A stretch of 61,707 nt of DNA from the NCBI RefSeq assembly GCF_015708085.1, contig NZ_JADNYM010000018.1:1-61707 (forward strand). The letters are read 5' to 3'. The notes under the pieces are model-generated. The model did no database searches. It saw only the letters and a program-made list of their open reading frames with translations, and was not told where the DNA came from. Shown one piece after another: positions 1-61,707 of the stretch (the first letter of the stretch is position 1; every line of letters starts with the position of its first letter). The DNA is from Arthrobacter terrae (GTDB lineage Bacteria > Actinomycetota > Actinomycetes > Actinomycetales > Micrococcaceae). A program made the position numbers and the translations under genes.

Positions 1-844
1 TCGGAGCCTGCCGCGCCAGATACTCCCCGATCCGCTCCGACGTCTCCACCGTAACGATCCGGGCCGGGACCTTCTCCAACACCCGCACCCCGGTCCGCAC
101 ATGCCCGGCCGTAACATCCCCCACCGCTAACCGGGAACCCAACGACGCCAACGGCCCCGCCCCCAACACCACCTCACGGACCAAAAAACCAGAACCCCTA
201 CCCTTACCCTTGCCGTTGCTGTTGGTGTGGATGGCGCGGGCCGCTTCCACATCGGCTTTCGCCCGCCCCGGTTCAACCCCCACCCCATGCACCAGATACT
301 CACGCATATTCTTCGTCCCGATCCCGGACAACCCCGCAGCCCCGCACTGATCCGCGGCCGCGACACTGTGCAGATACACCGCGTCCAACCGACGCCGCGT
401 ACTCTCAGCCGCACCAATAATCGACAGCCACGCCTCCTGCGACACAGCCTGCGGATCCGTCCCCAAAACCTCCGCCAACAACACATTCACCTGCTCCAAC
501 CGTCCCACGATCCCCGCCGACGGCCCCACCACAAACAGAGCCTCCCCAACCGGACCATCAACCGGTACCCCAGAAACCGGCAAACCAGCGGGAACACCCG
601 GGCCGGCGGCACCGCCGGCGTCTGATCCGCCGGTACTGGCGGCGCCGTCGTCGGGCCGGCCGGTCCCGGGAACAGTGCCAGGGACGGGAACAGGACCGGA
701 GCCGGTGGCAGGGCCGGTCCGGGGACCAGTGCCAGGACCGGGGCCGGTGCTTAGGCCCGCGCGCTCGAGCCGATGCGGATACTTCGCCGTGACCGCAGCC
801 AGCACCCGAGCCAGATTCTCCCGATCAATCTCCACACCACCCAC
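1..844 (-). CDS. DUF222 / 13E12-repeat protein, probable HNH endonuclease (3' end outside window)
   Basis: Reading the minus strand from a GTG near 844 gives an uninterrupted frame to the left edge. It begins VEIDRENLARVLAAVTAKYP, continues through a Gly/Pro/Thr-rich low-complexity linker (about 600-760), and then has the typical DUF222 text EQVNVLLAEVLGTD, WLSIIGAAESTRRRLDAVYL and GTKNMREYLVHG. In this family a C-terminal HNH nuclease domain normally follows; here it would lie beyond base 1 and cannot be seen. A GAGGGG lies just upstream of a cluster of GTG codons (847, 844, 835), so the exact start is uncertain. DUF222/13E12 genes are present in many copies in Arthrobacter-like genomes and their cellular role is unknown. 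Large overlapping open frames on both strands here are artefacts of the GC-rich repeat. Confidence 0.75.
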   Translation of the reverse strand, partial: MGGVEIDRENLARVLAAVTAKYPHRLERAGLSTGPGPGTGPRTGPATGSGPVPVPGTVPGTGRPDDGAASTGGSDAGGAAGPGVPAGLPVSGVPVDGPVGEALFVVGPSAGIVGRLEQVNVLLAEVLGTDPQAVSQEAWLSIIGAAESTRRRLDAVYLHSVAAADQCGAAGLSGIGTKNMREYLVHGVGVEPGRAKADVEAARAIHTNSNGKGKGRGSGFLVREVVLGAGPLASLGSRLAVGDVTAGHVRTGVRVLEKVPARIVTVETSERIGEYLARQAP

Positions 845-1136
845 CACCCCTCAACACCCGAACCCGGCAACCCTCACCGAAAGAAAACCTGGCAAGAAAA
901 CCTGGAAATCCTCCTGATCTCCAACTACTCCAAGGCTACGAAGAGACACCGACATCACCAGGACAAAAAGACCCCAAAAACGGCCCCTGTGGAAAAGTAT
1001 TTTGAAAAACATTCCAGGCTCCGTGCGCCGACCGGGCTAAAAGCACTCGCCCGGATCCCCGTGGACTGCGCTACGCCGCACCCCGCTAAACTGGAACGAC
1101 TTGTTGGAGACCCCGCCGCATGTAAGGAAGCTAGTG

Positions 1137-1805
1137 ATGTTGAACGGACACGTACGCCCGAACCGACCTCGGGGAATCTTTCCGACAGTCCAACGGGCCA
1201 CTACAGGGACGCACGGAGACCGTGCCCCTGTCGTCGTGACAGCGGTTCTGGCCGCGGCGCTTTTCCTGACCGGTTGCACATCGTCGAACGGCTCCGGGGA
1301 AACTACCAGCGCGGTGCCAAGCAGCGTGGCCGGCGCTTCAGAGGCTCAGCAATCGGCGGGACCAGCAGCATCCAGCACTTCAAGTAATACAACGTCGGGT
1401 ACAACGTCGCCGTCGCCGTCGCCGTCGTCGACTTCGTCCGCTAGTCCGACGTCGAGCACCACCTCGACGGTCGGCGCGCTGGTCGCGGACTTTCCCGCCA
1501 CCTTGCTCCCCGTCATGCCCGGCGCCAACGTAAAAGCGTCAAGCTTCGATAAAACCAAGACGCCCGCCACGGCCTCTTTCACCGCAGCCATCAGCGCGAC
1601 GAGTACCGATGTGCTGGCCTACTACACCAAGGTTTTCCAGGATCAGGGCTTCACGGCGCTTCCAGGAGACGCAGTCGGCTCGGTCGCCGCCAAGGATTTC
1701 AGCCGTGCGAACGGGACAGAAACCGTCCAGGTTTCGGTGGTCCCGTCCGAACCCGGCGTCACCTTCACGGTAAGCGCCAATGTCCTTCCGGCCTCCCTCA
1801 AGTGA
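1137..1805 (+). CDS. Putative lipoprotein with Ser/Thr/Pro-rich linker
   Basis: About 222 aa. A hydrophobic segment (APVVVTAVLAAALFLTGC) ends in the lipobox LTGC, so the protein should be exported, lipidated on Cys and anchored in the outer face of the membrane. A long Ser/Thr/Pro/Gly-rich linker (roughly residues 50-115) leads to a small C-terminal domain (about residues 120-222) with an alternating alpha/beta look, including DVLAYYTKVFQDQGF and VQVSVVPSEPGVTFTVSANV. The start at ATG 1137 was chosen because AAGGAAG lies 6 bases upstream; an upstream ATG at 1101 has no such site. Its stop overlaps the GTG of the next gene (GTGA), so the two are translationally coupled. I do not recognise the C-terminal domain and cannot name a function. 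Confidence 0.75.
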   Translation: MLNGHVRPNRPRGIFPTVQRATTGTHGDRAPVVVTAVLAAALFLTGCTSSNGSGETTSAVPSSVAGASEAQQSAGPAASSTSSNTTSGTTSPSPSPSSTSSASPTSSTTSTVGALVADFPATLLPVMPGANVKASSFDKTKTPATASFTAAISATSTDVLAYYTKVFQDQGFTALPGDAVGSVAAKDFSRANGTETVQVSVVPSEPGVTFTVSANVLPASLK

Positions 1806-2935
1806 GCACCAACAGCAGCCGCGCCGATGAGCGTCTGGTGATCCCGCAAACGGATAACGTCCTCACAGAGCAGGAGCTGTTCATTGCCGGCGTTGCCCGC
1901 GAGCTCGCAGTCTTCCTCGATTCCAAACGTGACGTACTCACGGCCATCTCCCCGGATACGCTGGTGCTGCTGGACTCCGTTCGCACACTGGTGACCGGGG
2001 GAAAGCGGCTCCGTGCCCTAATGTGTTACTGGGGTTGGCGCGGTGCCGGTGGCAAGGCGGACAGCTCAGAAATTGTAAGCGCGGGCGTCGCGCTGGAACT
2101 CTTCCAAGCGGCAGCCCTCATCCACGATGACATCATTGATGGATCGGACATCCGCCGCGGCGGTCCCAGTGTGCACCGCCGATTCAGCCTACTTCACACC
2201 ACGAACCGCTGGTCCTTGGACGCCGAGCGGTTCGGTCATGCGGCAGCCATCCTGACCGGAGATCTCTGTTTGTCCTTCAGCGAAGAAGTCCTCGCCTCGA
2301 TAGGACGGCCGACGGCGGCAGGCACCAGGGCGCGCAAGGTTTTCGATCTCATGCGGACGGAGGTCATGGCCGGGCAGTATCTGGACATTCTCGAGGAAGT
2401 CTCCGGGCCTGCCCGGCCGGTCGAAACAGCCGTGCAGCGGGCACAGGACATCATCCGTTACAAGAGTGCCAAATATTCGACCGAACATCCTCTTGTCCTA
2501 GGCGGCGCCCTTGCCGGCGCCGACGAAGAACTGCTGGCAGGCTACTCGGCGTTCGCCTTGCCGCTGGGCGAGGCCTTTCAGTTGCGTGACGATCTACTGG
2601 GGGTTTTCGGCGACCCGGCCACTACCGGAAAGCCTGCCGGGGATGATCTGCGAGAGGGAAAGCGCACGGTCCTCGTGGGGCTCACGCTGGCAGCCGCGGG
2701 CGAACGGGAAGCACGGTTCGTCGATGAGCGGCTGGGGTGCCAGGAGCTTGGCGATGCAGAGATTGAGCGCATCCGGGCGATCATCGTTGAATCCGGAGCC
2801 TTGGCGGAAGCGGAAACACTCATAGAGGCCTACAGCGCAAAATCCTTTGCAGCCTTGGACTCGTTGGACGTGCCCGACGAGGCCGCGGCATCACTGCGCG
2901 CGCTGGCCACGGCCGCCGTCCGCAGAAAGTCTTGA
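1802..2935 (+). CDS. Polyprenyl diphosphate synthase (trans-isoprenyl diphosphate synthase)
   Basis: 377 aa, normal for the family. It condenses isopentenyl diphosphate with allylic diphosphates to make C15-C50 prenyl chains for menaquinone, carotenoids or other isoprenoids. The first aspartate-rich motif is ALIHDDIIDGSDIRRGG (about residues 104-120), followed by the RRGGPSVHRRF region. The second is FQLRDDLLGVFGD (about 260-272), followed by TGKPAGDDLREGKRT. The GGKRLRALM substrate-binding stretch is near residue 66. The GTG start overlaps the stop of the lipoprotein gene by 4 bases. The place next to an Rv2175c-type gene, a kinase and aroG matches M. tuberculosis idsA2 (Rv2173). Chain length cannot be set from sequence alone, so no symbol is given. 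Confidence 0.92.
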   Translation: MSTNSSRADERLVIPQTDNVLTEQELFIAGVARELAVFLDSKRDVLTAISPDTLVLLDSVRTLVTGGKRLRALMCYWGWRGAGGKADSSEIVSAGVALELFQAAALIHDDIIDGSDIRRGGPSVHRRFSLLHTTNRWSLDAERFGHAAAILTGDLCLSFSEEVLASIGRPTAAGTRARKVFDLMRTEVMAGQYLDILEEVSGPARPVETAVQRAQDIIRYKSAKYSTEHPLVLGGALAGADEELLAGYSAFALPLGEAFQLRDDLLGVFGDPATTGKPAGDDLREGKRTVLVGLTLAAAGEREARFVDERLGCQELGDAEIERIRAIIVESGALAEAETLIEAYSAKSFAALDSLDVPDEAAASLRALATAAVRRKS

Positions 2936-2963
2936 TCCGGCCAGGGCCGGCCAGAGGGCCGGG

Positions 2964-3335
2964 CTACCAGCCGAGGGCCTGTGCGCGGCGGCGGATTTCT
3001 GTCTTGCGGCCCTCCCGCAGAGCGTCCACCGGCCGGCCGGGCAGGGAATCATCTTCGGTGAACAACCAGGCGATTGCTTCCTCATCGCTGAATGCCGCAT
3101 CGCCAAGGACCACAAGAGTGCCTTTAAGGCTGTCCAGAATCTTGCCGTCCATAAAAAAGGCTGCAGGCACGGAGCGGATTTTACGCTCCCCGATCCGCAG
3201 GGCGAGCAGCGCGCGACCCTCCAGAAGGCTGTGAACCTTGGTGACCGAAACACCTAGAAGCTCGCTGACATCGGGCAAGGGCAACCATTCACTGACAAGA
3301 TTCTCCACGTTATTCACCCGGTAAGCCTGCCACAC
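2964..3335 (-). CDS. Rv2175c-family DNA-binding protein (wHTH)
   Basis: Up to 123 aa from GTG 3335; GTG 3317 is an equally plausible start. The N-terminal half (EWLPLPDVSELLGVSVTKVHSLLEG) is a winged helix-turn-helix of the MerR/excisionase type. The C-terminal half (GTLVVLGDAAFSDEEAIAWLFTEDDSLPGRPVDAL...RAQALGW) is the conserved Rv2175c C-terminal domain. In M. tuberculosis Rv2175c is phosphorylated by the Ser/Thr kinase PknL encoded beside it, which changes its DNA binding. Here a PASTA kinase is encoded 1.8 kb away. The gene is convergent with the prenyl synthase, with only 28 GC-rich bases between them. Confidence 0.88.
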   Translation of the reverse strand: MWQAYRVNNVENLVSEWLPLPDVSELLGVSVTKVHSLLEGRALLALRIGERKIRSVPAAFFMDGKILDSLKGTLVVLGDAAFSDEEAIAWLFTEDDSLPGRPVDALREGRKTEIRRRAQALGW

Positions 3336-3617
3336 CTTGTAGCCGCCGTCCTACTCCCAGCATCAGCTCGCTCCGACGCTTGCCGACTTCGCACAACACC
3401 CCGTCCGCCTAAAACGTTGCGACACTCCAGGCAAGCAGGCTAATGGATTTTGTAAATGACTGTGCTATGGAAATTCTCGTGTAAATTCACATGAGTCACA
3501 TGAGTCACATACGTCACAGGATTAACATTTGTTGTCTTTGGGTACTCTGCATCATGACTAACAACGGCAGTACAAAAAACACCGGTATCACCCCATCTAC
3601 GTTGAGGAATTATCTCC
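3336..3617 (+). promoter_or_regulatory. Upstream region with three phased GTCACA direct repeats (candidate MtrA-type site)
   Basis: The 282 bases between the divergent Rv2175c-type gene and the LysM/transglycosylase gene are AT-richer than their surroundings. GTCACA occurs at 3495-3500, 3504-3509 and 3513-3518, a strict 9-bp spacing, about 100 bp before the ATG at 3618. Tandem GTCACA-like repeats are the type of target described for the actinobacterial response regulator MtrA, whose regulon includes peptidoglycan hydrolases. Assigning this site to MtrA is inference. No clear -35/-10 pair stands out, and I see no c-di-AMP (ydaO) aptamer. Confidence 0.45.
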
Positions 3618-4997
3618 ATGACTCCCGCAATCCCGCCACGACCCGGCCGGAAATCAGTTAGGCAGCTGGCTCTAGTGTCCACTGCCGCGCTTCCTGTGGT
3701 CATGCTCTCGTCTCTGGCCCTGGCACTGCCGGCAACTGCCGCACAGCCTGCCTCGGCTCCGGCAAAGAGCATCCCTGTTTCATTTTCCCTGACCGGCCAG
3801 CTTGCGGGGCGCAGCGCGGCGATCACCGCAGGCATGAGTACCGCAGGCATGAGTACCGCCAGCTATGCGCAAATGCCGACCAGCAATGTCGCCACCGCGT
3901 TCCCGGCCGGCTTTGCAGCAACCATGTTCGCCGCGCCGGCGGACTACACCGTGCTGACCGGGGACACTGTCAGTGCCATTGCGGGACGCTTCGGTCTGGA
4001 CGTTCGGCAGGTCCTGGACCTGAATAATCTGGGCGCGACATCGTTGATCCATCCGGGACAAACACTGCGCCTGACGGACTCCGGTTCCGCCCCGGCTGCG
4101 TCTGCCGCCCCGGCTGCGTCTGCAGCGTCCGACTATACGGTGCAGGCCGGGGACACGATCAGCGCCATTGCTGCCGCTCATTCCTTATCGGTTGGTCATC
4201 TGCTGACGCTCAATAGCCTCTCGGCCGTCTCCATTATCCGCCCGGGCCAGCCGATTAAGCTGGCCGCAGGCGGCTCAACGGCTGACGCGCCGGCCGCCGC
4301 AACAGAGGGTGCCACGCAGGCAGTCGCCGCTGCAGCTGGTTACGTCATCAAGGTCGGCGACACCTTATCCGCCATCGCCGCGGCCAACGATGTCACTGTG
4401 CAGGCTCTGGCATCGGCCAACGGCCTCACTGCGAACACTCTCATTCATCCCGGCCAAAGTCTCACCCTGCCGGGGTCCATCTCGGTGGCTTCCAGCGAAG
4501 CACCGACGCAGCTGGTTCCCAACACCTTCCTGCATTACACCTACCCGGAAGCCGTCGTAAGCCAGGCCAATGTCAACAAGGCCGCGCTGCTGGCTGCGCC
4601 CATCCCCTCTCAGGACCAGATCAAGGACCTCGTTGCCACGACCGCGGCCCGGATGGGCGTGCCGCCCTCGTTGGCCCTGGCGTTTGCTCTGCAGGAATCC
4701 GGCTTCAACCACCAGTCGGTGTCCCCCGCAAATGCGATCGGCACCATGCAGATCATCCCGCAGGCCGGCGAATGGGCCTCAGAGCTTGTGGGGCGGCATC
4801 TGAACCTCCTCGACCCGCAGGACAATGTTACGGCCGGGGTGGCCATAATCCGCGCTTTGGTCTCCACCAGCGATTCCCTGGACAACGCGATCGCGGGCTA
4901 CTACCAGGGGCAGTACTCGGTCTCGTTGTACGGGATGTACCCTGACACCGCCAATTACGTCGCTTCGGTCAAGGAGAATCAGCTGACATTCGGCTAG
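3618..4997 (+). CDS. Secreted lytic transglycosylase with three LysM domains
   Basis: 459 aa. A Tat/Sec-like N-terminus (basic RPGRKSVRQ, then a hydrophobic ALVSTAALPVVMLSSLALAL ending near an Ala-rich cleavage site) marks it as exported. Three LysM peptidoglycan-binding modules follow at about residues 108-155 (DYTVLTGDTVSAIAGRF), 171-218 (DYTVQAGDTISAIAAAH) and 240-288 (YVIKVGDTLSAIAAAN). A goose-lysozyme/SLT-type catalytic domain occupies about residues 330-459: ALAFALQESGFNHQSVSP carries the catalytic Glu, followed by NAIGTMQIIP and a late YYQGQYSV. It should cleave glycan strands in the cell wall. A small in-frame duplication (GMSTAGMSTA) lies near residue 75. The start at 3618 fits the signal peptide. 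The gene sits just before the PASTA kinase, separated by a strong terminator. Confidence 0.9.
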   Translation: MTPAIPPRPGRKSVRQLALVSTAALPVVMLSSLALALPATAAQPASAPAKSIPVSFSLTGQLAGRSAAITAGMSTAGMSTASYAQMPTSNVATAFPAGFAATMFAAPADYTVLTGDTVSAIAGRFGLDVRQVLDLNNLGATSLIHPGQTLRLTDSGSAPAASAAPAASAASDYTVQAGDTISAIAAAHSLSVGHLLTLNSLSAVSIIRPGQPIKLAAGGSTADAPAAATEGATQAVAAAAGYVIKVGDTLSAIAAANDVTVQALASANGLTANTLIHPGQSLTLPGSISVASSEAPTQLVPNTFLHYTYPEAVVSQANVNKAALLAAPIPSQDQIKDLVATTAARMGVPPSLALAFALQESGFNHQSVSPANAIGTMQIIPQAGEWASELVGRHLNLLDPQDNVTAGVAIIRALVSTSDSLDNAIAGYYQGQYSVSLYGMYPDTANYVASVKENQLTFG

Positions 4998-5031
4998 TAC
5001 CTACCTTTGGCCGGATGTTGCCGCCATAAAC

Positions 5032-5071
5032 GAACAGGGCCGGAACGAGTGTTGTTCGCGGCCCTGTTCCT
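5032..5071 (+). terminator. Rho-independent-like terminator after the LysM/SLT gene
   Basis: A perfect 11-bp stem (GAACAGGGCCG at 5032-5042 with CGGCCCTGTTC at 5059-5069) and a 16-base loop lie 35 bases after the stop of the transglycosylase gene and just before the kinase GTG at 5093. The following run is short (CCTTTG), so termination may be partial. Confidence 0.65.
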
Positions 5072-5092
5072 TTGAGCGCCTAGGATCGAAGG

Positions 5093-7237
5093 GTGCAAGA
5101 ACTTTCGGTAGACCCATTGGTAGGGACCACGGTTGGGGAGCGCTACCTCGTTCTGTCGAAGGTGGCGCGCGGCGGCATGTCCACCGTCTACCTGGCAACG
5201 GACCTGCGTCTGGACCGCAACGTCGCCCTGAAGGTCCTGCACCCGCATCTGGCCACAGACAATAGTTTTCTCGATCGGCTGGGCCGGGAGGCCAAGGCGG
5301 CGGCGCGTCTGTCGCATCCGCATGTGGTTGGAATGTTTGACACCGGCAATGACGGCCCGCTGGCCTACCTGGTGATGGAATACATTCCCGGCCACACCTT
5401 GCGGGATGTGCTTAACGAGCGCGGGGCGCTCCCGCCGCGGCTCGCGCTGGCTTACCTGGACGCCGTCGTGGAGGGCCTTGGGGCTGCCCACGCCGCGGAC
5501 CTTGTCCATCGGGATATCAAGCCCGAAAACGTGCTCATTGCCGACGACGGCCGCATCAAGGTCGGCGACTTCGGTCTGGCCCGAGCTGTGACGACGACGA
5601 CGAACACGGGAATGCTGATCGGGACCGTCGGGTACCTCTCACCAGAACTCGTCGATGGCGCTCCGGCGGACGCGCGCAGCGACATCTATTCCATTGGCAT
5701 CATGCTTTTCGAGCTGTTGACCGGACACCAACCATTCCGCGGCGAGCTGCCGGTCCGAGTGGCCCTGCAGCATCTAACGACTCCCGTCCCCGCACCTTCG
5801 ACCGAGTTGCCGGGGCTGTCTGCAGACCTCGATGAGCTGGTCCGCTGCTGCACCGAGAAAGACCCGGAGTCCAGACCCGCGGACGGCTACGCACTGCTGG
5901 AAGACCTGCGCCACATCCGAACGACGCTCAGCGACGCGGAATTAGATTTCCAAGCTCCCTCTCACATCGCCGGGACCCCGGAAACAGGGACGCCGGAAAC
6001 GGGGGCACCGTGGGGACGCACAGGGAACGGCCGGACCGAGGTCGTGCACTTGGCTACTGAGGCAATCCGCACCGAGGCGCAGCAGACCGTGCTGATCGAC
6101 AACTCTCTGTTACCGGATGACAGAACCCAGCAGACCAAAATGATGGGACGTATACATCACACGACGGTACTACCGGCGGGGAGCAACCCGGCAGCCCGGC
6201 AGGGATATGCCGGACCGCTCTCCCCACCCGAAGAACCAGCCCCGGTTCTGCGACCCAGCCGGCGCGAGGCTAAACGTGCGGTCCGCAGCGCGGAGCACGC
6301 CCGGATTCGAGCGGCCGAACATCCCCTGCAGACTCTGCGCCGCGGCCGGCCCCGCCGCCGTTTCCTGATCTGGCTGATCGTGCTGCTGGTGCTGGCGCTG
6401 CTCGGCGGCGGTGCAGGCTGGTTTTTCGGCCTCGGTCCCGGCGCACTGGCAGCCGTCCCGAACGTCCAGGACAAAACGGTGGCACAGGCCCAGGCATTGC
6501 TGCAGGATCAGGGTTTCGGTTCCATGAGCAAAGACGTCAATGATGAGACCGTGCAACAGGGCCTGGTGGTGACGAGCGACCCAGAGCCGGGGACGCAGCG
6601 ACGTCGGTTTCTCCCGGTAACCCTGCTGGTTTCCAAGGGGCCGGTCCTGTACACGGTTCCAGCCGTAACCGGCGGTACTCTGGACGCCGCAAAGACGGCG
6701 CTGAACAACGCCAAGCTCGCCCTGGGCAACGTCACCGGACAATATGACGAAGAAAGGGCCGCTGGCGTTGTCCTAAGTCAGAGCCCGACGTCGAACACGC
6801 AGCAGCGCGGGACCACGCCCGTGGACCTAACCGTCTCCAAGGGCCCGACGCCTATCCCGGTGCCCAACGTGGTCGGTAAGGACAAGGACGCTGCGCGTAA
6901 GGCCATGAATGACGTTGGACTCGTCCCGCAGCTGGCGCCGGATACGGTCTTCGACAAACAAGTTCCCGCCGGTTCCGTAGTCTCGCAGGATCCGGCCAGC
7001 GGGACGCTGTCCAAGGGTTCTGCGGTTACGCTGACCGTTTCCAAGGGCCCCAAGCTGATCACCGTCCCCAGCTTCATCGGCAAGCAGGTGGACAAGGCGG
7101 TCCAGGAACTCCAGCAGCTCGGTTTTCAGGTCAAGGTCAACAATATTCTGGGCGGGTTTTTCGGCACCGTTCGTGACCAGAACCCGGTCAACAAGGATGT
7201 GCCCGAAGGATCCGTCATTATTTTGACCGTAGTCTGA
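5093..7237 (+). CDS. PknB-type serine/threonine protein kinase with four PASTA domains
   Basis: 714 aa. Kinase domain residues 1-280: glycine loop VARGGMSTVYLA, catalytic Lys47 (VALKVLHP), catalytic loop HRDIKPEN with Asp141, DFG at 159-161, and GTVGYLSPE in place of APE. A juxtamembrane region rich in Arg leads to one transmembrane helix at about 423-445 (FLIWLIVLLVLALLGGG). Four extracellular PASTA repeats follow, beginning VPNVQDKTV, VPAVTGGTL, VPNVVGKDK and VPSFIGKQV; the last ends the protein. PASTA kinases sense muropeptides or lipid II and control growth, division and, through GarA/OdhI, 2-oxoglutarate metabolism. The gene occupies the position of pknL in mycobacteria but has PASTA repeats like PknB. 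Start is GTG 5093 with AAGGG just upstream; the family N-terminus begins directly at the kinase fold. Confidence 0.93.
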   Translation: MQELSVDPLVGTTVGERYLVLSKVARGGMSTVYLATDLRLDRNVALKVLHPHLATDNSFLDRLGREAKAAARLSHPHVVGMFDTGNDGPLAYLVMEYIPGHTLRDVLNERGALPPRLALAYLDAVVEGLGAAHAADLVHRDIKPENVLIADDGRIKVGDFGLARAVTTTTNTGMLIGTVGYLSPELVDGAPADARSDIYSIGIMLFELLTGHQPFRGELPVRVALQHLTTPVPAPSTELPGLSADLDELVRCCTEKDPESRPADGYALLEDLRHIRTTLSDAELDFQAPSHIAGTPETGTPETGAPWGRTGNGRTEVVHLATEAIRTEAQQTVLIDNSLLPDDRTQQTKMMGRIHHTTVLPAGSNPAARQGYAGPLSPPEEPAPVLRPSRREAKRAVRSAEHARIRAAEHPLQTLRRGRPRRRFLIWLIVLLVLALLGGGAGWFFGLGPGALAAVPNVQDKTVAQAQALLQDQGFGSMSKDVNDETVQQGLVVTSDPEPGTQRRRFLPVTLLVSKGPVLYTVPAVTGGTLDAAKTALNNAKLALGNVTGQYDEERAAGVVLSQSPTSNTQQRGTTPVDLTVSKGPTPIPVPNVVGKDKDAARKAMNDVGLVPQLAPDTVFDKQVPAGSVVSQDPASGTLSKGSAVTLTVSKGPKLITVPSFIGKQVDKAVQELQQLGFQVKVNNILGGFFGTVRDQNPVNKDVPEGSVIILTVV

Positions 7238-7273
7238 CCCCGGTACCGAAATCTGGAGCAACCCTTGGAGCGA

Positions 7274-8740
7274 CTAGGACCGGTTGGACAGGGCTCCAGC
7301 AACCAGGAATGCCATTTCCAGGGACTGCTTATGATTTAGCCGCGGGTCGCAGACCGACTCGTAGCCCTCCAGGAAGGCTTCCTGATCGATGGGATCAGCA
7401 CCGCCCAGACATTCAGCAACGTCGTCGCCCGTCATCTCCACGTGCAGGCCGCCGGGGAATGTTCCGAGCGACTTGTGCACCTCGAAAAAACCCCTGACTT
7501 CGTCGATGACATCATCGAAGTTGCGCGTCTTGTACCCGTTGGGGGACGTGACGGTGTTCCCGTGCATGGGATCCGTGACCCAGAGGACCTGAGCCCCGGA
7601 GTCCGTGACCTTCCGGACCAGCTGAGGCAGTTTCTCGCGGATATTCCGTGCACCCATCCGCGTAATGAAGGTCAAACGGCCCGGTTCCCGGTCCGGATCG
7701 AGCTTATCGATCAACCGCAATGCGTCCTCCCCCGTGGTGCCCGGGCCCAATTTGACGCCGATGGGGTTACGGACGCGGGAGAGAAAGTCGATGTGGGCCT
7801 GATCCAGTTCACGGGTCCGCTCGCCGATCCACAGAAAATGTCCCGAAGTGTCGTAAGGCAGGCCCGTGCGGGAGTCGATGCGCGTCAGTGCCCGTTCATA
7901 ATCCAGCAGCAGCGCCTCGTGGCTGGCGAAGAATTCGACTCGTTTGAGCGCTTCGAAGTCCGCTCCGCAGGAGGCCATGAACTTGATGGCCCGGTCAATG
8001 TCCTTCGCCAGGGACTCATAGCGCGCATGGGCGGGATTCTGCGTGAAGCCACGGTTCCACTGGTGCACCAGGCGCAGGTCGGCGAAGCCGCCCTGCGTGA
8101 AGGCACGTATCAGGTTCAGCGTGGAAGCGGAGGTGTGGTACGCCTTGAGCATTCTGGAGGCGTCGTGCGCGCGTGACTGAGGGGTGAATTCGAACCCATT
8201 GACGATGTCTCCACGGAAGGCCGGAAGGGTAACGCCGTCGCGCGTTTCATCATTGGACGAACGCGGTTTGGCGAACTGTCCCGCCATCCGCCCCATTTTG
8301 ATGACCGGCATGGAAGCGCCATAGGTGAGCACCACAGCCATCTGCAGAATTGTTTTTACCCTGGCGCTGATTTTGTCCGCGGTGGCACCTGCGAAGGTTT
8401 CCGCGCAGTCTCCCCCCTGCAGCAGGAAGGCCTTCCCTTGGGCAGCCAAGGCCAAGCGATCACGCAGGTCGTCCACTTCACCGGCAAATACCAGTGGCGG
8501 CAGCATCGACAGTTCCTTGACCGAGGACTCATAGACGGACACATCCGACCAGACCGGTTGCTGGGAAATCGGCAGTTTCCGCCAATCGTCCAGACCAGGG
8601 TAAGCGACGGCGCCTCCGGTGGCAGCGCCGGGCACGGGGGCCGCGGCAGCCGCGGAGACAGCGCCGGGCGCGGGGGCAGCCGTAGGGGCGGCAGCGAAGT
8701 CTGGCGGGAGGATCGGAGCAGGTGTTGAAAGATCAGTCAC
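7274..8740 (-). CDS. aroG: Class II 3-deoxy-7-phosphoheptulonate synthase (DAHP synthase)
   Basis: 488 aa. It condenses phosphoenolpyruvate and erythrose 4-phosphate in the first step of the shikimate pathway, in the cytoplasm. Class II signatures include LLQGGDCAETFAG with the metal-binding Cys112, the KMGRMAGQFAKPRS stretch, LWIGERTRELDQAHIDFLSRVRNP, KLGPGTT, and VTDPMHGNTV near the C-terminus. A 45-residue Ala/Pro-rich N-terminal leader (residues 5-48) is longer than in most homologues. The start is GTG 8740. The gene is convergent with the kinase (36 bases apart), the same pairing as pknL/aroG in M. tuberculosis. Confidence 0.95.
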   Translation of the reverse strand: MTDLSTPAPILPPDFAAAPTAAPAPGAVSAAAAAPVPGAATGGAVAYPGLDDWRKLPISQQPVWSDVSVYESSVKELSMLPPLVFAGEVDDLRDRLALAAQGKAFLLQGGDCAETFAGATADKISARVKTILQMAVVLTYGASMPVIKMGRMAGQFAKPRSSNDETRDGVTLPAFRGDIVNGFEFTPQSRAHDASRMLKAYHTSASTLNLIRAFTQGGFADLRLVHQWNRGFTQNPAHARYESLAKDIDRAIKFMASCGADFEALKRVEFFASHEALLLDYERALTRIDSRTGLPYDTSGHFLWIGERTRELDQAHIDFLSRVRNPIGVKLGPGTTGEDALRLIDKLDPDREPGRLTFITRMGARNIREKLPQLVRKVTDSGAQVLWVTDPMHGNTVTSPNGYKTRNFDDVIDEVRGFFEVHKSLGTFPGGLHVEMTGDDVAECLGGADPIDQEAFLEGYESVCDPRLNHKQSLEMAFLVAGALSNRS

Positions 8741-8849
8741 AGCTTTAGCCTAGTTGCTTTTGCCGCCTCCGGCTGTGGCCGCGGTCATGACGAGTCCGCC
8801 GCCGTCATATAGCGAAGTCAGCACGGCACCAACCGTAGGCAGCGATTGC

Positions 8850-9962
8850 CTACGGTTTAGTGTTTTTCCTGCCACCGGTGCGTTCCCTCGGGACCGTCGC
8901 CTCCGCGGGCCCGACACCGGAGGCCGGTGATCCGTGGGCTGCCACTGTGCTGGTCGAACCCGCCCCGGAGTTATGGTCGGTGCCGTCGGATGGGCCGGCG
9001 GGGCTTGTGTCGTCAAAGTGCTCACCTTCCGGGAGAAGGATCGCCTCTGCGACGTCCGGGGGAACCGCAACTATCACTTCCGGTCTATCGCCGGAATGCA
9101 ATCTGTCTGCCGCTGACCTACCCGGCCCGGCTTCCGCTGCGGCAGCGGGGGCCACACCTGCTGCCGCGGCGGAGGCGGTTCCGCCAATTACAGTGACGGC
9201 ACCCGGCTTGATGTTGTTTTCCGCCGCCGCCAGCCGCACGGCCGCAGCTGCCTTTGGGTTCGCAGCTTCCTTACCGGCCTTTCTAGCGGCCAGCTTCTCC
9301 TTGACGGTGCTGGCGTAGGCGTCCACATATTCCTGACCGGACAGCCGCATGAGCTCATACATTATTTCGTCCGTGACCGAGCGCTGTACAAATCTGTCGT
9401 TCCCCAGGCCCTGATACCGGCTGAAGTCCAAGGGTTCGCCAAAAATCACGCCAATCCGCCGGATATTCGGGATCCTGCGGCCAATCGGCTGCACCTTATC
9501 GGTACCAATCATGGCCACGGGAATTACCGGAACACCGGCGCTGAGCACCAGTTTGGCAACACCGACTTTGCCCCGGTATAGCTTCCCGTCGGGGCTTCGC
9601 GTGCCTTCCGGATAGATCCCCAGCAGTCCGCCATGGTTCAGAATCTGCCGACCGGACTCCAGGGAATTCGCCGATGCCGCACCGCCGGAACGGTCCATCG
9701 GCAACTGATTGGTCAGCCTAAAGAAAGCAGCCGTGAGCTTACCCTTGATGCCTTTGCCCGTGAAGTACTCGGATTTCGCCAGGAAGACGACCGGCCTGGG
9801 AACCATTAACGGCATGAAAATCGAGTCGGAAAAGGACAGATGATTGCTCGCCAAGACGGCGGCGCCGTCCGCTGGAATGTTATCCAGCCCCTTGATCCAG
9901 GGACGGAACAGCAGCTTCAGGACGGGGCCTATGAAGATCCGCTTCATTATCCAATAGAACAC
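8850..9962 (-). CDS. 1-acyl-sn-glycerol-3-phosphate acyltransferase (PlsC-like) with disordered tail
   Basis: 370 aa from GTG 9962; GTG 9989 is an alternative. The acyltransferase core has the catalytic NHLSFSD box (His41, Asp46), then FLAKSEYF and the substrate motif YPEGTRSPDG. It should acylate lysophosphatidate or a related lipid at the inner membrane face. The start at 9962 gives MFYWIMKRIFIGP, matching the usual N-terminus of Rv2182c-type proteins, and is preceded by AAGGGAA. After about residue 230 the protein has an extra 140-residue tail rich in Ala, Gly, Ser and Pro that is not part of the fold. It lies next to aroG as in M. tuberculosis. Confidence 0.88.
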   Translation of the reverse strand: MFYWIMKRIFIGPVLKLLFRPWIKGLDNIPADGAAVLASNHLSFSDSIFMPLMVPRPVVFLAKSEYFTGKGIKGKLTAAFFRLTNQLPMDRSGGAASANSLESGRQILNHGGLLGIYPEGTRSPDGKLYRGKVGVAKLVLSAGVPVIPVAMIGTDKVQPIGRRIPNIRRIGVIFGEPLDFSRYQGLGNDRFVQRSVTDEIMYELMRLSGQEYVDAYASTVKEKLAARKAGKEAANPKAAAAVRLAAAENNIKPGAVTVIGGTASAAAAGVAPAAAAEAGPGRSAADRLHSGDRPEVIVAVPPDVAEAILLPEGEHFDDTSPAGPSDGTDHNSGAGSTSTVAAHGSPASGVGPAEATVPRERTGGRKNTKP

Positions 9963-10168
9963 GCAGTGTTTCCCTTCTGGTGTCTTCACACACGGGACAC
10001 ACCCGATGCTGCTTTTTCGCCCTGCACTTTTGCTAAGACGTTACTCTAATGAGAGTACGGCCAGTAAGTCCCCGCTAGTGAGAAAACCGCCAAGGAGTGG
10101 CACGATTGCCCTATGATCTTCACAAATCCCGCCCGGGACGTTGAAATCCTGAGCGGATACCGTCGGCA

Positions 10169-10906
10169 ATGACATTTTCCAGCAGCGGCCACGGGCCCAT
10201 GGCCAGGGTCGGGGTTGCACTGAGCCATGGCTTTACCGGTTCCCCGGTGAGCATACAGGGCTGGGCGGAATATCTGGCTGCCCAGGGATTCGCCGTCAGC
10301 CTTCCCTTACTGTCGGGCCACGGTACCAGCTGGCAGGAGCTCGCCCGCACCCCTTGGATCCGGTGGTATCAGGATTTCGAGCGGGCGTATCTGGAACTGA
10401 CGGAACGTTGCGACGTAGTCTTCACCGCCGGATTGTCCATGGGCGGTGCACTGGCGTTGCGGGTAGCAGAACATCACGGCGTAGCCGGGGTCGCCGTCGT
10501 CAACCCCGGTCTGACCTTTTCGGACAAGCGGGCACGCTATTCGCGATTTCTCAAATATGTGCTCAAAAGCGTCCCCGCGATCGGCGACGACATTAAGCTC
10601 GCAGGAGTCAGTGAGGGTGCCTACCAGAGGACACCAGTTGCGGCCGTCCAACAGCTGGCAGGACTTTTCAAGGACACTGTTGCAGGGCTGGACCGGGTCA
10701 AAGCGCCAACGATCGTGTTCCGTTCCGCCGTGGACAGAGTAGTGCCGGAGAGCAGCATGGAGGTCCTTGCACACGGGATCGGCAGCACTGATTTCGAGGT
10801 CGTCCGGCTGGAGAACAGTTACCATGTGGCCACCATGGACAACGATGCGGCGCTGATTTTTGAGCGTTCCGCAGCATTCTTCCGGGAGCACTCCGGTGGT
10901 CAGTAA
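10169..10906 (+). CDS. Alpha/beta hydrolase, monoacylglycerol-lipase/carboxylesterase type
   Basis: 245 aa. The oxyanion region is HGFTGSPVSIQGWAEYL. The nucleophile elbow is TAGLSMGGALAL with Ser90, the acid is probably Asp in SAVDRVVP (about 190), and the catalytic His is in NSYHVATMD (about 222). This arrangement is that of Est30-like carboxylesterases and bacterial monoacylglycerol lipases. Neighbouring PlsC and acyl-CoA ligase genes suggest a role in lipid turnover (inference). The ATG overlaps the stop of a 19-codon upstream reading frame (10113-10172), which could couple its translation. The next gene starts before this one ends. Confidence 0.87.
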   Translation: MTFSSSGHGPMARVGVALSHGFTGSPVSIQGWAEYLAAQGFAVSLPLLSGHGTSWQELARTPWIRWYQDFERAYLELTERCDVVFTAGLSMGGALALRVAEHHGVAGVAVVNPGLTFSDKRARYSRFLKYVLKSVPAIGDDIKLAGVSEGAYQRTPVAAVQQLAGLFKDTVAGLDRVKAPTIVFRSAVDRVVPESSMEVLAHGIGSTDFEVVRLENSYHVATMDNDAALIFERSAAFFREHSGGQ

Positions 10907-11480
10907 ACCAGAGCAGGATCCATCCGAAACCAATGCCAACGATGACGACGACGCGATCTGGCGGGATCTGGTGGCGCGTTTGGAAGGCCCATCGGCGGCG
11001 GGTTACTCCCTCGATGGATTCGATGAGCCCTCATCCCCGGCCGGGGCCGGCATTGATTCCGACAGTGCTGCACCGATCGGGAAGCCTACGTCTTTTGACG
11101 ATTTTGACCCCTTGGGTATCTCCCGAGCGCCGCACTCGAGCCCTCGGGGCAACGGAGCGGACGAGGATACCGGGCCCGCTCCCGGTACGGGCCCGCCCGG
11201 GCCACGGGACTACGCGGCGGAAGTTCCCTGGCCGGACGGTGATGACTTCGTACCTGAAGATCCGCCGCCGCTGTCCGCCGTCGAGCCGGCCCTGATGCTC
11301 GCCTGGACGGGGGCTGTGGGTGGCCCTATCGCGCTGCTGTTCACCGCCCTCTTGTGGCGGGGCGCGCCGCTGACGGCCATCCTCGCCATGATTGCGGCCT
11401 TCGTCGTCTCAGCGGGTTACCTGATGTTTCGGTTGCCTGCACAGCGGGACGACGACGGCGACGACGGCGCGGTGGTCTGA
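10896..11480 (+). CDS. Hypothetical membrane protein with acidic disordered N-terminus
   Basis: 194 aa. The first 125 residues are polar, Asp- and Pro-rich and predicted disordered (for example ETNANDDDDAIWRDLVARLEG). Two C-terminal hydrophobic helices follow (ALMLAWTGAVGGPIALLFTALLW and LTAILAMIAAFVVSAGYLMF), then an acidic tail. It looks like a hairpin membrane protein with both ends in the cytoplasm. The GTG start at 10896 lies inside the end of the hydrolase gene and is preceded by GGGAG, so the two form an operon. I do not recognise a family with known function. Confidence 0.75.
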   Translation: MVSKPEQDPSETNANDDDDAIWRDLVARLEGPSAAGYSLDGFDEPSSPAGAGIDSDSAAPIGKPTSFDDFDPLGISRAPHSSPRGNGADEDTGPAPGTGPPGPRDYAAEVPWPDGDDFVPEDPPPLSAVEPALMLAWTGAVGGPIALLFTALLWRGAPLTAILAMIAAFVVSAGYLMFRLPAQRDDDGDDGAVV

Positions 11481-11503
11481 GCCGGCCCCGCTGCTGATGA
11501 TGC

Positions 11504-12646
11504 TCAGGGCCGCGAACGGCTGCTGACCCGGGACAGATCGGCGGCACCGATCATTCCTGCCCCTGGCCCCAGCGCAGCCAAGCTGATGGGCGCCGCCGGA
11601 CGGAAACCACGGCCGGTCAGATTCCTCGCAAACGACCGGCGGGCCGGTGCCAGGAGCATCTCCCCCGCCTCGCAGAGGCCCCCGCCGATGACGAATAGGC
11701 CCGGGTCCAGGGCTGCGGCCAGATTCGCCAGGCCAAGGCCGAGCCACTCACCGACCTCCTCCACCAATTCACGGCAGGCCGCGTCCCCGGCCAGGGCCAG
11801 CTCTGTGACCACGGTTCCGGTAATCGCATCCACGTCGCCGTCGACACGACGCAGCAGCTCCTGCGCCACCGGGGACTTTGCCCGCGCCAGTTCGCGGGCT
11901 TCGCGCCCGAGTGCATTCCCGGAGGCGTACTGTTCCCAGCATCCACGGTTTCCGCACTCGCAACGGTGGCCCTGCGGCATAATCACCTGGTGCCCGAATT
12001 CGCCGGCAAGCCCAAAACGGCCGCGTTCCAGTCTGGAGTCCATCACCATGGCACCGCCGATTCCGGTGCCCAAAGTGACGCAGACCAGCCTGCTTTGTCC
12101 ACGGCCGGCACCGAAACGCCATTCTGCCCATCCGGCAGCGTCGGCATCGTTGCTGAGCACCACGGGTCGTCGGAGCAGCCTCTCCAGGTTTGCCCGTAAC
12201 GGCTCGTTGCGCCACGCCAAGTGGGGGCTGAAGAGCACCGTACTTGAGCTCAGGTCCATCCAGCCGGCGGCCCCGATCCCCACTGACAGCACGCGGTGCC
12301 CGGCGGAGAGCTCTTGGACGAGTTCCACAATGGTTGCCTCAACGGCCCGCGGATCATTTCCAGGGGTCAGCCGGCGACGTTGATCCAGGACCACTCCCCG
12401 CGGGTCGACCACCCCTGCCGCAACTTTCGTGCCGCCGATGTCAATACCAATCGCCAGACCGCGGCGGCCCAAGCGCTGGGGGAACCGTTCCGCTCGTCGT
12501 TCCCGACCGCGTGGAACAGCCACCGGGACACGCCGGTGCCAGCTCGACTTCAGCGCGGACGTACCGGTCCCGCCAAGCGCGGCAACGTTTTCGGGCACCG
12601 GAACAGCTTTGGACTCACGGGGCAGATATTCAACCATCACGGCCAT
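11504..12646 (-). CDS. ROK-family sugar kinase (glucokinase-like)
   Basis: 380 aa. The ATP-binding motif is LAIGIDIGGTKVAAGVVD (starting near residue 65). A catalytic Asp lies in VLSNDADAAGWAEW, GTGIGGAMVMD follows, and the ROK zinc site is HRCECGNRGCWEQYASG. It should phosphorylate glucose or a related hexose in the cytoplasm. An unusual 60-residue Arg-rich N-terminal extension precedes the fold; a start at the second ATG (12637) is possible but does not remove it. No DNA-binding HTH is visible, so it is a kinase rather than a NagC/Mlc-type repressor. Convergent with the membrane protein gene and divergent from fadD. Confidence 0.88.
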   Translation of the reverse strand: MAVMVEYLPRESKAVPVPENVAALGGTGTSALKSSWHRRVPVAVPRGRERRAERFPQRLGRRGLAIGIDIGGTKVAAGVVDPRGVVLDQRRRLTPGNDPRAVEATIVELVQELSAGHRVLSVGIGAAGWMDLSSSTVLFSPHLAWRNEPLRANLERLLRRPVVLSNDADAAGWAEWRFGAGRGQSRLVCVTLGTGIGGAMVMDSRLERGRFGLAGEFGHQVIMPQGHRCECGNRGCWEQYASGNALGREARELARAKSPVAQELLRRVDGDVDAITGTVVTELALAGDAACRELVEEVGEWLGLGLANLAAALDPGLFVIGGGLCEAGEMLLAPARRSFARNLTGRGFRPAAPISLAALGPGAGMIGAADLSRVSSRSRP

Positions 12647-12853
12647 TCTAGTGTCCGCATGCCGGCGCTGTTTGCCTTGGCTTTGCCCCGCAGCTCAACG
12701 GCCTAAGGGCCCGGGCAGACGCCGCTCGGCTTGGAAAACCCGGCAAGCCGCCATAAAGTTACTGACGAGTAACAATTCGTGGCCCAGCCGGCACGTGCTG
12801 CCGGATAGAGTAAGGGCAAACCCCAGTGGTCCTCAGGCATCGAAGGAGCTACA

Positions 12854-14665
12854 GTGCGAGAATTTTCCGTTGCGGCAGTGGTCGACGTTCCCCGGAACAC
12901 CAACACCACGGACTTGGTCCTGCGGCAGGCCAACAAGGCATCCAACCCGGCTCTCTTTGCCCGGCTGGACGCGCAGAAGCACTGGGTGGACATCACCGCG
13001 ACGGCGTTCCGCGACGATGTGAGCGCTCTGGCTAAGGGGCTTATGGCCTTCGGTATCAACGCCGGAGACCGGGTGGGAATCATGGCCCGGACGCGATATG
13101 AATGGTCCCTGGTGGACTTCGCCATTTGGTTTGCCGGCGCAGTCTCGGTACCCATCTATGAAACCTCCTCCCCCAGCCAGGTGGCATGGAATCTTGGGGA
13201 CTCCGGCGCGGTCGCGGTCTTCGCCGAGACCGCCCATCATGAAAACATGGTCCGGCAGGCAGTAACCGCTGAATCCCTCACTGCCCTGGCCCATGTCTGG
13301 CGACTGGAGGGCGCCGGGCTGGACGAACTGCGCACCGCCGGTCGGGACATTCCAGATGCCCAGCTGGAGGAGCGCCGTACCTCCAGCGGACTCAGTGACC
13401 TCGCCACCATCATCTACACCTCCGGTACAACAGGCCGTCCCAAGGGCTGCGAACTGACGCACGGAAACTTCGTGGAACTCTCGGACAACGCTTTGGGCGT
13501 GCTCTCCGACGTTGTTCCGGAAGGTTCCCAGACCATCATGTTCCTTCCTCTGGCCCACGTTTTCGCGCGTTTCATCTCCGTGCTGGCCGTGGCAGCCGGT
13601 GCCAAGGTGGCGCACACTCCTGACATCAAAAACCTCCTTTCGGACCTGCAGAGCTTCCAGCCGACGTTTATCCTGGCCGTGCCGCGGGTGTTCGAGAAAA
13701 TTTACAACTCGGCTGCGCTCAAGGCCGAATCCGAGGGGAAAGGCAAGATCTTCGCCCGGGCCGCGGACACCGCCATCGCGTACTCCCGTGCCAGGCAAAA
13801 TGGGAGCGTGCCATTCCTGCTCAAGGTTTCGCATGCGGTCTTTGACAGGTTGGTCTATGTGAAGCTCCGCACGGCCATGGGCGGACACATCAAGCACGCT
13901 GTTTCCGGCGGCGGACCCCTCGGTGAACGGCTGGGCCACTTCTTCCAGGGAATCGGTCTGCAGATCCTGGAAGGCTACGGCCTGACGGAAACCACAGCTC
14001 CCGTGACCGTGAACCACCCGGCGCTGATCAGGATCGGTACCGTCGGCGCGCCGCTGCCGGGGAATGCGGTGAAAATTGCCGACGACGGCGAAATCCTCGC
14101 CAAGGGTGTCAGCGTCATGCGCGGCTACTGGGGCCGGAATGACCTGACGGCGGAAGCGTTCGCCGACGGCTGGCTGCACACCGGCGACATTGGCGAACTC
14201 GATGCTGACGGTTTCCTGCGGATCACCGGGCGCAAAAAAGAAATCATTGTTACCGCCGGCGGCAAAAACGTGGTTCCGGCGATGCTGGAAGACCAGATAC
14301 GTGCCGATGCCCTGATTTCACAGTGTGTGGTGCTCGGGGACCAGCGCCCGTTCATTTCAGCTCTGGTAACGCTCGACGAAGAAGCGCTGCCCAAATGGGC
14401 CGCAGCCCACGGCCTCCCCGCCGGAATCAGCATGCAGAACGCAATTGTCCACGATACGGTCGTTGGTGCAGTCCAGCGAGCAGTGGACAAGGCCAATGAA
14501 TCCGTCTCACATGCCGAATCCATCAAGGCCTTTCGTATTGTGCCGACCGATTTTACCGAGTCCTCCGGGCATCTGACGCCGTCTATGAAAATTAAGCGGT
14601 CCCAGGTGCTCAAGGATTTCGACGCGCTGGTAGAGGAGATCTACGCCGCGAAGAAACCTGTTTAG
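12854..14665 (+). CDS. Long-chain fatty acid-CoA ligase (FadD15-like)
   Basis: 603 aa. AMP-forming acyl-CoA synthetase: the P-loop-like motif is IIYTSGTTGRPKGCELTH (about residue 183). The A5 motif is YGLTETTAPV (about 376), the DGWLHTGDIGELD hinge region is near 435, and the GRKKEIIVTAGGKNV motif is near 457. It activates long-chain fatty acids with ATP and CoA, probably at the membrane. Start is GTG 12854 with a good AAGGAG 7 bases upstream. The position after a ROK gene matches Rv2187 (fadD15) in M. tuberculosis. The 207-base gap to the divergent ROK gene must hold both promoters; no clear boxes seen. Confidence 0.93.
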   Translation: MREFSVAAVVDVPRNTNTTDLVLRQANKASNPALFARLDAQKHWVDITATAFRDDVSALAKGLMAFGINAGDRVGIMARTRYEWSLVDFAIWFAGAVSVPIYETSSPSQVAWNLGDSGAVAVFAETAHHENMVRQAVTAESLTALAHVWRLEGAGLDELRTAGRDIPDAQLEERRTSSGLSDLATIIYTSGTTGRPKGCELTHGNFVELSDNALGVLSDVVPEGSQTIMFLPLAHVFARFISVLAVAAGAKVAHTPDIKNLLSDLQSFQPTFILAVPRVFEKIYNSAALKAESEGKGKIFARAADTAIAYSRARQNGSVPFLLKVSHAVFDRLVYVKLRTAMGGHIKHAVSGGGPLGERLGHFFQGIGLQILEGYGLTETTAPVTVNHPALIRIGTVGAPLPGNAVKIADDGEILAKGVSVMRGYWGRNDLTAEAFADGWLHTGDIGELDADGFLRITGRKKEIIVTAGGKNVVPAMLEDQIRADALISQCVVLGDQRPFISALVTLDEEALPKWAAAHGLPAGISMQNAIVHDTVVGAVQRAVDKANESVSHAESIKAFRIVPTDFTESSGHLTPSMKIKRSQVLKDFDALVEEIYAAKKPV

Positions 14666-14686
14666 GTACCGAAGGCCCGCCCAACG

Positions 14687-16123
14687 TCAGCTCACTTTCA
14701 ACGACAGCAGGGCATTTTCCACTACCTCCGTCAGCGCCGGATGGATCCAGTACTGGCCGCGTGCCATGGTACGGGCATCGAGGCCGAAACTCATGGCCTG
14801 GATGAGCGGCTGAATCAACAGTGACGCTTCGTGGCCCATGATATGGGCCCCCAGGAGCAATCCACTGTCTTTTTCGGCGATGAGTTTCACGACGCCGGAG
14901 GTGTCCTCCATGGCCCAGCCGTACGCCGTCGACCCGTAGTCCTGGATGGCCGTGACGACCTCGATTCCGCGGCGCGCCCCATCGGCCAGCGCCTGCGCCT
15001 CCGTCATGCCGACCTTGGCAATCTGCGGGCGGGTGAAAACTGCCTCCGGGACAAATCTTTGGTCACTGGCGCGCAGCTGCTCCGGATTCAGCAGGTTGTG
15101 CGACACCGTCCGGGCCTCGTGATTTGCCACATGTTTGAGCTGGAAGTCACTGCTGATGTCGCCCAGCGCCCAGACGCCGGTCGTTGGACGGCCACCGGTA
15201 AGCACCCGCTGATATTTATCCACCCGCAGCCGTCCGTTCACCGCCAGGTCGAACCCGGTGGCCTTAATATTGAGCAAATCGGTGTTCGGTCGGCGCCCGG
15301 TGGCCATCAGCACCAAGTCCACCTCAATAGACGCCCGCGCATTGGCCGATCCCGATACCGGGGCAAGCTCCACACAAACCCGTTCGCGCCCGTGCGTCTC
15401 AGGCGTGCTCTCGACCGACCGGACGGACGCCACCTGATAGCCGTGCCGGATGTCCCAGTGGCCGCTCACCTGCTCTTCGAAACGCCGCGAAATTTCAGCA
15501 TCCTGAGTCTTCAACAACCCCGGTGAGCGGGTCAGCATGACCACTTCTGAACCAAGTGCGGAAAAAACATGGCCGAACTCCGCCGCGATGAAACCGCCGC
15601 CGACAATGAGAACTTTGGCCGGCAACTCGTCGACCCGCATGACCGTGTCGGACGTGTGCACCCGTGGGTGATCGTTGCCGGGGAAGTCCGGGACCACGGG
15701 GCGGGAACCGGCAGCGACCACGATCTGATCAGCAGTTATTTCGGTACCGCCGGAGGTCAGCAGCGCTTTAGGGTCGGTGAATTCCGCGTGCTCTGCGTAT
15801 AGTGTGATGTTCGGTTCCCCATGCGCACGGTACTCCATCCCGCCGGCGGAGATCGCATCGATCCGGCTGAAGATCCGGTCCCGAATGGCACGCCAGTGCA
15901 CGTCGTTGACCTCCGCGTGCACGCCGAGCCTTCCCGCCTCGCGTGCGCCCGCAGCAAGATCGGCAGGATAGACAAACATTTTAGTTGGAATGCACCCGAC
16001 GTTAAGGCAGGTGCCGCCAAAGGTTCCGCCGTCAATGATGGCAATTTTTCTGCCCGCCCATTGTGGCCCCGGCAGGGAATTGCCGGAGCCCGAACCCAGG
16101 ATTGCCAGATCGTAATGCACCAT
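14687..16123 (-). CDS. mtr: Mycothione reductase
   Basis: 478 aa. Flavoprotein disulfide reductase that reduces mycothiol disulfide with NADPH, the actinobacterial counterpart of glutathione reductase. The FAD site is LAILGSGSGNSL, the redox-active pair is GGTCLNVGCIPTK (Cys39, Cys44), and the NADPH site is VLIVGGGFIAAEFGHVF. The second FAD motif is GVWALGDISSDFQLKHVAN, and the C-terminal dimer-partner His lies in WIHPALTEVVE. Most FAD reductases have GGGPGG at the first motif; the GSGSGNS variant is typical of Mtr. Its ATG follows a small coding frame after 3 bases, so the two may be co-translated. Confidence 0.93.
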   Translation of the reverse strand: MVHYDLAILGSGSGNSLPGPQWAGRKIAIIDGGTFGGTCLNVGCIPTKMFVYPADLAAGAREAGRLGVHAEVNDVHWRAIRDRIFSRIDAISAGGMEYRAHGEPNITLYAEHAEFTDPKALLTSGGTEITADQIVVAAGSRPVVPDFPGNDHPRVHTSDTVMRVDELPAKVLIVGGGFIAAEFGHVFSALGSEVVMLTRSPGLLKTQDAEISRRFEEQVSGHWDIRHGYQVASVRSVESTPETHGRERVCVELAPVSGSANARASIEVDLVLMATGRRPNTDLLNIKATGFDLAVNGRLRVDKYQRVLTGGRPTTGVWALGDISSDFQLKHVANHEARTVSHNLLNPEQLRASDQRFVPEAVFTRPQIAKVGMTEAQALADGARRGIEVVTAIQDYGSTAYGWAMEDTSGVVKLIAEKDSGLLLGAHIMGHEASLLIQPLIQAMSFGLDARTMARGQYWIHPALTEVVENALLSLKVS

Positions 16124-16126
16124 CCC

Positions 16127-16342
16127 TTAGCCCACCTGCACTTCGTCGACCAGCACAGCGGCGGGTTCAACCGGCGCGGCGCTGGGGACCGACCGGGCAG
16201 GCACAGTCGCCGGAAGTGTCCCCGTCGGAATGGCGCTGGTTGGCATAGCGCTCATCCGGGCGTCCGTTCCGCCCCCTGGCCCGTTGTTGGCGGCATTACT
16301 TCCGGAGGATATATTCGTCCGGTTTTCATTCTCCTGCGTCAT
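16127..16342 (-). CDS. Small low-complexity ORF directly upstream of mtr
   Basis: 71 aa, rich in Pro, Ala, Ser and Thr, with repeats such as SAMPTSAIPTG; no signal peptide or membrane segment. The stop lies 3 bases before the mtr ATG and a GGGAG precedes its own ATG by only 2 bases (a GAG lies 8 bases before). It could be a real leader protein coupled to mtr or simply the transcribed 5' region. I do not recognise it. Confidence 0.4.
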   Translation of the reverse strand: MTQENENRTNISSGSNAANNGPGGGTDARMSAMPTSAIPTGTLPATVPARSVPSAAPVEPAAVLVDEVQVG

Positions 16343-16356
16343 AACTCCCGCTCGTC

Positions 16357-16395
16357 AAAAGCGGGCCGCAGCCACTTTTTGCAGCTACGGCCCGC
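16357..16395 (-). terminator. Rho-independent terminator after pyc
   Basis: On the minus strand a GC-rich 12-bp stem (16384-16395 with 16361-16372, one mismatch) with the loop TGCAAAAAGTG is followed by TTTT (16357-16360). It lies 65 bases after the pyc stop and just before the mtr leader, so it should separate the two transcripts. Confidence 0.8.
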
Positions 16396-16459
16396 CGATC
16401 AACCCTCATTTTAGCGCAGTCGGACAAGCGCAGGCGTGCCGCTGCCACCGAAAAAGCTG

Positions 16460-19400
16460 CTACCCCACCACTACCAGCAGGTCACCGCCTTGCACCTGTT
16501 CGATAGCGGAGACGGCCACTCGGGAAACCGTGCCGGCGACCGCGCTGGTAATGGACGCCTCCATCTTCATCGCTTCGATGGTCGCGATTGTCCCGCCGGC
16601 TTCGACGGTGTCTCCGACAGCGACCGTCACCGTCACCGCACCTGCGAATGGAGCGGCAATCTGGCCCGCCACCGCGGGATCGGCCTTCTCCGCGGTTTTA
16701 ACGTCGCTGATGACGCTATTGTCGCGGATCAGCACCGGGCGGGATTGCCCATTGAGCGTGCACATTACGGTGCGCATGCCCTTCTCATCAACCTCTGAAA
16801 CGGCTTCCAACGAGGCAATCAGCCGCACGCCCTTCTCCAGCGCTATGACATGTTCCTGACCGCGCTGCAGACCATAGAGATAATCGCGGGTGTCCAATAC
16901 AGACACGTCCCCGTAGGTGTCTCTAACCTTCAAATAGTCCTTGGTGGGACCGGCAAAGAGCAACCGGTTTAAAGTTTCGCGGACCGTGCCTGGTTCTGAT
17001 GTCAGGGCCGCGCTGTCCTCGGCGGTCAGTTGCGCATCGCGGACCTTGATTTCCCGTCCCTGCAGCGCCTTGGTCCGGAACGGCTCCGGCCAGCCGCCCG
17101 GCGGATTCCCCAGCTCGCCGGAAAGGAAACCGATGACTGAATCCGGGACGTCATAGTTTTGCGGATTTTCTTCAAAATCCTTCGGGTCCGCCTTGATGCC
17201 GACCAGATGCAGGGCCAGATCGCCAACGACCTTGGACGACGGCGTCACCTTGACCAAATGGCCCAGGATGCGGTCAGCGGCGGTGTACATGTCTTCGATT
17301 TCCTCAAAGCGTTCACCCAAGCCCAGCGCTATGGCCTGCTGCCGGAGATTTGAGAGCTGTCCGCCGGGAATTTCGTGCCGGTAGACACGCCCGGTGGGTC
17401 CGGCCAGCCCGGACTCAAAAGGAGCGTAAACGCGTCGGACGGCTTCCCAATACGGCTCCAGCGCGCAGACATTCGGCAGTGAAATTCCGGTGTCCCGCTC
17501 GGTGTGCGCCAGCGCTGCCACCAGCGCCGAGGCCGAAGGCTGGCTGGTGGTTCCGGCCAGCGCGGCGGATGCCACGTCCACAGCGTCCACACCTGCATTA
17601 GCGGCGGCGACTAGGGTGGCCATTTGCCCACCGGTCGTGTCATGCGTGTGCAGGTGCACCGGAAGGTCGAATTCGGACCGCAGGGCCGCGACCAGCTTGG
17701 CTGCGGCCGCCGGGCGGAGCAGGCCCGCCATGTCCTTGATGGCCAGGATATGAGCGCCGGCTGCAACGATTTGCCGGGCCAGTGCAAGGTAATAGTCGAG
17801 CGTGTAAAGCGTCTCCGCCGGATCCAGCATGTCGCCGGTGTAACAGAGCGCCACCTCGGCCACGGCCGTTCCGGTGGCCCGGACGGCCTTGATGGCCGGT
17901 GCCATTTGAGCCACGTCATTGAGCGCATCGAAAATCCGGAAGATGTCGATCCCACTGCGTGCCGCTTCGGTGACAAAGGCCTCCGTAACCTCTGCGGGAT
18001 AGGGGGTATAACCCACGGTGTTCCGGCCGCGCAGCAGCATCTGCAGACAAATATTCGGCAAGGCACTGCGCAGCGCGGTCAGCCGATCCCAGGGGTCCTC
18101 GCCCAGAAAGCGCAGCGAAACGTCGTACGTGGCACCACCCCATGCTTCGACGGACAGCAGCTGCGGCGTCAGCGCGGAGACCGCCGGTCCGGCTGCCGCC
18201 AGGTCCCGGGTACGCACTCGGGTGGCCAGCAGCGACTGATGTGCGTCGCGGAAGGTGGTATCTGTGACAGCCAGCGCAGTCTGCGCCCGTAACGCGGCGG
18301 CGAAGCCCTCCGGACCCAGCTCCTGGAGCCGCTGGCGCGAACCGGGCTGCAGGTCCTCAATGCTGACGGAGGGAAGCTTCCGTGCCGGGTCTGCGTGCAC
18401 AGTCAGCTCACCATGGGGCTTGTTCACCGTGACATCCGCCAGCCAGGTCAGAAGTTTCGTACCTCGGTCGGCGGAGACGCGGGCTTTGAGCAGCTCGGGG
18501 CGCTCATCGATAAAGGACGTGGCGACATTGCCGGCCACAAAGTCCGGGTCATCGAGCACCGCCTGCAGGAACGAAATATTCGTGGAGACGCCACGGATGC
18601 GGAATTCCGCCAGCGCACGGCGGGCCCTGGCCACGGCGCTGGGATAGCTGCGTCCCCGGCAGGTCAGTTTCACCAGCATGGAGTCAAAGTGCGGGCTGAT
18701 CTCCGCGCCCGCGTAAACGGTTCCGCCGTCGAGCCGGACACCGGCACCGCCGGCCGAACGGTAGGCGGAAATCTTTCCGACGTCGGGCCGGAACCCATTG
18801 GCCGGATCCTCCGTTGTAATGCGGCACTGCAGCGCGGCACCCTTGACCATCACGGAGTCCTGGCTCAAACCCAGATCCGCCAGCGTCTCCCCCGCAGCGA
18901 TCCGCAGCTGCGACTGTACCAAGTCGACGTCGGTGATTTCCTCCGTGACGGTGTGCTCAACCTGGATTCTCGGGTTCATTTCAATAAAGAAATGCTGGCC
19001 GGCCCGTTCACCCACGGTATCCACCAGGAACTCCACCGTGCCGGCGTTGACGTACCCCAGGGCCTTCGCGAACTTCACGGCATCGCGGTACAGCGCCTGC
19101 CGGATATTTTCGTCAAGATTCGGAGCGGGCGCGATCTCCACCACTTTCTGATGCCGGCGCTGGATGGAGCAGTCGCGCTCGAACAGGTGCATAACATTGC
19201 CGGCGGCGTCGGCCAGAATCTGCACCTCGATGTGACGCGGACGCAGCACCGCCTGTTCCAGAAACATGGAGTCGTCGCCGAAGGCGGCATCGGCCTCACG
19301 CATGGCCGCTTTAAGCGCCTCGGGCAGGTCCTCCCGCTTCTCCACCCGGCGCATTCCGCGCCCGCCGCCGCCGGCCACGGCTTTGGCGAAAATGGGGAAC

Positions 19401-19855
19401 CCCACCTCATCGGCGGCGGCAATCAGCTCAGCAACGTCCGAGGACGGCTGGCTGGACTTCAGGACCGGGATACCCGCCCGGCGGGCGGCGTCAAGCGCGT
19501 GGACCTTGTGGCCGGCCAGTTCCAGCACATCCGCCGGCGGCCCAACAAAGGTGATTCCGGCTTCTTCGGCCGCGGCCGCCAGCCCAGGGTTCTCCGACAG
19601 GAAACCGTAACCGGGGTAGATCGCGTCCGCTCCCGCTTCCTTGGCGACCCTGATTACCTCAGCGACATCAAGGTAGGCCCGGACCGGGTGACCCTCCTCC
19701 CCGATCAGATACGCCTCATCGGCTTTTTGCCGGTGAATGGAATTACGGTCTTCATACGGAAAGAGCGCCACTGTCTTGGCACCGAGTTCGTAGCTGGCGC
19801 GAAAAGCCCGGATCGCGATTTCGCCGCGGTTGGCTACCAGAATCTTTGAAAACAT
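16460..19855 (-). CDS. pyc: Pyruvate carboxylase
   Basis: About 1131 aa, the full single-chain length. It carboxylates pyruvate to oxaloacetate to refill the TCA cycle. Domains in order: biotin carboxylase with ATP-grasp (starts MFSKILVANRGEIAIRAFRA, contains KAVAGGGGRGMR and EMNPRIQVEHTVTEE); carboxyltransferase with FRDAHQSLLATRVRT and metal-binding VHLHTHDTTG; and the C-terminal biotinyl domain with the biotinylated Lys in IEAMKMEAS. The start at 19855 was chosen because it gives the conserved N-terminus and has AGGAG 5 bases upstream. It is a single gene with its own terminator. Confidence 0.97.
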   Translation of the reverse strand: MFSKILVANRGEIAIRAFRASYELGAKTVALFPYEDRNSIHRQKADEAYLIGEEGHPVRAYLDVAEVIRVAKEAGADAIYPGYGFLSENPGLAAAAEEAGITFVGPPADVLELAGHKVHALDAARRAGIPVLKSSQPSSDVAELIAAADEVGFPIFAKAVAGGGGRGMRRVEKREDLPEALKAAMREADAAFGDDSMFLEQAVLRPRHIEVQILADAAGNVMHLFERDCSIQRRHQKVVEIAPAPNLDENIRQALYRDAVKFAKALGYVNAGTVEFLVDTVGERAGQHFFIEMNPRIQVEHTVTEEITDVDLVQSQLRIAAGETLADLGLSQDSVMVKGAALQCRITTEDPANGFRPDVGKISAYRSAGGAGVRLDGGTVYAGAEISPHFDSMLVKLTCRGRSYPSAVARARRALAEFRIRGVSTNISFLQAVLDDPDFVAGNVATSFIDERPELLKARVSADRGTKLLTWLADVTVNKPHGELTVHADPARKLPSVSIEDLQPGSRQRLQELGPEGFAAALRAQTALAVTDTTFRDAHQSLLATRVRTRDLAAAGPAVSALTPQLLSVEAWGGATYDVSLRFLGEDPWDRLTALRSALPNICLQMLLRGRNTVGYTPYPAEVTEAFVTEAARSGIDIFRIFDALNDVAQMAPAIKAVRATGTAVAEVALCYTGDMLDPAETLYTLDYYLALARQIVAAGAHILAIKDMAGLLRPAAAAKLVAALRSEFDLPVHLHTHDTTGGQMATLVAAANAGVDAVDVASAALAGTTSQPSASALVAALAHTERDTGISLPNVCALEPYWEAVRRVYAPFESGLAGPTGRVYRHEIPGGQLSNLRQQAIALGLGERFEEIEDMYTAADRILGHLVKVTPSSKVVGDLALHLVGIKADPKDFEENPQNYDVPDSVIGFLSGELGNPPGGWPEPFRTKALQGREIKVRDAQLTAEDSAALTSEPGTVRETLNRLLFAGPTKDYLKVRDTYGDVSVLDTRDYLYGLQRGQEHVIALEKGVRLIASLEAVSEVDEKGMRTVMCTLNGQSRPVLIRDNSVISDVKTAEKADPAVAGQIAAPFAGAVTVTVAVGDTVEAGGTIATIEAMKMEASITSAVAGTVSRVAVSAIEQVQGGDLLVVVG

Positions 19856-20243
19856 TGTGCTCCTGGGGAACTGGTCGTGAAAGCGGGACAGCCCAGCCAT
19901 GCCCGGCATTACCGGTCAGCGCCCGGCCGCACCTCGAAGTCCTACCTCAAAGCAGTGCCGGTCTGTTGCTGAGTCTATTAGTGCCCAGTCTGTGCGACGG
20001 TGTGAGGTCTGGACAAGTCGACGTGTTTCAAATCACGTTTTTACGTCGTAATGGGGCACACATCGGACCGACGCCAGCCCGAGGGCTGAAACCGCGGGCC
20101 ATCAACATATGATGAATCCGGAGCCTATTTGCGTCCGGACAACTGGCGGCGCCACATACTTACCGGACGAATGGCCGGCAGGAGCAGGCTACGCAGCCAC
20201 ACCACGCAAACGACGACGCGACGAAAGGGTATTGGTTCACCCC
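19856..20243. other. Intergenic region between pyc and the ParA-like gene
   Basis: 388 bases. An 18-bp near-palindrome at 20021-20038 (ACGTG and CACGT ends around TTTCAAAT) is the only ordered structure seen and may be an operator. An in-frame ATG at 20109 could extend the downstream ATPase gene by 45 codons, but that stretch has no ribosome site and looks non-conserved. Confidence 0.4.
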
Positions 20244-21083
20244 GTGCAAGTAGTAAGCATCAGCAGCCTCAAAGGAGGCGTCGGCAAGACATCCGTCACC
20301 TTGGGCCTTGCCTCTGCGGCCCTCGCTGCCGGCATCCGGACCTTGGTGATCGATCTTGATCCACATGCGGATGCCACCACCGGTCTGGGCGTGCGCGCCG
20401 ACGGTCAGCTGGACATTGGCCGGATGCTGAAACATGCACGCAAGGCCCGGCTCGCGGCTAATGTGCTGCCGAGCGGCTGGGTCGAAAATGCCAGGGCCGA
20501 CGGCGGCACAGCCGTTTTGGACGTAGCTATCGGTTCGGCGTTCGCCGGCATCTACGACCGGCCGGATCTTGGCCGCAGAGACCTGCGGCGGCTGGTCACC
20601 CTGCTCAACAACTCCGCCAATTCAGCCGGCAGCAGTGCCGGTAACTATCAACTGGTTCTCATCGACTGCCCCCCGTCGCTGAACGGCCTGACCCGAATCG
20701 CCTGGACCGCCAGCAACCGGGTGCTGTTAGTTGCCGAACCGGCGCTGTTTTCAGTCGCCGGAACGCAGCGCACCCTTCGCGCGCTCGAGCTGTTCCGCGC
20801 CGAGTTCGCCCCCGCGTTGACCGCCGCCGGCATTGTCGCGAACCGTGTGCGCAGCGGATCCAATGAACATACCTACCGCCTGGCTGAAATGAAAACGATG
20901 TTCGGCCCCCTGCTGCTCTCCCCGACAATCCCCGAGCAGGCCAACTGGCAGCAGATCCAGGGCGCGGCACATCCGATTCATCAGTGGCCGGGCGAATCCG
21001 CCAAGAACGCCTCAGGGCTCTTCGACCAGCTGCTCAGCGGCCTGCTGGCGCAGGGTTCCGTGCGAAATCGGGTCCGTCGCTAA
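20244..21083 (+). CDS. Orphan ParA/MinD-family ATPase
   Basis: 279 aa from GTG 20244; ATG 20109 is an alternative. The deviant Walker A box is KGGVGKTSVTLG (residues 10-21), followed by LVIDLDPHADATTGLG and the Walker B-like YQLVLIDCPPSLNGL. The C-terminal half is conserved ParA fold (NRVRSGSNEHTYRLAEM). ParA-like ATPases position DNA, proteins or complexes on the nucleoid or membrane. No ParB or centromere-like array is beside it, and a second Soj-type ParA is encoded at 40183, so this one probably has another cargo. The adjacent MerR gene resembles Rv1830, a regulator of cell division and replication in mycobacteria. Start choice rests on where the conserved fold begins. Confidence 0.85.
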   Translation: MQVVSISSLKGGVGKTSVTLGLASAALAAGIRTLVIDLDPHADATTGLGVRADGQLDIGRMLKHARKARLAANVLPSGWVENARADGGTAVLDVAIGSAFAGIYDRPDLGRRDLRRLVTLLNNSANSAGSSAGNYQLVLIDCPPSLNGLTRIAWTASNRVLLVAEPALFSVAGTQRTLRALELFRAEFAPALTAAGIVANRVRSGSNEHTYRLAEMKTMFGPLLLSPTIPEQANWQQIQGAAHPIHQWPGESAKNASGLFDQLLSGLLAQGSVRNRVRR

Positions 21084-21124
21084 CGGGCACTGTTTAACGG
21101 CCCAGCGCAGGCAGCGACCCGGTT

Positions 21125-21155
21125 CAGGCCTATCCTCTTCGAGAGTATAGGCCTG
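21125..21155. terminator. Bidirectional terminator-like hairpin
   Basis: CAGGCCTAT (21125-21133) pairs with ATAGGCCTG (21147-21155), and the stem extends inwards through CTC/GAG. It lies between the convergent ParA-like and MerR genes. No long T run follows on either strand, so it may act only partly. Confidence 0.5.
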
Positions 21156-21181
21156 CTCCAGAAGGTCTGCATTAGTCCCGG

Positions 21182-21772
21182 TCAGGATATTTTACGCGCG
21201 TCCCGCCGCTTGGTCAGCTCGTCGTCCGGAAAAGACTGCTCGGCGTGTTCGCTGGGCAGCGCTGCGAGAGTTCCCTCCACCTCGCGCCAGACCCGGCCCA
21301 CGGCAATGCCAAAGACGCCCTGACCGCCCTGGACCAAGTCAATTACCTCGTCAGCGGAGGTGCATTCGTAGACCGAAGCTCCATCGCTCATTAAGGTAAT
21401 CTGTGCCAGATCTTCGACCCCGCGTTCGCGCAGGTGCTCCACAGCAGAACGGATCTGCTGCAGGGATACTCCGGTATCCAGCAGTCGCTTGACCACCTTC
21501 AGCACCAGGATGTCCCGGAAACCATACAGGCGCTGCGACCCGGAGCCGGCAGCGCCGCGCACCGCCGGTTCCACCAGTCCGGTCCGGGCCCAATAGTCCA
21601 GCTGGCGGTAAGTGATGCCCGCGGCCTTACAGGCAGTGGGCCCGCGGTAACCGGCATCGACGTCCAGGACCGGCAGATCCTCGGTGAACAGCAGCCCCTG
21701 TGCCCCGGCCGCCATGACGGCACCCGGGACGGGAGCCTGCCTTAGTTCGCCGGCGTCGCCTTTCGGACTCAC
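21182..21772 (-). CDS. MerR-family transcriptional regulator (Rv1830-like)
   Basis: 196 aa. A MerR helix-turn-helix with its wing spans about residues 40-110 (AGYRGPTACKAAGITYRQLDYWARTGLVEPAVR, then LYGFRDILVLKVVKRLLDTGVSLQQI). A C-terminal helix-rich part follows, ending in a charged tail. The start GTG 21772 is supported by AAGGAGG 6 bases upstream; an ATG at 21832 would add 20 unconserved residues. In M. tuberculosis the homologous position (Rv1830, also called McdR/ResR) encodes a regulator of growth and division. The order MerR - bifunctional nuclease - FtsR - GarA - GcvH is kept here. A long inverted repeat 283 bases upstream may be its operator or that of FtsR. Confidence 0.88.
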   Translation of the reverse strand: MSPKGDAGELRQAPVPGAVMAAGAQGLLFTEDLPVLDVDAGYRGPTACKAAGITYRQLDYWARTGLVEPAVRGAAGSGSQRLYGFRDILVLKVVKRLLDTGVSLQQIRSAVEHLRERGVEDLAQITLMSDGASVYECTSADEVIDLVQGGQGVFGIAVGRVWREVEGTLAALPSEHAEQSFPDDELTKRRDARKIS

Positions 21773-22105
21773 GTGGACCCTCCTTATCGTTGTTCCTTCA
21801 TCGGAACCAATATCAGCTGCTGCAGCTCTCACCTACGGCAAAAACGGCAAAAAATACGGCATAAGATTCAGACCGGAAATTCATTTTGGGAAATTCGTTG
21901 AAAAGACCGGGGTATAGTCTTCAGCTCTGCGCCTACCCCTCATTCTGCCCGCAGGATTCCCCACCGGCAATGGGGGCTGTCAGTATCGACGTTAGAGCCG
22001 CACAGGCTTTTGGTCAAAGACGCGGGACCTATGAATTTGACCGTGTCGGAACTTTAAGGTTCAGGTTTAACCTTAGCCGTACCCAACCGCACCGGACCGT
22101 CGTCG
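21773..22105. other. Intergenic region with MerR-type inverted repeat
   Basis: 333 bases between two minus-strand genes, markedly AT-richer than its neighbours. It contains the 7-7-7 inverted repeat described separately at 22055-22075. No open frame with coding character and no terminator were seen. Confidence 0.5.
22055..22075. promoter_or_regulatory. Candidate MerR-family operator (7-7-7 inverted repeat)
   Basis: TAAGGTT, a 7-base spacer, then AACCTTA: a perfect 7-bp inverted repeat with 21-bp total span. The geometry is the same as the HAIR element (7-N7-7) bound by the MerR-family HspR, but the bases differ. Two MerR genes flank it (21182 and 22654). Confidence 0.5.
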
Positions 22106-22609
22106 TTATTTATCAAAATCCTCGGGTTCGACCTCATTGAGAAATTCCCGAAACCGCCGCAACTCGCGTTCTTCTGCCTCCGGCGAATCAATCGCATCGG
22201 GATCATTTTCATCGTGGTCCGTGACCTGCACGCCAGCATCCTCCAGCACCTCGGGTGCACACCAGATGGTGCAGCCGGCGCGCAACGCGATCGCCAGCGC
22301 ATCCGATGCCCGCGAGCCCACCACCGTTCCGTCATCGAACGTCAGCTGGGCATAAAAAACACCGTCCTCCACAGCTGTCAATGTCACGCTCGCGACCCTG
22401 CGGCCCAAAGCGGTCACCACGCTGCAGAGCAGGTCGTGAGTCAGCGGCCGCGGGGGGACGACGCCTTGCTGCGCCAACGCAATCGCGGTCGCTTCCGCTG
22501 TACCAATCCAAATCGGCAAGTGGCGGACCCCTGCAATCTCTTTGAGCAGCACCAGCGGCTGATTGGAGGGCATCTCCACCCGCACCCCGACGATCTCCAG
22601 CTCAATCAT
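22106..22609 (-). CDS. Bifunctional nuclease family protein (DUF151, Rv1829-like)
   Basis: 167 aa. The DUF151 core spans about residues 1-130: MIELEIVGVRVEMPSNQPLVLL at the start, LPIWIGTAEATAIALAQQG, RPLTHDLLCSVVTALG, and ASDALAIALRAGCTIW. The tail is acidic. Members have been reported with DNase and RNase activity, but the cellular role in actinobacteria is not established. It sits in the conserved MerR-DUF151-FtsR-GarA-GcvH series, 44 bases after ftsR, and is probably co-transcribed with it. Confidence 0.92.
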   Translation of the reverse strand: MIELEIVGVRVEMPSNQPLVLLKEIAGVRHLPIWIGTAEATAIALAQQGVVPPRPLTHDLLCSVVTALGRRVASVTLTAVEDGVFYAQLTFDDGTVVGSRASDALAIALRAGCTIWCAPEVLEDAGVQVTDHDENDPDAIDSPEAEERELRRFREFLNEVEPEDFDK

Positions 22610-22653
22610 GTCCGGTCAGTCATCCTTCGCAGGCATAGGTTGCTCAGCCGGCA

Positions 22654-23418
22654 TCAGCGGTCCATCCGCGCGATCCGGTCCTGCACCAGCGCACTGTGCA
22701 GACCGAGGCAGAGCTCGCTGATCTCCCGGGCCGTTTCCGCGGCCCTGGCCTGAGAGGCCCCGTCCCGCCGGGAGCTCAGCGGCGCCACCACCCTTTCCAC
22801 CAGCCCGAACTCCCGCTCTGCTGCGGCCTGGAACGGACGCAGGTGACGCGGCTCCAAACCGTGCGCGGATAACGCAGTGCATGCCTTCGCGACCCGCAGC
22901 GCGTGATCATCAAAATGGTCTTCCTGGGCCGCGATCAGCCCAAAACTGACCAGCGAGGACAGCAGCTCAGCACTGGCACCGGATTCGACACGCAGCTGCT
23001 CCGGAGTGAGTCTGCGCGCCCGGCTCTTAAGCTCCAACGCGAGTTCATCGGAGACCATCCGGGGCGCAATGGATACCCCCGGAGGCAGGTTTTCGGGCCC
23101 CTCGCCTCGATCAATGGCGTCCAGATAACCGCGGATCACCTTCAGCGGAAGATAATGGTCACGCTGCAGCGCGAGCACAAAGCGCAGGCGCTCGACGTCG
23201 GGCTCCCGGAACTGCCGGTAGCCCGCCGGAGTGCGCTGCGGTGTGATCAGCCCCTTCTCTTCATAGAAGCGGATCTTGGACGCGGTAACTGACGGGAAAT
23301 CCTCGGTCAACTGCGCCAATACCTCGCCGATATTAAAGATGACCTGCGGCGCAGTTCTCCCCCGGTGGACGCGGACGTCCGGCAGGGATCTGCGCGCCGA
23401 CGCTGCGCTGCTTGCCAT
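22654..23418 (-). CDS. ftsR: MerR-family cell-division regulator FtsR (Rv1828-like)
   Basis: 254 aa. N-terminal MerR HTH at about residues 28-95: FNIGEVLAQLTEDFPSVTASKIRFYEEKGL, then RTPAGYRQF and VERLRFVLALQRDHYLPLKVI. An additional C-terminal helical domain (about 120-250) is characteristic of FtsR. In Corynebacterium glutamicum FtsR activates ftsZ; the M. tuberculosis member is Rv1828, next to garA. Here it starts 8 bases after the garA stop, so the two are probably one transcript. The name follows the synteny and the fold. Confidence 0.88.
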   Translation of the reverse strand: MASSAASARRSLPDVRVHRGRTAPQVIFNIGEVLAQLTEDFPSVTASKIRFYEEKGLITPQRTPAGYRQFREPDVERLRFVLALQRDHYLPLKVIRGYLDAIDRGEGPENLPPGVSIAPRMVSDELALELKSRARRLTPEQLRVESGASAELLSSLVSFGLIAAQEDHFDDHALRVAKACTALSAHGLEPRHLRPFQAAAEREFGLVERVVAPLSSRRDGASQARAAETAREISELCLGLHSALVQDRIARMDR

Positions 23419-23426
23419 CGCCGCCC

Positions 23427-23930
23427 TCAGGATTGCGTCTGAACGGGAACGGCGGGCCCGACGGGAACCGCAGGGCTGTAGTAATAGGTAAGCCGGAACT
23501 TCCCGATCTGAACCTCGTCGCCGGAGCGCAGCCGAACCGAATCCACCCGGTCCCCATTGACATATGTGCCGTTAAGACTGCCGGAATCGACGACCTCGAA
23601 ACCGCCCGGCAGGCGGCGGAACTGTACATGCCGGCGGGACACGGTGACGTCGTCAAGGAACACATCGGCACCCGGGTGACGTCCCGCCGTCGTGGTATCG
23701 GCATCCACCAGGAACCGGGCTCCACGATTTGGGCCGCTGTGCGCAATCAGCAGCGCCGATCCGGCGGGCAGGGCCTCAACAGCAACGCGCTCCCCGGGGG
23801 CCAGCTTGTATTCAACCGCCGGTTCCGTACTGGACGGCGGCAGGTGGATGGACGTGGTCTCTGAAGCGCCGGGCTGATCCGCAAACTCCGCCTGACCACT
23901 GGGCACGGCGTTGCTTGAGTTCTCAACCAT
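23427..23930 (-). CDS. garA: FHA-domain regulator of 2-oxoglutarate metabolism (GarA/OdhI type)
   Basis: 167 aa. Near the N-terminus is SETTSIHL with Thr25-Thr26, the double-Thr motif that PknB/PknG-type kinases phosphorylate in GarA and OdhI. The FHA domain (about residues 75-150) has GRHPGADVFLDDVTVSRRHVQF with the conserved Arg, Ser and His, and GSLNGTYVNG. Unphosphorylated GarA binds 2-oxoglutarate dehydrogenase and glutamate dehydrogenase; phosphorylation makes it fold on itself and release them. The PASTA kinase encoded at 5093 is a likely partner. Start 23930 has AAGGAG 5 bases upstream. The C-terminus ends in an unusual Val/Pro-rich tail. Confidence 0.93.
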   Translation of the reverse strand: MVENSSNAVPSGQAEFADQPGASETTSIHLPPSSTEPAVEYKLAPGERVAVEALPAGSALLIAHSGPNRGARFLVDADTTTAGRHPGADVFLDDVTVSRRHVQFRRLPGGFEVVDSGSLNGTYVNGDRVDSVRLRSGDEVQIGKFRLTYYYSPAVPVGPAVPVQTQS

Positions 23931-24002
23931 CGGTACTCCTTCTCGTCTATGTTGTTTACGGGCTGGATCAGCCGGACGCGCAACCAAGCCGCACGCGTGT
24001 CT

Positions 24003-24389
24003 CTAGCCTACCTGTTGTTCGTACTCACCGGCACTGAGCAAGGCGTCCACCGAGGCGACGTCGTCGAGCTTGATTTCCAGCAGCCAGCCGGCACCGTACG
24101 GATCGGAGTTAATCAGCGCAGGATCAGCATCCAGGGCTTCATTACGGGCGAATACCGCACCGGAAAGCGGAGCGTAAATGTCGCTTACGCTCTTGGTGGA
24201 CTCCACCTCTCCGACGACGGCCGCGGCACCGACCTGCGTGCCGGCCTCCGGCATCTGCACGTAGACAACATCGCCTAGCGCGTCCTGGGCGAAATCGGTG
24301 ATACCCACCCGGACAACGCCGTCCGCGTCCGGCGCGGTAATCCACTCGTGCTCGGCCGTGTAGGAGAGGTCTGCTGGGATGTTGCTCAT
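24003..24389 (-). CDS. gcvH: Glycine cleavage system H protein, garA-linked copy
   Basis: 128 aa, normal length. The lipoyl-lysine is Lys66 in GEVESTKSVSDIYAP; the typical start is LSYTAEHEWI. It carries the aminomethyl group between GcvP and GcvT. This is the Rv1826-like copy beside garA; a second gcvH lies in the gcv operon at 52241. GcvH can also carry lipoyl groups used by other enzymes, so this copy may serve the lipoylated dehydrogenases that GarA controls (inference). The ATG at 24389 has GAAAGG 7 bases upstream. Confidence 0.93.
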   Translation of the reverse strand: MSNIPADLSYTAEHEWITAPDADGVVRVGITDFAQDALGDVVYVQMPEAGTQVGAAAVVGEVESTKSVSDIYAPLSGAVFARNEALDADPALINSDPYGAGWLLEIKLDDVASVDALLSAGEYEQQVG

Positions 24390-24634
24390 TTGGTGCCTTT
24401 CGCGGGTGGGACTTGCTTTCGTCCAGTCTTTCGGGCGGTGGCCGGCATTACAAGCCGCCGCAGAAAGTATAGGCATACCGGACGCCGGCCACCGACAGCA
24501 GGAGGGTCCAGCCGGACGGTCCAGCAAATCTCCGGCATCGCAGGTCACCATCTCACCACCCCGCGATCTTGCTATCCCGCCATCCCGCCATCCCGCCATT
24601 GAAAATACCTATGTGTACTGTGATACTTCCCTCC

Positions 24635-26038
24635 ATGTCCTACTTGGTGAAGCCCGAACATCTAGGTGCTGCAGTGACGGCCGCCATCCCCGTGAACGAG
24701 TCCTTACCCCGCACCTGCGTCATCGGTGCCGGCTCCTCCGGGATCGCCGCCGCCAAGGCGCTGTACCTGGCCGGTGTACCGTTCGACTGCTTCGAACGCG
24801 GCAGCGCTATCGGAGGCAACTGGCTCTTCGATAACCCGAACGGCTTATCTGCGTGCTACGAGACGCTGGAGATCAACACCTCCTGCCCGCGGATGGCATT
24901 TTCAGATTTTCCGATGCCGGATGACTATCCGCCATATGCCCGGCACGACCAGGTGCACGCCTACTTCGAGAAGTACGTGGACTACTTTGGCTTCCGGGAC
25001 AAGATAACCTTCGACACCGTTGTTGAAGAGGTCACCCGAGATCTCGGTGGTGGCTGGCTGGTGCGCACTCGCGGGCCGGATCGCGAACGGGTGGGCAGGT
25101 ACGATGCGGTGCTGGTCGCCAACGGACATCACTGGGATCCACGATGGCCTGATTGCGCCTACCCCGGCTCATTCGACGGCGGGCAGATTCACGCCCACGA
25201 CTACCGATCCGGAGATCAGCTTGCGGGCCACGACGTTCTCGTCATCGGTGCCGGCAACTCTGCCATGGATATCGCGGTCGAGGGCTCCTACCGCGCGAAG
25301 AGCGTCGCCCTGTCAATTCGCCGCGGCCAAAGGGTGCTGCAGAAATACCTGTTCGGGCACCCCAGCGACCAGATCACATTGCCAGCCTGGCTGCCGTGGT
25401 GGGCGACGGCGTTGCGGCTGCGCATCGGCGCGATGACCGCCGGAGGTCTGCACAAGTACGGTCTGCCGAAGCCGGCGCACAAGCCGGGCCAATCGCATCC
25501 GGTTCAATCGGACCAGATCCGCGCACGCATCGCCGCGGGCCGAGTCACCGTGCGCCCGGGCATCGAACGTTTCGACGGCGATGGGGTGGTGTTCGTCGAC
25601 GGCAACCGTGCGAAGGCCGATCTGATCGTGTGGGCGACGGGATATAAGGTGACGTTCCCGTTCCTTGACCCCGCCTTGGCCGCCACGGATGATAACGATT
25701 TGCCGCTCTGGAAGCGGACGGTGCATCCGGACCTGCCCGGTCTGTTCTTTGTCGGGTTGATGCAACCGATCGGCGCGGTGATGCCGCTGGCCGAAGCGCA
25801 GGGAGCGTGGATCGCCCAGACACTGAGCGGGCGCTACGCGCTCCCGCCCCAAGGGGAAGTCCGCAGGCAGATGGCCAAGGAACACGAACGCAATAAGCGG
25901 CAGTTCTACGCCTCCCCGCGACACACCATGGAGGTGGACTTCGATCACTACCTCTGGGATCTCGCCCGCGAACAAGCCCGCGGCCAGCAGCGCGCCCGCC
26001 CGGGCCGCCGTCGGGGTCCGTCGCGCATGAGACGGTGA
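24635..26038 (+). CDS. Flavin-containing monooxygenase
   Basis: 467 aa from ATG 24635; earlier in-frame ATGs at 24611 and 24569 are possible and none has a clear ribosome site. The FAD site is CVIGAGSSGIAAAKAL, the FMO signature is FDGGQIHAHDYR, the NADPH site is VLVIGAGNSAMDIAVEG, and the late IVWATGYK motif is present. It should oxygenate a soft nucleophile (amine, sulfide) or perform Baeyer-Villiger chemistry; the substrate cannot be told. The C-terminus is strongly basic. It stands alone, has a strong terminator, and is the last chromosomal gene before the integrated element. Confidence 0.9.
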   Translation: MSYLVKPEHLGAAVTAAIPVNESLPRTCVIGAGSSGIAAAKALYLAGVPFDCFERGSAIGGNWLFDNPNGLSACYETLEINTSCPRMAFSDFPMPDDYPPYARHDQVHAYFEKYVDYFGFRDKITFDTVVEEVTRDLGGGWLVRTRGPDRERVGRYDAVLVANGHHWDPRWPDCAYPGSFDGGQIHAHDYRSGDQLAGHDVLVIGAGNSAMDIAVEGSYRAKSVALSIRRGQRVLQKYLFGHPSDQITLPAWLPWWATALRLRIGAMTAGGLHKYGLPKPAHKPGQSHPVQSDQIRARIAAGRVTVRPGIERFDGDGVVFVDGNRAKADLIVWATGYKVTFPFLDPALAATDDNDLPLWKRTVHPDLPGLFFVGLMQPIGAVMPLAEAQGAWIAQTLSGRYALPPQGEVRRQMAKEHERNKRQFYASPRHTMEVDFDHYLWDLAREQARGQQRARPGRRRGPSRMRR

Positions 26039-26079
26039 GGCAGCCCGCGGCGATAATCGAAGCATCCGGAGACGACAAA

Positions 26080-26115
26080 TGCCTGATGAAACTTTGAGCC
26101 TCATCAGGCATTTTT
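26080..26115 (+). terminator. Rho-independent terminator after the FMO gene
   Basis: TGCCTGATGA (26080-26089) and TCATCAGGCA (26101-26110) form a perfect 10-bp stem with an 11-base loop, followed directly by TTTTT. It abuts the left copy of the tRNA-derived direct repeat. Confidence 0.9.
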
Positions 26116-26160
26116 CTGTCGGGCTGACAGGATTTGAACCTGCGACCCCTTGACCCCCAG
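26113..26160. repeat. Left attachment repeat: displaced 3' part of tRNA-Pro(GGG)
   Basis: 48 bases identical to 33231-33278. They cover the 3' half of tRNA-Pro, from the anticodon loop through the T-arm and acceptor strand plus a few bases beyond. The match stops inside the anticodon loop (GCGTCC here against TCAAGT at the right copy). This is the mark left when an element integrates into a tRNA gene and restores its 3' end. Confidence 0.9.
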
Positions 26161-26340
26161 GCGTCCGAACCGTTCGATTCGAGTTAGCAACTGCATAGTT
26201 CCGCGGGCCAGATCATGCAGGGCACGTCATAAGATACACGGTTTGCATGATTCTGGTCCCCTTTTGGTCCCCCTCCTGCGGTACGCCAAGGACACGTTAC
26301 CGAGGCTTTGCCAGTCATCCAATAACTGACTACTGCCCTC
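26161..26340. other. Left end of the element, non-coding, with paired GGTCCCC repeats
   Basis: 180 bases between the left repeat and the NTPase stop. GGTCCCC occurs at 26255-26261 and 26266-26272, separated by TTTT. The complementary strand reads GGGGACCAAAAGGGGACC. A similar GGTCCAAAA lies at 33165-33173 near the other end. These could be integrase arm-binding sites (inference). Confidence 0.4.
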
Positions 26341-29300
26341 TTAGGAACTCGGACCGTGCTCCTGCATGTGTGCAACGCGGTCATCCGCATCCTCAAAATC
26401 GTCCTCGATGTCCGTGATGACAACGGCCGTGCCGTAGACGACCGCAGCATCGGCGCCAGGTTTAGCCGCTTGGTCGGCGTCGAGCATCAGCGGGCTTTGC
26501 AAGCTCGCGATCTCGTCCCATCCAGATCGCCCCTTCTCCGCCAAGTCCTTTGCGATAGACAGATCATCAGTGATCGCCGAGCCGATGACCGTCAGAATGT
26601 TGCTGAGCGTGGAAACATACTCGGTTCCAGCGTGAGCGGAGGTCAGTTCATCGAGTTGCGCTTTGAGGCCGACAAGGCGGTCCCACGATTCTTCAAGTAC
26701 CCGGCCTTTCTCGTCGGAGATCAGAGTGCTCCCGCGGACCGCGATGATCGCCGCGATCGACGAGAGACGACGAGCTTGCTGAAGATAGGCCCCATAGGGA
26801 CCGGAAATTGGTGTCGCAGCAATCGACCCTGCGAATGCGGAAGGCGCTCTGCGATCGCCAAGTGGGAGCGCCCCTTGATGTGCGACTTGGAAGATCGAGG
26901 CGGGCAAGTAACCGCCGGCTGAGCGCAGTCCAATCCATACGCGCCGGGCTGGCTGTTCAGCAGCATCTCGCGCGGCATCCGCGAGAGCCGCGAGAGCGTT
27001 CAGATGAGTGAGGACGCTCTCTCCTTCTACACTGATCGCTAGGTCTCCGGGCAGCCAACTCATCATCGTTTGGTCGGAGGAGCTTGGCACTACGGTGACG
27101 GCGTACCCCGAGTCAGCGAGTGCAAGTCGCATTTTTTCGGCCTCTTTCTGCAGGGCTGCGGAGGAGCGTTCGGTCGCGACGGTGGCTGCAGCGGCAACCC
27201 GAGCGGTTCCCGCGTGTCGCCCAGCAGCGGCTCGCATCGATACGCGGATTGATGCGTCCGATCCTGCGCTGGCGGACGCGACCATTCGCAATTGGCGGAG
27301 ACAGTCAAGTAGCTGAGCGCAATCCGGCGGGTTGGGCAGAAAGCGGTATCGGTCGAGTTCGATCAAGGCCCCGACCTTGGGGATGAGGCTGTCGAGCGTT
27401 CCGACTGTCGGGATGGGACGCCGCTCGACGACGTCTGCCTGTGCAAGGTTCGGAATGACCTGCTGGAGCAGCAGTCGCACGACAGTTACGGCATCGCTCT
27501 CGACGGGATAGTCACCGAGCGCGCCAGGCACTTCGTCCGTGTAGGCCTCATCTGTCGGAGAGTCCATCTTGGAAAGCAGCGCGTTCACCGATTCGAACCG
27601 ACGAACAGTAGCTTGTGACAGAGCCCGATCGCCGAGGTGGGCGATCGTGATTTCGGGGAGCAGGTCGATGATTGCCCCGAGCGCTTTAGCCTCAGCCGCA
27701 AGCTTGGAGGTCAGCGTGCCCGCCCCGTACTTACGGGACAAGGCTCGCGCCTGGGCTCTGTTTTCGGAGACTTCGAGCGCATGGGGCAGATTCTCCCGCG
27801 GGATCGCTTTGTCAACGAGCGGGTAGTCGCCCAGCTTTACCAAACGCCCCAGGGCATCGACCGCGCCTACTCTGGCGATCACCGCTGTCGGCGCAAGAGC
27901 GAGGGCCAGTCGGCAGACCTCAACGACAGCCTCGTTCTGGTTCGGTTGTATCTTCTCGTCGATGAAGATCCACCTGCCGTCCACCCCGTCGTCTACGCGT
28001 TCCAGCGAGGCTAGCCACGGTGTTTCTGTCGCGATCCTGCGCAGGAGGAGCTGCTCGCCGCCGGCTGTGATGACGGCGCGTTCCGCAAGTTCGGGCGCCG
28101 CGCGGCGCAACGCTTCCGTCATGTCGGCTGCGTCGCGCAGCGGCCATACTGTCAGGCGTGCGCCGATTGCGACCGCCGTGGACTCCAGGCCGGTGACATC
28201 AAAGCCGCGGAGTACCGTGATGGCCTGCAAAAGGAGTCGAGTTGCGTTATCGTCGGGGACCGCACTGCGGAGTCGCTCGACGGCTGCCACAATCTCGGGT
28301 TTGAAGAGCTGTTCTGTGTCGGGGCGTGGCTTTGTGCGGGACATCGTGAACGCAGTTACAGCGTTGCCAGCATCAACGTCACATTCATCGAGGATAAGCT
28401 TCCAGTCGTCGGCCCGCCGTCGCAGTCCATCGGCGCGGAATGCGGATGCGACTGCGATGAGCGTCTGGAGGGTGCGATCGCGTGTGATGCGCTCGGTTGC
28501 GGCCGGGATCATTACGGTCGGGTCAGCCCCGGACTCGAGTGCGCGTCGGAGGAATCGTGCGAGTTCGCCGCTGGTCACCAGTGGAACAAGGCGCTCAAGG
28601 GTCTCTTGCTGTCCGAAGGGGTGGGCTGCCCGGGCGAGTGCGGCGGAGCGGATATCGTGCAGCACTCGTATGAGATTGCCCGAGTCCTCAACGATGAGGT
28701 GCTCGTCGATGAGGCGGCGGCTGGCGGCGATGAATGCGCCGCGGTCGGCGTCCAGGGCGGTTTGGATCGCGTGCGCAGGTATGGCGACGCCGTATTGGTT
28801 GGCGCACGACGCCAGCCGCAGGATATCAAGCTCAAGGTGTCGACTCGGGTCCGCTTCGCGTGCGCGGACTTGCGCACTGACGACGGTGTCGAGATTCACG
28901 CCTTCGGTAAGCAGAGTGATGTACTCCAGTAGGAGGCTGCCTGCTCGCTCGGCTGGCTCCCGCCATCCAGCCCATTCGGTGAGATTGTCAGCCCGGTAGT
29001 CGCGCCAGAGTTGCTCTGCGAAGGTGTCGTCAAGCATGGGCGTTATCGTGGCGACGGTCGATAGTAGCGGGACAGGGAAGCGATCTTCCTCCCGGATCGA
29101 AACAATGGTGATCACATTCGACAGATCCGCGAGCCGTCTCAGCAGTCGATCGAGCAGATCCGGGTCGTGGCGCCCAGAGTCGTCGATGAGGACTCCCACC
29201 GGGGCATATGCACTCGGATGTAAAGACTCGATGCGTGCGGAGAGCAGCGCGACGGCATCACGTCCGGTGCGCCCCGTTGGTGTCAGCGAGTGAACCTGCT

Positions 29301-29691
29301 GCCAGCGATACAGCCTCCGGGTCTCGTACAAAGCTGCGTAGGCGAGTGCGCTCTTGCCACTGCCGCTAGGTCCGGCGATGACCGCCAGCCGCCGGGTCGC
29401 CGCGACTTCGATCACCTGCTGGGTGAGTTCAACACGGGGCACGAGCAATCCGGCAGCGACATGAGGAGCCCCCACATGCACGCCCTGACGTATGTCCGAG
29501 TCATCAGCAGGCGATCTCCAGTCGATTGCCTCGCAGATCCCTACCGACCTTGCCTCATCGAGCAACTCGAGGTCAACGGTCGCAAGGACCTGGTCATTGA
29601 GGACATCGATGCCTGCAATATCCACGGCTGCGCGACTCGCTACATCCGGGTCGGCATTGGCATCGCTAGCCTCTCCTACCTGGGTACACAC
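26341..29691 (-). CDS. Large P-loop NTPase, probable effector-control part of a defence protein
   Basis: 1116 aa from GTG 29691, but the frame is open further upstream and the real protein is probably fused to the nuclease encoded just before (see 29666-30202). Walker A is AGPSGSGKSALAYAAL (residues 106-121), Walker B is VGVLIDDSGRHD (165-176), and a likely sensor is VITIVSIREEDRFP (193-206). A winged-helix-like segment follows (about 250-350). The remaining 700 residues are mostly helical with no recognised domain, and a C-terminal part ends in acidic IEDDFEDADDRVAHMQ. The plan (nuclease, STAND-like ATPase, long helical sensor region) is that of antiphage proteins. No ribosome site precedes the GTG, which fits a frameshifted rather than separate gene. 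Function is inferred from domain plan and location. Confidence 0.75.
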   Translation of the reverse strand: MCTQVGEASDANADPDVASRAAVDIAGIDVLNDQVLATVDLELLDEARSVGICEAIDWRSPADDSDIRQGVHVGAPHVAAGLLVPRVELTQQVIEVAATRRLAVIAGPSGSGKSALAYAALYETRRLYRWQQVHSLTPTGRTGRDAVALLSARIESLHPSAYAPVGVLIDDSGRHDPDLLDRLLRRLADLSNVITIVSIREEDRFPVPLLSTVATITPMLDDTFAEQLWRDYRADNLTEWAGWREPAERAGSLLLEYITLLTEGVNLDTVVSAQVRAREADPSRHLELDILRLASCANQYGVAIPAHAIQTALDADRGAFIAASRRLIDEHLIVEDSGNLIRVLHDIRSAALARAAHPFGQQETLERLVPLVTSGELARFLRRALESGADPTVMIPAATERITRDRTLQTLIAVASAFRADGLRRRADDWKLILDECDVDAGNAVTAFTMSRTKPRPDTEQLFKPEIVAAVERLRSAVPDDNATRLLLQAITVLRGFDVTGLESTAVAIGARLTVWPLRDAADMTEALRRAAPELAERAVITAGGEQLLLRRIATETPWLASLERVDDGVDGRWIFIDEKIQPNQNEAVVEVCRLALALAPTAVIARVGAVDALGRLVKLGDYPLVDKAIPRENLPHALEVSENRAQARALSRKYGAGTLTSKLAAEAKALGAIIDLLPEITIAHLGDRALSQATVRRFESVNALLSKMDSPTDEAYTDEVPGALGDYPVESDAVTVVRLLLQQVIPNLAQADVVERRPIPTVGTLDSLIPKVGALIELDRYRFLPNPPDCAQLLDCLRQLRMVASASAGSDASIRVSMRAAAGRHAGTARVAAAATVATERSSAALQKEAEKMRLALADSGYAVTVVPSSSDQTMMSWLPGDLAISVEGESVLTHLNALAALADAARDAAEQPARRVWIGLRSAGGYLPASIFQVAHQGALPLGDRRAPSAFAGSIAATPISGPYGAYLQQARRLSSIAAIIAVRGSTLISDEKGRVLEESWDRLVGLKAQLDELTSAHAGTEYVSTLSNILTVIGSAITDDLSIAKDLAEKGRSGWDEIASLQSPLMLDADQAAKPGADAAVVYGTAVVITDIEDDFEDADDRVAHMQEHGPSS

Positions 29692-30202
29692 GGCCGCTGG
29701 AGGCAGGCTGTGCGGCCACGCTCCCCCACTCGGGTACTGGAATTCGGGCGACCGGGCGCTCTAGCAAGAGGATTGTCGCGGCTGAGAGTCCGGCGTCCCT
29801 GCGCTTCACCCAAGCCTTCGCGACGGAACGCAAGTCCCTTCGCAGGTCTGTAGCCTCGAAATCGCCCACGCTCTCGCGTCGCGACTTGACCTGGATGAAT
29901 AATGACCCGCTCGACGACTGCACCGAAATGTCGTCGTACCCTTCCGGTGTCACCACCGCTGTCGCGTCACCTTCGCTCCACAGACTCAATACAACGAGCG
30001 TGGCGACCAGATTCTGAAAACGAAAACCTCGCCCCGCGCGCGCACCGGCTCGAGATGCGACCCACAACGCAGCCTGTGGCTCCGTAGGCAAAGACGCTGG
30101 GCTGGGAGATGGCAAAGTCTCCCTTTGCTTACCGCGGCGTTCTTGCGCGGCACGCCGTCGGCGCGCTTCGGCTGTCGTGCCCTCTGAGTCTCGACGGGTC
30201 AT
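29666..30202 (-). CDS. PD-(D/E)xK-like nuclease domain (DUF4297/Cap4-type), truncated by frameshift
   Basis: 178 aa. After a basic, disordered N-terminus it reads GRGFRFQNLVATLVVL (58-73), VVTPEGYDDISVQ (83-95) and LFIQVKSRRE (101-110). This GF.FQ ... PE..DDI ... QVK pattern is the N-terminal nuclease signature of Cap4/DUF4297-type defence proteins, with Asp91 and Gln104-x-Lys106 as the likely catalytic set. ILLLERPVARIPVPEWG follows and then the frame runs to a stop through unconserved text. Removing one G from the G5 run at 29723-29727 continues the frame directly into the NTPase and gives one protein of about 1286 aa. Family membership is read from motifs only. Confidence 0.7.
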   Translation of the reverse strand: MTRRDSEGTTAEARRRRAAQERRGKQRETLPSPSPASLPTEPQAALWVASRAGARAGRGFRFQNLVATLVVLSLWSEGDATAVVTPEGYDDISVQSSSGSLFIQVKSRRESVGDFEATDLRRDLRSVAKAWVKRRDAGLSAATILLLERPVARIPVPEWGSVAAQPASSGRVYPGRRG

Positions 30203-30386
30203 ATCTCGATGGTATTGACGACCTGTGACGCACCCAGAAGTCCCGAAACTATCAGTAGACCTGCTTTTCGCATGATTCCACAGCTAGCTGTTCTCCCCGA
30301 GGCTGAACCGTTGCTCGCTGGAGTTTCCGTAGAGTCAATGTCCATCCACGATGCTTGGATCGGTTTCGAATTCCTGCCCGTCGAAG
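30203..30386. other. Non-coding gap between nuclease and AbiEii genes
   Basis: 184 bases. It should hold the promoter of the nuclease-NTPase gene. No convincing -35/-10 pair or terminator seen. Confidence 0.3.
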
Positions 30387-31316
30387 TCACCAAGGGCTTT
30401 CTCCCGGTTCGAAAGTGGGCACTTTCCATAACCCGGTTCGCGGGTCCCATGACAGGTTGGTGGCGCTCTCAGAAAGGATCGGTTCGGTAAGTGCAAAACA
30501 TGTGTCGAGAAGCTCACCAAAGCGGACGGGCGTCGTCCCTTCGAGCCGTTGCTTCCGTCGCCAGACCTCCCACTTGCGTTGCGCGAGGTCGGGCATGTTT
30601 GCGATCAATGGACCAAGCGGTTCGATCTCGACTTGGCGGTAGCGCGCAACGGTGTCCATCGCCGAACGCAGGTCCGTGCCGCGAATTCTCCGGGTGCGGG
30701 CAATGGCCGCGATGTCGGTGAAGTCGCGCCACCGGGTGTTCTGCTCACCTCGTTCGATCGCGGTGACGATCTTCTCGGCAAGCACCATGTGGTCGGGATA
30801 TCCCCTCAATCGAAGTGTTCCGCCGAGCAGGAGTGGGAGCACCGCTTCGGTTGGGGCCGGCCAGATCGGATCGCCAAAGTTCACGTCGACGTGCAGAGCT
30901 ACTCGCGCTGTCGCGAGTTGCGCCGTGACCTTGACGCGGACGCCGTTGTAGTCGGCGTCGTCCCGGATCGGCTCCCCCACAGCGGAGTCCGGATCAAACT
31001 CCAACCCATCGTCGAGATGCACCTCGATGATGCTGCGCACCCGTTGCTCGACATCGGCGGTGTCGTTGGCGAATCCAGTCGCTGCGAAGTCGATGTCGCG
31101 GGTCGGTCGGCGCGCAGCGAATGCTGCCATGAGCACACCACCCTTGAGCACGAACTTTCCAGCGTGCTCAGAGACGGCCAACCGGGCGAGAAAACCTTCG
31201 AGCGCGTACAAGGTGATGTACTCGGCAGGATCGCGTCCATCGCGGCGAGCGAGGTTGCGCAGATCGTTGTATGCCTGCCCGGCAGGCGTGTCTCGTGTCG
31301 GTATTGGCGGAGTCAT
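30387..31316 (-). CDS. AbiEii/AbiGii-family nucleotidyltransferase toxin
   Basis: 309 aa from ATG 31316. Nucleotidyltransferase fold: FVLKGGVLMAAFAARRPTRDIDFAATG (about residues 55-81) contains the KGG and RDID motifs of the family. A conserved RGYPDHMVLAEKIVTAIERGEQNTRWRDFTDI region follows (about 195-225). AbiEii is the toxin of type IV toxin-antitoxin / abortive infection systems; the related MenT toxins add nucleotides to tRNA. The ATG overlaps the antitoxin stop (ATGA), the normal AbiE arrangement. An upstream in-frame ATG at 31580 would run through the antitoxin gene and is rejected. Confidence 0.88.
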   Translation of the reverse strand: MTPPIPTRDTPAGQAYNDLRNLARRDGRDPAEYITLYALEGFLARLAVSEHAGKFVLKGGVLMAAFAARRPTRDIDFAATGFANDTADVEQRVRSIIEVHLDDGLEFDPDSAVGEPIRDDADYNGVRVKVTAQLATARVALHVDVNFGDPIWPAPTEAVLPLLLGGTLRLRGYPDHMVLAEKIVTAIERGEQNTRWRDFTDIAAIARTRRIRGTDLRSAMDTVARYRQVEIEPLGPLIANMPDLAQRKWEVWRRKQRLEGTTPVRFGELLDTCFALTEPILSESATNLSWDPRTGLWKVPTFEPGESPW

Positions 31317-31891
31317 AGGAGCGCCTCGAGCGCCTGGCGGATCCGCGGCTGTGCCTTCGGGAACGATGATGCAACCTTCAACAGGGCTGCCGGCGAGTTC
31401 CCTCGGCGACGCAACCACCGTCGGAGTGCTTCGTAGGCGACGTCGCTGCCTTCCTGATGCATGAGCCGGAAGCAGTCCACGATCGTTCTCTCGGCCGAGT
31501 AGGCGGCAAGCGTTAATCCATTTCCGGCATCGATGTGGTCGCGTCCGACGTGGAAGGTCGTCGGGTCGAAGCTGTGCCATGCAACGTGAGCGAGTCCAAC
31601 GGGATGATGGGTGCCTCGCGGGAGGGCGATATCAGACTCGAACGGGATGGCGTCGCTCAGGTCGTGGTGTACGAGCGCACTAGTCAGACACAACGTCGCC
31701 TCTTCACGCACAGCCGTTGCTGCGGCGAGCGAGGCGAAGGCGGGCTCGATCCTGTCAGGACGCAGATATACGCCGCGGCCTACGCGTTCGATCTCCCCGT
31801 TCGCGAGAAGGTCGTAAACCTGGTCTTTCCGCAGGCCTGCGTGGCGAGCGTCGCCGAGCGTGAACACTGGTGCGAGATCTGCTACCAACAC
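31313..31891 (-). CDS. AbiEi-family antitoxin / transcriptional regulator
   Basis: 192 aa from GTG 31891, chosen because GGGAGG lies 5 bases upstream; GTG 31897 is the alternative. The N-terminal winged helix reads FTLGDARHAGLRKDQVYDLLANGEIERVGRGVYLRPD. The C-terminal AbiEi domain includes ALVHHDLSDAIPF, LPRGTHHPVGLAHVAWHSF and ERTIVDCFRLMHQEGSDVAYEALRRWL. It should repress its own promoter and neutralise the downstream toxin. The pair is divergent from the integrase pseudogene across about 70 bases. Confidence 0.88.
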   Translation of the reverse strand: MLVADLAPVFTLGDARHAGLRKDQVYDLLANGEIERVGRGVYLRPDRIEPAFASLAAATAVREEATLCLTSALVHHDLSDAIPFESDIALPRGTHHPVGLAHVAWHSFDPTTFHVGRDHIDAGNGLTLAAYSAERTIVDCFRLMHQEGSDVAYEALRRWLRRRGNSPAALLKVASSFPKAQPRIRQALEALL

Positions 31892-31963
31892 GTTCACCTC
31901 CCAACTCTCTACACATGAAGGCTATCTGTAATGAGTTAGGAAGACAACGAGGAGGCTCAAAGG

Positions 31964-33108
31964 ATGAAAAGTCCCCTTGCCCTCATCCCTCCTGTCGGAG
32001 TCCGCATCAACACCGACACCTTGCCCCGCGGAGAACGTATTCGCGCACGAGCGAGGTGGACTGACCCGATGTCAGGTTTTCGCAAAAGTCGATCGTTCAC
32101 CGTTGACAGCGAACCGTCCGCACGCGAGTTCTTCAGCGCGTTGGGGACCCACGTCGGCGCGGACCTCGACCCGTTCATCACGCTGACGGGCTGCGCAGAT
32201 CGGATCGGAGATCGGTTCCTCCGGGGAGTGGATATGACCTCCACTGCCTCCGGATACCGGGCGGGTCTTTGGCTCCGAGTCCTACCGGCGCTCGGGCGTC
32301 TACGCATTCGGGACATCACGGCCGGGATCGTGGACCGAAGCATCGACCGCTGGGAGGTCGAGCACTCCCGCTCGACGCTGAAGAACACGATCGCTGCACT
32401 CACACGAGTTCTCGACGAGGCCGTTCGCGACGAAATCATCATCCGAAATCCGGTGAGAGACCGAGCTCATCGGCGGAATCGGACGCGGGAGGCACCGCAA
32501 CTTTAAATACGCATTCCTTCACTCACCGGTGTCAAACTGATCGCTGCCGCATGCGCCGAGGCCCACCAGAGCTACGACGACCACGTCATGCTCAGCGAGT
32601 TTCTTGCGGCGCGCACTTCAGAAGTGGCCGGGCTCATTGTTGGCGACATCGATTGGACGAACAGGATCGTCACGATCGAACGCCAGTGCTTCCCCGGTGC
32701 TGGTGGCCTGAGCACCAAACCTCCGAGGGTCATCGAGCACGCCGCGTACCGATCATTGAGCCACTCGAGCCACTGCTGCGCAGGCTCACGATGCGACGCG
32801 CGCGCAACCTGCCGCTGTTGCGCGGGCCTCGCGGCGGCGTCATTACGAGTGCAGCGTTGCGAAATGCAACCGACTGGGACGCACTGGTTGCATCGCTGGG
32901 GTTGCCGGGGTTGCGTCGTCGCGATCTCCGCTATGCGGGTGCAACCTGGTTCGCAAATGCGGGCGTCCCGATTCACGTCGTGAGCGACATCCTTGGACAC
33001 GCGTCCGTCGAGACGACGCGGGCGTACCTACACACTGACAACACAACGCTGCAGAACGCGGCAGTACGAATTAACGAACACCTGCTGGAGGCCACGATGG
33101 ACAGCTAG
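31964..33108 (+). pseudogene. Tyrosine recombinase (phage-type integrase), inactivated
   Basis: Pieces of one integrase of about 381 aa. The N-terminal part (31964-32506) has an AP2-like/SAM-like core-binding region (TASGYRAGLWLRVLPALGRLRIRDIT) and ends at an in-frame TAA (32504-32506). The same frame continues with GVKLIAAACAEAHQSYDDHV and box I (EFLAARTSEVAGLIVGDIDW). At about 32717-32720 one A is missing from an A run and the reading continues in another frame: TSEGHRARRVPIIEPL, RRDLRYAGATWFANAGVPIH, ILGHASVETTRAYLHTD with the catalytic Tyr. The box II His of the H-x-x-R motif is Arg (RDLR). Nonsense codon, frameshift and active-site change together indicate a dead gene. A GAGGAGG and AAAGG lie upstream of the ATG. 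Confidence 0.9.
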
Positions 33109-33115
33109 AGACGTT

Positions 33116-33149
33116 TGGACCCCTTGACCATGTCGAGTCAAGGGGTCCA
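33116..33149. repeat. Perfect inverted repeat containing an att-core-like sequence
   Basis: TGGACCCCTTGAC (33116-33128) and GTCAAGGGGTCCA (33137-33149) form a 13-bp perfect stem with an 8-base loop, directly after the integrase stop. It shares the 12-mer GACCCCTTGACC with the attachment repeat (33262-33273). It could act as a terminator (no T run follows) or as a recombination-related site. Confidence 0.5.
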
Positions 33150-33230
33150 GTGGGTACGAAATTGGGTCCAAAATCGGTGCAAAGACCGATCTGACGACTT
33201 TACAAAAATACCTTCTGATCAGGTACCTTA

Positions 33231-33310
<80 letters not shown>

Positions 33311-33569
33311 AAAGTTCCGCTTCGGCCAAAATACGGCCGGGCGAACCACCTCAAAAAGCTTACCGTAAAAACCGTGACGTGCCGACCAGCAGACGTCATG
33401 GGCGGTCACTTCTGCGCAGCGTTGGCCCGCTGCGTTGCGCAGGGAGCATCGCTGCGCAGGATTTGCGCGGAACGCTGCGCAGGATTTGCGCGGAATCGAG
33501 CGTGGAACGCTGGGCGAACGGTACGACGACGGCGCCACCTGCCGGTCGTCGTCGTACCTGCTGCGTGCG
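33311..33569. other. Intergenic region between tRNA-Pro and der, with a 23-bp tandem repeat
   Basis: 259 bases. A 23-bp unit starting CGCTGCGCAGGATTTGCG is repeated exactly at 33450-33472 and 33473-33495, with further partial TGCGCAG copies on either side. The upstream region should include the tRNA promoter on the minus strand, but no boxes are clear. Confidence 0.6.
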
Positions 33570-35138
33570 CTACTTCCGGGCGGTCTTTCCACGCTTTTCG
33601 CGCACCCGCATGCTGACCTCAATCGGGGTGCCTTCGAAGCCGAAGGTTTCCCGCAGCCGGCGCGTGATAAAGCGGCGGTAGCCGGCATCGAGGAAACCGG
33701 TAGTGAAGAGGACGAACTTGGGCGGCCGGCTGGAGGCCTGTGTGCCGAAGAGGATGCGGGGCTGCTTACCGCCGCGCACGGGGTGCGGGTGTGCGGCGAC
33801 GAGCTCGCCAAGGAACGCGTTTAGCCGGCCGGTCGGGATACGCCGGTCCCAGTTCTCCAGCGCCAGGTCCAGCGCCGGCACCAGTCGGTCCTTGTGCCAG
33901 CCGGTTTTGGCGGAGATGTTGACCCGCGGCGCCCATTCCACATGGGCCAGGTCCTGCTCGATTTCACGCTCCAGGTAGCGGCGGCGTTCGTCGTCCAGCA
34001 GGTCCCATTTATTGAATGCCAGCACCAGTGCACGGCCGGATTCGACGGCCAGCTGCAGGATGCGTACGTCCTGCTCGCTAAGCACTTCATCGACGGCCAG
34101 CAGGACGACGGCGACCTCTGCCTTCTCCAGTGCGGATTGGGTCCGCAGCGAGGCGTAGAAATCCGCGCCCTGCGCCATGTGCACACGGCGGCGGATGCCG
34201 GCGGTGTCCACAAAGCGCCAGGTACGATCCCCCAGCTCGATGAATTCATCCACCGGGTCGCGGGTGGTGCCGGCCATCGGGTCCACCACCACGCGCTCGC
34301 TCCCGGCCAGCTTGTTCAGCAGCGAGGACTTGCCGACGTTGGGACGGCCAATCAGGGCCACCCTGCGCGGACCGCCTGAGCGTTCCAGTCCTTCAACGGC
34401 GGAGAATTCCGGGAGTACTTCCATGACCCGGTCGAGCATGTCCGCAACACCTCGGCCGTGCACAGCCGAGACCGGCCACGGCTGCCCCAAGCCAAGACCC
34501 CACAGCATGGCGGCGTCGGATTCCTGCACAATATCGTCTACCTTATTGCCGATCAGGATGACCGGCTTTTTGGACCGGCGGAGCATCTTGACAACGGCTT
34601 CGTCGGTGGCTGTAATGCCCACGGTGGAGTCGACCACCAGCAGCACTGCATCGGCCATTCCGACCGCTACCTCGGCCTGGTCCGCCACCCGGGCGTGGAT
34701 TCCGCGTGCGTCGTGCTCCCAGCCGCCGGTGTCCACCAGGGTGAATTTGCGTCCGCTCCAGTTCGCGGCATAGCTAACGCGGTCGCGGGTGACTCCGGGG
34801 GTGTCTTCCACCACGGCTTCACGGCGCCCAAGGATGCGGTTCACCAGTGTGGATTTCCCTACGTTGGGCCGTCCGACAATGGCGAGCACCGGATCCTGGC
34901 GGACTAGTCCGTCGTCGTCAGCGTCTTCGAAGGTACCGTCCAGCAGTGCGGCATCCTCGTCGTCGAGCTCGTAGTCGGACAACCCGGCACGCAGTGATGC
35001 CGCCCGAACCTCCGCGTCCTCGTCATTGAGGGTGGCCAGGTGCTCAGCAACCCGGTCAGTGCCGGTGGGCGTATATTCTTCGTCACCGTGGCCAAAGTCA
35101 CCTGCATCGTTTCGGCCGGTGGACTGAGAGTCGCTCAT
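33570..35138 (-). CDS. der: Ribosome biogenesis GTPase Der (EngA)
   Basis: 522 aa; two tandem GTPase domains and a C-terminal KH-like domain. G1 motifs are [18 protein letters not shown] (first domain) and [18 protein letters not shown] (second); G3 motifs are DTGGWE and DTAGIRRR; G4 motifs are GNKVDD and FNKWDL. Der assists assembly of the 50S subunit. An acidic 80-residue N-terminal extension is present, usual in actinobacterial Der. ATG 35138 has GAAGGAAA upstream. Last gene of the parA-scpA-scpB-rluB-tyrA-cmk-der series; a 175-base gap separates it from cmk, so it may have its own promoter. Confidence 0.97.
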
Positions 35139-35313
35139 GGTTGCTTTCCTTCATGCTGATTTGTAAGGTCATCGTCCGCAAAAAATATGTTTCCCCCGGC
35201 GGCAAACGCGGCCTGGACGTGTGCGGATGGCCGGATATCTGGGTGACCGGCTGCTTGGATTATTTTAAACACGTTTATCCATTGAAACACGTCTGTCGTG
35301 TGCCGGGTTTGGC

Positions 35314-36087
35314 CTAACCTTCGGCAGCGGAGCTTCGGAAGTGTTTTCCCTCCACCGCCTCGAGCACCACGCGCAGGACTACGGCCACAGTTTGTTCGAA
35401 GTCGAGGTCGGAGGAATCCACCGTTACCACGCCATCGGCCGCACGTTGAAATTCCACGACGGTGGAATCCTGGGCATCGCGGGCCAGCACCTGGGACGTG
35501 AGCTGCTCCGCCGTCTGCGTTCCGCCCAACTGCATCCCGCGGCGTGCCATTCTGGCCTCTTCACTGGCGGTCAGCAGCAGCCGGACCTCCGCGGTCGGCG
35601 CAACCACCGTTGTGATGTCGCGGCCTTCCACCACCATTCTCTTGGCAGCGTGCGTGATTGCTTCGCGCTGCCGTCGCACGAGCTCGGTACGGGCGCCCAA
35701 CGTGGTTGCCACTGCGCTGACCGCGGAAGAGATCGCCGGTTCGCGGATCTGCTCTGTGATGTCCAAGTCACCAACTTTGACAAATTCGTGCTCAACGCTG
35801 GTGCTTTGCTCCAATTTCAAGGCCCGGGCAGATGCCTCCACGGCAACGGCGTCGTCAAGCTCCACACCCGAAGCCAGGCAGTGCCAGGTGAGGGCCCGGT
35901 ACATTGCGCCGGTATCAAGATAGGCCAGCCCTAACCGTCGGGCGACCTCCCGGCTGACACTGGATTTCCCGGATCCGGACGGACCGTCGATCGCCACCAC
36001 CAGGGGCTTGCCCAGGCGCAGATGGCGCAGATCCGGTGCCGCCGAGTCCGGCGTCTGTCCACCGGCACGGTCCTGGGTTTCCATCAC
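35314..36087 (-). CDS. cmk: Cytidylate kinase
   Basis: 257 aa. Phosphorylates CMP/dCMP with ATP. P-loop is VAIDGPSGSGKSSVSREVA, then LAYLDTGAMYRALTWH. VVEGRDITTVVAPTAEVRLLLTAS and an Arg-rich lid (EEARMARRGMQL) follow, all as expected. The start is GTG 36087 (overlaps the tyrA stop) or the next codon ATG 36084, with GGAAGG upstream. An N-terminal extension of about 25 residues precedes the P-loop region. Confidence 0.95.
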   Translation of the reverse strand: MMETQDRAGGQTPDSAAPDLRHLRLGKPLVVAIDGPSGSGKSSVSREVARRLGLAYLDTGAMYRALTWHCLASGVELDDAVAVEASARALKLEQSTSVEHEFVKVGDLDITEQIREPAISSAVSAVATTLGARTELVRRQREAITHAAKRMVVEGRDITTVVAPTAEVRLLLTASEEARMARRGMQLGGTQTAEQLTSQVLARDAQDSTVVEFQRAADGVVTVDSSDLDFEQTVAVVLRVVLEAVEGKHFRSSAAEG

Positions 36088-37187
36088 AATATGACCTTCC
36101 AGCCGCGATCCGTCAGTTCCTGCACCAGAGCTACCCGCTTATTGGGTACTACGGAGAGTTCCACCATGCCCACTTCCCTGCCGGCCGAATGATCCAGCCG
36201 TAAGTCTTCGACGTTGATCCCAATGTCCCCGATTTCTGTCAGCAGCCGCGCAATCTGACCGGGTTTGTCCTCCACCAGTATGGTCAGCCATGCGTATGCC
36301 TGCGCGGGACCACCGTGTTTACCGGGAATTCGTGTCTGGCCGGCATTGCCCTCACTGATCAGTCGGGCCAGATCCAAATGGGCGCCAGGAGCGGTAGGAG
36401 CCTCCAGGGTGCTGATCAAACGGTTCACATCGGCCCGAACGCCGCGCATAATCTCGACCAGTTTCGCCGCGTTCGCACCGAGGATCTGAACCCACATAGC
36501 GGGGTTACTGGCGGCAATCCGGGTGACATCGCGCAGGCCGTTTCCTGCAAGTGAGAGCGCGTGGGCGGGGCTGTCCTGCAAACGCGAGGCCACCAGGGAC
36601 GCCATGATCTGCGGCAGGTGGGAGACCAACGCCACCGCTTCGTCGTGGTCGTCCGGGGTGAACCGAAAGACCACTGATCCCAGGTCAATGGCCAGCGAAT
36701 GGGCCACTTTGATGGCCGCTGCCGAGCTCTCCTCCGACGGGCAAAGCACCCATGGCGTGCTGGAAAACAGTTCCGCACGTGCTGCCACCGGGCCGGAACG
36801 TTCGCTGCCGGCCATCGGGTGTGTACCAACGTAGCGACTTAATTCAGCTGCAGAGACACCGGGAAGCCGCCGCAGCCTGGCTAGAATTCCGGCTTTGACA
36901 CTGGCAATATCGACGACGACGGCGCCCGGGTACTCTGCCAGTGCCGCTGCCACGACGTCCGCCGTGACGTCCGGCGGTGCGGCCACTACAATCAGCTCAG
37001 GCTCCAGAGCCTCACTGTGCACGAGCCCGCGTCCGGCGCCGATATCCACCGCTACGGCCTGGGCCGAAGGTGATGTGTCGCTTAAAACAACGTCAATGCC
37101 CCGGGCACGCAGCCCGAGCCCAATGCTGGCGCCCAGAAGACCTGTGCCAATGACCAGCACCGGTCCAGTCAGATGCGACGGATTCAT
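36084..37187 (-). CDS. tyrA: Prephenate dehydrogenase with C-terminal ACT domain
   Basis: 367 aa. NAD(P)-binding motif VLVIGTGLLGASIGLGL (residues 10-26), catalytic region GTHPMAGSERSGP with the conserved His, and a C-terminal ACT regulatory domain (about 295-367: WLTILVEDKPGQIARLLTEIGD). It oxidises and decarboxylates prephenate to 4-hydroxyphenylpyruvate for tyrosine synthesis, and probably responds to tyrosine through the ACT domain. It starts 6 bases after the rluB stop and its own stop overlaps cmk. Confidence 0.95.
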   Translation of the reverse strand: MNPSHLTGPVLVIGTGLLGASIGLGLRARGIDVVLSDTSPSAQAVAVDIGAGRGLVHSEALEPELIVVAAPPDVTADVVAAALAEYPGAVVVDIASVKAGILARLRRLPGVSAAELSRYVGTHPMAGSERSGPVAARAELFSSTPWVLCPSEESSAAAIKVAHSLAIDLGSVVFRFTPDDHDEAVALVSHLPQIMASLVASRLQDSPAHALSLAGNGLRDVTRIAASNPAMWVQILGANAAKLVEIMRGVRADVNRLISTLEAPTAPGAHLDLARLISEGNAGQTRIPGKHGGPAQAYAWLTILVEDKPGQIARLLTEIGDIGINVEDLRLDHSAGREVGMVELSVVPNKRVALVQELTDRGWKVIL

Positions 37188-37193
37188 CCTCTG

Positions 37194-38681
37194 TTAGAGC
37201 CCCACAGAAGCGAGCAGGTGCCCTACTTCCTGCCGGCCCAGGACCCGGATGCTGCCCTGGCGCTGATCGTTCATTCGGATCGGCCCCACCTGGACGCGGA
37301 CAAGGCGCTCAACTGGGTATCCCACCGCGTCAAAGAGACGGCGGACAATGCGGTTCTTGCCGGAGTGCAGGACAACCTCGACAAGGATGTGTCCAGGGGT
37401 AGAGTCCACCAGCTTGAACGAATCCACCCGTGCAACGCCGTCCTCCAGCTCGATCCCGTCGCGCATCCGGGCACCGACTCCCTGGCCCATCGGCCCGCGA
37501 ACCTGCGCCATGTAGGTCTTGGGAACCTCATACTTCGGATGCGACAGGCGGTTGGCCAGCTCACCGTCGTTAGTGAGCAGCAGCAGCCCTTCGGTAGCCG
37601 TATCCAGGCGTCCGACGTGGAAAAGGCGTTCGTTGCCATGTCGGTTTTTCAGGAAGTCACTAATGCAAGGACGGCCCTCGGGATCGTCCATCGTTGAAAC
37701 GACACCCTTGGGCTTGTTGAACACCATATAGACCTGGGATTCGTCCAGCTGCAGTCGAATACCGTCCACGGTGATAGCAACCTTTTTAGGATCGACGCGC
37801 AGCCCGACTTCGTTGATGATCTGCCCGTCCACCTCGACGCGGCCCGCTTCGATCATGTCTTCGCAGACGCGACGGGAGGCAACACCGGCCGATGCCATCA
37901 GCTTCTGCAGCCGGATGCCGTCAGGGTCATGCATATCCACATACGGGCCCTGATCCTCCCGACGCCGATTCTGCTCGGTGGGACGGTTCTTAACCGGACC
38001 GAGATTCCCGCCAAATCGTTCGTTGCCGAAAGCACGTGGCCCCCTTGGCGCACCTGACTTTGGCGCCCCGGATTTTACGCCGGCAGATTTCGCCGCACCT
38101 GATTTTCCCGGACCGGGGCTGGTTGAGTTGCGCGCAGCACCGAATTTGGAAGGTCCGCCGGTGCCATTGCCGATCCGCGGTGCACCGGAGCCGGGAGCGC
38201 GCGCATAGGGTGCATTCGAGCGCGGCGCGCCGGCTTGACGATCATCGGAACGAGGAGCAGACCAGCGATCATCCGACCGCGGAGCACCCGCGCGGCGGTC
38301 ATCGGACCGCGGCGCAGACCGACGATCATCCGACCGCGGCGCACCCGCGCGGCGATCATCCGAGCGCGGAGCAGACCGGCGGTCGTCCGACCGCGGAGCA
38401 CCGGCGCGGCGATCATCCGAGCGCGGAGCTGCCGACTCTCGATCCCCGGACCATGGAGTGCTGGTGCGCCGTTCTCCGCCGCGCGCGCCCTGTGAACGTG
38501 GTGCATCGGATCCGGACCGATCTGACCGGGAGCTACCCGTCCCGGAGCCACCTGTCCGGGAGCCAACCGATCGGGGCGCGCCGCCGCGCGGTCCCCCGTT
38601 GCGCGGCTGGTTCCGGTCCTGGTCCCGTCCTTGGCCGGAAGGGCCGCGTCCGGAATCATCTGAGCGGTGCGACGGTGTCAT
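37194..38681 (-). CDS. 23S rRNA pseudouridine synthase, RluB/RsuA family, with long repetitive N-terminus
   Basis: 495 aa, about twice the catalytic length. Residues 1-235 are a disordered Arg/Ser/Asp/Gly/Pro tract with a 19-aa repeat (RSDDRRAGAP + RSDDRRSAP). The S4 RNA-binding domain follows (IRLQKLMASAGVASRRVCED, about 255). The pseudouridine synthase domain has VGRLDTATEGLLLLTNDGEL with the catalytic Asp, and GKNRIVRRLFDAVGYPV near the end. It should modify one uridine in 23S rRNA. The basic tract probably helps it bind RNA (inference). Sits between scpB and tyrA as in other actinobacteria. Confidence 0.93.
   Translation of the reverse strand: MTPSHRSDDSGRGPSGQGRDQDRNQPRNGGPRGGAPRSVGSRTGGSGTGSSRSDRSGSDAPRSQGARGGERRTSTPWSGDRESAAPRSDDRRAGAPRSDDRRSAPRSDDRRAGAPRSDDRRSAPRSDDRRAGAPRSDDRWSAPRSDDRQAGAPRSNAPYARAPGSGAPRIGNGTGGPSKFGAARNSTSPGPGKSGAAKSAGVKSGAPKSGAPRGPRAFGNERFGGNLGPVKNRPTEQNRRREDQGPYVDMHDPDGIRLQKLMASAGVASRRVCEDMIEAGRVEVDGQIINEVGLRVDPKKVAITVDGIRLQLDESQVYMVFNKPKGVVSTMDDPEGRPCISDFLKNRHGNERLFHVGRLDTATEGLLLLTNDGELANRLSHPKYEVPKTYMAQVRGPMGQGVGARMRDGIELEDGVARVDSFKLVDSTPGHILVEVVLHSGKNRIVRRLFDAVGYPVERLVRVQVGPIRMNDQRQGSIRVLGRQEVGHLLASVGL
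38227..38431. repeat. 57-bp tandem repeat within the rluB-like gene
   Basis: Copies begin near 38227 (degenerate), 38284, 38341 and 38398, a period of 57 bp (19 codons). They encode the alternating RSDDRRAGAP / RSDDRRSAP units. Being a multiple of three, copy number can change without frameshift. Confidence 0.8.
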
Positions 38682-38724
38682 TGCGTTTCCTCATAAAAAT
38701 CGATATTAATAATCGAATAGCTGG

Positions 38725-39381
38725 TCAGTACGATGAATCTTCAAAATCCTGGAGATTTTCCAGTCCGGGCAGGTGTGGAGCGAGCTGCGGAAGATCCTCC
38801 GCGCTGCTGATTCCCATCCGTTCCAGAAAGTAATGTGTGCTCTGGTAGAGCACCGCGCCCGACTCGGCATCGGTTCCCGATTCCTCGATCAGACCTCGTT
38901 GAGCAAGGGAGCGGACCACGGAGTCGACGTTGACCCCGCGAATGGCGGAAACCCGCGCACGCGATACGGGCTGCCGGTACGCGATAACGGCCAAAGTCTC
39001 CAGTGCGGCTTGTGTGAGCTTGGCCGTTTGGCCGTCCATCACAAAACGCGAAACAATGTGGGCAAAATCCGTGCGCGAATAAATGCGCCAGCCGCCCGCG
39101 ACCTTGCGCAGCTCGAATCCCCGTGGTGCTGCCGTTGCAGGTGCTGCAGAGACCGGGCATGCATCATTGCACGTACTAGTATAGCCGTCATACTCCCGCT
39201 GCAGAGCGACGAGCAGTGCGCCCACCTGATCAACCCCAAGTCCGACGACGGCGGCAAGCTGTGCTTCGGCGACCGGCTCGTCCGTGACCATCAGGACCGC
39301 TTCCAGTGCCGCCTTGGCACCGCCAGGCAAGTTCACAATGTCCATCGACCCGGTATCCATCAACTCATTCTCCCGGCTCAT
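38725..39381 (-). CDS. scpB: Segregation and condensation protein B
   Basis: 218 aa. Two winged-helix domains: GAKAALEAVLMVTDEPVAEAQL at the start, ELRKVAGGWRIYSRTDFAHIV, and the highly conserved QAALETLAVIAYRQPVSRARVSAIRGV. ScpB dimers bind ScpA and complete the SMC condensin complex that compacts and segregates chromosomes. The ATG overlaps the scpA stop (ATGA). An insertion TSTCNDACPVSAAPATAA (about 68-85) enlarges the loop between the domains. Confidence 0.95.
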   Translation of the reverse strand: MSRENELMDTGSMDIVNLPGGAKAALEAVLMVTDEPVAEAQLAAVVGLGVDQVGALLVALQREYDGYTSTCNDACPVSAAPATAAPRGFELRKVAGGWRIYSRTDFAHIVSRFVMDGQTAKLTQAALETLAVIAYRQPVSRARVSAIRGVNVDSVVRSLAQRGLIEESGTDAESGAVLYQSTHYFLERMGISSAEDLPQLAPHLPGLENLQDFEDSSY

Positions 39382-40199
39382 TCCCGATCCATTCCAGACT
39401 CACTGTCCAATTCCTTGTATGCGAAGGCGCCCGTCCAGTGCACCTGCAGTTCGCCCAGCGGACCGGCCTGCTCGAAGGCCACCACGGCATCGCGGAACAT
39501 GTCCAGCAAAGCCAGGAACCGTGCAACCACCACCAAAGTAGTCGCTGCATCCGCTATCAGCACGCGAAATGACATCGCATGACCAACCGCCAGCATCGCT
39601 GCGATGATCTCTGACTGCTCCTTCACATCCACCGTAGGAGCATGCAGATGGCCCAGGCCGACCGCCGTCGGCGCCGGAACCCGGGGTGTGAGCGCTGCCC
39701 GCGCCAGGGCGGCGAACTTTTCCGGCGTGTGCCGCCACAGCAGCTCAGGAAGCAGAGCTGCGAAGTGCGGCTCCAGGGCAGTCAGCCGCGGAAAGCGTTC
39801 GGCCTCGCTCTCCAGCCGGTCCCCGATGATGGCTGCGATTTCCTTAAAGGCCTTGTACTGAAGCAGCCGCGCAAAGAGCAGATCACGCGTCTCCAGCAAC
39901 GCCAGGTCGTCGTCATTCTCCGCCTCACCGGCCGGCAGCAGCCGCGCCGCCTTGAGCTCGAGCAAGGTGGCGGCCAGGACCACGAATTCGCTGGCCTCAT
40001 CCAGTGCCCAATCCGCGCCGGCCTCACGCAGACGTCGAAGATATCCGATGAACTCATCCGTCACCTGGGCCAGCGCCACATCGGTGATGTCCATTTCGTG
40101 CTTGGAAATCAGGCCCAGCAACAGGTCGAATGGTCCACTGAAGTTCTCCAGTCTGACTTCAAAACCCGCAGACTCTGCCGGTTTAGGGCGAGCCGCCAC
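39378..40199 (-). CDS. scpA: Segregation and condensation protein A (kleisin)
   Basis: 273 aa from GTG 40199. The kleisin N-terminus is FEVRLENFSGPFDLLLGLISKHEMDI, followed by VTDEFIGYLRRL, FVVLAATLLELKAARLLP, and the C-terminal winged helix VVARFLALLDMFRDAVVAFEQ. It bridges the SMC heads. The start was set at 40199 because the conserved fold begins within 15 residues and AAGGAA lies upstream; it overlaps the end of parA by 17 bases. A much longer open frame upstream is only the shadow of parA. Confidence 0.93.
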   Translation of the reverse strand: MAARPKPAESAGFEVRLENFSGPFDLLLGLISKHEMDITDVALAQVTDEFIGYLRRLREAGADWALDEASEFVVLAATLLELKAARLLPAGEAENDDDLALLETRDLLFARLLQYKAFKEIAAIIGDRLESEAERFPRLTALEPHFAALLPELLWRHTPEKFAALARAALTPRVPAPTAVGLGHLHAPTVDVKEQSEIIAAMLAVGHAMSFRVLIADAATTLVVVARFLALLDMFRDAVVAFEQAGPLGELQVHWTGAFAYKELDSESGMDRE

Positions 40200-41127
40200 G
40201 GGCCACGAGTTCCTTGGCCAGCCGGCGGTAGGCGTCCGCACCCTGATGGTTTCCGGCGTAACTGGTGATGGGCTCCGCCGCGACCGTGGCATCGGCAAAC
40301 TTGATGGTGCGCTTAATGACGGTTTCGAAGACCTTGTCGCCGAAGGCCTCGACCAGACGGGAAATGACCTCCCGGCCGTGCAGCGTCCGGGCGTCGTACA
40401 TCGTCGCGAGTACACCGTCGATCTGCAGCCCCGGATTGATCCTGTCCTGGATTTTTTCAATGGTCTCCACCAGCAGGGCCACCGCCCGTAGGGCAAAGAA
40501 TTCACAGATCAGCGGAATGATCACGCCGTGCGCCGCGGTGAGGGCATTGACCGTGAGCAGGCCCAGCGACGGCTGGCAGTCGATCAAGACCACATCGTAG
40601 TCATCTTCGACCTTTTTCAGCGCACGGTCGAGTACCTGTTCCCGCGCTACTTCATTGACCAGCTGCACCTCGGCGGCGGAAAGGTCGATGTTGGCAGGAA
40701 GCAGATCGATATTCTCGATCCCGGTGTGCCGGATGGCATCGCGGATATCCACTTTGCGGTCCATCAGCACGTTATAGACGGTGAGGTCGAGCTCATGCGG
40801 ATTCGTCCCGAGGCCAGCGCTCAGCGCGCCCTGCGGGTCGAAGTCCACCAGCAGCACGCGCCGGCCGGCCTCCGCCAGCGCGGCACCGAGATTAATGGTG
40901 GAGGTGGTCTTACCCACCCCGCCCTTCTGGTTGACCATGGCGATAACACGGGCGGGGCCGTGCGAGGAAAGGACGGGTGGCTCCGGGAATTCCCTCAGCG
41001 GACGGCCGGTGGGACCCATTACGGTGCCGCTAAGGTCCAGGTCCGTGGGCTCCGGTTCCGTACCGCTGGAGGCACTACCCGTCCGGTCTGTGCCTTCCAG
41101 AGTTGTTGAACTCTGATCGTTGCTCAC
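40183..41127 (-). CDS. Chromosome-partitioning ATPase ParA (Soj type), scp-linked
   Basis: 314 aa. After a 55-residue disordered N-terminus: VIAMVNQKGGVGKTTSTINLG (Walker A), LLVDFDPQGALSAGLG, and DVVLIDCQPSLGLLTVNAL. EYFALRAVALL-like region (here CEFFALRAVALLVETIEKI) and the end TIKFADATVAAEPITSY follow. This is the ParA that precedes scpA/scpB in actinobacteria; the ParA of the parAB locus near the origin is usually a separate gene, so a role with condensin is possible. Co-transcribed with scpA (overlap). Confidence 0.93.
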   Translation of the reverse strand: MSNDQSSTTLEGTDRTGSASSGTEPEPTDLDLSGTVMGPTGRPLREFPEPPVLSSHGPARVIAMVNQKGGVGKTTSTINLGAALAEAGRRVLLVDFDPQGALSAGLGTNPHELDLTVYNVLMDRKVDIRDAIRHTGIENIDLLPANIDLSAAEVQLVNEVAREQVLDRALKKVEDDYDVVLIDCQPSLGLLTVNALTAAHGVIIPLICEFFALRAVALLVETIEKIQDRINPGLQIDGVLATMYDARTLHGREVISRLVEAFGDKVFETVIKRTIKFADATVAAEPITSYAGNHQGADAYRRLAKELVARGGSP

Positions 41128-41353
41128 GTATTAGTCCACGCTTTCTCGTCCGTGTAATTCCTGGCGAAGGTCGCCGGTCCGCCTCTACTAGGTTACCGCC
41201 CGCTACCGGTAGGATTCGGCACATTGACGCGCGGAGGGTTTTGAGCCTTGAACCTCAAGTTGAGGCTGAAAGTTCCCTGTTTCGCCATCCTTGTGCTTTC
41301 TTTGACATTCCGGCACGGAAGGCCAGGCTCCGCACCTCTATACTTTCAAAGAC

Positions 41354-42106
41354 ATGAGTAAACCGCATAAACCCGCCAAGCCTGCCGCCGGTGGTGGTTC
41401 CGCCACCGCCGTGCGCCCCGAGCTGGTCCGCGCCGACAGGCTGCGGGTCGGCTATGGCACAAAACCTGTCTGCGGTGAGATCGCCTTCACCCTCCGGGAG
41501 GCCGAGGCTATCGCGTTGGTCGGCCCTAATGGGGCCGGAAAGTCGACGGTTCTCAAGACCGTCGTCGGCCAGTTGGAAGCGATCAGCGGTACGACGCATA
41601 TTCGCGGCCAGGAGGCCGATGACCGCCGGCTGGACTTCCGCCGGGAGGTAGCGATGGTCTTCGACGACGACGCCTTCTTTCCTGCGTTGACGGTGGAGGA
41701 GCACCTGGCCATTGTGGCCGCGGGCCACGGATCCACCGTGGTCGAAGACCTCATCGACACGGAGCTGGAGTTCTTCGGTCTCACCGGCGAGCGTGCCGCG
41801 CTGCCGCACAACCTTTCCTCCGGACAGCGGCGGAGGATGCTCCTCGCTGCGGCCTTCGTCCGGCCGCGCTCCCTGCTCGTTCTGGACGAGCCCGAGCAGC
41901 GCCTGGACACCGGAATGCGGGCACGGCTGGCCGAGCGGTTGCGCAGCGAGGTCGACGCCGGTCTGGGATTGCTGCTGGTGACCCATGACCCTGAGTTCTT
42001 GTCCATCGTGGCCACCCGGGCGATTTTTGTGGACGACGTGGTAAAGAAAATGACTCCGGACCAGGCTGCCCTGGCCATCTCCTCCGAGAACCCGCACGCG
42101 GGCTGA
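41354..42106 (+). CDS. ABC transporter ATP-binding protein
   Basis: 250 aa. Walker A is ALVGPNGAGKSTVLKTV (about residues 54-70), the signature is NLSSGQRRRMLLAAAFV, Walker B is SLLVLDEPEQRLD, and the switch His lies in LLVTHDPEF. The Q-loop region is unusual (REVAMVFDDDAFFPALTVEEHL, with Asp in place of the common Gln). It pairs with the 12-TM-like permease gene starting 9 bases later. Substrate unknown. Confidence 0.92.
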   Translation: MSKPHKPAKPAAGGGSATAVRPELVRADRLRVGYGTKPVCGEIAFTLREAEAIALVGPNGAGKSTVLKTVVGQLEAISGTTHIRGQEADDRRLDFRREVAMVFDDDAFFPALTVEEHLAIVAAGHGSTVVEDLIDTELEFFGLTGERAALPHNLSSGQRRRMLLAAAFVRPRSLLVLDEPEQRLDTGMRARLAERLRSEVDAGLGLLLVTHDPEFLSIVATRAIFVDDVVKKMTPDQAALAISSENPHAG

Positions 42107-42115
42107 ACGGCCGCT

Positions 42116-43804
42116 ATGTCTTATTCGACGTCCACCTCAGAGCCGGCAGCCGCGCACGGGCCAACGCTCAGCGCCAAGGAGATCCGCCGCTATACCTTTA
42201 AGGTCGGCCTGGCCCGTTCCGAGGGTGGCATCATGGAGCTCATCTCGGAGATCTACACCTACGTTTTCGGCGCCGTCGTCCTGATTGTCATGTCCGGGGC
42301 CATCATCGTCGGGCTGCGGCACTCACTGGGACTCGGATCTGAACCGGCATGGTCAGCCAGCGCCCTGGCCCCCGGTTTCGCCAGTCTGGAACCGCTGCAG
42401 GCAAGCGCTACGCTGATGCTGACGCTGGCGGCAGCGCTGCTGAGCGTGCAAATGAATATCGGCCCCATCGCCATGACGGTGCCGCAGACTTTCTGGTGGC
42501 TCGGCCTACCGGTGCGCCGACGAGGTTTTATTCAACCGGGATTCTTCCGGTCCATGATCTGGCCGGCGGCGGGCGCCGTCGCCGTCGTCGTTCCGTTGTC
42601 CTTGGGTATCGGCGCGGACAGCTCCCCTGCACTGGTAGCCCTCGCCACCCTCTGCGGGGCGGCTCTGGCGCTCCTGCTCTACGGAATCGCCGGCTGGGTG
42701 CAGATCGTTGGCGGCGAACGCTGGCTGCGCCCGTTGACCGGCGCCGTCACCGTCATCGCACCGCTGTCGCTGGTAGCGACCGCGCTGATTAACAATGCGG
42801 AAAAAACCCGCGTCGACATGTCCTGGCTGCAGTACTTGCCCACCAGCTGGCCCCTGCTTGTGGCCGATGGGCAGCTGTGGCCGCTGCTGGTGACCGCCGT
42901 GGCCGTGGCCATGCTCGCGGTCGTCTACGCCAATTTGGAGCGGCTCAGCTCCGCCAGCTTGAAATCCAGTGCGGTGGCGAGTGCTTACGTGGCCGGCTCG
43001 GTGCTGTCCATGGACGCCAGCGAGCTGTCCCGCTCGCTGAGCAACGGTTCGCGCAGCGGGCATTCGTGGATCAGATTGCCGCTGGTTTTTCACCGCGGCA
43101 CGTTGACCAGACGGTCCGTACTGACGATGCTCAGCGCTCACCTGACGATGCAATTACGTCAGCCTGCCACCCTGGTTCGGGTGCTGGTCCTCGCCGCTAT
43201 TCCTGCGAGCCTGGCGTCCGTGCAGTTCCTCGGCAATGCCACGCTGATCGCCGTGGTGCTGTACTTCTGCGCCCACTTTGCCGTCACCGGCCTGGGCTCG
43301 GTGGCACGCTTCGCCGCCGGTAATCCCAGCGTGGATGCGCTGATGCCGTTGCCTGCCAAGACGGTGCGGCGAGTGCACTATGTGATCCCGGCGGTAGGCA
43401 TGACGCTCTGGGTGATCATCTGTTTTGCACTGCTGCATGTTTTGGGCGTTGGTTCGTGGCCGCTGATCATCCTTGCCGTGCTCGCCGGGCCCGGCCTGGG
43501 TGGGGCCACCTTGCGCGCTGCCTTCCGCCCCACACCGGATTGGAACATGCCCGCTGTGGCCACCGCGATGGGTCCAATACCGACAGGTGCCATCCGCAGT
43601 TTCCTGATCGGCCCCGACCTGACCCTCATTTCGTTGCTTCCGGTGCTGATTTGCCTGATTTCCGGCGTCGTACCGCTGCTGGCCTTCCCCATCCAGCTGG
43701 CTCTGACCCTGATTGCCTACGCTTGGGGCACCAAGGTACGCAAGCCGAAAAAGAAGGGCGACGGCGGCATCTTCGGCCTGCCTGCTGCGGCACCGAAGCG
43801 CTGA
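42116..43804 (+). CDS. DUF6297-type membrane permease of the ABC pair
   Basis: 562 aa with roughly 12 hydrophobic helices, for example VFGAVVLIVMSGAIIVGL near the N-terminus and LPVLICLISGVVPLLAFPIQLAL near the C-terminus. There is a conserved GPIAMTVPQTFWWLGLPVRRRGF segment. The C-terminus is basic (KVRKPKKKGDGG). It matches actinobacterial DUF6297 proteins, which accompany a stand-alone ABC ATPase. Probably an exporter or a regulator of envelope components; the substrate is not known. Confidence 0.82.
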   Translation: MSYSTSTSEPAAAHGPTLSAKEIRRYTFKVGLARSEGGIMELISEIYTYVFGAVVLIVMSGAIIVGLRHSLGLGSEPAWSASALAPGFASLEPLQASATLMLTLAAALLSVQMNIGPIAMTVPQTFWWLGLPVRRRGFIQPGFFRSMIWPAAGAVAVVVPLSLGIGADSSPALVALATLCGAALALLLYGIAGWVQIVGGERWLRPLTGAVTVIAPLSLVATALINNAEKTRVDMSWLQYLPTSWPLLVADGQLWPLLVTAVAVAMLAVVYANLERLSSASLKSSAVASAYVAGSVLSMDASELSRSLSNGSRSGHSWIRLPLVFHRGTLTRRSVLTMLSAHLTMQLRQPATLVRVLVLAAIPASLASVQFLGNATLIAVVLYFCAHFAVTGLGSVARFAAGNPSVDALMPLPAKTVRRVHYVIPAVGMTLWVIICFALLHVLGVGSWPLIILAVLAGPGLGGATLRAAFRPTPDWNMPAVATAMGPIPTGAIRSFLIGPDLTLISLLPVLICLISGVVPLLAFPIQLALTLIAYAWGTKVRKPKKKGDGGIFGLPAAAPKR

Positions 43805-43965
43805 TGCTGGTGCCCGAACGCAGCTAAAGCCGCCAAGTCCCGTATGCCCACGGAGCACCAGACCCCGCACGGGGTCCCGCACCGGGCCCTGCGCCCCAAC
43901 CGGACCGCGCCCCAACCGGACCGCGCCGCTTCGCTTTACGGGCCGGAAACCGGCACTATTGGTCA

Positions 43966-46278
43966 ATGACACGCGGAGCCCCCGTCGAGGACATCGACGA
44001 AACCAAACTGACCGTTACAAAGCCCAAGACGAGCGCAGCCGGACTGACCGCTGTGGGTGTCGCCCTGGACCGCGGCATAGCCCAGGCAGGCGTATCACGA
44101 ACGGCCAGGGCACTGCTGCGGCTGAACCAACGCGACGGTACGGACTGCCCCGGTTGTGCGTGGCCGGAATCCCAGGGCCACCGGAAAACGGCCGAGTTCT
44201 GCGAAAATGGAGCCAAGGCGGTGGCCGAAGAAAGCACGTTACGCACCGTTACCCCGGATTTCTGGGCTCAGCACTCCGTCGAAGAGCTGGCCGGGCGCAC
44301 GGAATACTGGCTGGGCAACCAAGGACGGATCACCCATCCAATGGTGATTCGCCCAGGCGGTACACACTATGAGCCCATTCCATGGAGCGAGGCCTTTGAA
44401 CTAATCGGCGGGCATATCCGCGCCTCCACCCCGGAGCGCACCGTGTTTTACACCTCCGGCCGCACGGCCAACGAGACGGCGTTCATGTATCAGCTGTTTG
44501 CCCGCTCACTTGGGACAAATAACCTCCCCGACTGCTCCAATATGTGCCACGAGTCGTCCGGATCGGCGCTGAACCCCACCATTGGAATCGGCAAGGGCAC
44601 GGTGTCCCTGGAGGATATTCACCGCGCCGAGCTGATCTTCGTCGTGGGCCAGAATCCCGGGACCAATCATCCGCGCATGTTGTCGGCACTGAAGGAATGC
44701 AAGGACAACGGCGGCCGGATCGTGGCGGTCAATCCTCTGCCGGAGGCCGGGCTGTTCAATTTCAAGGATCCGCAAACCCCAGCGGGGCTGCTCGGCGGTG
44801 GAACACCGCTCGCCGATGAGTTCCTGCAGATCAAGGTGGGGGCCGATCTGGCGCTGTTCCAGGCCCTCGGTCACCTTCTTCTTCAGGAGGAGGAGCGGGT
44901 CCCAGGCTCCGTCGTCGACCATGAATTTATTGCCGCCAATACCGATGGAATCGATGCCTACCGGGCGGCCCGCAAGTCCATCGACTGGGCCGAAACGGAA
45001 CAGGCCACCGGGCTCTCCCGGCTGGAGATTTCCAGCGTTGCCAAAATGCTGGTGGAGTCCAAAGCGACCATCATCTGCTGGGCCCTGGGACTAACCCAGC
45101 AGCCGCATTCGGTGAACACGCTCAAAGAAATCATTAACCTCCTGCTGCTGCAGGGGAACTTCGGAAAACCAGGAGCCGGCGCCTGCCCGGTCCGCGGTCA
45201 CTCCAATGTGCAGGGCGACCGCACCATGGGAGTGTGGGAGAAGCCGCACGAGTGGATGCTTGCGGCCCTGGATAAGGAGTTCGGCATCCAAGCCCCGCGC
45301 CGGCATGGACTGGACTCAGTGGACACTGTGGCGGCGTTTGAGAATGACGACGTCGACGTCTTCGTCTCGATGGGCGGTAACTTTGCGCTGGCCTGCTCCG
45401 ACACGGAGGTTCTGGAGGCCGCCATGCAGCGGGTGGGGCTGACGGTGCATATTTCGACCAAGCCCAACCGCTCGCATGTTATGCACGGGATGACATCTTT
45501 GATCCTGCCGACGCTGGGCCGCACCGACACCGATGACAAGCACCCGGACGGACGTCAGATCCTCTCCGTGGAGGACTCAATGTCGGTGGTCCGTTCCACC
45601 CAGGGCAGGCTGACTCCCGTCTCCGACCATCTGCTGGCCGAGCCGGTCATCGTTGCCCGGATGGCCACTGCCACCCTGGGCGAGGATCATTGTGTCGGCT
45701 GGAAGGCGATGGCGGAGGATTACGACGTCATTCGCGACCACATTTCCAAGGTCCTGCCCGGCTTCGAGGACTTCAACCGCCGGCTGCGGAGTAAAAACGG
45801 CTTTGTCCTGCCGAATCCACCGCGCGATACGCGCAGCTTTGCCACGGACATCGGCCGGGCGCGGTTCACCGTCAGTGAGTTGGAATACCTGACTCCGCCG
45901 GCCGGGCACCTTATTCTGCAGACCCTCCGCAGCCACGACCAGTACAACACGACGTTTTACGGACTGGACGACCGTTACCGCGGTATTTCCAACGGCCGGC
46001 GCGTCATCCTGGTCCATGCGGAGGACATCAAAGCCCTGGGCTTCCGGGACCGTGACCTGGTGGACGTCATCAGCACGTTTCAGGGTGCAGAACGCCGGGC
46101 CAATAAATTCCACCTGGTGGCCTACCCGACGCCGCAGGGCTGCGCGGCGGCCTATTTCCCGGAAGCCAATGCGCTGATGCACCGGGAGCTCGTGGCCCGT
46201 GAATCAAATACTCCCGGGTATAAGGCCATGGCCGTACGGTTTGTGCCGCATACGGAAAATCCGGAGCAGAACAGCTGA
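43966..46278 (+). CDS. FdhF/YdeP-family molybdopterin oxidoreductase
   Basis: 770 aa. The Fe-S region is TDCPGCAWPE (Cys61, Cys64) with a further Cys in FCENGA. Molybdopterin-binding text includes RPGGTHYEPIPWSEAFELIGG, YTSGRTANETAFMYQLFAR, DCSNMCHESSGSALN and VVGQNPGTNHPRM. A C-terminal dinucleotide-binding domain (RSHDQYNTTFYG) closes the protein. No Tat signal, so it is cytoplasmic. The family is related to formate dehydrogenase alpha subunits; YdeP itself has been linked to acid resistance, and the reaction is unproven. Its position before the formamidase genes suggests it may oxidise formate released from formamide (inference). Confidence 0.9.
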   Translation: MTRGAPVEDIDETKLTVTKPKTSAAGLTAVGVALDRGIAQAGVSRTARALLRLNQRDGTDCPGCAWPESQGHRKTAEFCENGAKAVAEESTLRTVTPDFWAQHSVEELAGRTEYWLGNQGRITHPMVIRPGGTHYEPIPWSEAFELIGGHIRASTPERTVFYTSGRTANETAFMYQLFARSLGTNNLPDCSNMCHESSGSALNPTIGIGKGTVSLEDIHRAELIFVVGQNPGTNHPRMLSALKECKDNGGRIVAVNPLPEAGLFNFKDPQTPAGLLGGGTPLADEFLQIKVGADLALFQALGHLLLQEEERVPGSVVDHEFIAANTDGIDAYRAARKSIDWAETEQATGLSRLEISSVAKMLVESKATIICWALGLTQQPHSVNTLKEIINLLLLQGNFGKPGAGACPVRGHSNVQGDRTMGVWEKPHEWMLAALDKEFGIQAPRRHGLDSVDTVAAFENDDVDVFVSMGGNFALACSDTEVLEAAMQRVGLTVHISTKPNRSHVMHGMTSLILPTLGRTDTDDKHPDGRQILSVEDSMSVVRSTQGRLTPVSDHLLAEPVIVARMATATLGEDHCVGWKAMAEDYDVIRDHISKVLPGFEDFNRRLRSKNGFVLPNPPRDTRSFATDIGRARFTVSELEYLTPPAGHLILQTLRSHDQYNTTFYGLDDRYRGISNGRRVILVHAEDIKALGFRDRDLVDVISTFQGAERRANKFHLVAYPTPQGCAAAYFPEANALMHRELVARESNTPGYKAMAVRFVPHTENPEQNS

Positions 46279-46323
46279 CGGCCGGGGTTCCGTGCGCCTC
46301 CGTCAATCATTAAGAATGATCCG

Positions 46324-46352
46324 TTGACATAAAAATGCGGCCGGGTTAGGCT
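46324..46352 (+). promoter_or_regulatory. Sigma-70-type promoter of the amiS-fmdB-fmdA operon
   Basis: TTGACA (46324-46329), 17-base spacer, TAGGCT (46347-46352). The -35 is perfect; the -10 matches at the key T, A and final T. Transcription would begin near 46359, leaving a 120-base leader. Confidence 0.55.
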
Positions 46353-46383
46353 ATCGATAATTCACCGTACAGCAATTTTATTT

Positions 46384-46415
46384 GCACCGCACAATTTCTC
46401 CGCGGTGCTGCTTTT
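46384..46415 (+). promoter_or_regulatory. Possible attenuator hairpin in the amiS leader
   Basis: GCACCGC (46384-46390) pairs with GCGGTGC (46402-46408), followed by TGCTTTTATT. A second stem (TGACGG 46423-46428 with CCGTCA 46442-46447) follows before the amiS ribosome site. The arrangement resembles a transcription attenuator. In Pseudomonas the ami operon is controlled by antitermination in its leader; similar control here is inference. Confidence 0.4.
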
Positions 46416-46478
46416 ATTGCCGTGACGGATATTTTTCACAGCCGTCATGTTCCATTATTTTTTGAACTCTGGAGCGTC

Positions 46479-47114
46479 ATGAGTAGTGTCGGTTTGCTGT
46501 ACGTAGGGGCCGTTCTCTTCATCAATGGCCTGATGCTTATTGGACGTATCCCCGGGAAATCGGCGGGTATTTTGAATTTATTTGTCGGCGGTATGCAGGT
46601 AATTTTTCCTACCATCATCATCCTGCAGGCAAATAATGACCTAGCGATGATTTTCGCCGCCGCAGGACTCTATCTGTTTGGCTTCACCTACCTCTATGTC
46701 GGAATTCTGCAGTTCACCGGCATAACCGCAGAGGGGCTGGGCTGGTTCTCGCTCTTCGTGGCCGCCAGCGCCGTCGTCATCGGCACTTTGCAGTTCACCA
46801 TGGTGAACGATCCGGTCTTCGGTGTCATCTGGTTTGTCTGGGCCGTTCTCTGGTTCATGTTCTTCCTTCTGATGGGACTCGGGAAGGACTCACTGACCCG
46901 TGCCACCGGGTGGTTCACCATTTTTATCAGCCATCTGACGGCCACAATCCCGGCGTTCTTCCTGCTGGTCGGCAAATACGAAACAAATGCCGGGCTGGCC
47001 GTTGGACTCGCGGTCATCTCCATAATTGCCCTCGGCGCGGCGTTGTATCTGGGCCGCCGTCCGCCGCGGGATATGGAGCCCGCCGAAGCGGAAGGAGCTC
47101 TGCAGACCGTCTAA
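46479..47114 (+). CDS. AmiS/UreI-family amide/urea channel
   Basis: 211 aa with six or seven hydrophobic helices: VGLLYVGAVLFINGLMLIG at the N-terminus, AGILNLFVGGMQVIFPTIII, and YLFGFTYLYVGILQFTGI. Members are proton-gated or open channels for urea or short-chain amides in the inner membrane. With formamidase downstream, formamide or acetamide uptake is likely. The start at ATG 46479 has GGAG just upstream and begins at the conserved first helix. Confidence 0.92.
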   Translation: MSSVGLLYVGAVLFINGLMLIGRIPGKSAGILNLFVGGMQVIFPTIIILQANNDLAMIFAAAGLYLFGFTYLYVGILQFTGITAEGLGWFSLFVAASAVVIGTLQFTMVNDPVFGVIWFVWAVLWFMFFLLMGLGKDSLTRATGWFTIFISHLTATIPAFFLLVGKYETNAGLAVGLAVISIIALGAALYLGRRPPRDMEPAEAEGALQTV

Positions 47115-47145
47115 ACCTCCCACCACAACCGCGAAAGGCGCGTCT

Positions 47146-47436
47146 ATGCCGCTTTATGAGTTCCGGTGTCCGAACTGTTCGTCCTTTGACGCCTTCTATC
47201 CCATGACTGATGCGCCGGATTCTGCACTCTGCCCCACCTGTCAGAGCCCTGGGCGCCGCCGGATAAGCGCACCGAATCTGTCCAGGACCGGTTCGTCCGC
47301 ATTTAAATTAATTGACTCCACCAAACGCAGCGCTGCCGAGCCGCAGGTTATCGATTCGCGTTTGCCCGGATCCCCTTCCCGTACCACTGGTCGTATTACA
47401 TCTAATCCATTGCATCAGAAACTGCCGCGCCCGTAA
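47146..47436 (+). CDS. FmdB-family zinc-ribbon protein
   Basis: 96 aa. N-terminal zinc ribbon MPLYEFRCPNCSSFDAFYP ... LCPTCQSPG with Cys8, Cys11, Cys29 and Cys32. The C-terminal half is disordered. FmdB was first described as a regulator linked to formamidase in Methylophilus; the exact role is not firm. Start 47146 has GAAAGG 8 bases upstream. Lies between amiS and fmdA with short gaps, so co-transcribed. Confidence 0.9.
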   Translation: MPLYEFRCPNCSSFDAFYPMTDAPDSALCPTCQSPGRRRISAPNLSRTGSSAFKLIDSTKRSAAEPQVIDSRLPGSPSRTTGRITSNPLHQKLPRP

Positions 47437-47466
47437 CGTACGCAGCAACGAGTCACAGGAGATGAA

Positions 47467-48723
47467 ATGCCCGAAGTACTGTTTCCACTGGATTCCAGTA
47501 AGAAGTTCGAAGACCAGGAGAAGATCGGCCATAACAGATGGCACCCTGAAATTCCGCCGGTAGCCACGGTCAAACCGGGCCAGTCATTCCGGGTGGATTG
47601 CCGGGAATGGTTTGACGGTGCAATCGTCAACGATGACTCCGCCGAGGATATGCTCAACGCACCGTTGCTGACGGTGCATAAGCTCAGCGGGCCGTTCGCC
47701 GTCGAGGGCGCCAAGCCCGGCGACCTCCTGATTGTGGACATCCTCGATGTTGGGCCGATTCCGCAGGAAGACACCGGCGCCCTGGCCGGCCAGGGGTGGG
47801 GATACACCGGTATTTTTGCCAAAAACAACGGCGGCAGCTTCCTGGTGGATCAGTTCCCGGATGCCTATAAGGCAATCTGGGACTTCAATGGCCAGATCGC
47901 CACCTCACGGCATGTACCCCATGTTTCCTTCCCGGGCCTGATTCACCCCGGTCTGATGGGTACCGCGCCATCAGCGGCGCTGCTGGCGAAGTGGAACAAA
48001 CGCGAGGGTGATTTGATCGCCACTGATCCGAACCGAATGCCGCCACTGGCGCTTCCCCCGGAAGCGGGGCACGCGGTGCTCGGCAGCCTGCCATCCGCGG
48101 ACTTTGACAGGGTTGCCGGGGAGGCTGCCCGTACCGCTCCCCCGCGGGAAAACGGCGGCAACCAGGACATCAAGAACCTGTCCAAGGGCTCCCGGATCTT
48201 CTACCCGGTCTTTGTTGACGGCGCGAACTTGTCGGTCGGGGATCTGCACTTCTCCCAGGGCGACGGCGAGATCACGTTCTGCGGTGCCATCGAGATGGGC
48301 GGGTTTATCGACCTGAGGGTGGACATTATCAAGGGTGGAATGGACACCTATGGCGTGAGTGAAAATGCGATCTTCCTGCCGGGCAATGTGGAGCCGCAAT
48401 TCAGCCAGTGGCTGGCGTTCTCGGGAACCTCCGTCACCCTAGATGGTGAACAGAAGTACCTGGACTCCCACCTCTCCTACCAGCGGGCATGTCTGCACGC
48501 CATCGATTACCTGACGAAATTCGGTTATAGCCCCGAGCAGGTTTATCTGATGCTCGGTGCCGCGCCGATCGAAGGCAGGCTCTCCGGCGTCGTCGATATT
48601 CCCAACTCGTGTTCCACCGTCTACATTCCGACGTCGATCTTCGACTTTGATGTCCGGCCTTCGGCCGCCGGTCCGCACCAGATCGATCCCGGCATCGGGG
48701 CGCCGAGGGCGAACAACAAGTGA
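47467..48723 (+). CDS. fmdA: Formamidase
   Basis: 418 aa, usual for FmdA_AmdA acetamidase/formamidase enzymes. It hydrolyses formamide to formate and ammonia. Family text includes KPGQSFRVDCREWFDG, GPFAVEGAKPGDLLIVDILD, HPGLMGTAPS, and FSQGDGEITFCGAIEMGG. The C-terminal LSYQRACLHAIDYLTKFGY and PNSCSTVYIPTSIFDFDVRP are also conserved. ATG 47467 has CAGGAG 6 bases upstream. Last gene of the amiS-fmdB-fmdA operon; a strong hairpin lies about 90 bases downstream. Confidence 0.95.
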   Translation: MPEVLFPLDSSKKFEDQEKIGHNRWHPEIPPVATVKPGQSFRVDCREWFDGAIVNDDSAEDMLNAPLLTVHKLSGPFAVEGAKPGDLLIVDILDVGPIPQEDTGALAGQGWGYTGIFAKNNGGSFLVDQFPDAYKAIWDFNGQIATSRHVPHVSFPGLIHPGLMGTAPSAALLAKWNKREGDLIATDPNRMPPLALPPEAGHAVLGSLPSADFDRVAGEAARTAPPRENGGNQDIKNLSKGSRIFYPVFVDGANLSVGDLHFSQGDGEITFCGAIEMGGFIDLRVDIIKGGMDTYGVSENAIFLPGNVEPQFSQWLAFSGTSVTLDGEQKYLDSHLSYQRACLHAIDYLTKFGYSPEQVYLMLGAAPIEGRLSGVVDIPNSCSTVYIPTSIFDFDVRPSAAGPHQIDPGIGAPRANNK

Positions 48724-48812
48724 CGCTCTAGGTGTGGCCGGCAGCCAACCGGCTGCTGGCCACACCCCAATATGGACATCCAGCCGCCGCGGCCCGTGCA
48801 CACCAAGCCAGC

Positions 48813-48844
48813 CGCCCACTGCGCAGGGGCGGGCGCAGTGGGCG
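48813..48844. terminator. Terminator hairpin between fmdA and the lipase maturation factor gene
   Basis: CGCCCACTGCGC (48813-48824) and GCGCAGTGGGCG (48833-48844) form a perfect 12-bp stem with an 8-base loop, in the gap between two convergent genes. T runs are weak on both sides. Confidence 0.65.
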
Positions 48845-48905
48845 TTAGGGGTGTGGCAGAGCATGAACCGGAGCACCAGACGGCAGCCCGAGTGCCCGGC
48901 AGGGA

Positions 48906-50348
48906 TTAACTTCTGCGCAGGGACACCGGCGCCACCAGTATGGCTGCGGGCTCCCTGATCCACTCCAGCCCCGTGGCCTTTCGCTCCACCCGCGTGGAGA
49001 AGCGGTAGGAGAACAACCGCACGCGGATCCAGCGCGGAGCCGTACCGTCAAAGGGATCGCTGCGCAGCAGTTTCAGTGTCCTGCGGTCCGCCACCAACAA
49101 TTTGCCGAGCAAGGGAACAAACCAGTGATCGCTTGGCGAGCCCAACGCCATGAACCACAGCATCCAGCCCAGACGCAGATGATAGGGCGCGTATTGACGC
49201 GGCCGGCGCTGCGGATCCCCCGGTTTGCCTCGAAACTCATACTCCCGCCAGCGCGCCTGAGCCGGATCGTCGTCGTCCGTCCCCTCCACAACCACCTCAT
49301 GCCGTTCCCGGGTAATGCTGCCGAACGCGCCATAGGCGTTCACCAGATGCCAGCGGTTAAAACTGGCGTTCATTAGCTGGTGACGCGAAAAAAGATTGCG
49401 GAGCGGCTTGTAGCTGAGTACGATCAGCCACGCTGTCGCTGCCAGTACGACGACGGCGAACCAGGCGGGCAGTTGCGCGGACTCGACCGCCCCCGCCGGA
49501 ACCGCCGGAATGACCAGGCGCACCGCGTCGTTGCTGATCGCGGAGAAAGCCAGGAGCATGGTGAGCACATTGAGCCAGGCAAAATTCCCGGACAGGACCA
49601 GCCACGCCTGGGTGAGAACAATGATCGCTGCGGCGATGTTGGCCAGCGGCTGCGGGGCGAAGAGGAAAAACGGCACGATCAGCTGGGCGAAGTGGTTCCC
49701 CACGACTTCAAAGCGGTGCAGCGGCTTGGGGAGGTGATGGAAGTATCTGCTCAGCGGATTAGGCATCGGCTGCGTCTGGTGGTGGTAATAGAGCGCAGTC
49801 AGGTCGCGCCATGCCGTGTCGCCCCGGATTTTGATCATGCCGGCACCGAACTCCAGCCGAAAGACCAGCCACCTCAGCAGCCAAAGGATGGTCACCGGCG
49901 GGGCAACGGAGTCCGAACCGAGGAAGGCTGCGATGAACCCCGACTCCAGCAGCAAGCTCTCCCAGCCGAAGCCGTAGAACGTCTGGCCAATGCTGACGAT
50001 CGACAGATACATCGCCCAGATGAAGAGGAAAACCACCAGCGGTACCCACGGCGGGCCGGCCTGCGGCAGCCCAAGGACCAGCGCAAAGGCCAGGACGGCC
50101 CCCGTCCAGGCAACGACGAGGAGCAGGTTATCCGAGTAGCGCCAGTGGAAAAGTGACGGATAGCTGCGGCGGGGAGCGCGGGCCAGAAACTTCGGAGCCG
50201 GCAGCAGGCCGTGCTCACCGAGCAGAGCAGGGAACTGGGCCACTGCGCAGAGAAACGCGATAACGAAGATCGCGGCGATTCCGCGCTGCAGCACCTGGCG
50301 GGAGAACTCATATCCGCCGGCACCAAGCCATCCGAACCATCCCTGCAT
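48906..50348 (-). CDS. Lipase maturation factor family membrane protein
   Basis: 480 aa with many hydrophobic helices. Family text: YGFGWESLLLESGFIAAFLG, WLLRWLVFRLEFGAGMIKIRGD, TALYYHHQTQPMPNPLSRYFHHLP, FNRWHLVNAYGAFGSITRERHEVVVEG, RQYAPYHLRLGWMLWFMALG. These are the marks of LMF1/LMF2-like proteins; in vertebrates LMF1 folds lipases in the ER, while the bacterial role is not known. The start ATG 50348 has GGGAG upstream and is preferred to the TTG at 50354. Confidence 0.92.
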   Translation of the reverse strand: MQGWFGWLGAGGYEFSRQVLQRGIAAIFVIAFLCAVAQFPALLGEHGLLPAPKFLARAPRRSYPSLFHWRYSDNLLLVVAWTGAVLAFALVLGLPQAGPPWVPLVVFLFIWAMYLSIVSIGQTFYGFGWESLLLESGFIAAFLGSDSVAPPVTILWLLRWLVFRLEFGAGMIKIRGDTAWRDLTALYYHHQTQPMPNPLSRYFHHLPKPLHRFEVVGNHFAQLIVPFFLFAPQPLANIAAAIIVLTQAWLVLSGNFAWLNVLTMLLAFSAISNDAVRLVIPAVPAGAVESAQLPAWFAVVVLAATAWLIVLSYKPLRNLFSRHQLMNASFNRWHLVNAYGAFGSITRERHEVVVEGTDDDDPAQARWREYEFRGKPGDPQRRPRQYAPYHLRLGWMLWFMALGSPSDHWFVPLLGKLLVADRRTLKLLRSDPFDGTAPRWIRVRLFSYRFSTRVERKATGLEWIREPAAILVAPVSLRRS

Positions 50349-50690
50349 GCTCAACCACTCCCGGCGACACCCAGCCGCGCCGGGTCAGCATTCCTCAGAC
50401 CCGCTGGGCTATTCCCCACGCTACGGTTGCCGCCGAAAATGGTCAACGCCGGTGGCTGCTTGTCATACAACCTGAGAAAACCCCGTCCATGACGAGCCGC
50501 TGACTTCACCGCGTACCGTGTTCCCCGCGTGCCAGGTCCAAACCGGAAAACGGCATCCGCACCTGTACAGCACACTGCGCCCAGACCTACACCATCCGCC
50601 CCAAAGCCACCCGCTAACCGCCCGCACTGCGAACCAGGGCCCCGCCCTCGGGGCGCCCCGGGAAGCAGAGCTTACGTGCGACGGGTCAGC
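50349..50690. other. Intergenic region between LMF gene and sdaA
   Basis: 342 bases. No coding frame, hairpin terminator or promoter could be supported; the sequence is C-rich and featureless. Confidence 0.4.
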
Positions 50691-52088
50691 TCAGCATTCG
50701 ACGACGTTGACCGCCAGACCACCCATTGCCGTTTCCTTATACTTCGAACTCATGTCTTTGCCCGTTTCGCGCATGGTTATGATGACTTCATCCAACGAAA
50801 CACGATGCTGTCCGTCCCCCCACAGGGCCATCTTGGCGGCGTTGATTGCTTTCGCGGCGGCGATGGCGTTGCGCTCTATGCAGGGAACCTGGACCAGTCC
50901 GCCAATTGGATCACAGGTCAAACCAAGGTTATGTTCCATCGCAATTTCGGCAGCATTTTCGACCTGCTCAGGTGTCCCGCCCATGACCTCGGCAAGTGCG
51001 CCGGCAGCCATTGAGGATGCCGAGCCGACCTCGCCCTGGCACCCCACTTCGGCTCCCGAGATTGAGGCCTGTTCCTTGTACAGCACCCCGATGGCGCCGG
51101 CGGTAAGCAGGAACTTCACTACTACGTCGTCCTTGGCTTCCTGCGTGCCGTCACGCATACCGTCGGTGTAATGGGTTGCATAGAACATGACGGCCGGAAT
51201 AATCCCCGCCGCGCCGTTGGTGGGTGCGGTGACGACCCGCCCACCGGAAGCGTTTTCCTCGTTCACGGCCAAGGCCACCAGGTTAACCCACTCCTGCCAG
51301 AACTTCGGGTCCCTGTCCGTGTCTTCGAGCCGCAGTCTGGCGTGCCAGTCGGGTGCCCGACGGCGGACCTTGAGTCCGCCGGGCAGCAAACCTGTGCGCT
51401 GTAGGCTGGAGTTTTTGGATTCCTCCATCACGTCGCGAATGTGAAGCAGGCCATCGCGGACCTCCGATTTGGAGCGGCTGACCAACTCATTGGCGAACAT
51501 AACGCCGCTGATGCCCATCCCCGATGCGGTGCAGTGCTGGAGTAGTCCAGCTGCCGTGCGAAACGGGTACGGTAGCTGCTGCTTGGAATCCGCCAGCTCC
51601 TGCTGCGCTGCGTCTTGCTCTCCCTCGCGGACAATGAAGCCGCCGCCAACGGAGAAGAAGGTGGCTTCGTGGAGCACACCGCCGGCCTGATCGGTGACCT
51701 GGAACTTCATGCCGTTGGTGTGTCTTTCGAGCACGGTCAGCGGGTGCAGAATCATATCTTCCACGCGGTAGCTGAGCGTCTTCGCTCCGCAGAGGTCCAA
51801 CTCGCCGTTGCTCTCAAAGAAGGCCAATCGGTCCTGAACTTCCTGCGGGAGGATGAGTTCAGGCTCCCGGCCCTCCAACCCCAGCAAAACCGCTGTCATG
51901 GTTCCGTGTCCCCTGCCGGTTGCCGCCAGCGAACCGTAGAGGTCCACCCGCAAACCCGTGACAGCATCGACGATGCCCTGCGATGCGAGTTCGGCGGCGA
52001 AAACAGCCGCTGCCCGCATCGGGCCTACTGTGTGTGAACTGGAAGGTCCGATGCCGACCGAGAATAGGTCGAAAACTCCTACTGCCAT
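50691..52088 (-). CDS. sdaA: L-serine ammonia-lyase, single-chain, iron-sulfur dependent
   Basis: 465 aa. N-terminal beta domain: [22 protein letters not shown]. Catalytic alpha domain: [43 protein letters not shown] and [19 protein letters not shown], with the cysteines that bind a 4Fe-4S cluster. It deaminates serine to pyruvate. Placed after gcvH, it would use serine made from glycine by the cleavage system plus serine hydroxymethyltransferase, joining glycine breakdown to pyruvate. AAGGA lies 7 bases before ATG 52088. Confidence 0.95.
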
Positions 52089-52240
52089 GACTGGTCCTTA
52101 TCTATTGCGGGATAAACATGCGTGCGGGTCTGGCCCGTGGGCCTAGGCCAGGAGTTCTGCCGGGTGGTTTTCGACGGCGATCATTTCCACGACGGCCGGG
52201 GACAGGGACGCCGTAATTGGCTCGGCTCCGGCTGGCGCGC

Positions 52241-52624
52241 TCACAACGCGCCGCCGTTGGCTGCTGCGTAGTCCTCGGCGCTCAGCAGCGGGCCGTCGGC
52301 GCTGACGTCCACCTTGAAAAGCCAGCCGAGGCCGTACGGGTCTCCATTGACCAGCGCGGGATCGTCGATGACGGCGCTATTGACTTCCGTGATCTCCCCG
52401 CTGACGGGCGCGAACAGTTCCGAGACGGATTTAGTGGATTCAATTTCACCACACGGCTCGCCCGCGGTGATGGTGGCGCCAACCTCGGGCAGGTCGACGT
52501 AGACGATGTCTCCGAGTGCGTCTGTGGCCACGGCGCTCACGCCGACCGTGGCGTGCGCTGATCCATTGCGCGCAATCCATTCGTGTTCTGCGGAGTACTG
52601 CAGCCCTGGTACTACCTTGCTCAT
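52241..52624 (-). CDS. gcvH: Glycine cleavage system H protein, gcv-operon copy
   Basis: 127 aa. Lipoyl-Lys65 in GEIESTKSVSELFAPVSGEI; N-terminal GLQYSAEHEWIAR. It is clearly paralogous to, but different from, the copy at 24003. Located between gcvT and sdaA, so it should be the partner of the GcvP and GcvT encoded here. Confidence 0.95.
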   Translation of the reverse strand: MSKVVPGLQYSAEHEWIARNGSAHATVGVSAVATDALGDIVYVDLPEVGATITAGEPCGEIESTKSVSELFAPVSGEITEVNSAVIDDPALVNGDPYGLGWLFKVDVSADGPLLSAEDYAAANGGAL

Positions 52625-52683
52625 GATGTCTTCTTTCGCTAAAAGTGCGCAGCTACGGCAGAACCGGGCCCGCCGGCGATGGT

Positions 52684-53844
52684 TTACTTTTCCCGCTTGT
52701 AGAAGGGCAGGTCCACAACTTTGAAGGGTTCGGCTTTGCCGCGCAGATCCACGCTCAGCTCGGTGCCGGGCATTATGTGTTCGACGTCGACATAGGCCAG
52801 AGCCACCGGGTAGCCGAGCGTGGGGCTCAGGGCTCCGGACGTGACTTCTCCGACGACGGCCCCGTCCAGTGTGACGGGGTAATGCGAGCGTCCCGCGCGG
52901 CGGCCCATTCCCTGCAGCCCGACCAGCCTGCGCCCGGTGGTTTTACCGGCGCCGCTGGCTTTCTTTGCCTCCAGCGCCGGGCGGCCGACAAAGTCCGATT
53001 CCTTGGAGAGCGCGACGACCGGTCCGAGGCCGGCCGAATACGGGTCACCGTCGATACTGAGCTCGTTGCCGTAGAGCGGCATTCCGGCCTCCAGACGCAG
53101 CGAATCACGGCAGGCGAGGCCGGCCGGAATCAGCTTTTCGCCGCCGGCCGCGAGCAGTGCCTTCCACAATGCCGGGGCCTGGGCATTGGGAATGTACAGC
53201 TCGAAGCCATCCTCGCCGGTGTAGCCGGTGCGGGCAAGAAGTACATCCATGAGGCCGCTGCCGCCTTCTGTGCCGCCACCTGCCTGTACCTGCACGTTGG
53301 TGCTGGCATAGTACTTAAGACCGCGCACGGTATCGGCTTGTTCGGCCGGGACCAGTGTCAACAGAATCGCCTCGGCGTCCGGGCCCTGCAATGCAATCAG
53401 TGAGGTCGCTGCGGACTGGTCCTGCACGAGGACGTCGAATCCGGCCGAGCGCTGTGCCAGTTCCCGGGCCACCACCTCGGCGTTCCCCGCGTTCGGCACC
53501 ACCAGGTAGTTGTCCGCGGAACGGCGGTAGCTGATCAGATCGTCAATGATGCCGCCATCGGCATTGCAGATCAGCGAGTATTTGGCCTTCCCGTCCACAA
53601 CGGCGGAGAGCTTCCCCACCAGGGCAAAATCCAGAAACGCTCCGGTATCCGGGCCGGTAACCTGGACTTCGCCCATGTGGGAGAGATCAAAGAGCCCGGC
53701 CGATTTCCGCACGGCGTGGTGCTCGGCAAGTTCGCTGCTGTATTTGAGCGGCATCTGCCAGCCGCCAAAGTCGGTAAAGGACGCGCCCAGCTTTGCATGC
53801 TCGGCGTAGAGTGCGGTGTGCCGCGAAACAGTTGGTTCAGTCAT
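52684..53844 (-). CDS. gcvT: Aminomethyltransferase (glycine cleavage T protein)
   Basis: 386 aa. Transfers the methylene group from GcvH-bound aminomethyl to tetrahydrofolate, releasing ammonia. Text: FTDFGGWQMPLKYSS, GLFDLSHMGEVQV, CNADGGIIDDLISYR, GLACRDSLRLEAGMPLYGNE, and a C-terminal GEVTSGALSPTLGYPVALAYVD. Start ATG 53844 lies 5 bases after the gcvP stop; a GTG at 53853 would overlap it. Confidence 0.95.
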   Translation of the reverse strand: MTEPTVSRHTALYAEHAKLGASFTDFGGWQMPLKYSSELAEHHAVRKSAGLFDLSHMGEVQVTGPDTGAFLDFALVGKLSAVVDGKAKYSLICNADGGIIDDLISYRRSADNYLVVPNAGNAEVVARELAQRSAGFDVLVQDQSAATSLIALQGPDAEAILLTLVPAEQADTVRGLKYYASTNVQVQAGGGTEGGSGLMDVLLARTGYTGEDGFELYIPNAQAPALWKALLAAGGEKLIPAGLACRDSLRLEAGMPLYGNELSIDGDPYSAGLGPVVALSKESDFVGRPALEAKKASGAGKTTGRRLVGLQGMGRRAGRSHYPVTLDGAVVGEVTSGALSPTLGYPVALAYVDVEHIMPGTELSVDLRGKAEPFKVVDLPFYKREK

Positions 53845-53849
53845 GACGG

Positions 53850-56855
<3,006 letters not shown>

Positions 56856-57311
56856 GAGGAACTCCAAGGTTGGCCGACGCCAAAAGACGCCGGATGCGGA
56901 CCGAGTTCCTCCCCGCTCTGTATTGGACCTGAGAGTTTCCGCGGGAATCTTCCGCTTGCACCGTCGGTGAGCCGGGGCTTTCGCCTGACTGCTTTCCAGA
57001 GTTGCCTTGCCGCAGCGGTACAGGTGCCTGAGAGATTCCTGGGGAGGATTTGCTCCTACGGCGCCTGCTGGGTGTTACACCGGCAGGACTCTCCCGCCGC
57101 AGTTCAAAGGCTATTAAATTGTGGTGATTCGGCTCACCAGTCTACCGGATGCAGTGCGGCTCGCAAAGCGGTGCGCGTTTGACTTTATTGCGTGAGCGAC
57201 AGCACACTGAAAACCCAGGCAGCCGCGGCCAAAGCGGCAACATCAACTCCGGGCAAGCCCCGCCACCGCCGCCCTTTTTGGCGCGCTTTATCCATTTTCA
57301 AGGGAAGTTCC
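56856..57311. other. Divergent regulatory region between gcvP and the glycine transporter
   Basis: 456 bases. The minus strand holds the tandem glycine riboswitch (56908-57100). Two promoters must lie around 57105-57180; no clear boxes seen. In-frame codons upstream of 57312 (from GTG 57192) could give the transporter a longer, basic N-terminus. Confidence 0.5.
56908..57100 (-). promoter_or_regulatory. Tandem glycine riboswitch upstream of gcvP
   Basis: On the minus strand two consecutive aptamers of the gcvT class are seen. The first has GGGAGAGTCC, GCCGTAGGAGCAAATCCTCC and CTCTCAGGCACC (57100 to about 57005). The second has AACTCTGGAAAGC, CACCGACGGTGCAAGC, and AAACTCTCAGGTCCAATACA followed by GAGCGGGG (about 57000 to 56908). 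These are the conserved glycine-binding cores with their linker. In actinobacteria glycine binding turns on gcv expression. About 50 bases separate it from the gcvP start. Confidence 0.92.
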
Positions 57312-58805
57312 ATGTCTGAAAGCACGACGGTTCAACCGCCGGTCCGCACCCCAGAGCCGGCCGCGGAAGGCCCGCATCTGACCCGCTCATTGTCCAACCG
57401 GCACATCCAACTGATCGCCATCGGCGGCGCTATCGGCACCGGCCTGTTCATGGGGTCCGGGAAAACCATCAGCCTTGCGGGCCCCTCGGTCATTTTCGTC
57501 TATATGATTATTGGCTTCATGCTCTTTTTCGTCATGCGCGCCATGGGGGAACTGCTGCTCTCCAACCTCAAATACAAGTCCTTCAGCGATTTCTCGGCTG
57601 ATCTGCTCGGCCCGTGGGTGGGATTCTTCACCGGCTGGACATACTGGTTCTGCTGGATTGTCACGGGCATCGCGGACATCATAGCGATCGCCGGTTACGT
57701 GCGGTTTTGGTGGCCCGCTGTTCCACTGTGGATTCCGGCGCTTGCCGCCATCGCTGTGTTGCTGGGGCTGAATCTCCCTACGGTTAAAGCCTTCGGGGAG
57801 ACGGAATTCTGGTTCGCTCTGGTCAAGATCGTCGCCATCGTCACGTTGATCATCGTGGGTCTGGTAATGATCTTCACCGCTTTCCACGCGCCCAGCGGTG
57901 AGCAGGCCGGCTTTACGAATCTGTGGAGCGACGGTGGTCTCTTCCCCACCGGGCCGATGGGTTTTGTGGCAGGGTTCCAGATTGCCGTGTTTGCCTTTGT
58001 CGGCATTGAACTGGTGGGCACCACCGCAGCCGAGGCCAAGGACCCGGAAAAGAATCTGCCCAAGGCCATTAACTCCATTCCGGTCCGCGTCATGCTCTTC
58101 TATGTCGTGGCGCTGATTGTCATTATCTCGGTGACACCGTGGCGGGAAATTACGGCGGACAAGAGCCCGTTCGTGGCCATGTTTTCGCTGGCGGGACTGC
58201 TCATTGCCGCAGGTATGATCAACTTCGTGGTCCTTACCAGTGCGGCCTCATCGGCAAATTCCGGTATCTACTCCACGTCGCGGATGGTGTTCGGGCTTGC
58301 GCAGGAGGGGGACGCCCCGCGGAAGTTCGGCAGACTCACCCGCAACCATGTGCCGGCCAACGCCCTCATCTTCTCCTGCATGTTCCTGCTCGCTGGGGTG
58401 GCGCTGCTTTACGCGGGTCAATCCATCATCGAGGCGTTCACGGTAGTGACGACCATCTCGGCCCTGCTGTTCATGTTCGTCTGGACCATCATCCTTCTCA
58501 GTTATCTGGTCTTCCGCAAACGGCGGCCGCACCTGCATACCGCGTCCAAATTTAAGATGCCCGGCGGTGTTGTCATGTGCTACGTGGTGCTGGCCTTCTT
58601 CGCGTTCATAATCTGGGCCCTGACGCAGCAGGCGGATACGCTGCAGGCTCTGCTGGTGACACCCATCTGGTTTGCGCTCCTGGCTGTGGCGTGGTTGATT
58701 ATCCGGCGCCGGCCCGGTCACCTGGCACGGTACGCGCGCTTCCAGGAGCAGCTGCAGTCGGACAAGAACGCCCTCGCAGACGCCCAGGCGCCTGCCGGGA
58801 ACTGA
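57312..58805 (+). CDS. cycA: Amino acid permease, CycA-like (D-serine/D-alanine/glycine transporter)
   Basis: 497 aa with 12 hydrophobic helices. APC-family signature RHIQLIAIGGAIGTGLFMGSGKTISLAGPS and VIFVYMIIGFMLFFVMRAMGELLLS, then FWFALVKIVAIVTLIIVG and FVGIELVGTTAAEAKDPEKNLPKAI. These fit the CycA/AapA branch. It should import glycine and small neutral amino acids with protons. Divergent from the gcv operon, which supports glycine as substrate. ATG 57312 is preferred because GGGAAG lies just upstream. Confidence 0.9.
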   Translation: MSESTTVQPPVRTPEPAAEGPHLTRSLSNRHIQLIAIGGAIGTGLFMGSGKTISLAGPSVIFVYMIIGFMLFFVMRAMGELLLSNLKYKSFSDFSADLLGPWVGFFTGWTYWFCWIVTGIADIIAIAGYVRFWWPAVPLWIPALAAIAVLLGLNLPTVKAFGETEFWFALVKIVAIVTLIIVGLVMIFTAFHAPSGEQAGFTNLWSDGGLFPTGPMGFVAGFQIAVFAFVGIELVGTTAAEAKDPEKNLPKAINSIPVRVMLFYVVALIVIISVTPWREITADKSPFVAMFSLAGLLIAAGMINFVVLTSAASSANSGIYSTSRMVFGLAQEGDAPRKFGRLTRNHVPANALIFSCMFLLAGVALLYAGQSIIEAFTVVTTISALLFMFVWTIILLSYLVFRKRRPHLHTASKFKMPGGVVMCYVVLAFFAFIIWALTQQADTLQALLVTPIWFALLAVAWLIIRRRPGHLARYARFQEQLQSDKNALADAQAPAGN

Positions 58806-58836
58806 AGTACGTTCGCACGCCCCCACCGGTCAGCAT

Positions 58837-58870
58837 TGGTGGCACCGCTATGCCCCTCTTGGCGCCACCA
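58837..58870. terminator. Hairpin between convergent cycA and MFS genes
   Basis: TGGTGGC (58837-58843) pairs with GCCACCA (58864-58870). A GGGGTC triplet repeat follows (58883-58900). No T run on the plus side; a weak terminator at best. Confidence 0.4.
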
Positions 58871-58922
58871 GTGCCGGCCAGCCGGGGTCGGGGTCGGGGT
58901 CTTCATTAGTGCGCTGCCGTTT

Positions 58923-60314
58923 TTAGGGCGCGGTTTTTTCCCTGCTGCGCAGCCAGCTCTCGATTTCCTCCAGGCTGCGGCCTTTCGTTTCGGGTACCAG
59001 CTTAACGGCGAAGAACCAGCCCAGGGCACAGATCACCGCGTACAGCCAGAACACCGGAGATTTCCCGAGACTGTGGAACAGGGACAGGAACGTCAGCGAA
59101 ACGATGAAGTTCATCCCCCAGTTGCACAGCAAGGTGGTACTCATCGCCGAGCCTCTGATGCTTAGCGGGTACAGCTCCGATGGCAGGACAAAGACGACGA
59201 CGCCGACGCTCACCGCGAAAGCGGCGATGTAGACGGCCACGCAGATGATGGCGATCCAGCCCGCGGAGGCCGGCAGCGGATCCGGCAGCAAAACCAGTCC
59301 CAAAACCAGAAGGCTTAACGTCATGATGGCAAAGCCGATCATCAGCAGCAGCCGACGGCCCACCCTGTCCACCAGAGACATCCCTACCAGCGTCATCACC
59401 ACGTTCACGGCTCCCACTCCGGCGGTTGCCAGAATGGCCGCTGATGGCCCCAGACCCGTGGCATTGAAGATCGTGGGAGCATAGTAGATAACGGTGTTGA
59501 TGCCGCTGGCCTGGCCGATCACCGAGACACCGATGCCGGCGATGAGCGCCGGGCGCACCCAGGGTTTGGCCAGGTCACGGAGCGTGGACTTATGCTGTTG
59601 CTCGGATTTGGTCCGTCGGATATCCCCCAGCTCCGCGGCCGCAATGCGGGGACCGCGCAGCCGCAGCAGCACGGCCTTGGCCTCCTCGATCCGGCCTTTT
59701 TCCACTAGCCAGCGCGGAGTTTCCGGCAGGAACAGCATGCCGATGCCCAATGCAGCCGACGGAATCAGTGCCAGGCCGAACATCCAGCGCCAGCCGCCGT
59801 CGTAGGCGAAGGCCGCGTTCGTCAGGTATGCGACCAGGATGCCAATGGTGATCATCAGTTGGTTAAACGAAACCAGCTTGCCTCGGATGGCCGGTGGCGC
59901 CGCCTCGGCAATGAACAGCGGCACCAGGACGGAGGCGGCGCCCACGGCGATGCCCAGGATCACGCGGGCGGTGATGAGCGTTTCCACGTTCGGGGAAAGC
60001 GCCGCCACGATGGCGCCGATGGCAAAGACCGCTGCAGCCCCGGTGATGCATAAACGACGGCCGATTTTGTCCGCCAGCGGTCCGCACGCGATGGCGCCGA
60101 CCATGGCGCCGATCAGCAGCGAGCTCACCACGACGCCCTCGGAAAGCGGATCCAGGTGGAATTCGTCGCCGATGAACAGCAGCGCACCGGAAATGACGCC
60201 GGTGTCGTAGCCGAAGAGCAGACCGCCCAGCGCCGCAATAATACTGACCGCGTAGACCAGTGCGCGGGATCCCTCCTTGTCCGCAGGTTGTTGCCGGGCT
60301 TGCTGCTGACTCAT
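58923..60314 (-). CDS. Sugar-porter-family MFS transporter
   Basis: 463 aa, 12 hydrophobic helices. Sugar-porter signatures: GGLLFGYDTGVISGALLFI (helix 1), PLADKIGRRLCI (loop 2-3), PETPRWLVEKGR after helix 6, QASGINTVIYYAPTIF (helix 7), LVDRVGRRLLLMIG (loop 8-9), and PETKGRSLEEIESWL at the end. It should import a hexose, pentose or polyol with protons; the substrate cannot be named. Encoded alone. Confidence 0.94.
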   Translation of the reverse strand: MSQQQARQQPADKEGSRALVYAVSIIAALGGLLFGYDTGVISGALLFIGDEFHLDPLSEGVVVSSLLIGAMVGAIACGPLADKIGRRLCITGAAAVFAIGAIVAALSPNVETLITARVILGIAVGAASVLVPLFIAEAAPPAIRGKLVSFNQLMITIGILVAYLTNAAFAYDGGWRWMFGLALIPSAALGIGMLFLPETPRWLVEKGRIEEAKAVLLRLRGPRIAAAELGDIRRTKSEQQHKSTLRDLAKPWVRPALIAGIGVSVIGQASGINTVIYYAPTIFNATGLGPSAAILATAGVGAVNVVMTLVGMSLVDRVGRRLLLMIGFAIMTLSLLVLGLVLLPDPLPASAGWIAIICVAVYIAAFAVSVGVVVFVLPSELYPLSIRGSAMSTTLLCNWGMNFIVSLTFLSLFHSLGKSPVFWLYAVICALGWFFAVKLVPETKGRSLEEIESWLRSREKTAP

Positions 60315-60583
60315 GTAAAACTCGTTCCCTCGATGCCGGGTGTGCGCATTTCACTCTATCCCCGGCACCCGGGGGGCAACAGATGGGCACTGACACCGAC
60401 GCTTCTTGGCTTCATGCCGATGGCAACGTCGATGATGCGTCGTTGTTACACCAGCAACGTCGCCAAGTTCTCGGCAAAGAGCATTGCGCCTTGACCCGTG
60501 GCAGGAGCACAGTTGCAGCATGTTCGAACGCAGCATCATCAACCGGCCGGCGCTTGGTTTGGCCACCTGATGAAAACACGCAG
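60315..60583. other. Intergenic region upstream of the nickel/cobalt transporter
   Basis: 269 bases between divergent genes. GATGATGC (60430-60437) and GCATCATC (60533-60540) are inverted copies about 100 bases apart. No recognised nickel-responsive operator or cobalamin riboswitch. Confidence 0.35.
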
Positions 60584-61707
60584 ATGAGCACCATGGAACG
60601 GGCTGCAGGGTCCCGGATCGGTCGTATCCGGCGGGCCCTGACTCCCCGGGAATGGGCGTCGATCGCCGCAATGGCTGGTTTCGTGGCCTTCCTGCACCTG
60701 GTGGGATGGGGCGTATTGGCGGGCATAGTGGAACCGGAACATCTGCAGACGGGGCCGGCCGCCGTTTTCGGGCTCGGCCTGGGCATCACCGCCTATACCC
60801 TGGGCCTGCGGCATGCCTTCGACGCCGATCACATTGCCGCCATTGACAACACCACCCGCAAGTTGATGAACGACGGGAAAAGGCCGCTATCCGTCGGGTT
60901 CTGGTTCTCCCTGGGGCATTCCAGCATCGTCTTCGGCCTTTGTCTGCTGCTGGCCATGGGCGTGCGGGCTTTGGCGGCCCAGATGGAGAGCGATTCCTCC
61001 ACCGTGCCCGCGGTGCTGGCACTTATCGGGACCGGTGTCTCAGGAATCTTTCTCTACATCATCGGAATCATCAACCTGGTGATCCTGCTGGGCATTGTGA
61101 AAATCTTCCGCGGGATGCGGCACGGCCAGCTCGACGAGCCGGCGCTGGAGGAACAGCTGAACAAGCGCGGCCTGATGAACCGGCTGTTCGGCAGCGTGAA
61201 CCGGCTAGTCACCCGTCCCTGGCAGATGTACGTCGTCGGTCTGCTCTTCGGCCTGGGTTTCGATACGGCCACGGAGGTCTCCCTACTGGTGCTGGCCGGC
61301 GGTGCGGCTGCGTTTTCGCTGCCCTGGTACGCCATTCTGACCCTGCCGGTGCTCTTCGCCGCCGGAATGAGTCTGCTCGACGCGCTGGACGGATGCTTTA
61401 TGAACTTCGCGTACGGGTGGGCGTTCTCCAAGCCCGTCCGAAAGATCTACTACAACCTCGTGATCACCGGACTCTCTGTGGCCGTGGCCCTGATTATTGG
61501 TTCCATCGAGCTCATCTCGATCCTTGTGGACAAAACCGGGATCCGGACCGGTCCGCTGGCGGCCATCGGTGGTTTGGATCTGAACAACGTCGGTTACGCT
61601 ATTGTGGCCATTTTCGTGCTCGCCTGGATCATCGCCGTCGGCATCTGGAAGTTTGGCCGGATCGAAGAAAAGTGGACCACGGAGATGCAGCGTCCGGGAG
61701 CAGCGGA
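60584..61707 (+). CDS. NiCoT-family nickel/cobalt transporter (HoxN/NixA type), cut by right edge
   Basis: At least 374 aa; the stop lies beyond the window. Key motif in helix 2: LGLRHAFDADHIAAIDNTTR, the HX4DH metal-selectivity signature. The second signature is GFWFSLGHSSIVF, the third is GLLFGLGFDTATEVSLL, and later LFAAGMSLLDALDGCFMNFAY. Helices 1-8 of the usual 8-TM fold are present. It moves Ni2+ or Co2+ into the cell with high affinity; which metal cannot be read from the sequence. ATG 60584 or 60593; neither has a good ribosome site. Confidence 0.94.
   Translation, partial: MSTMERAAGSRIGRIRRALTPREWASIAAMAGFVAFLHLVGWGVLAGIVEPEHLQTGPAAVFGLGLGITAYTLGLRHAFDADHIAAIDNTTRKLMNDGKRPLSVGFWFSLGHSSIVFGLCLLLAMGVRALAAQMESDSSTVPAVLALIGTGVSGIFLYIIGIINLVILLGIVKIFRGMRHGQLDEPALEEQLNKRGLMNRLFGSVNRLVTRPWQMYVVGLLFGLGFDTATEVSLLVLAGGAAAFSLPWYAILTLPVLFAAGMSLLDALDGCFMNFAYGWAFSKPVRKIYYNLVITGLSVAVALIIGSIELISILVDKTGIRTGPLAAIGGLDLNNVGYAIVAIFVLAWIIAVGIWKFGRIEEKWTTEMQRPGAA

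Follow-up and report, generated by a model that had tools for sequence, protein, structure and literature searches.

A split gene in the 61,707-nucleotide stretch of Arthrobacter terrae DNA analysed here (the window) is, in our judgement with high confidence, a deletion pseudogene whose intact form encodes an Avs-like protein of nuclease–STAND type, and it rides as cargo on a decaying mobile element at a tRNA-Pro gene. This reading is based on comparison with intact relatives, in which the two reading frames of the window form one, and on the borders of the element itself.

One gene in two reading frames

Both pieces of the gene lie on the reverse strand. The 5' piece, at 29666..30202 (-), encodes 178 aa and is recognized as the nuclease part by its Cap4_nuclease match and its alignment to a Microbacterium hominis protein; it carries the motifs GFRFQ, TPEGYDDI and QVKSR, as had been noted before. 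Approximately its first 170 residues align to the intact gene and the last few are out-of-frame residues. The 3' piece, at 26341..29691 (-), encodes 1116 aa from a GTG, with the GPSGSGKS motif, and comprises the STAND-like NTPase, matched by nSTAND1, together with the C-terminal half. As described in the original prediction, this frame is open upstream of its GTG, namely for 23 further codons (open frame of 1139 aa), and we found no stop in it outside the break. The G5 run to which the split had been attributed is likewise present, at 29723..29727 (-).

The frames are not a product of chance, since the Pfam cut-offs are passed and close full-length relatives exist. Cap4_nuclease (PF14130) matched the 5' piece with 33.7 bits (cut-off 26.2), and nSTAND1 matched the 3' piece with 27.9 bits, narrowly passing its cut-off of 27.1; in the intact M. 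hominis protein nSTAND1 scored 23.1, which is under the cut-off. Of the 200 positions of the Cap4 model, 1-69 are matched by the window piece and no more than 1-71 by the M. hominis protein, although the latter is intact, and the end of the domain is therefore not marked by the model. We also aligned nine family members, including a truncated Arthrobacter copy, of which four matched PF14130 at E 0.01 (five did not) and seven matched nSTAND_NTPase5 at the same threshold. Residues P88, E89, G90, D93, Q106 and K108 are invariant in all nine and present in the window piece, and the D...QxK residues among them are presumably the catalytic core of the Cap4 nuclease. The P-loop residues G341, G343, K344 and S345 are invariant in all nine members as well. 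In a profile search against the PDB, the nuclease core was matched by the solved LmuA 9ux7 (3.4e-4) and by 'Anti-bacteriophage protein A' (4.8e-4), and many P-loops were matched, while the C-terminal part gave two chance-level matches (E 0.06 and 0.09). NCBIfam contributed a single weak match, in one member. The predicted order, with a STAND-like NTPase after a Cap4/DUF4297-type nuclease in one protein, is thus supported, and the gene lies in the mobile, defence-rich setting described below; the C-terminal half is without a domain match.

Intact homologues were found. The sole relative from a scan of genome contigs is that of M. hominis NBRC 15708, in which one open frame of 1372 aa shows 82% amino acid identity to the 178-aa piece and 86% to the 1116-aa piece; a second genome, G130, carries a single frame that is 97% identical to the M. 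hominis protein at the amino acid level. A search of 395 genomes from the taxonomic family of the window's host gave matches in nine at E 0.001 (the host's own genome included, two of the matches being very weak), 9 of 72,556 plasmid records matched as well, and an order-level search, in which 62 genomes matched, added further copies. No match was found in the phage records searched, nor any relative among 600 pattern stretches of viral contigs.

We read 15 copies, counting G307 and the Arthrobacter plasmid copy once. This count leaves aside 59 of the 62 order genomes, which matched part of the NTPase only (E 2e-7 to 1e-3), as well as G366, G316, G808 and three further Agrobacterium records. 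Eleven copies are single full-length frames, located in the genomes of M. hominis, G130, G409, G341, G332, G743 and G746 and on plasmids of Marinovum (where the frame is open further up than annotated), Ruegeria, Agrobacterium and Caulobacter. The other four are broken or truncated: the window copy, the G191 copy (L066 3250-10369), which is in several pieces, changes frame and contains two transposase-like genes, a Sphingopyxis plasmid copy that ends before an IS21, and the Arthrobacter plasmid copy, which is short of the C-terminal part and is then followed by an IS21. With 11 of 15 copies in a single full-length frame and the remaining four damaged, the two frames of the window descend from one ancestral gene, as originally proposed. 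Among the matches outside the count, G808 (L069) encodes a distant 1319-aa frame with a related NTPase and an N-terminal part of its own, of QLK type.

The same comparison makes it improbable that the window holds a functional two-gene system, in which a short nuclease protein would work with a separate NTPase started at GTG 29691. Such an arrangement would fit the fact that both frames are open and conserved, and HerA-DUF4297 is a known two-component nuclease/ATPase system (PMC11291478). However, the short frame is without the approximately 59 residues that homologues hold between nuclease core and NTPase, and separate frames occur in only G191 among the other 14 copies read, that copy being broken itself; moreover, the original prediction saw no ribosome site at the GTG.

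Deletions at the break

A whole-gene DNA alignment of the intact M. hominis gene with the window showed 3329 of 3862 aligned bases to be identical (86.2%) and revealed three gaps, each of them on the window side and measuring 6, 176 and 75 bp, respectively. The G130 gene (3322 of 3859 bases identical) gave the same three gaps, and here a further gap, of 3 bases, falls in G130 where the gene ends. Relative to both genes, the frame-breaking junction of the 176-bp deletion lies at 29699..29700 (-). This gap starts 23 bases past the G5, its length is not a multiple of three, and the stretch that was lost is the region between the nuclease core and the NTPase. The second deletion, of 75 bp and in frame, has its junction at 28264..28265 (-) in the alignments to M. 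hominis and G130.

All seven distant homologues that we aligned hold residues of the 59 lost with the 176-bp stretch (41, 53, 57, 58, 59, 59 and 59, respectively), and it was therefore the window that lost sequence and not M. hominis that gained it. Conservation across the family is lower for the second lost stretch than for the first, 18 of its 25 columns being occupied in at least five of the seven distant homologues in the family alignment. For the 1116-aa frame, dN/dS against the two relatives was 0.17-0.26, compared to 0.28 between the two intact genes. Given these values and the lack of any stop outside the break, the break should be recent on that scale, or part of the gene may still be translated.

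There is very little chance that the deletions are artefacts, that is, collapses in the assembly. The genome is indeed a draft of 63 contigs with a listed contamination of 3.86, but the two deletions differ in size, homologous sequence resumes directly after each of them in the M. hominis alignment, and the adjoining integrase carries two further lesions of other kinds.

The cause first suggested for the split, a one-base change in the G5 (by sequencing error, phase variation or mutation) that would divide an otherwise normal gene, is barely credible when the run is compared between genes. At the G5 the two frames do differ by one register, yet the run has the same length in the window, in M. 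hominis (L002) and in G130 (L003/L060), the window is without 176 bp against both intact genes, and the difference in register simply follows from how long the deletion is. Nor is the joined frame of approximately 1286 aa the native protein, the intact relative being 1372 aa long. Programmed ribosomal frameshifting, which would make a fused protein from the two frames, has an equally slight probability: even though the G191 homologue also changes frame in the nuclease–NTPase linker, the breaks are unlike (the window lost 176 bp, whereas the frame change in G191 is small and no homopolymer run is visible there), the G191 copy also holds the two transposase-like genes, RNA structure at the window junction was not above chance (z 0.61), and 11 of the 15 copies read as one frame straight across this place. 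Of the options originally listed for the split, a disabling mutation thus stands, while a one-base error, homopolymer phase variation and frameshifting are unsupported, since two intact genes have the same G5 and what breaks the frame is the loss of 176 bp. We consider phase variation or programmed frameshifting very unlikely.

A decaying element at tRNA-Pro

The deletion pseudogene lies in an integrated mobile element, as is evident from an integrase, from flanking repeats that include the 3' end of a tRNA gene, and from an empty site in a related genome. The left 48-bp attachment repeat, at 26113..26160, is an exact copy of the right one at 33231..33278, which overlaps the 3' part of a tRNA-Pro (GGG) gene at 33236..33310 (-), the integration site. 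Measured from repeat to repeat, the element spans 7118 bp and contains the broken gene, an AbiE-type pair and the integrase. In the same-genus genome G001 both flanks adjoin a single repeat copy, which constitutes the empty site. It was seen in this one of four same-genus genomes, the gene flanking the left repeat not being matched in the other three (G002, G003 and G004), and none of the four (G001-G004) carries the nuclease–STAND gene.

The tyrosine integrase, at 31964..33108 (+), is a remnant when compared to an intact 439-aa frame in G152. It is interrupted by an in-frame TAA (32504-32506) and by a frameshift near 32716-32719, and an Arg stands where the comparison with G152 leads one to expect the His of the HxxR motif, which we take to be the integrase active-site motif. 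A search of plasmids with the integrase DNA found nothing. The AbiE-type pair is near full-length. Its AbiEii-type toxin, at 30387..31580 (-), matched PF08843 (1.5e-31) and the PADLOC AbiEii model (1.4e-80, model positions 11-284 of 294), the frame comprising 397 aa from its first ATG and the Pfam match beginning at residue 130; the AbiEi-type antitoxin, at 31313..31897 (-), matched PF13338 (6.6e-9) and PADLOC AbiEi (4.8e-50, positions 18-194 of 198).

The M. hominis and G130 copies are also located near a tRNA-Pro (GGG). On the M. hominis locus (L002) the repeat occurs three times, at 888-935, 6940-6987 and 14318-14360, and in G130 the repeat was found at the tRNA alone within the 19 kb fetched. 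Between tRNA-Pro 3'-end repeats, the L002 region 768-14360 contains an AlbA_2 protein, a protein with an LmuA/Avs2-like N-terminal part and a CHAT (BovA-like) protein, and it is likely to be a stack of defence-bearing elements. The genes found around other copies include SIR2-like, GT4-conflict, type I restriction, AbiE, CHAT and relaxase genes. The tRNA-Pro site seems to be one at which cargo of this sort accumulates. The intact copy of G409 directly follows a DUF7380/DUF4209 gene (L063 5997-7862). When eight neighbourhoods were compared for a conserved partner gene, and with G341 and G332 set aside as a sister pair, the neighbours in common were an integrase in M. hominis and G130 and a weakly matching pair in G743 and G191 (24%, 6.6e-6); this comparison was partial, as frames were chosen by length and some likely genes, such as the CHAT gene of L002, were dropped.

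Relation to known defence systems

In STAND proteins a central NTPase lies between an effector at the N-terminus and a sensor at the C-terminus, and the effectors of Avs1-4 are nucleases (PMC12931631). The three-part plan given there for Avs (AVAST) Avs1-Avs4, with an N-terminal nuclease effector, a central STAND NTPase and a long C-terminal part, is shared by the family studied here. In contrast to these systems, no PADLOC Avs model matched any of the nine members at E 0.01, and the window copy is broken. At the genome level, the Avs2 model was matched at E 0.001 in none of three family-holding genomes (the window's included) versus 2 of 14 control genomes. An Avs-like role is nevertheless likely by analogy, even though no known Avs model was matched.

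The nuclease core also resembles that of the Lamassu protein LmuA, a Cap4/DUF4297 nuclease; the PADLOC LmuA model matched the M. hominis protein (3.8e-8) and the window piece (8.7e-9). In Lamassu, however, the nuclease is a separate subunit beside the SMC-like LmuB, whereas the nuclease of the present family shares one polypeptide with a STAND NTPase. The DUF4297 nuclease of HerA-DUF4297 is presumably of the Cap4 kind as well. That nuclease, too, works with an ATPase, but the system consists of two proteins and uses the HerA ATPase (PMC11291478), compared to one protein with a STAND NTPase here. Within PADLOC-DB 2.0.0 no model covers the whole nuclease–STAND family, and the part of the literature that we covered held no description of it.

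We envisage the following scheme, which extends the deletion pseudogene reading by analogy with Avs. The intact gene encodes one protein of approximately 1270-1390 aa, in which a Cap4-type PD-(D/E)xK nuclease at the N-terminus precedes a STAND-type NTPase; the C-terminal half that comes next is long and probably senses the invader. Once this half had bound an invader signal, the NTPase would be switched, upon which the protein might cluster and its nuclease become activated, and the active nuclease could then cut DNA and abort the infection, an antiphage function that we propose from the likeness to Avs. In the window, the 176-bp deletion took out the stretch that links nuclease core and NTPase and thereby changed the frame, a further 75 bp were lost in frame, and the 7.1-kb element at tRNA-Pro carries this broken gene along with an integrase that is broken as well.

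Given that the host of the window belongs to the Micrococcaceae, the copy in M. hominis (Microbacteriaceae) would imply transfer between families. More tentatively, and with rather less than even confidence, we suggest that the intact gene represents an Avs-like family in its own right, encoded by a single gene (Cap4 nuclease, STAND NTPase and a C-terminal half without assignment), that travels between Actinomycetota and Alphaproteobacteria by way of plasmids and tRNA-Pro elements and is repeatedly broken (in 4 of the 15 copies), as if its upkeep were costly. For the A. terrae gene, the likely cause of the split is settled as deletion, not phase variation or recoding, which makes the G5 run the wrong place to look; the copies worth testing are those that are intact, for example the M. 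hominis protein of 1372 aa.
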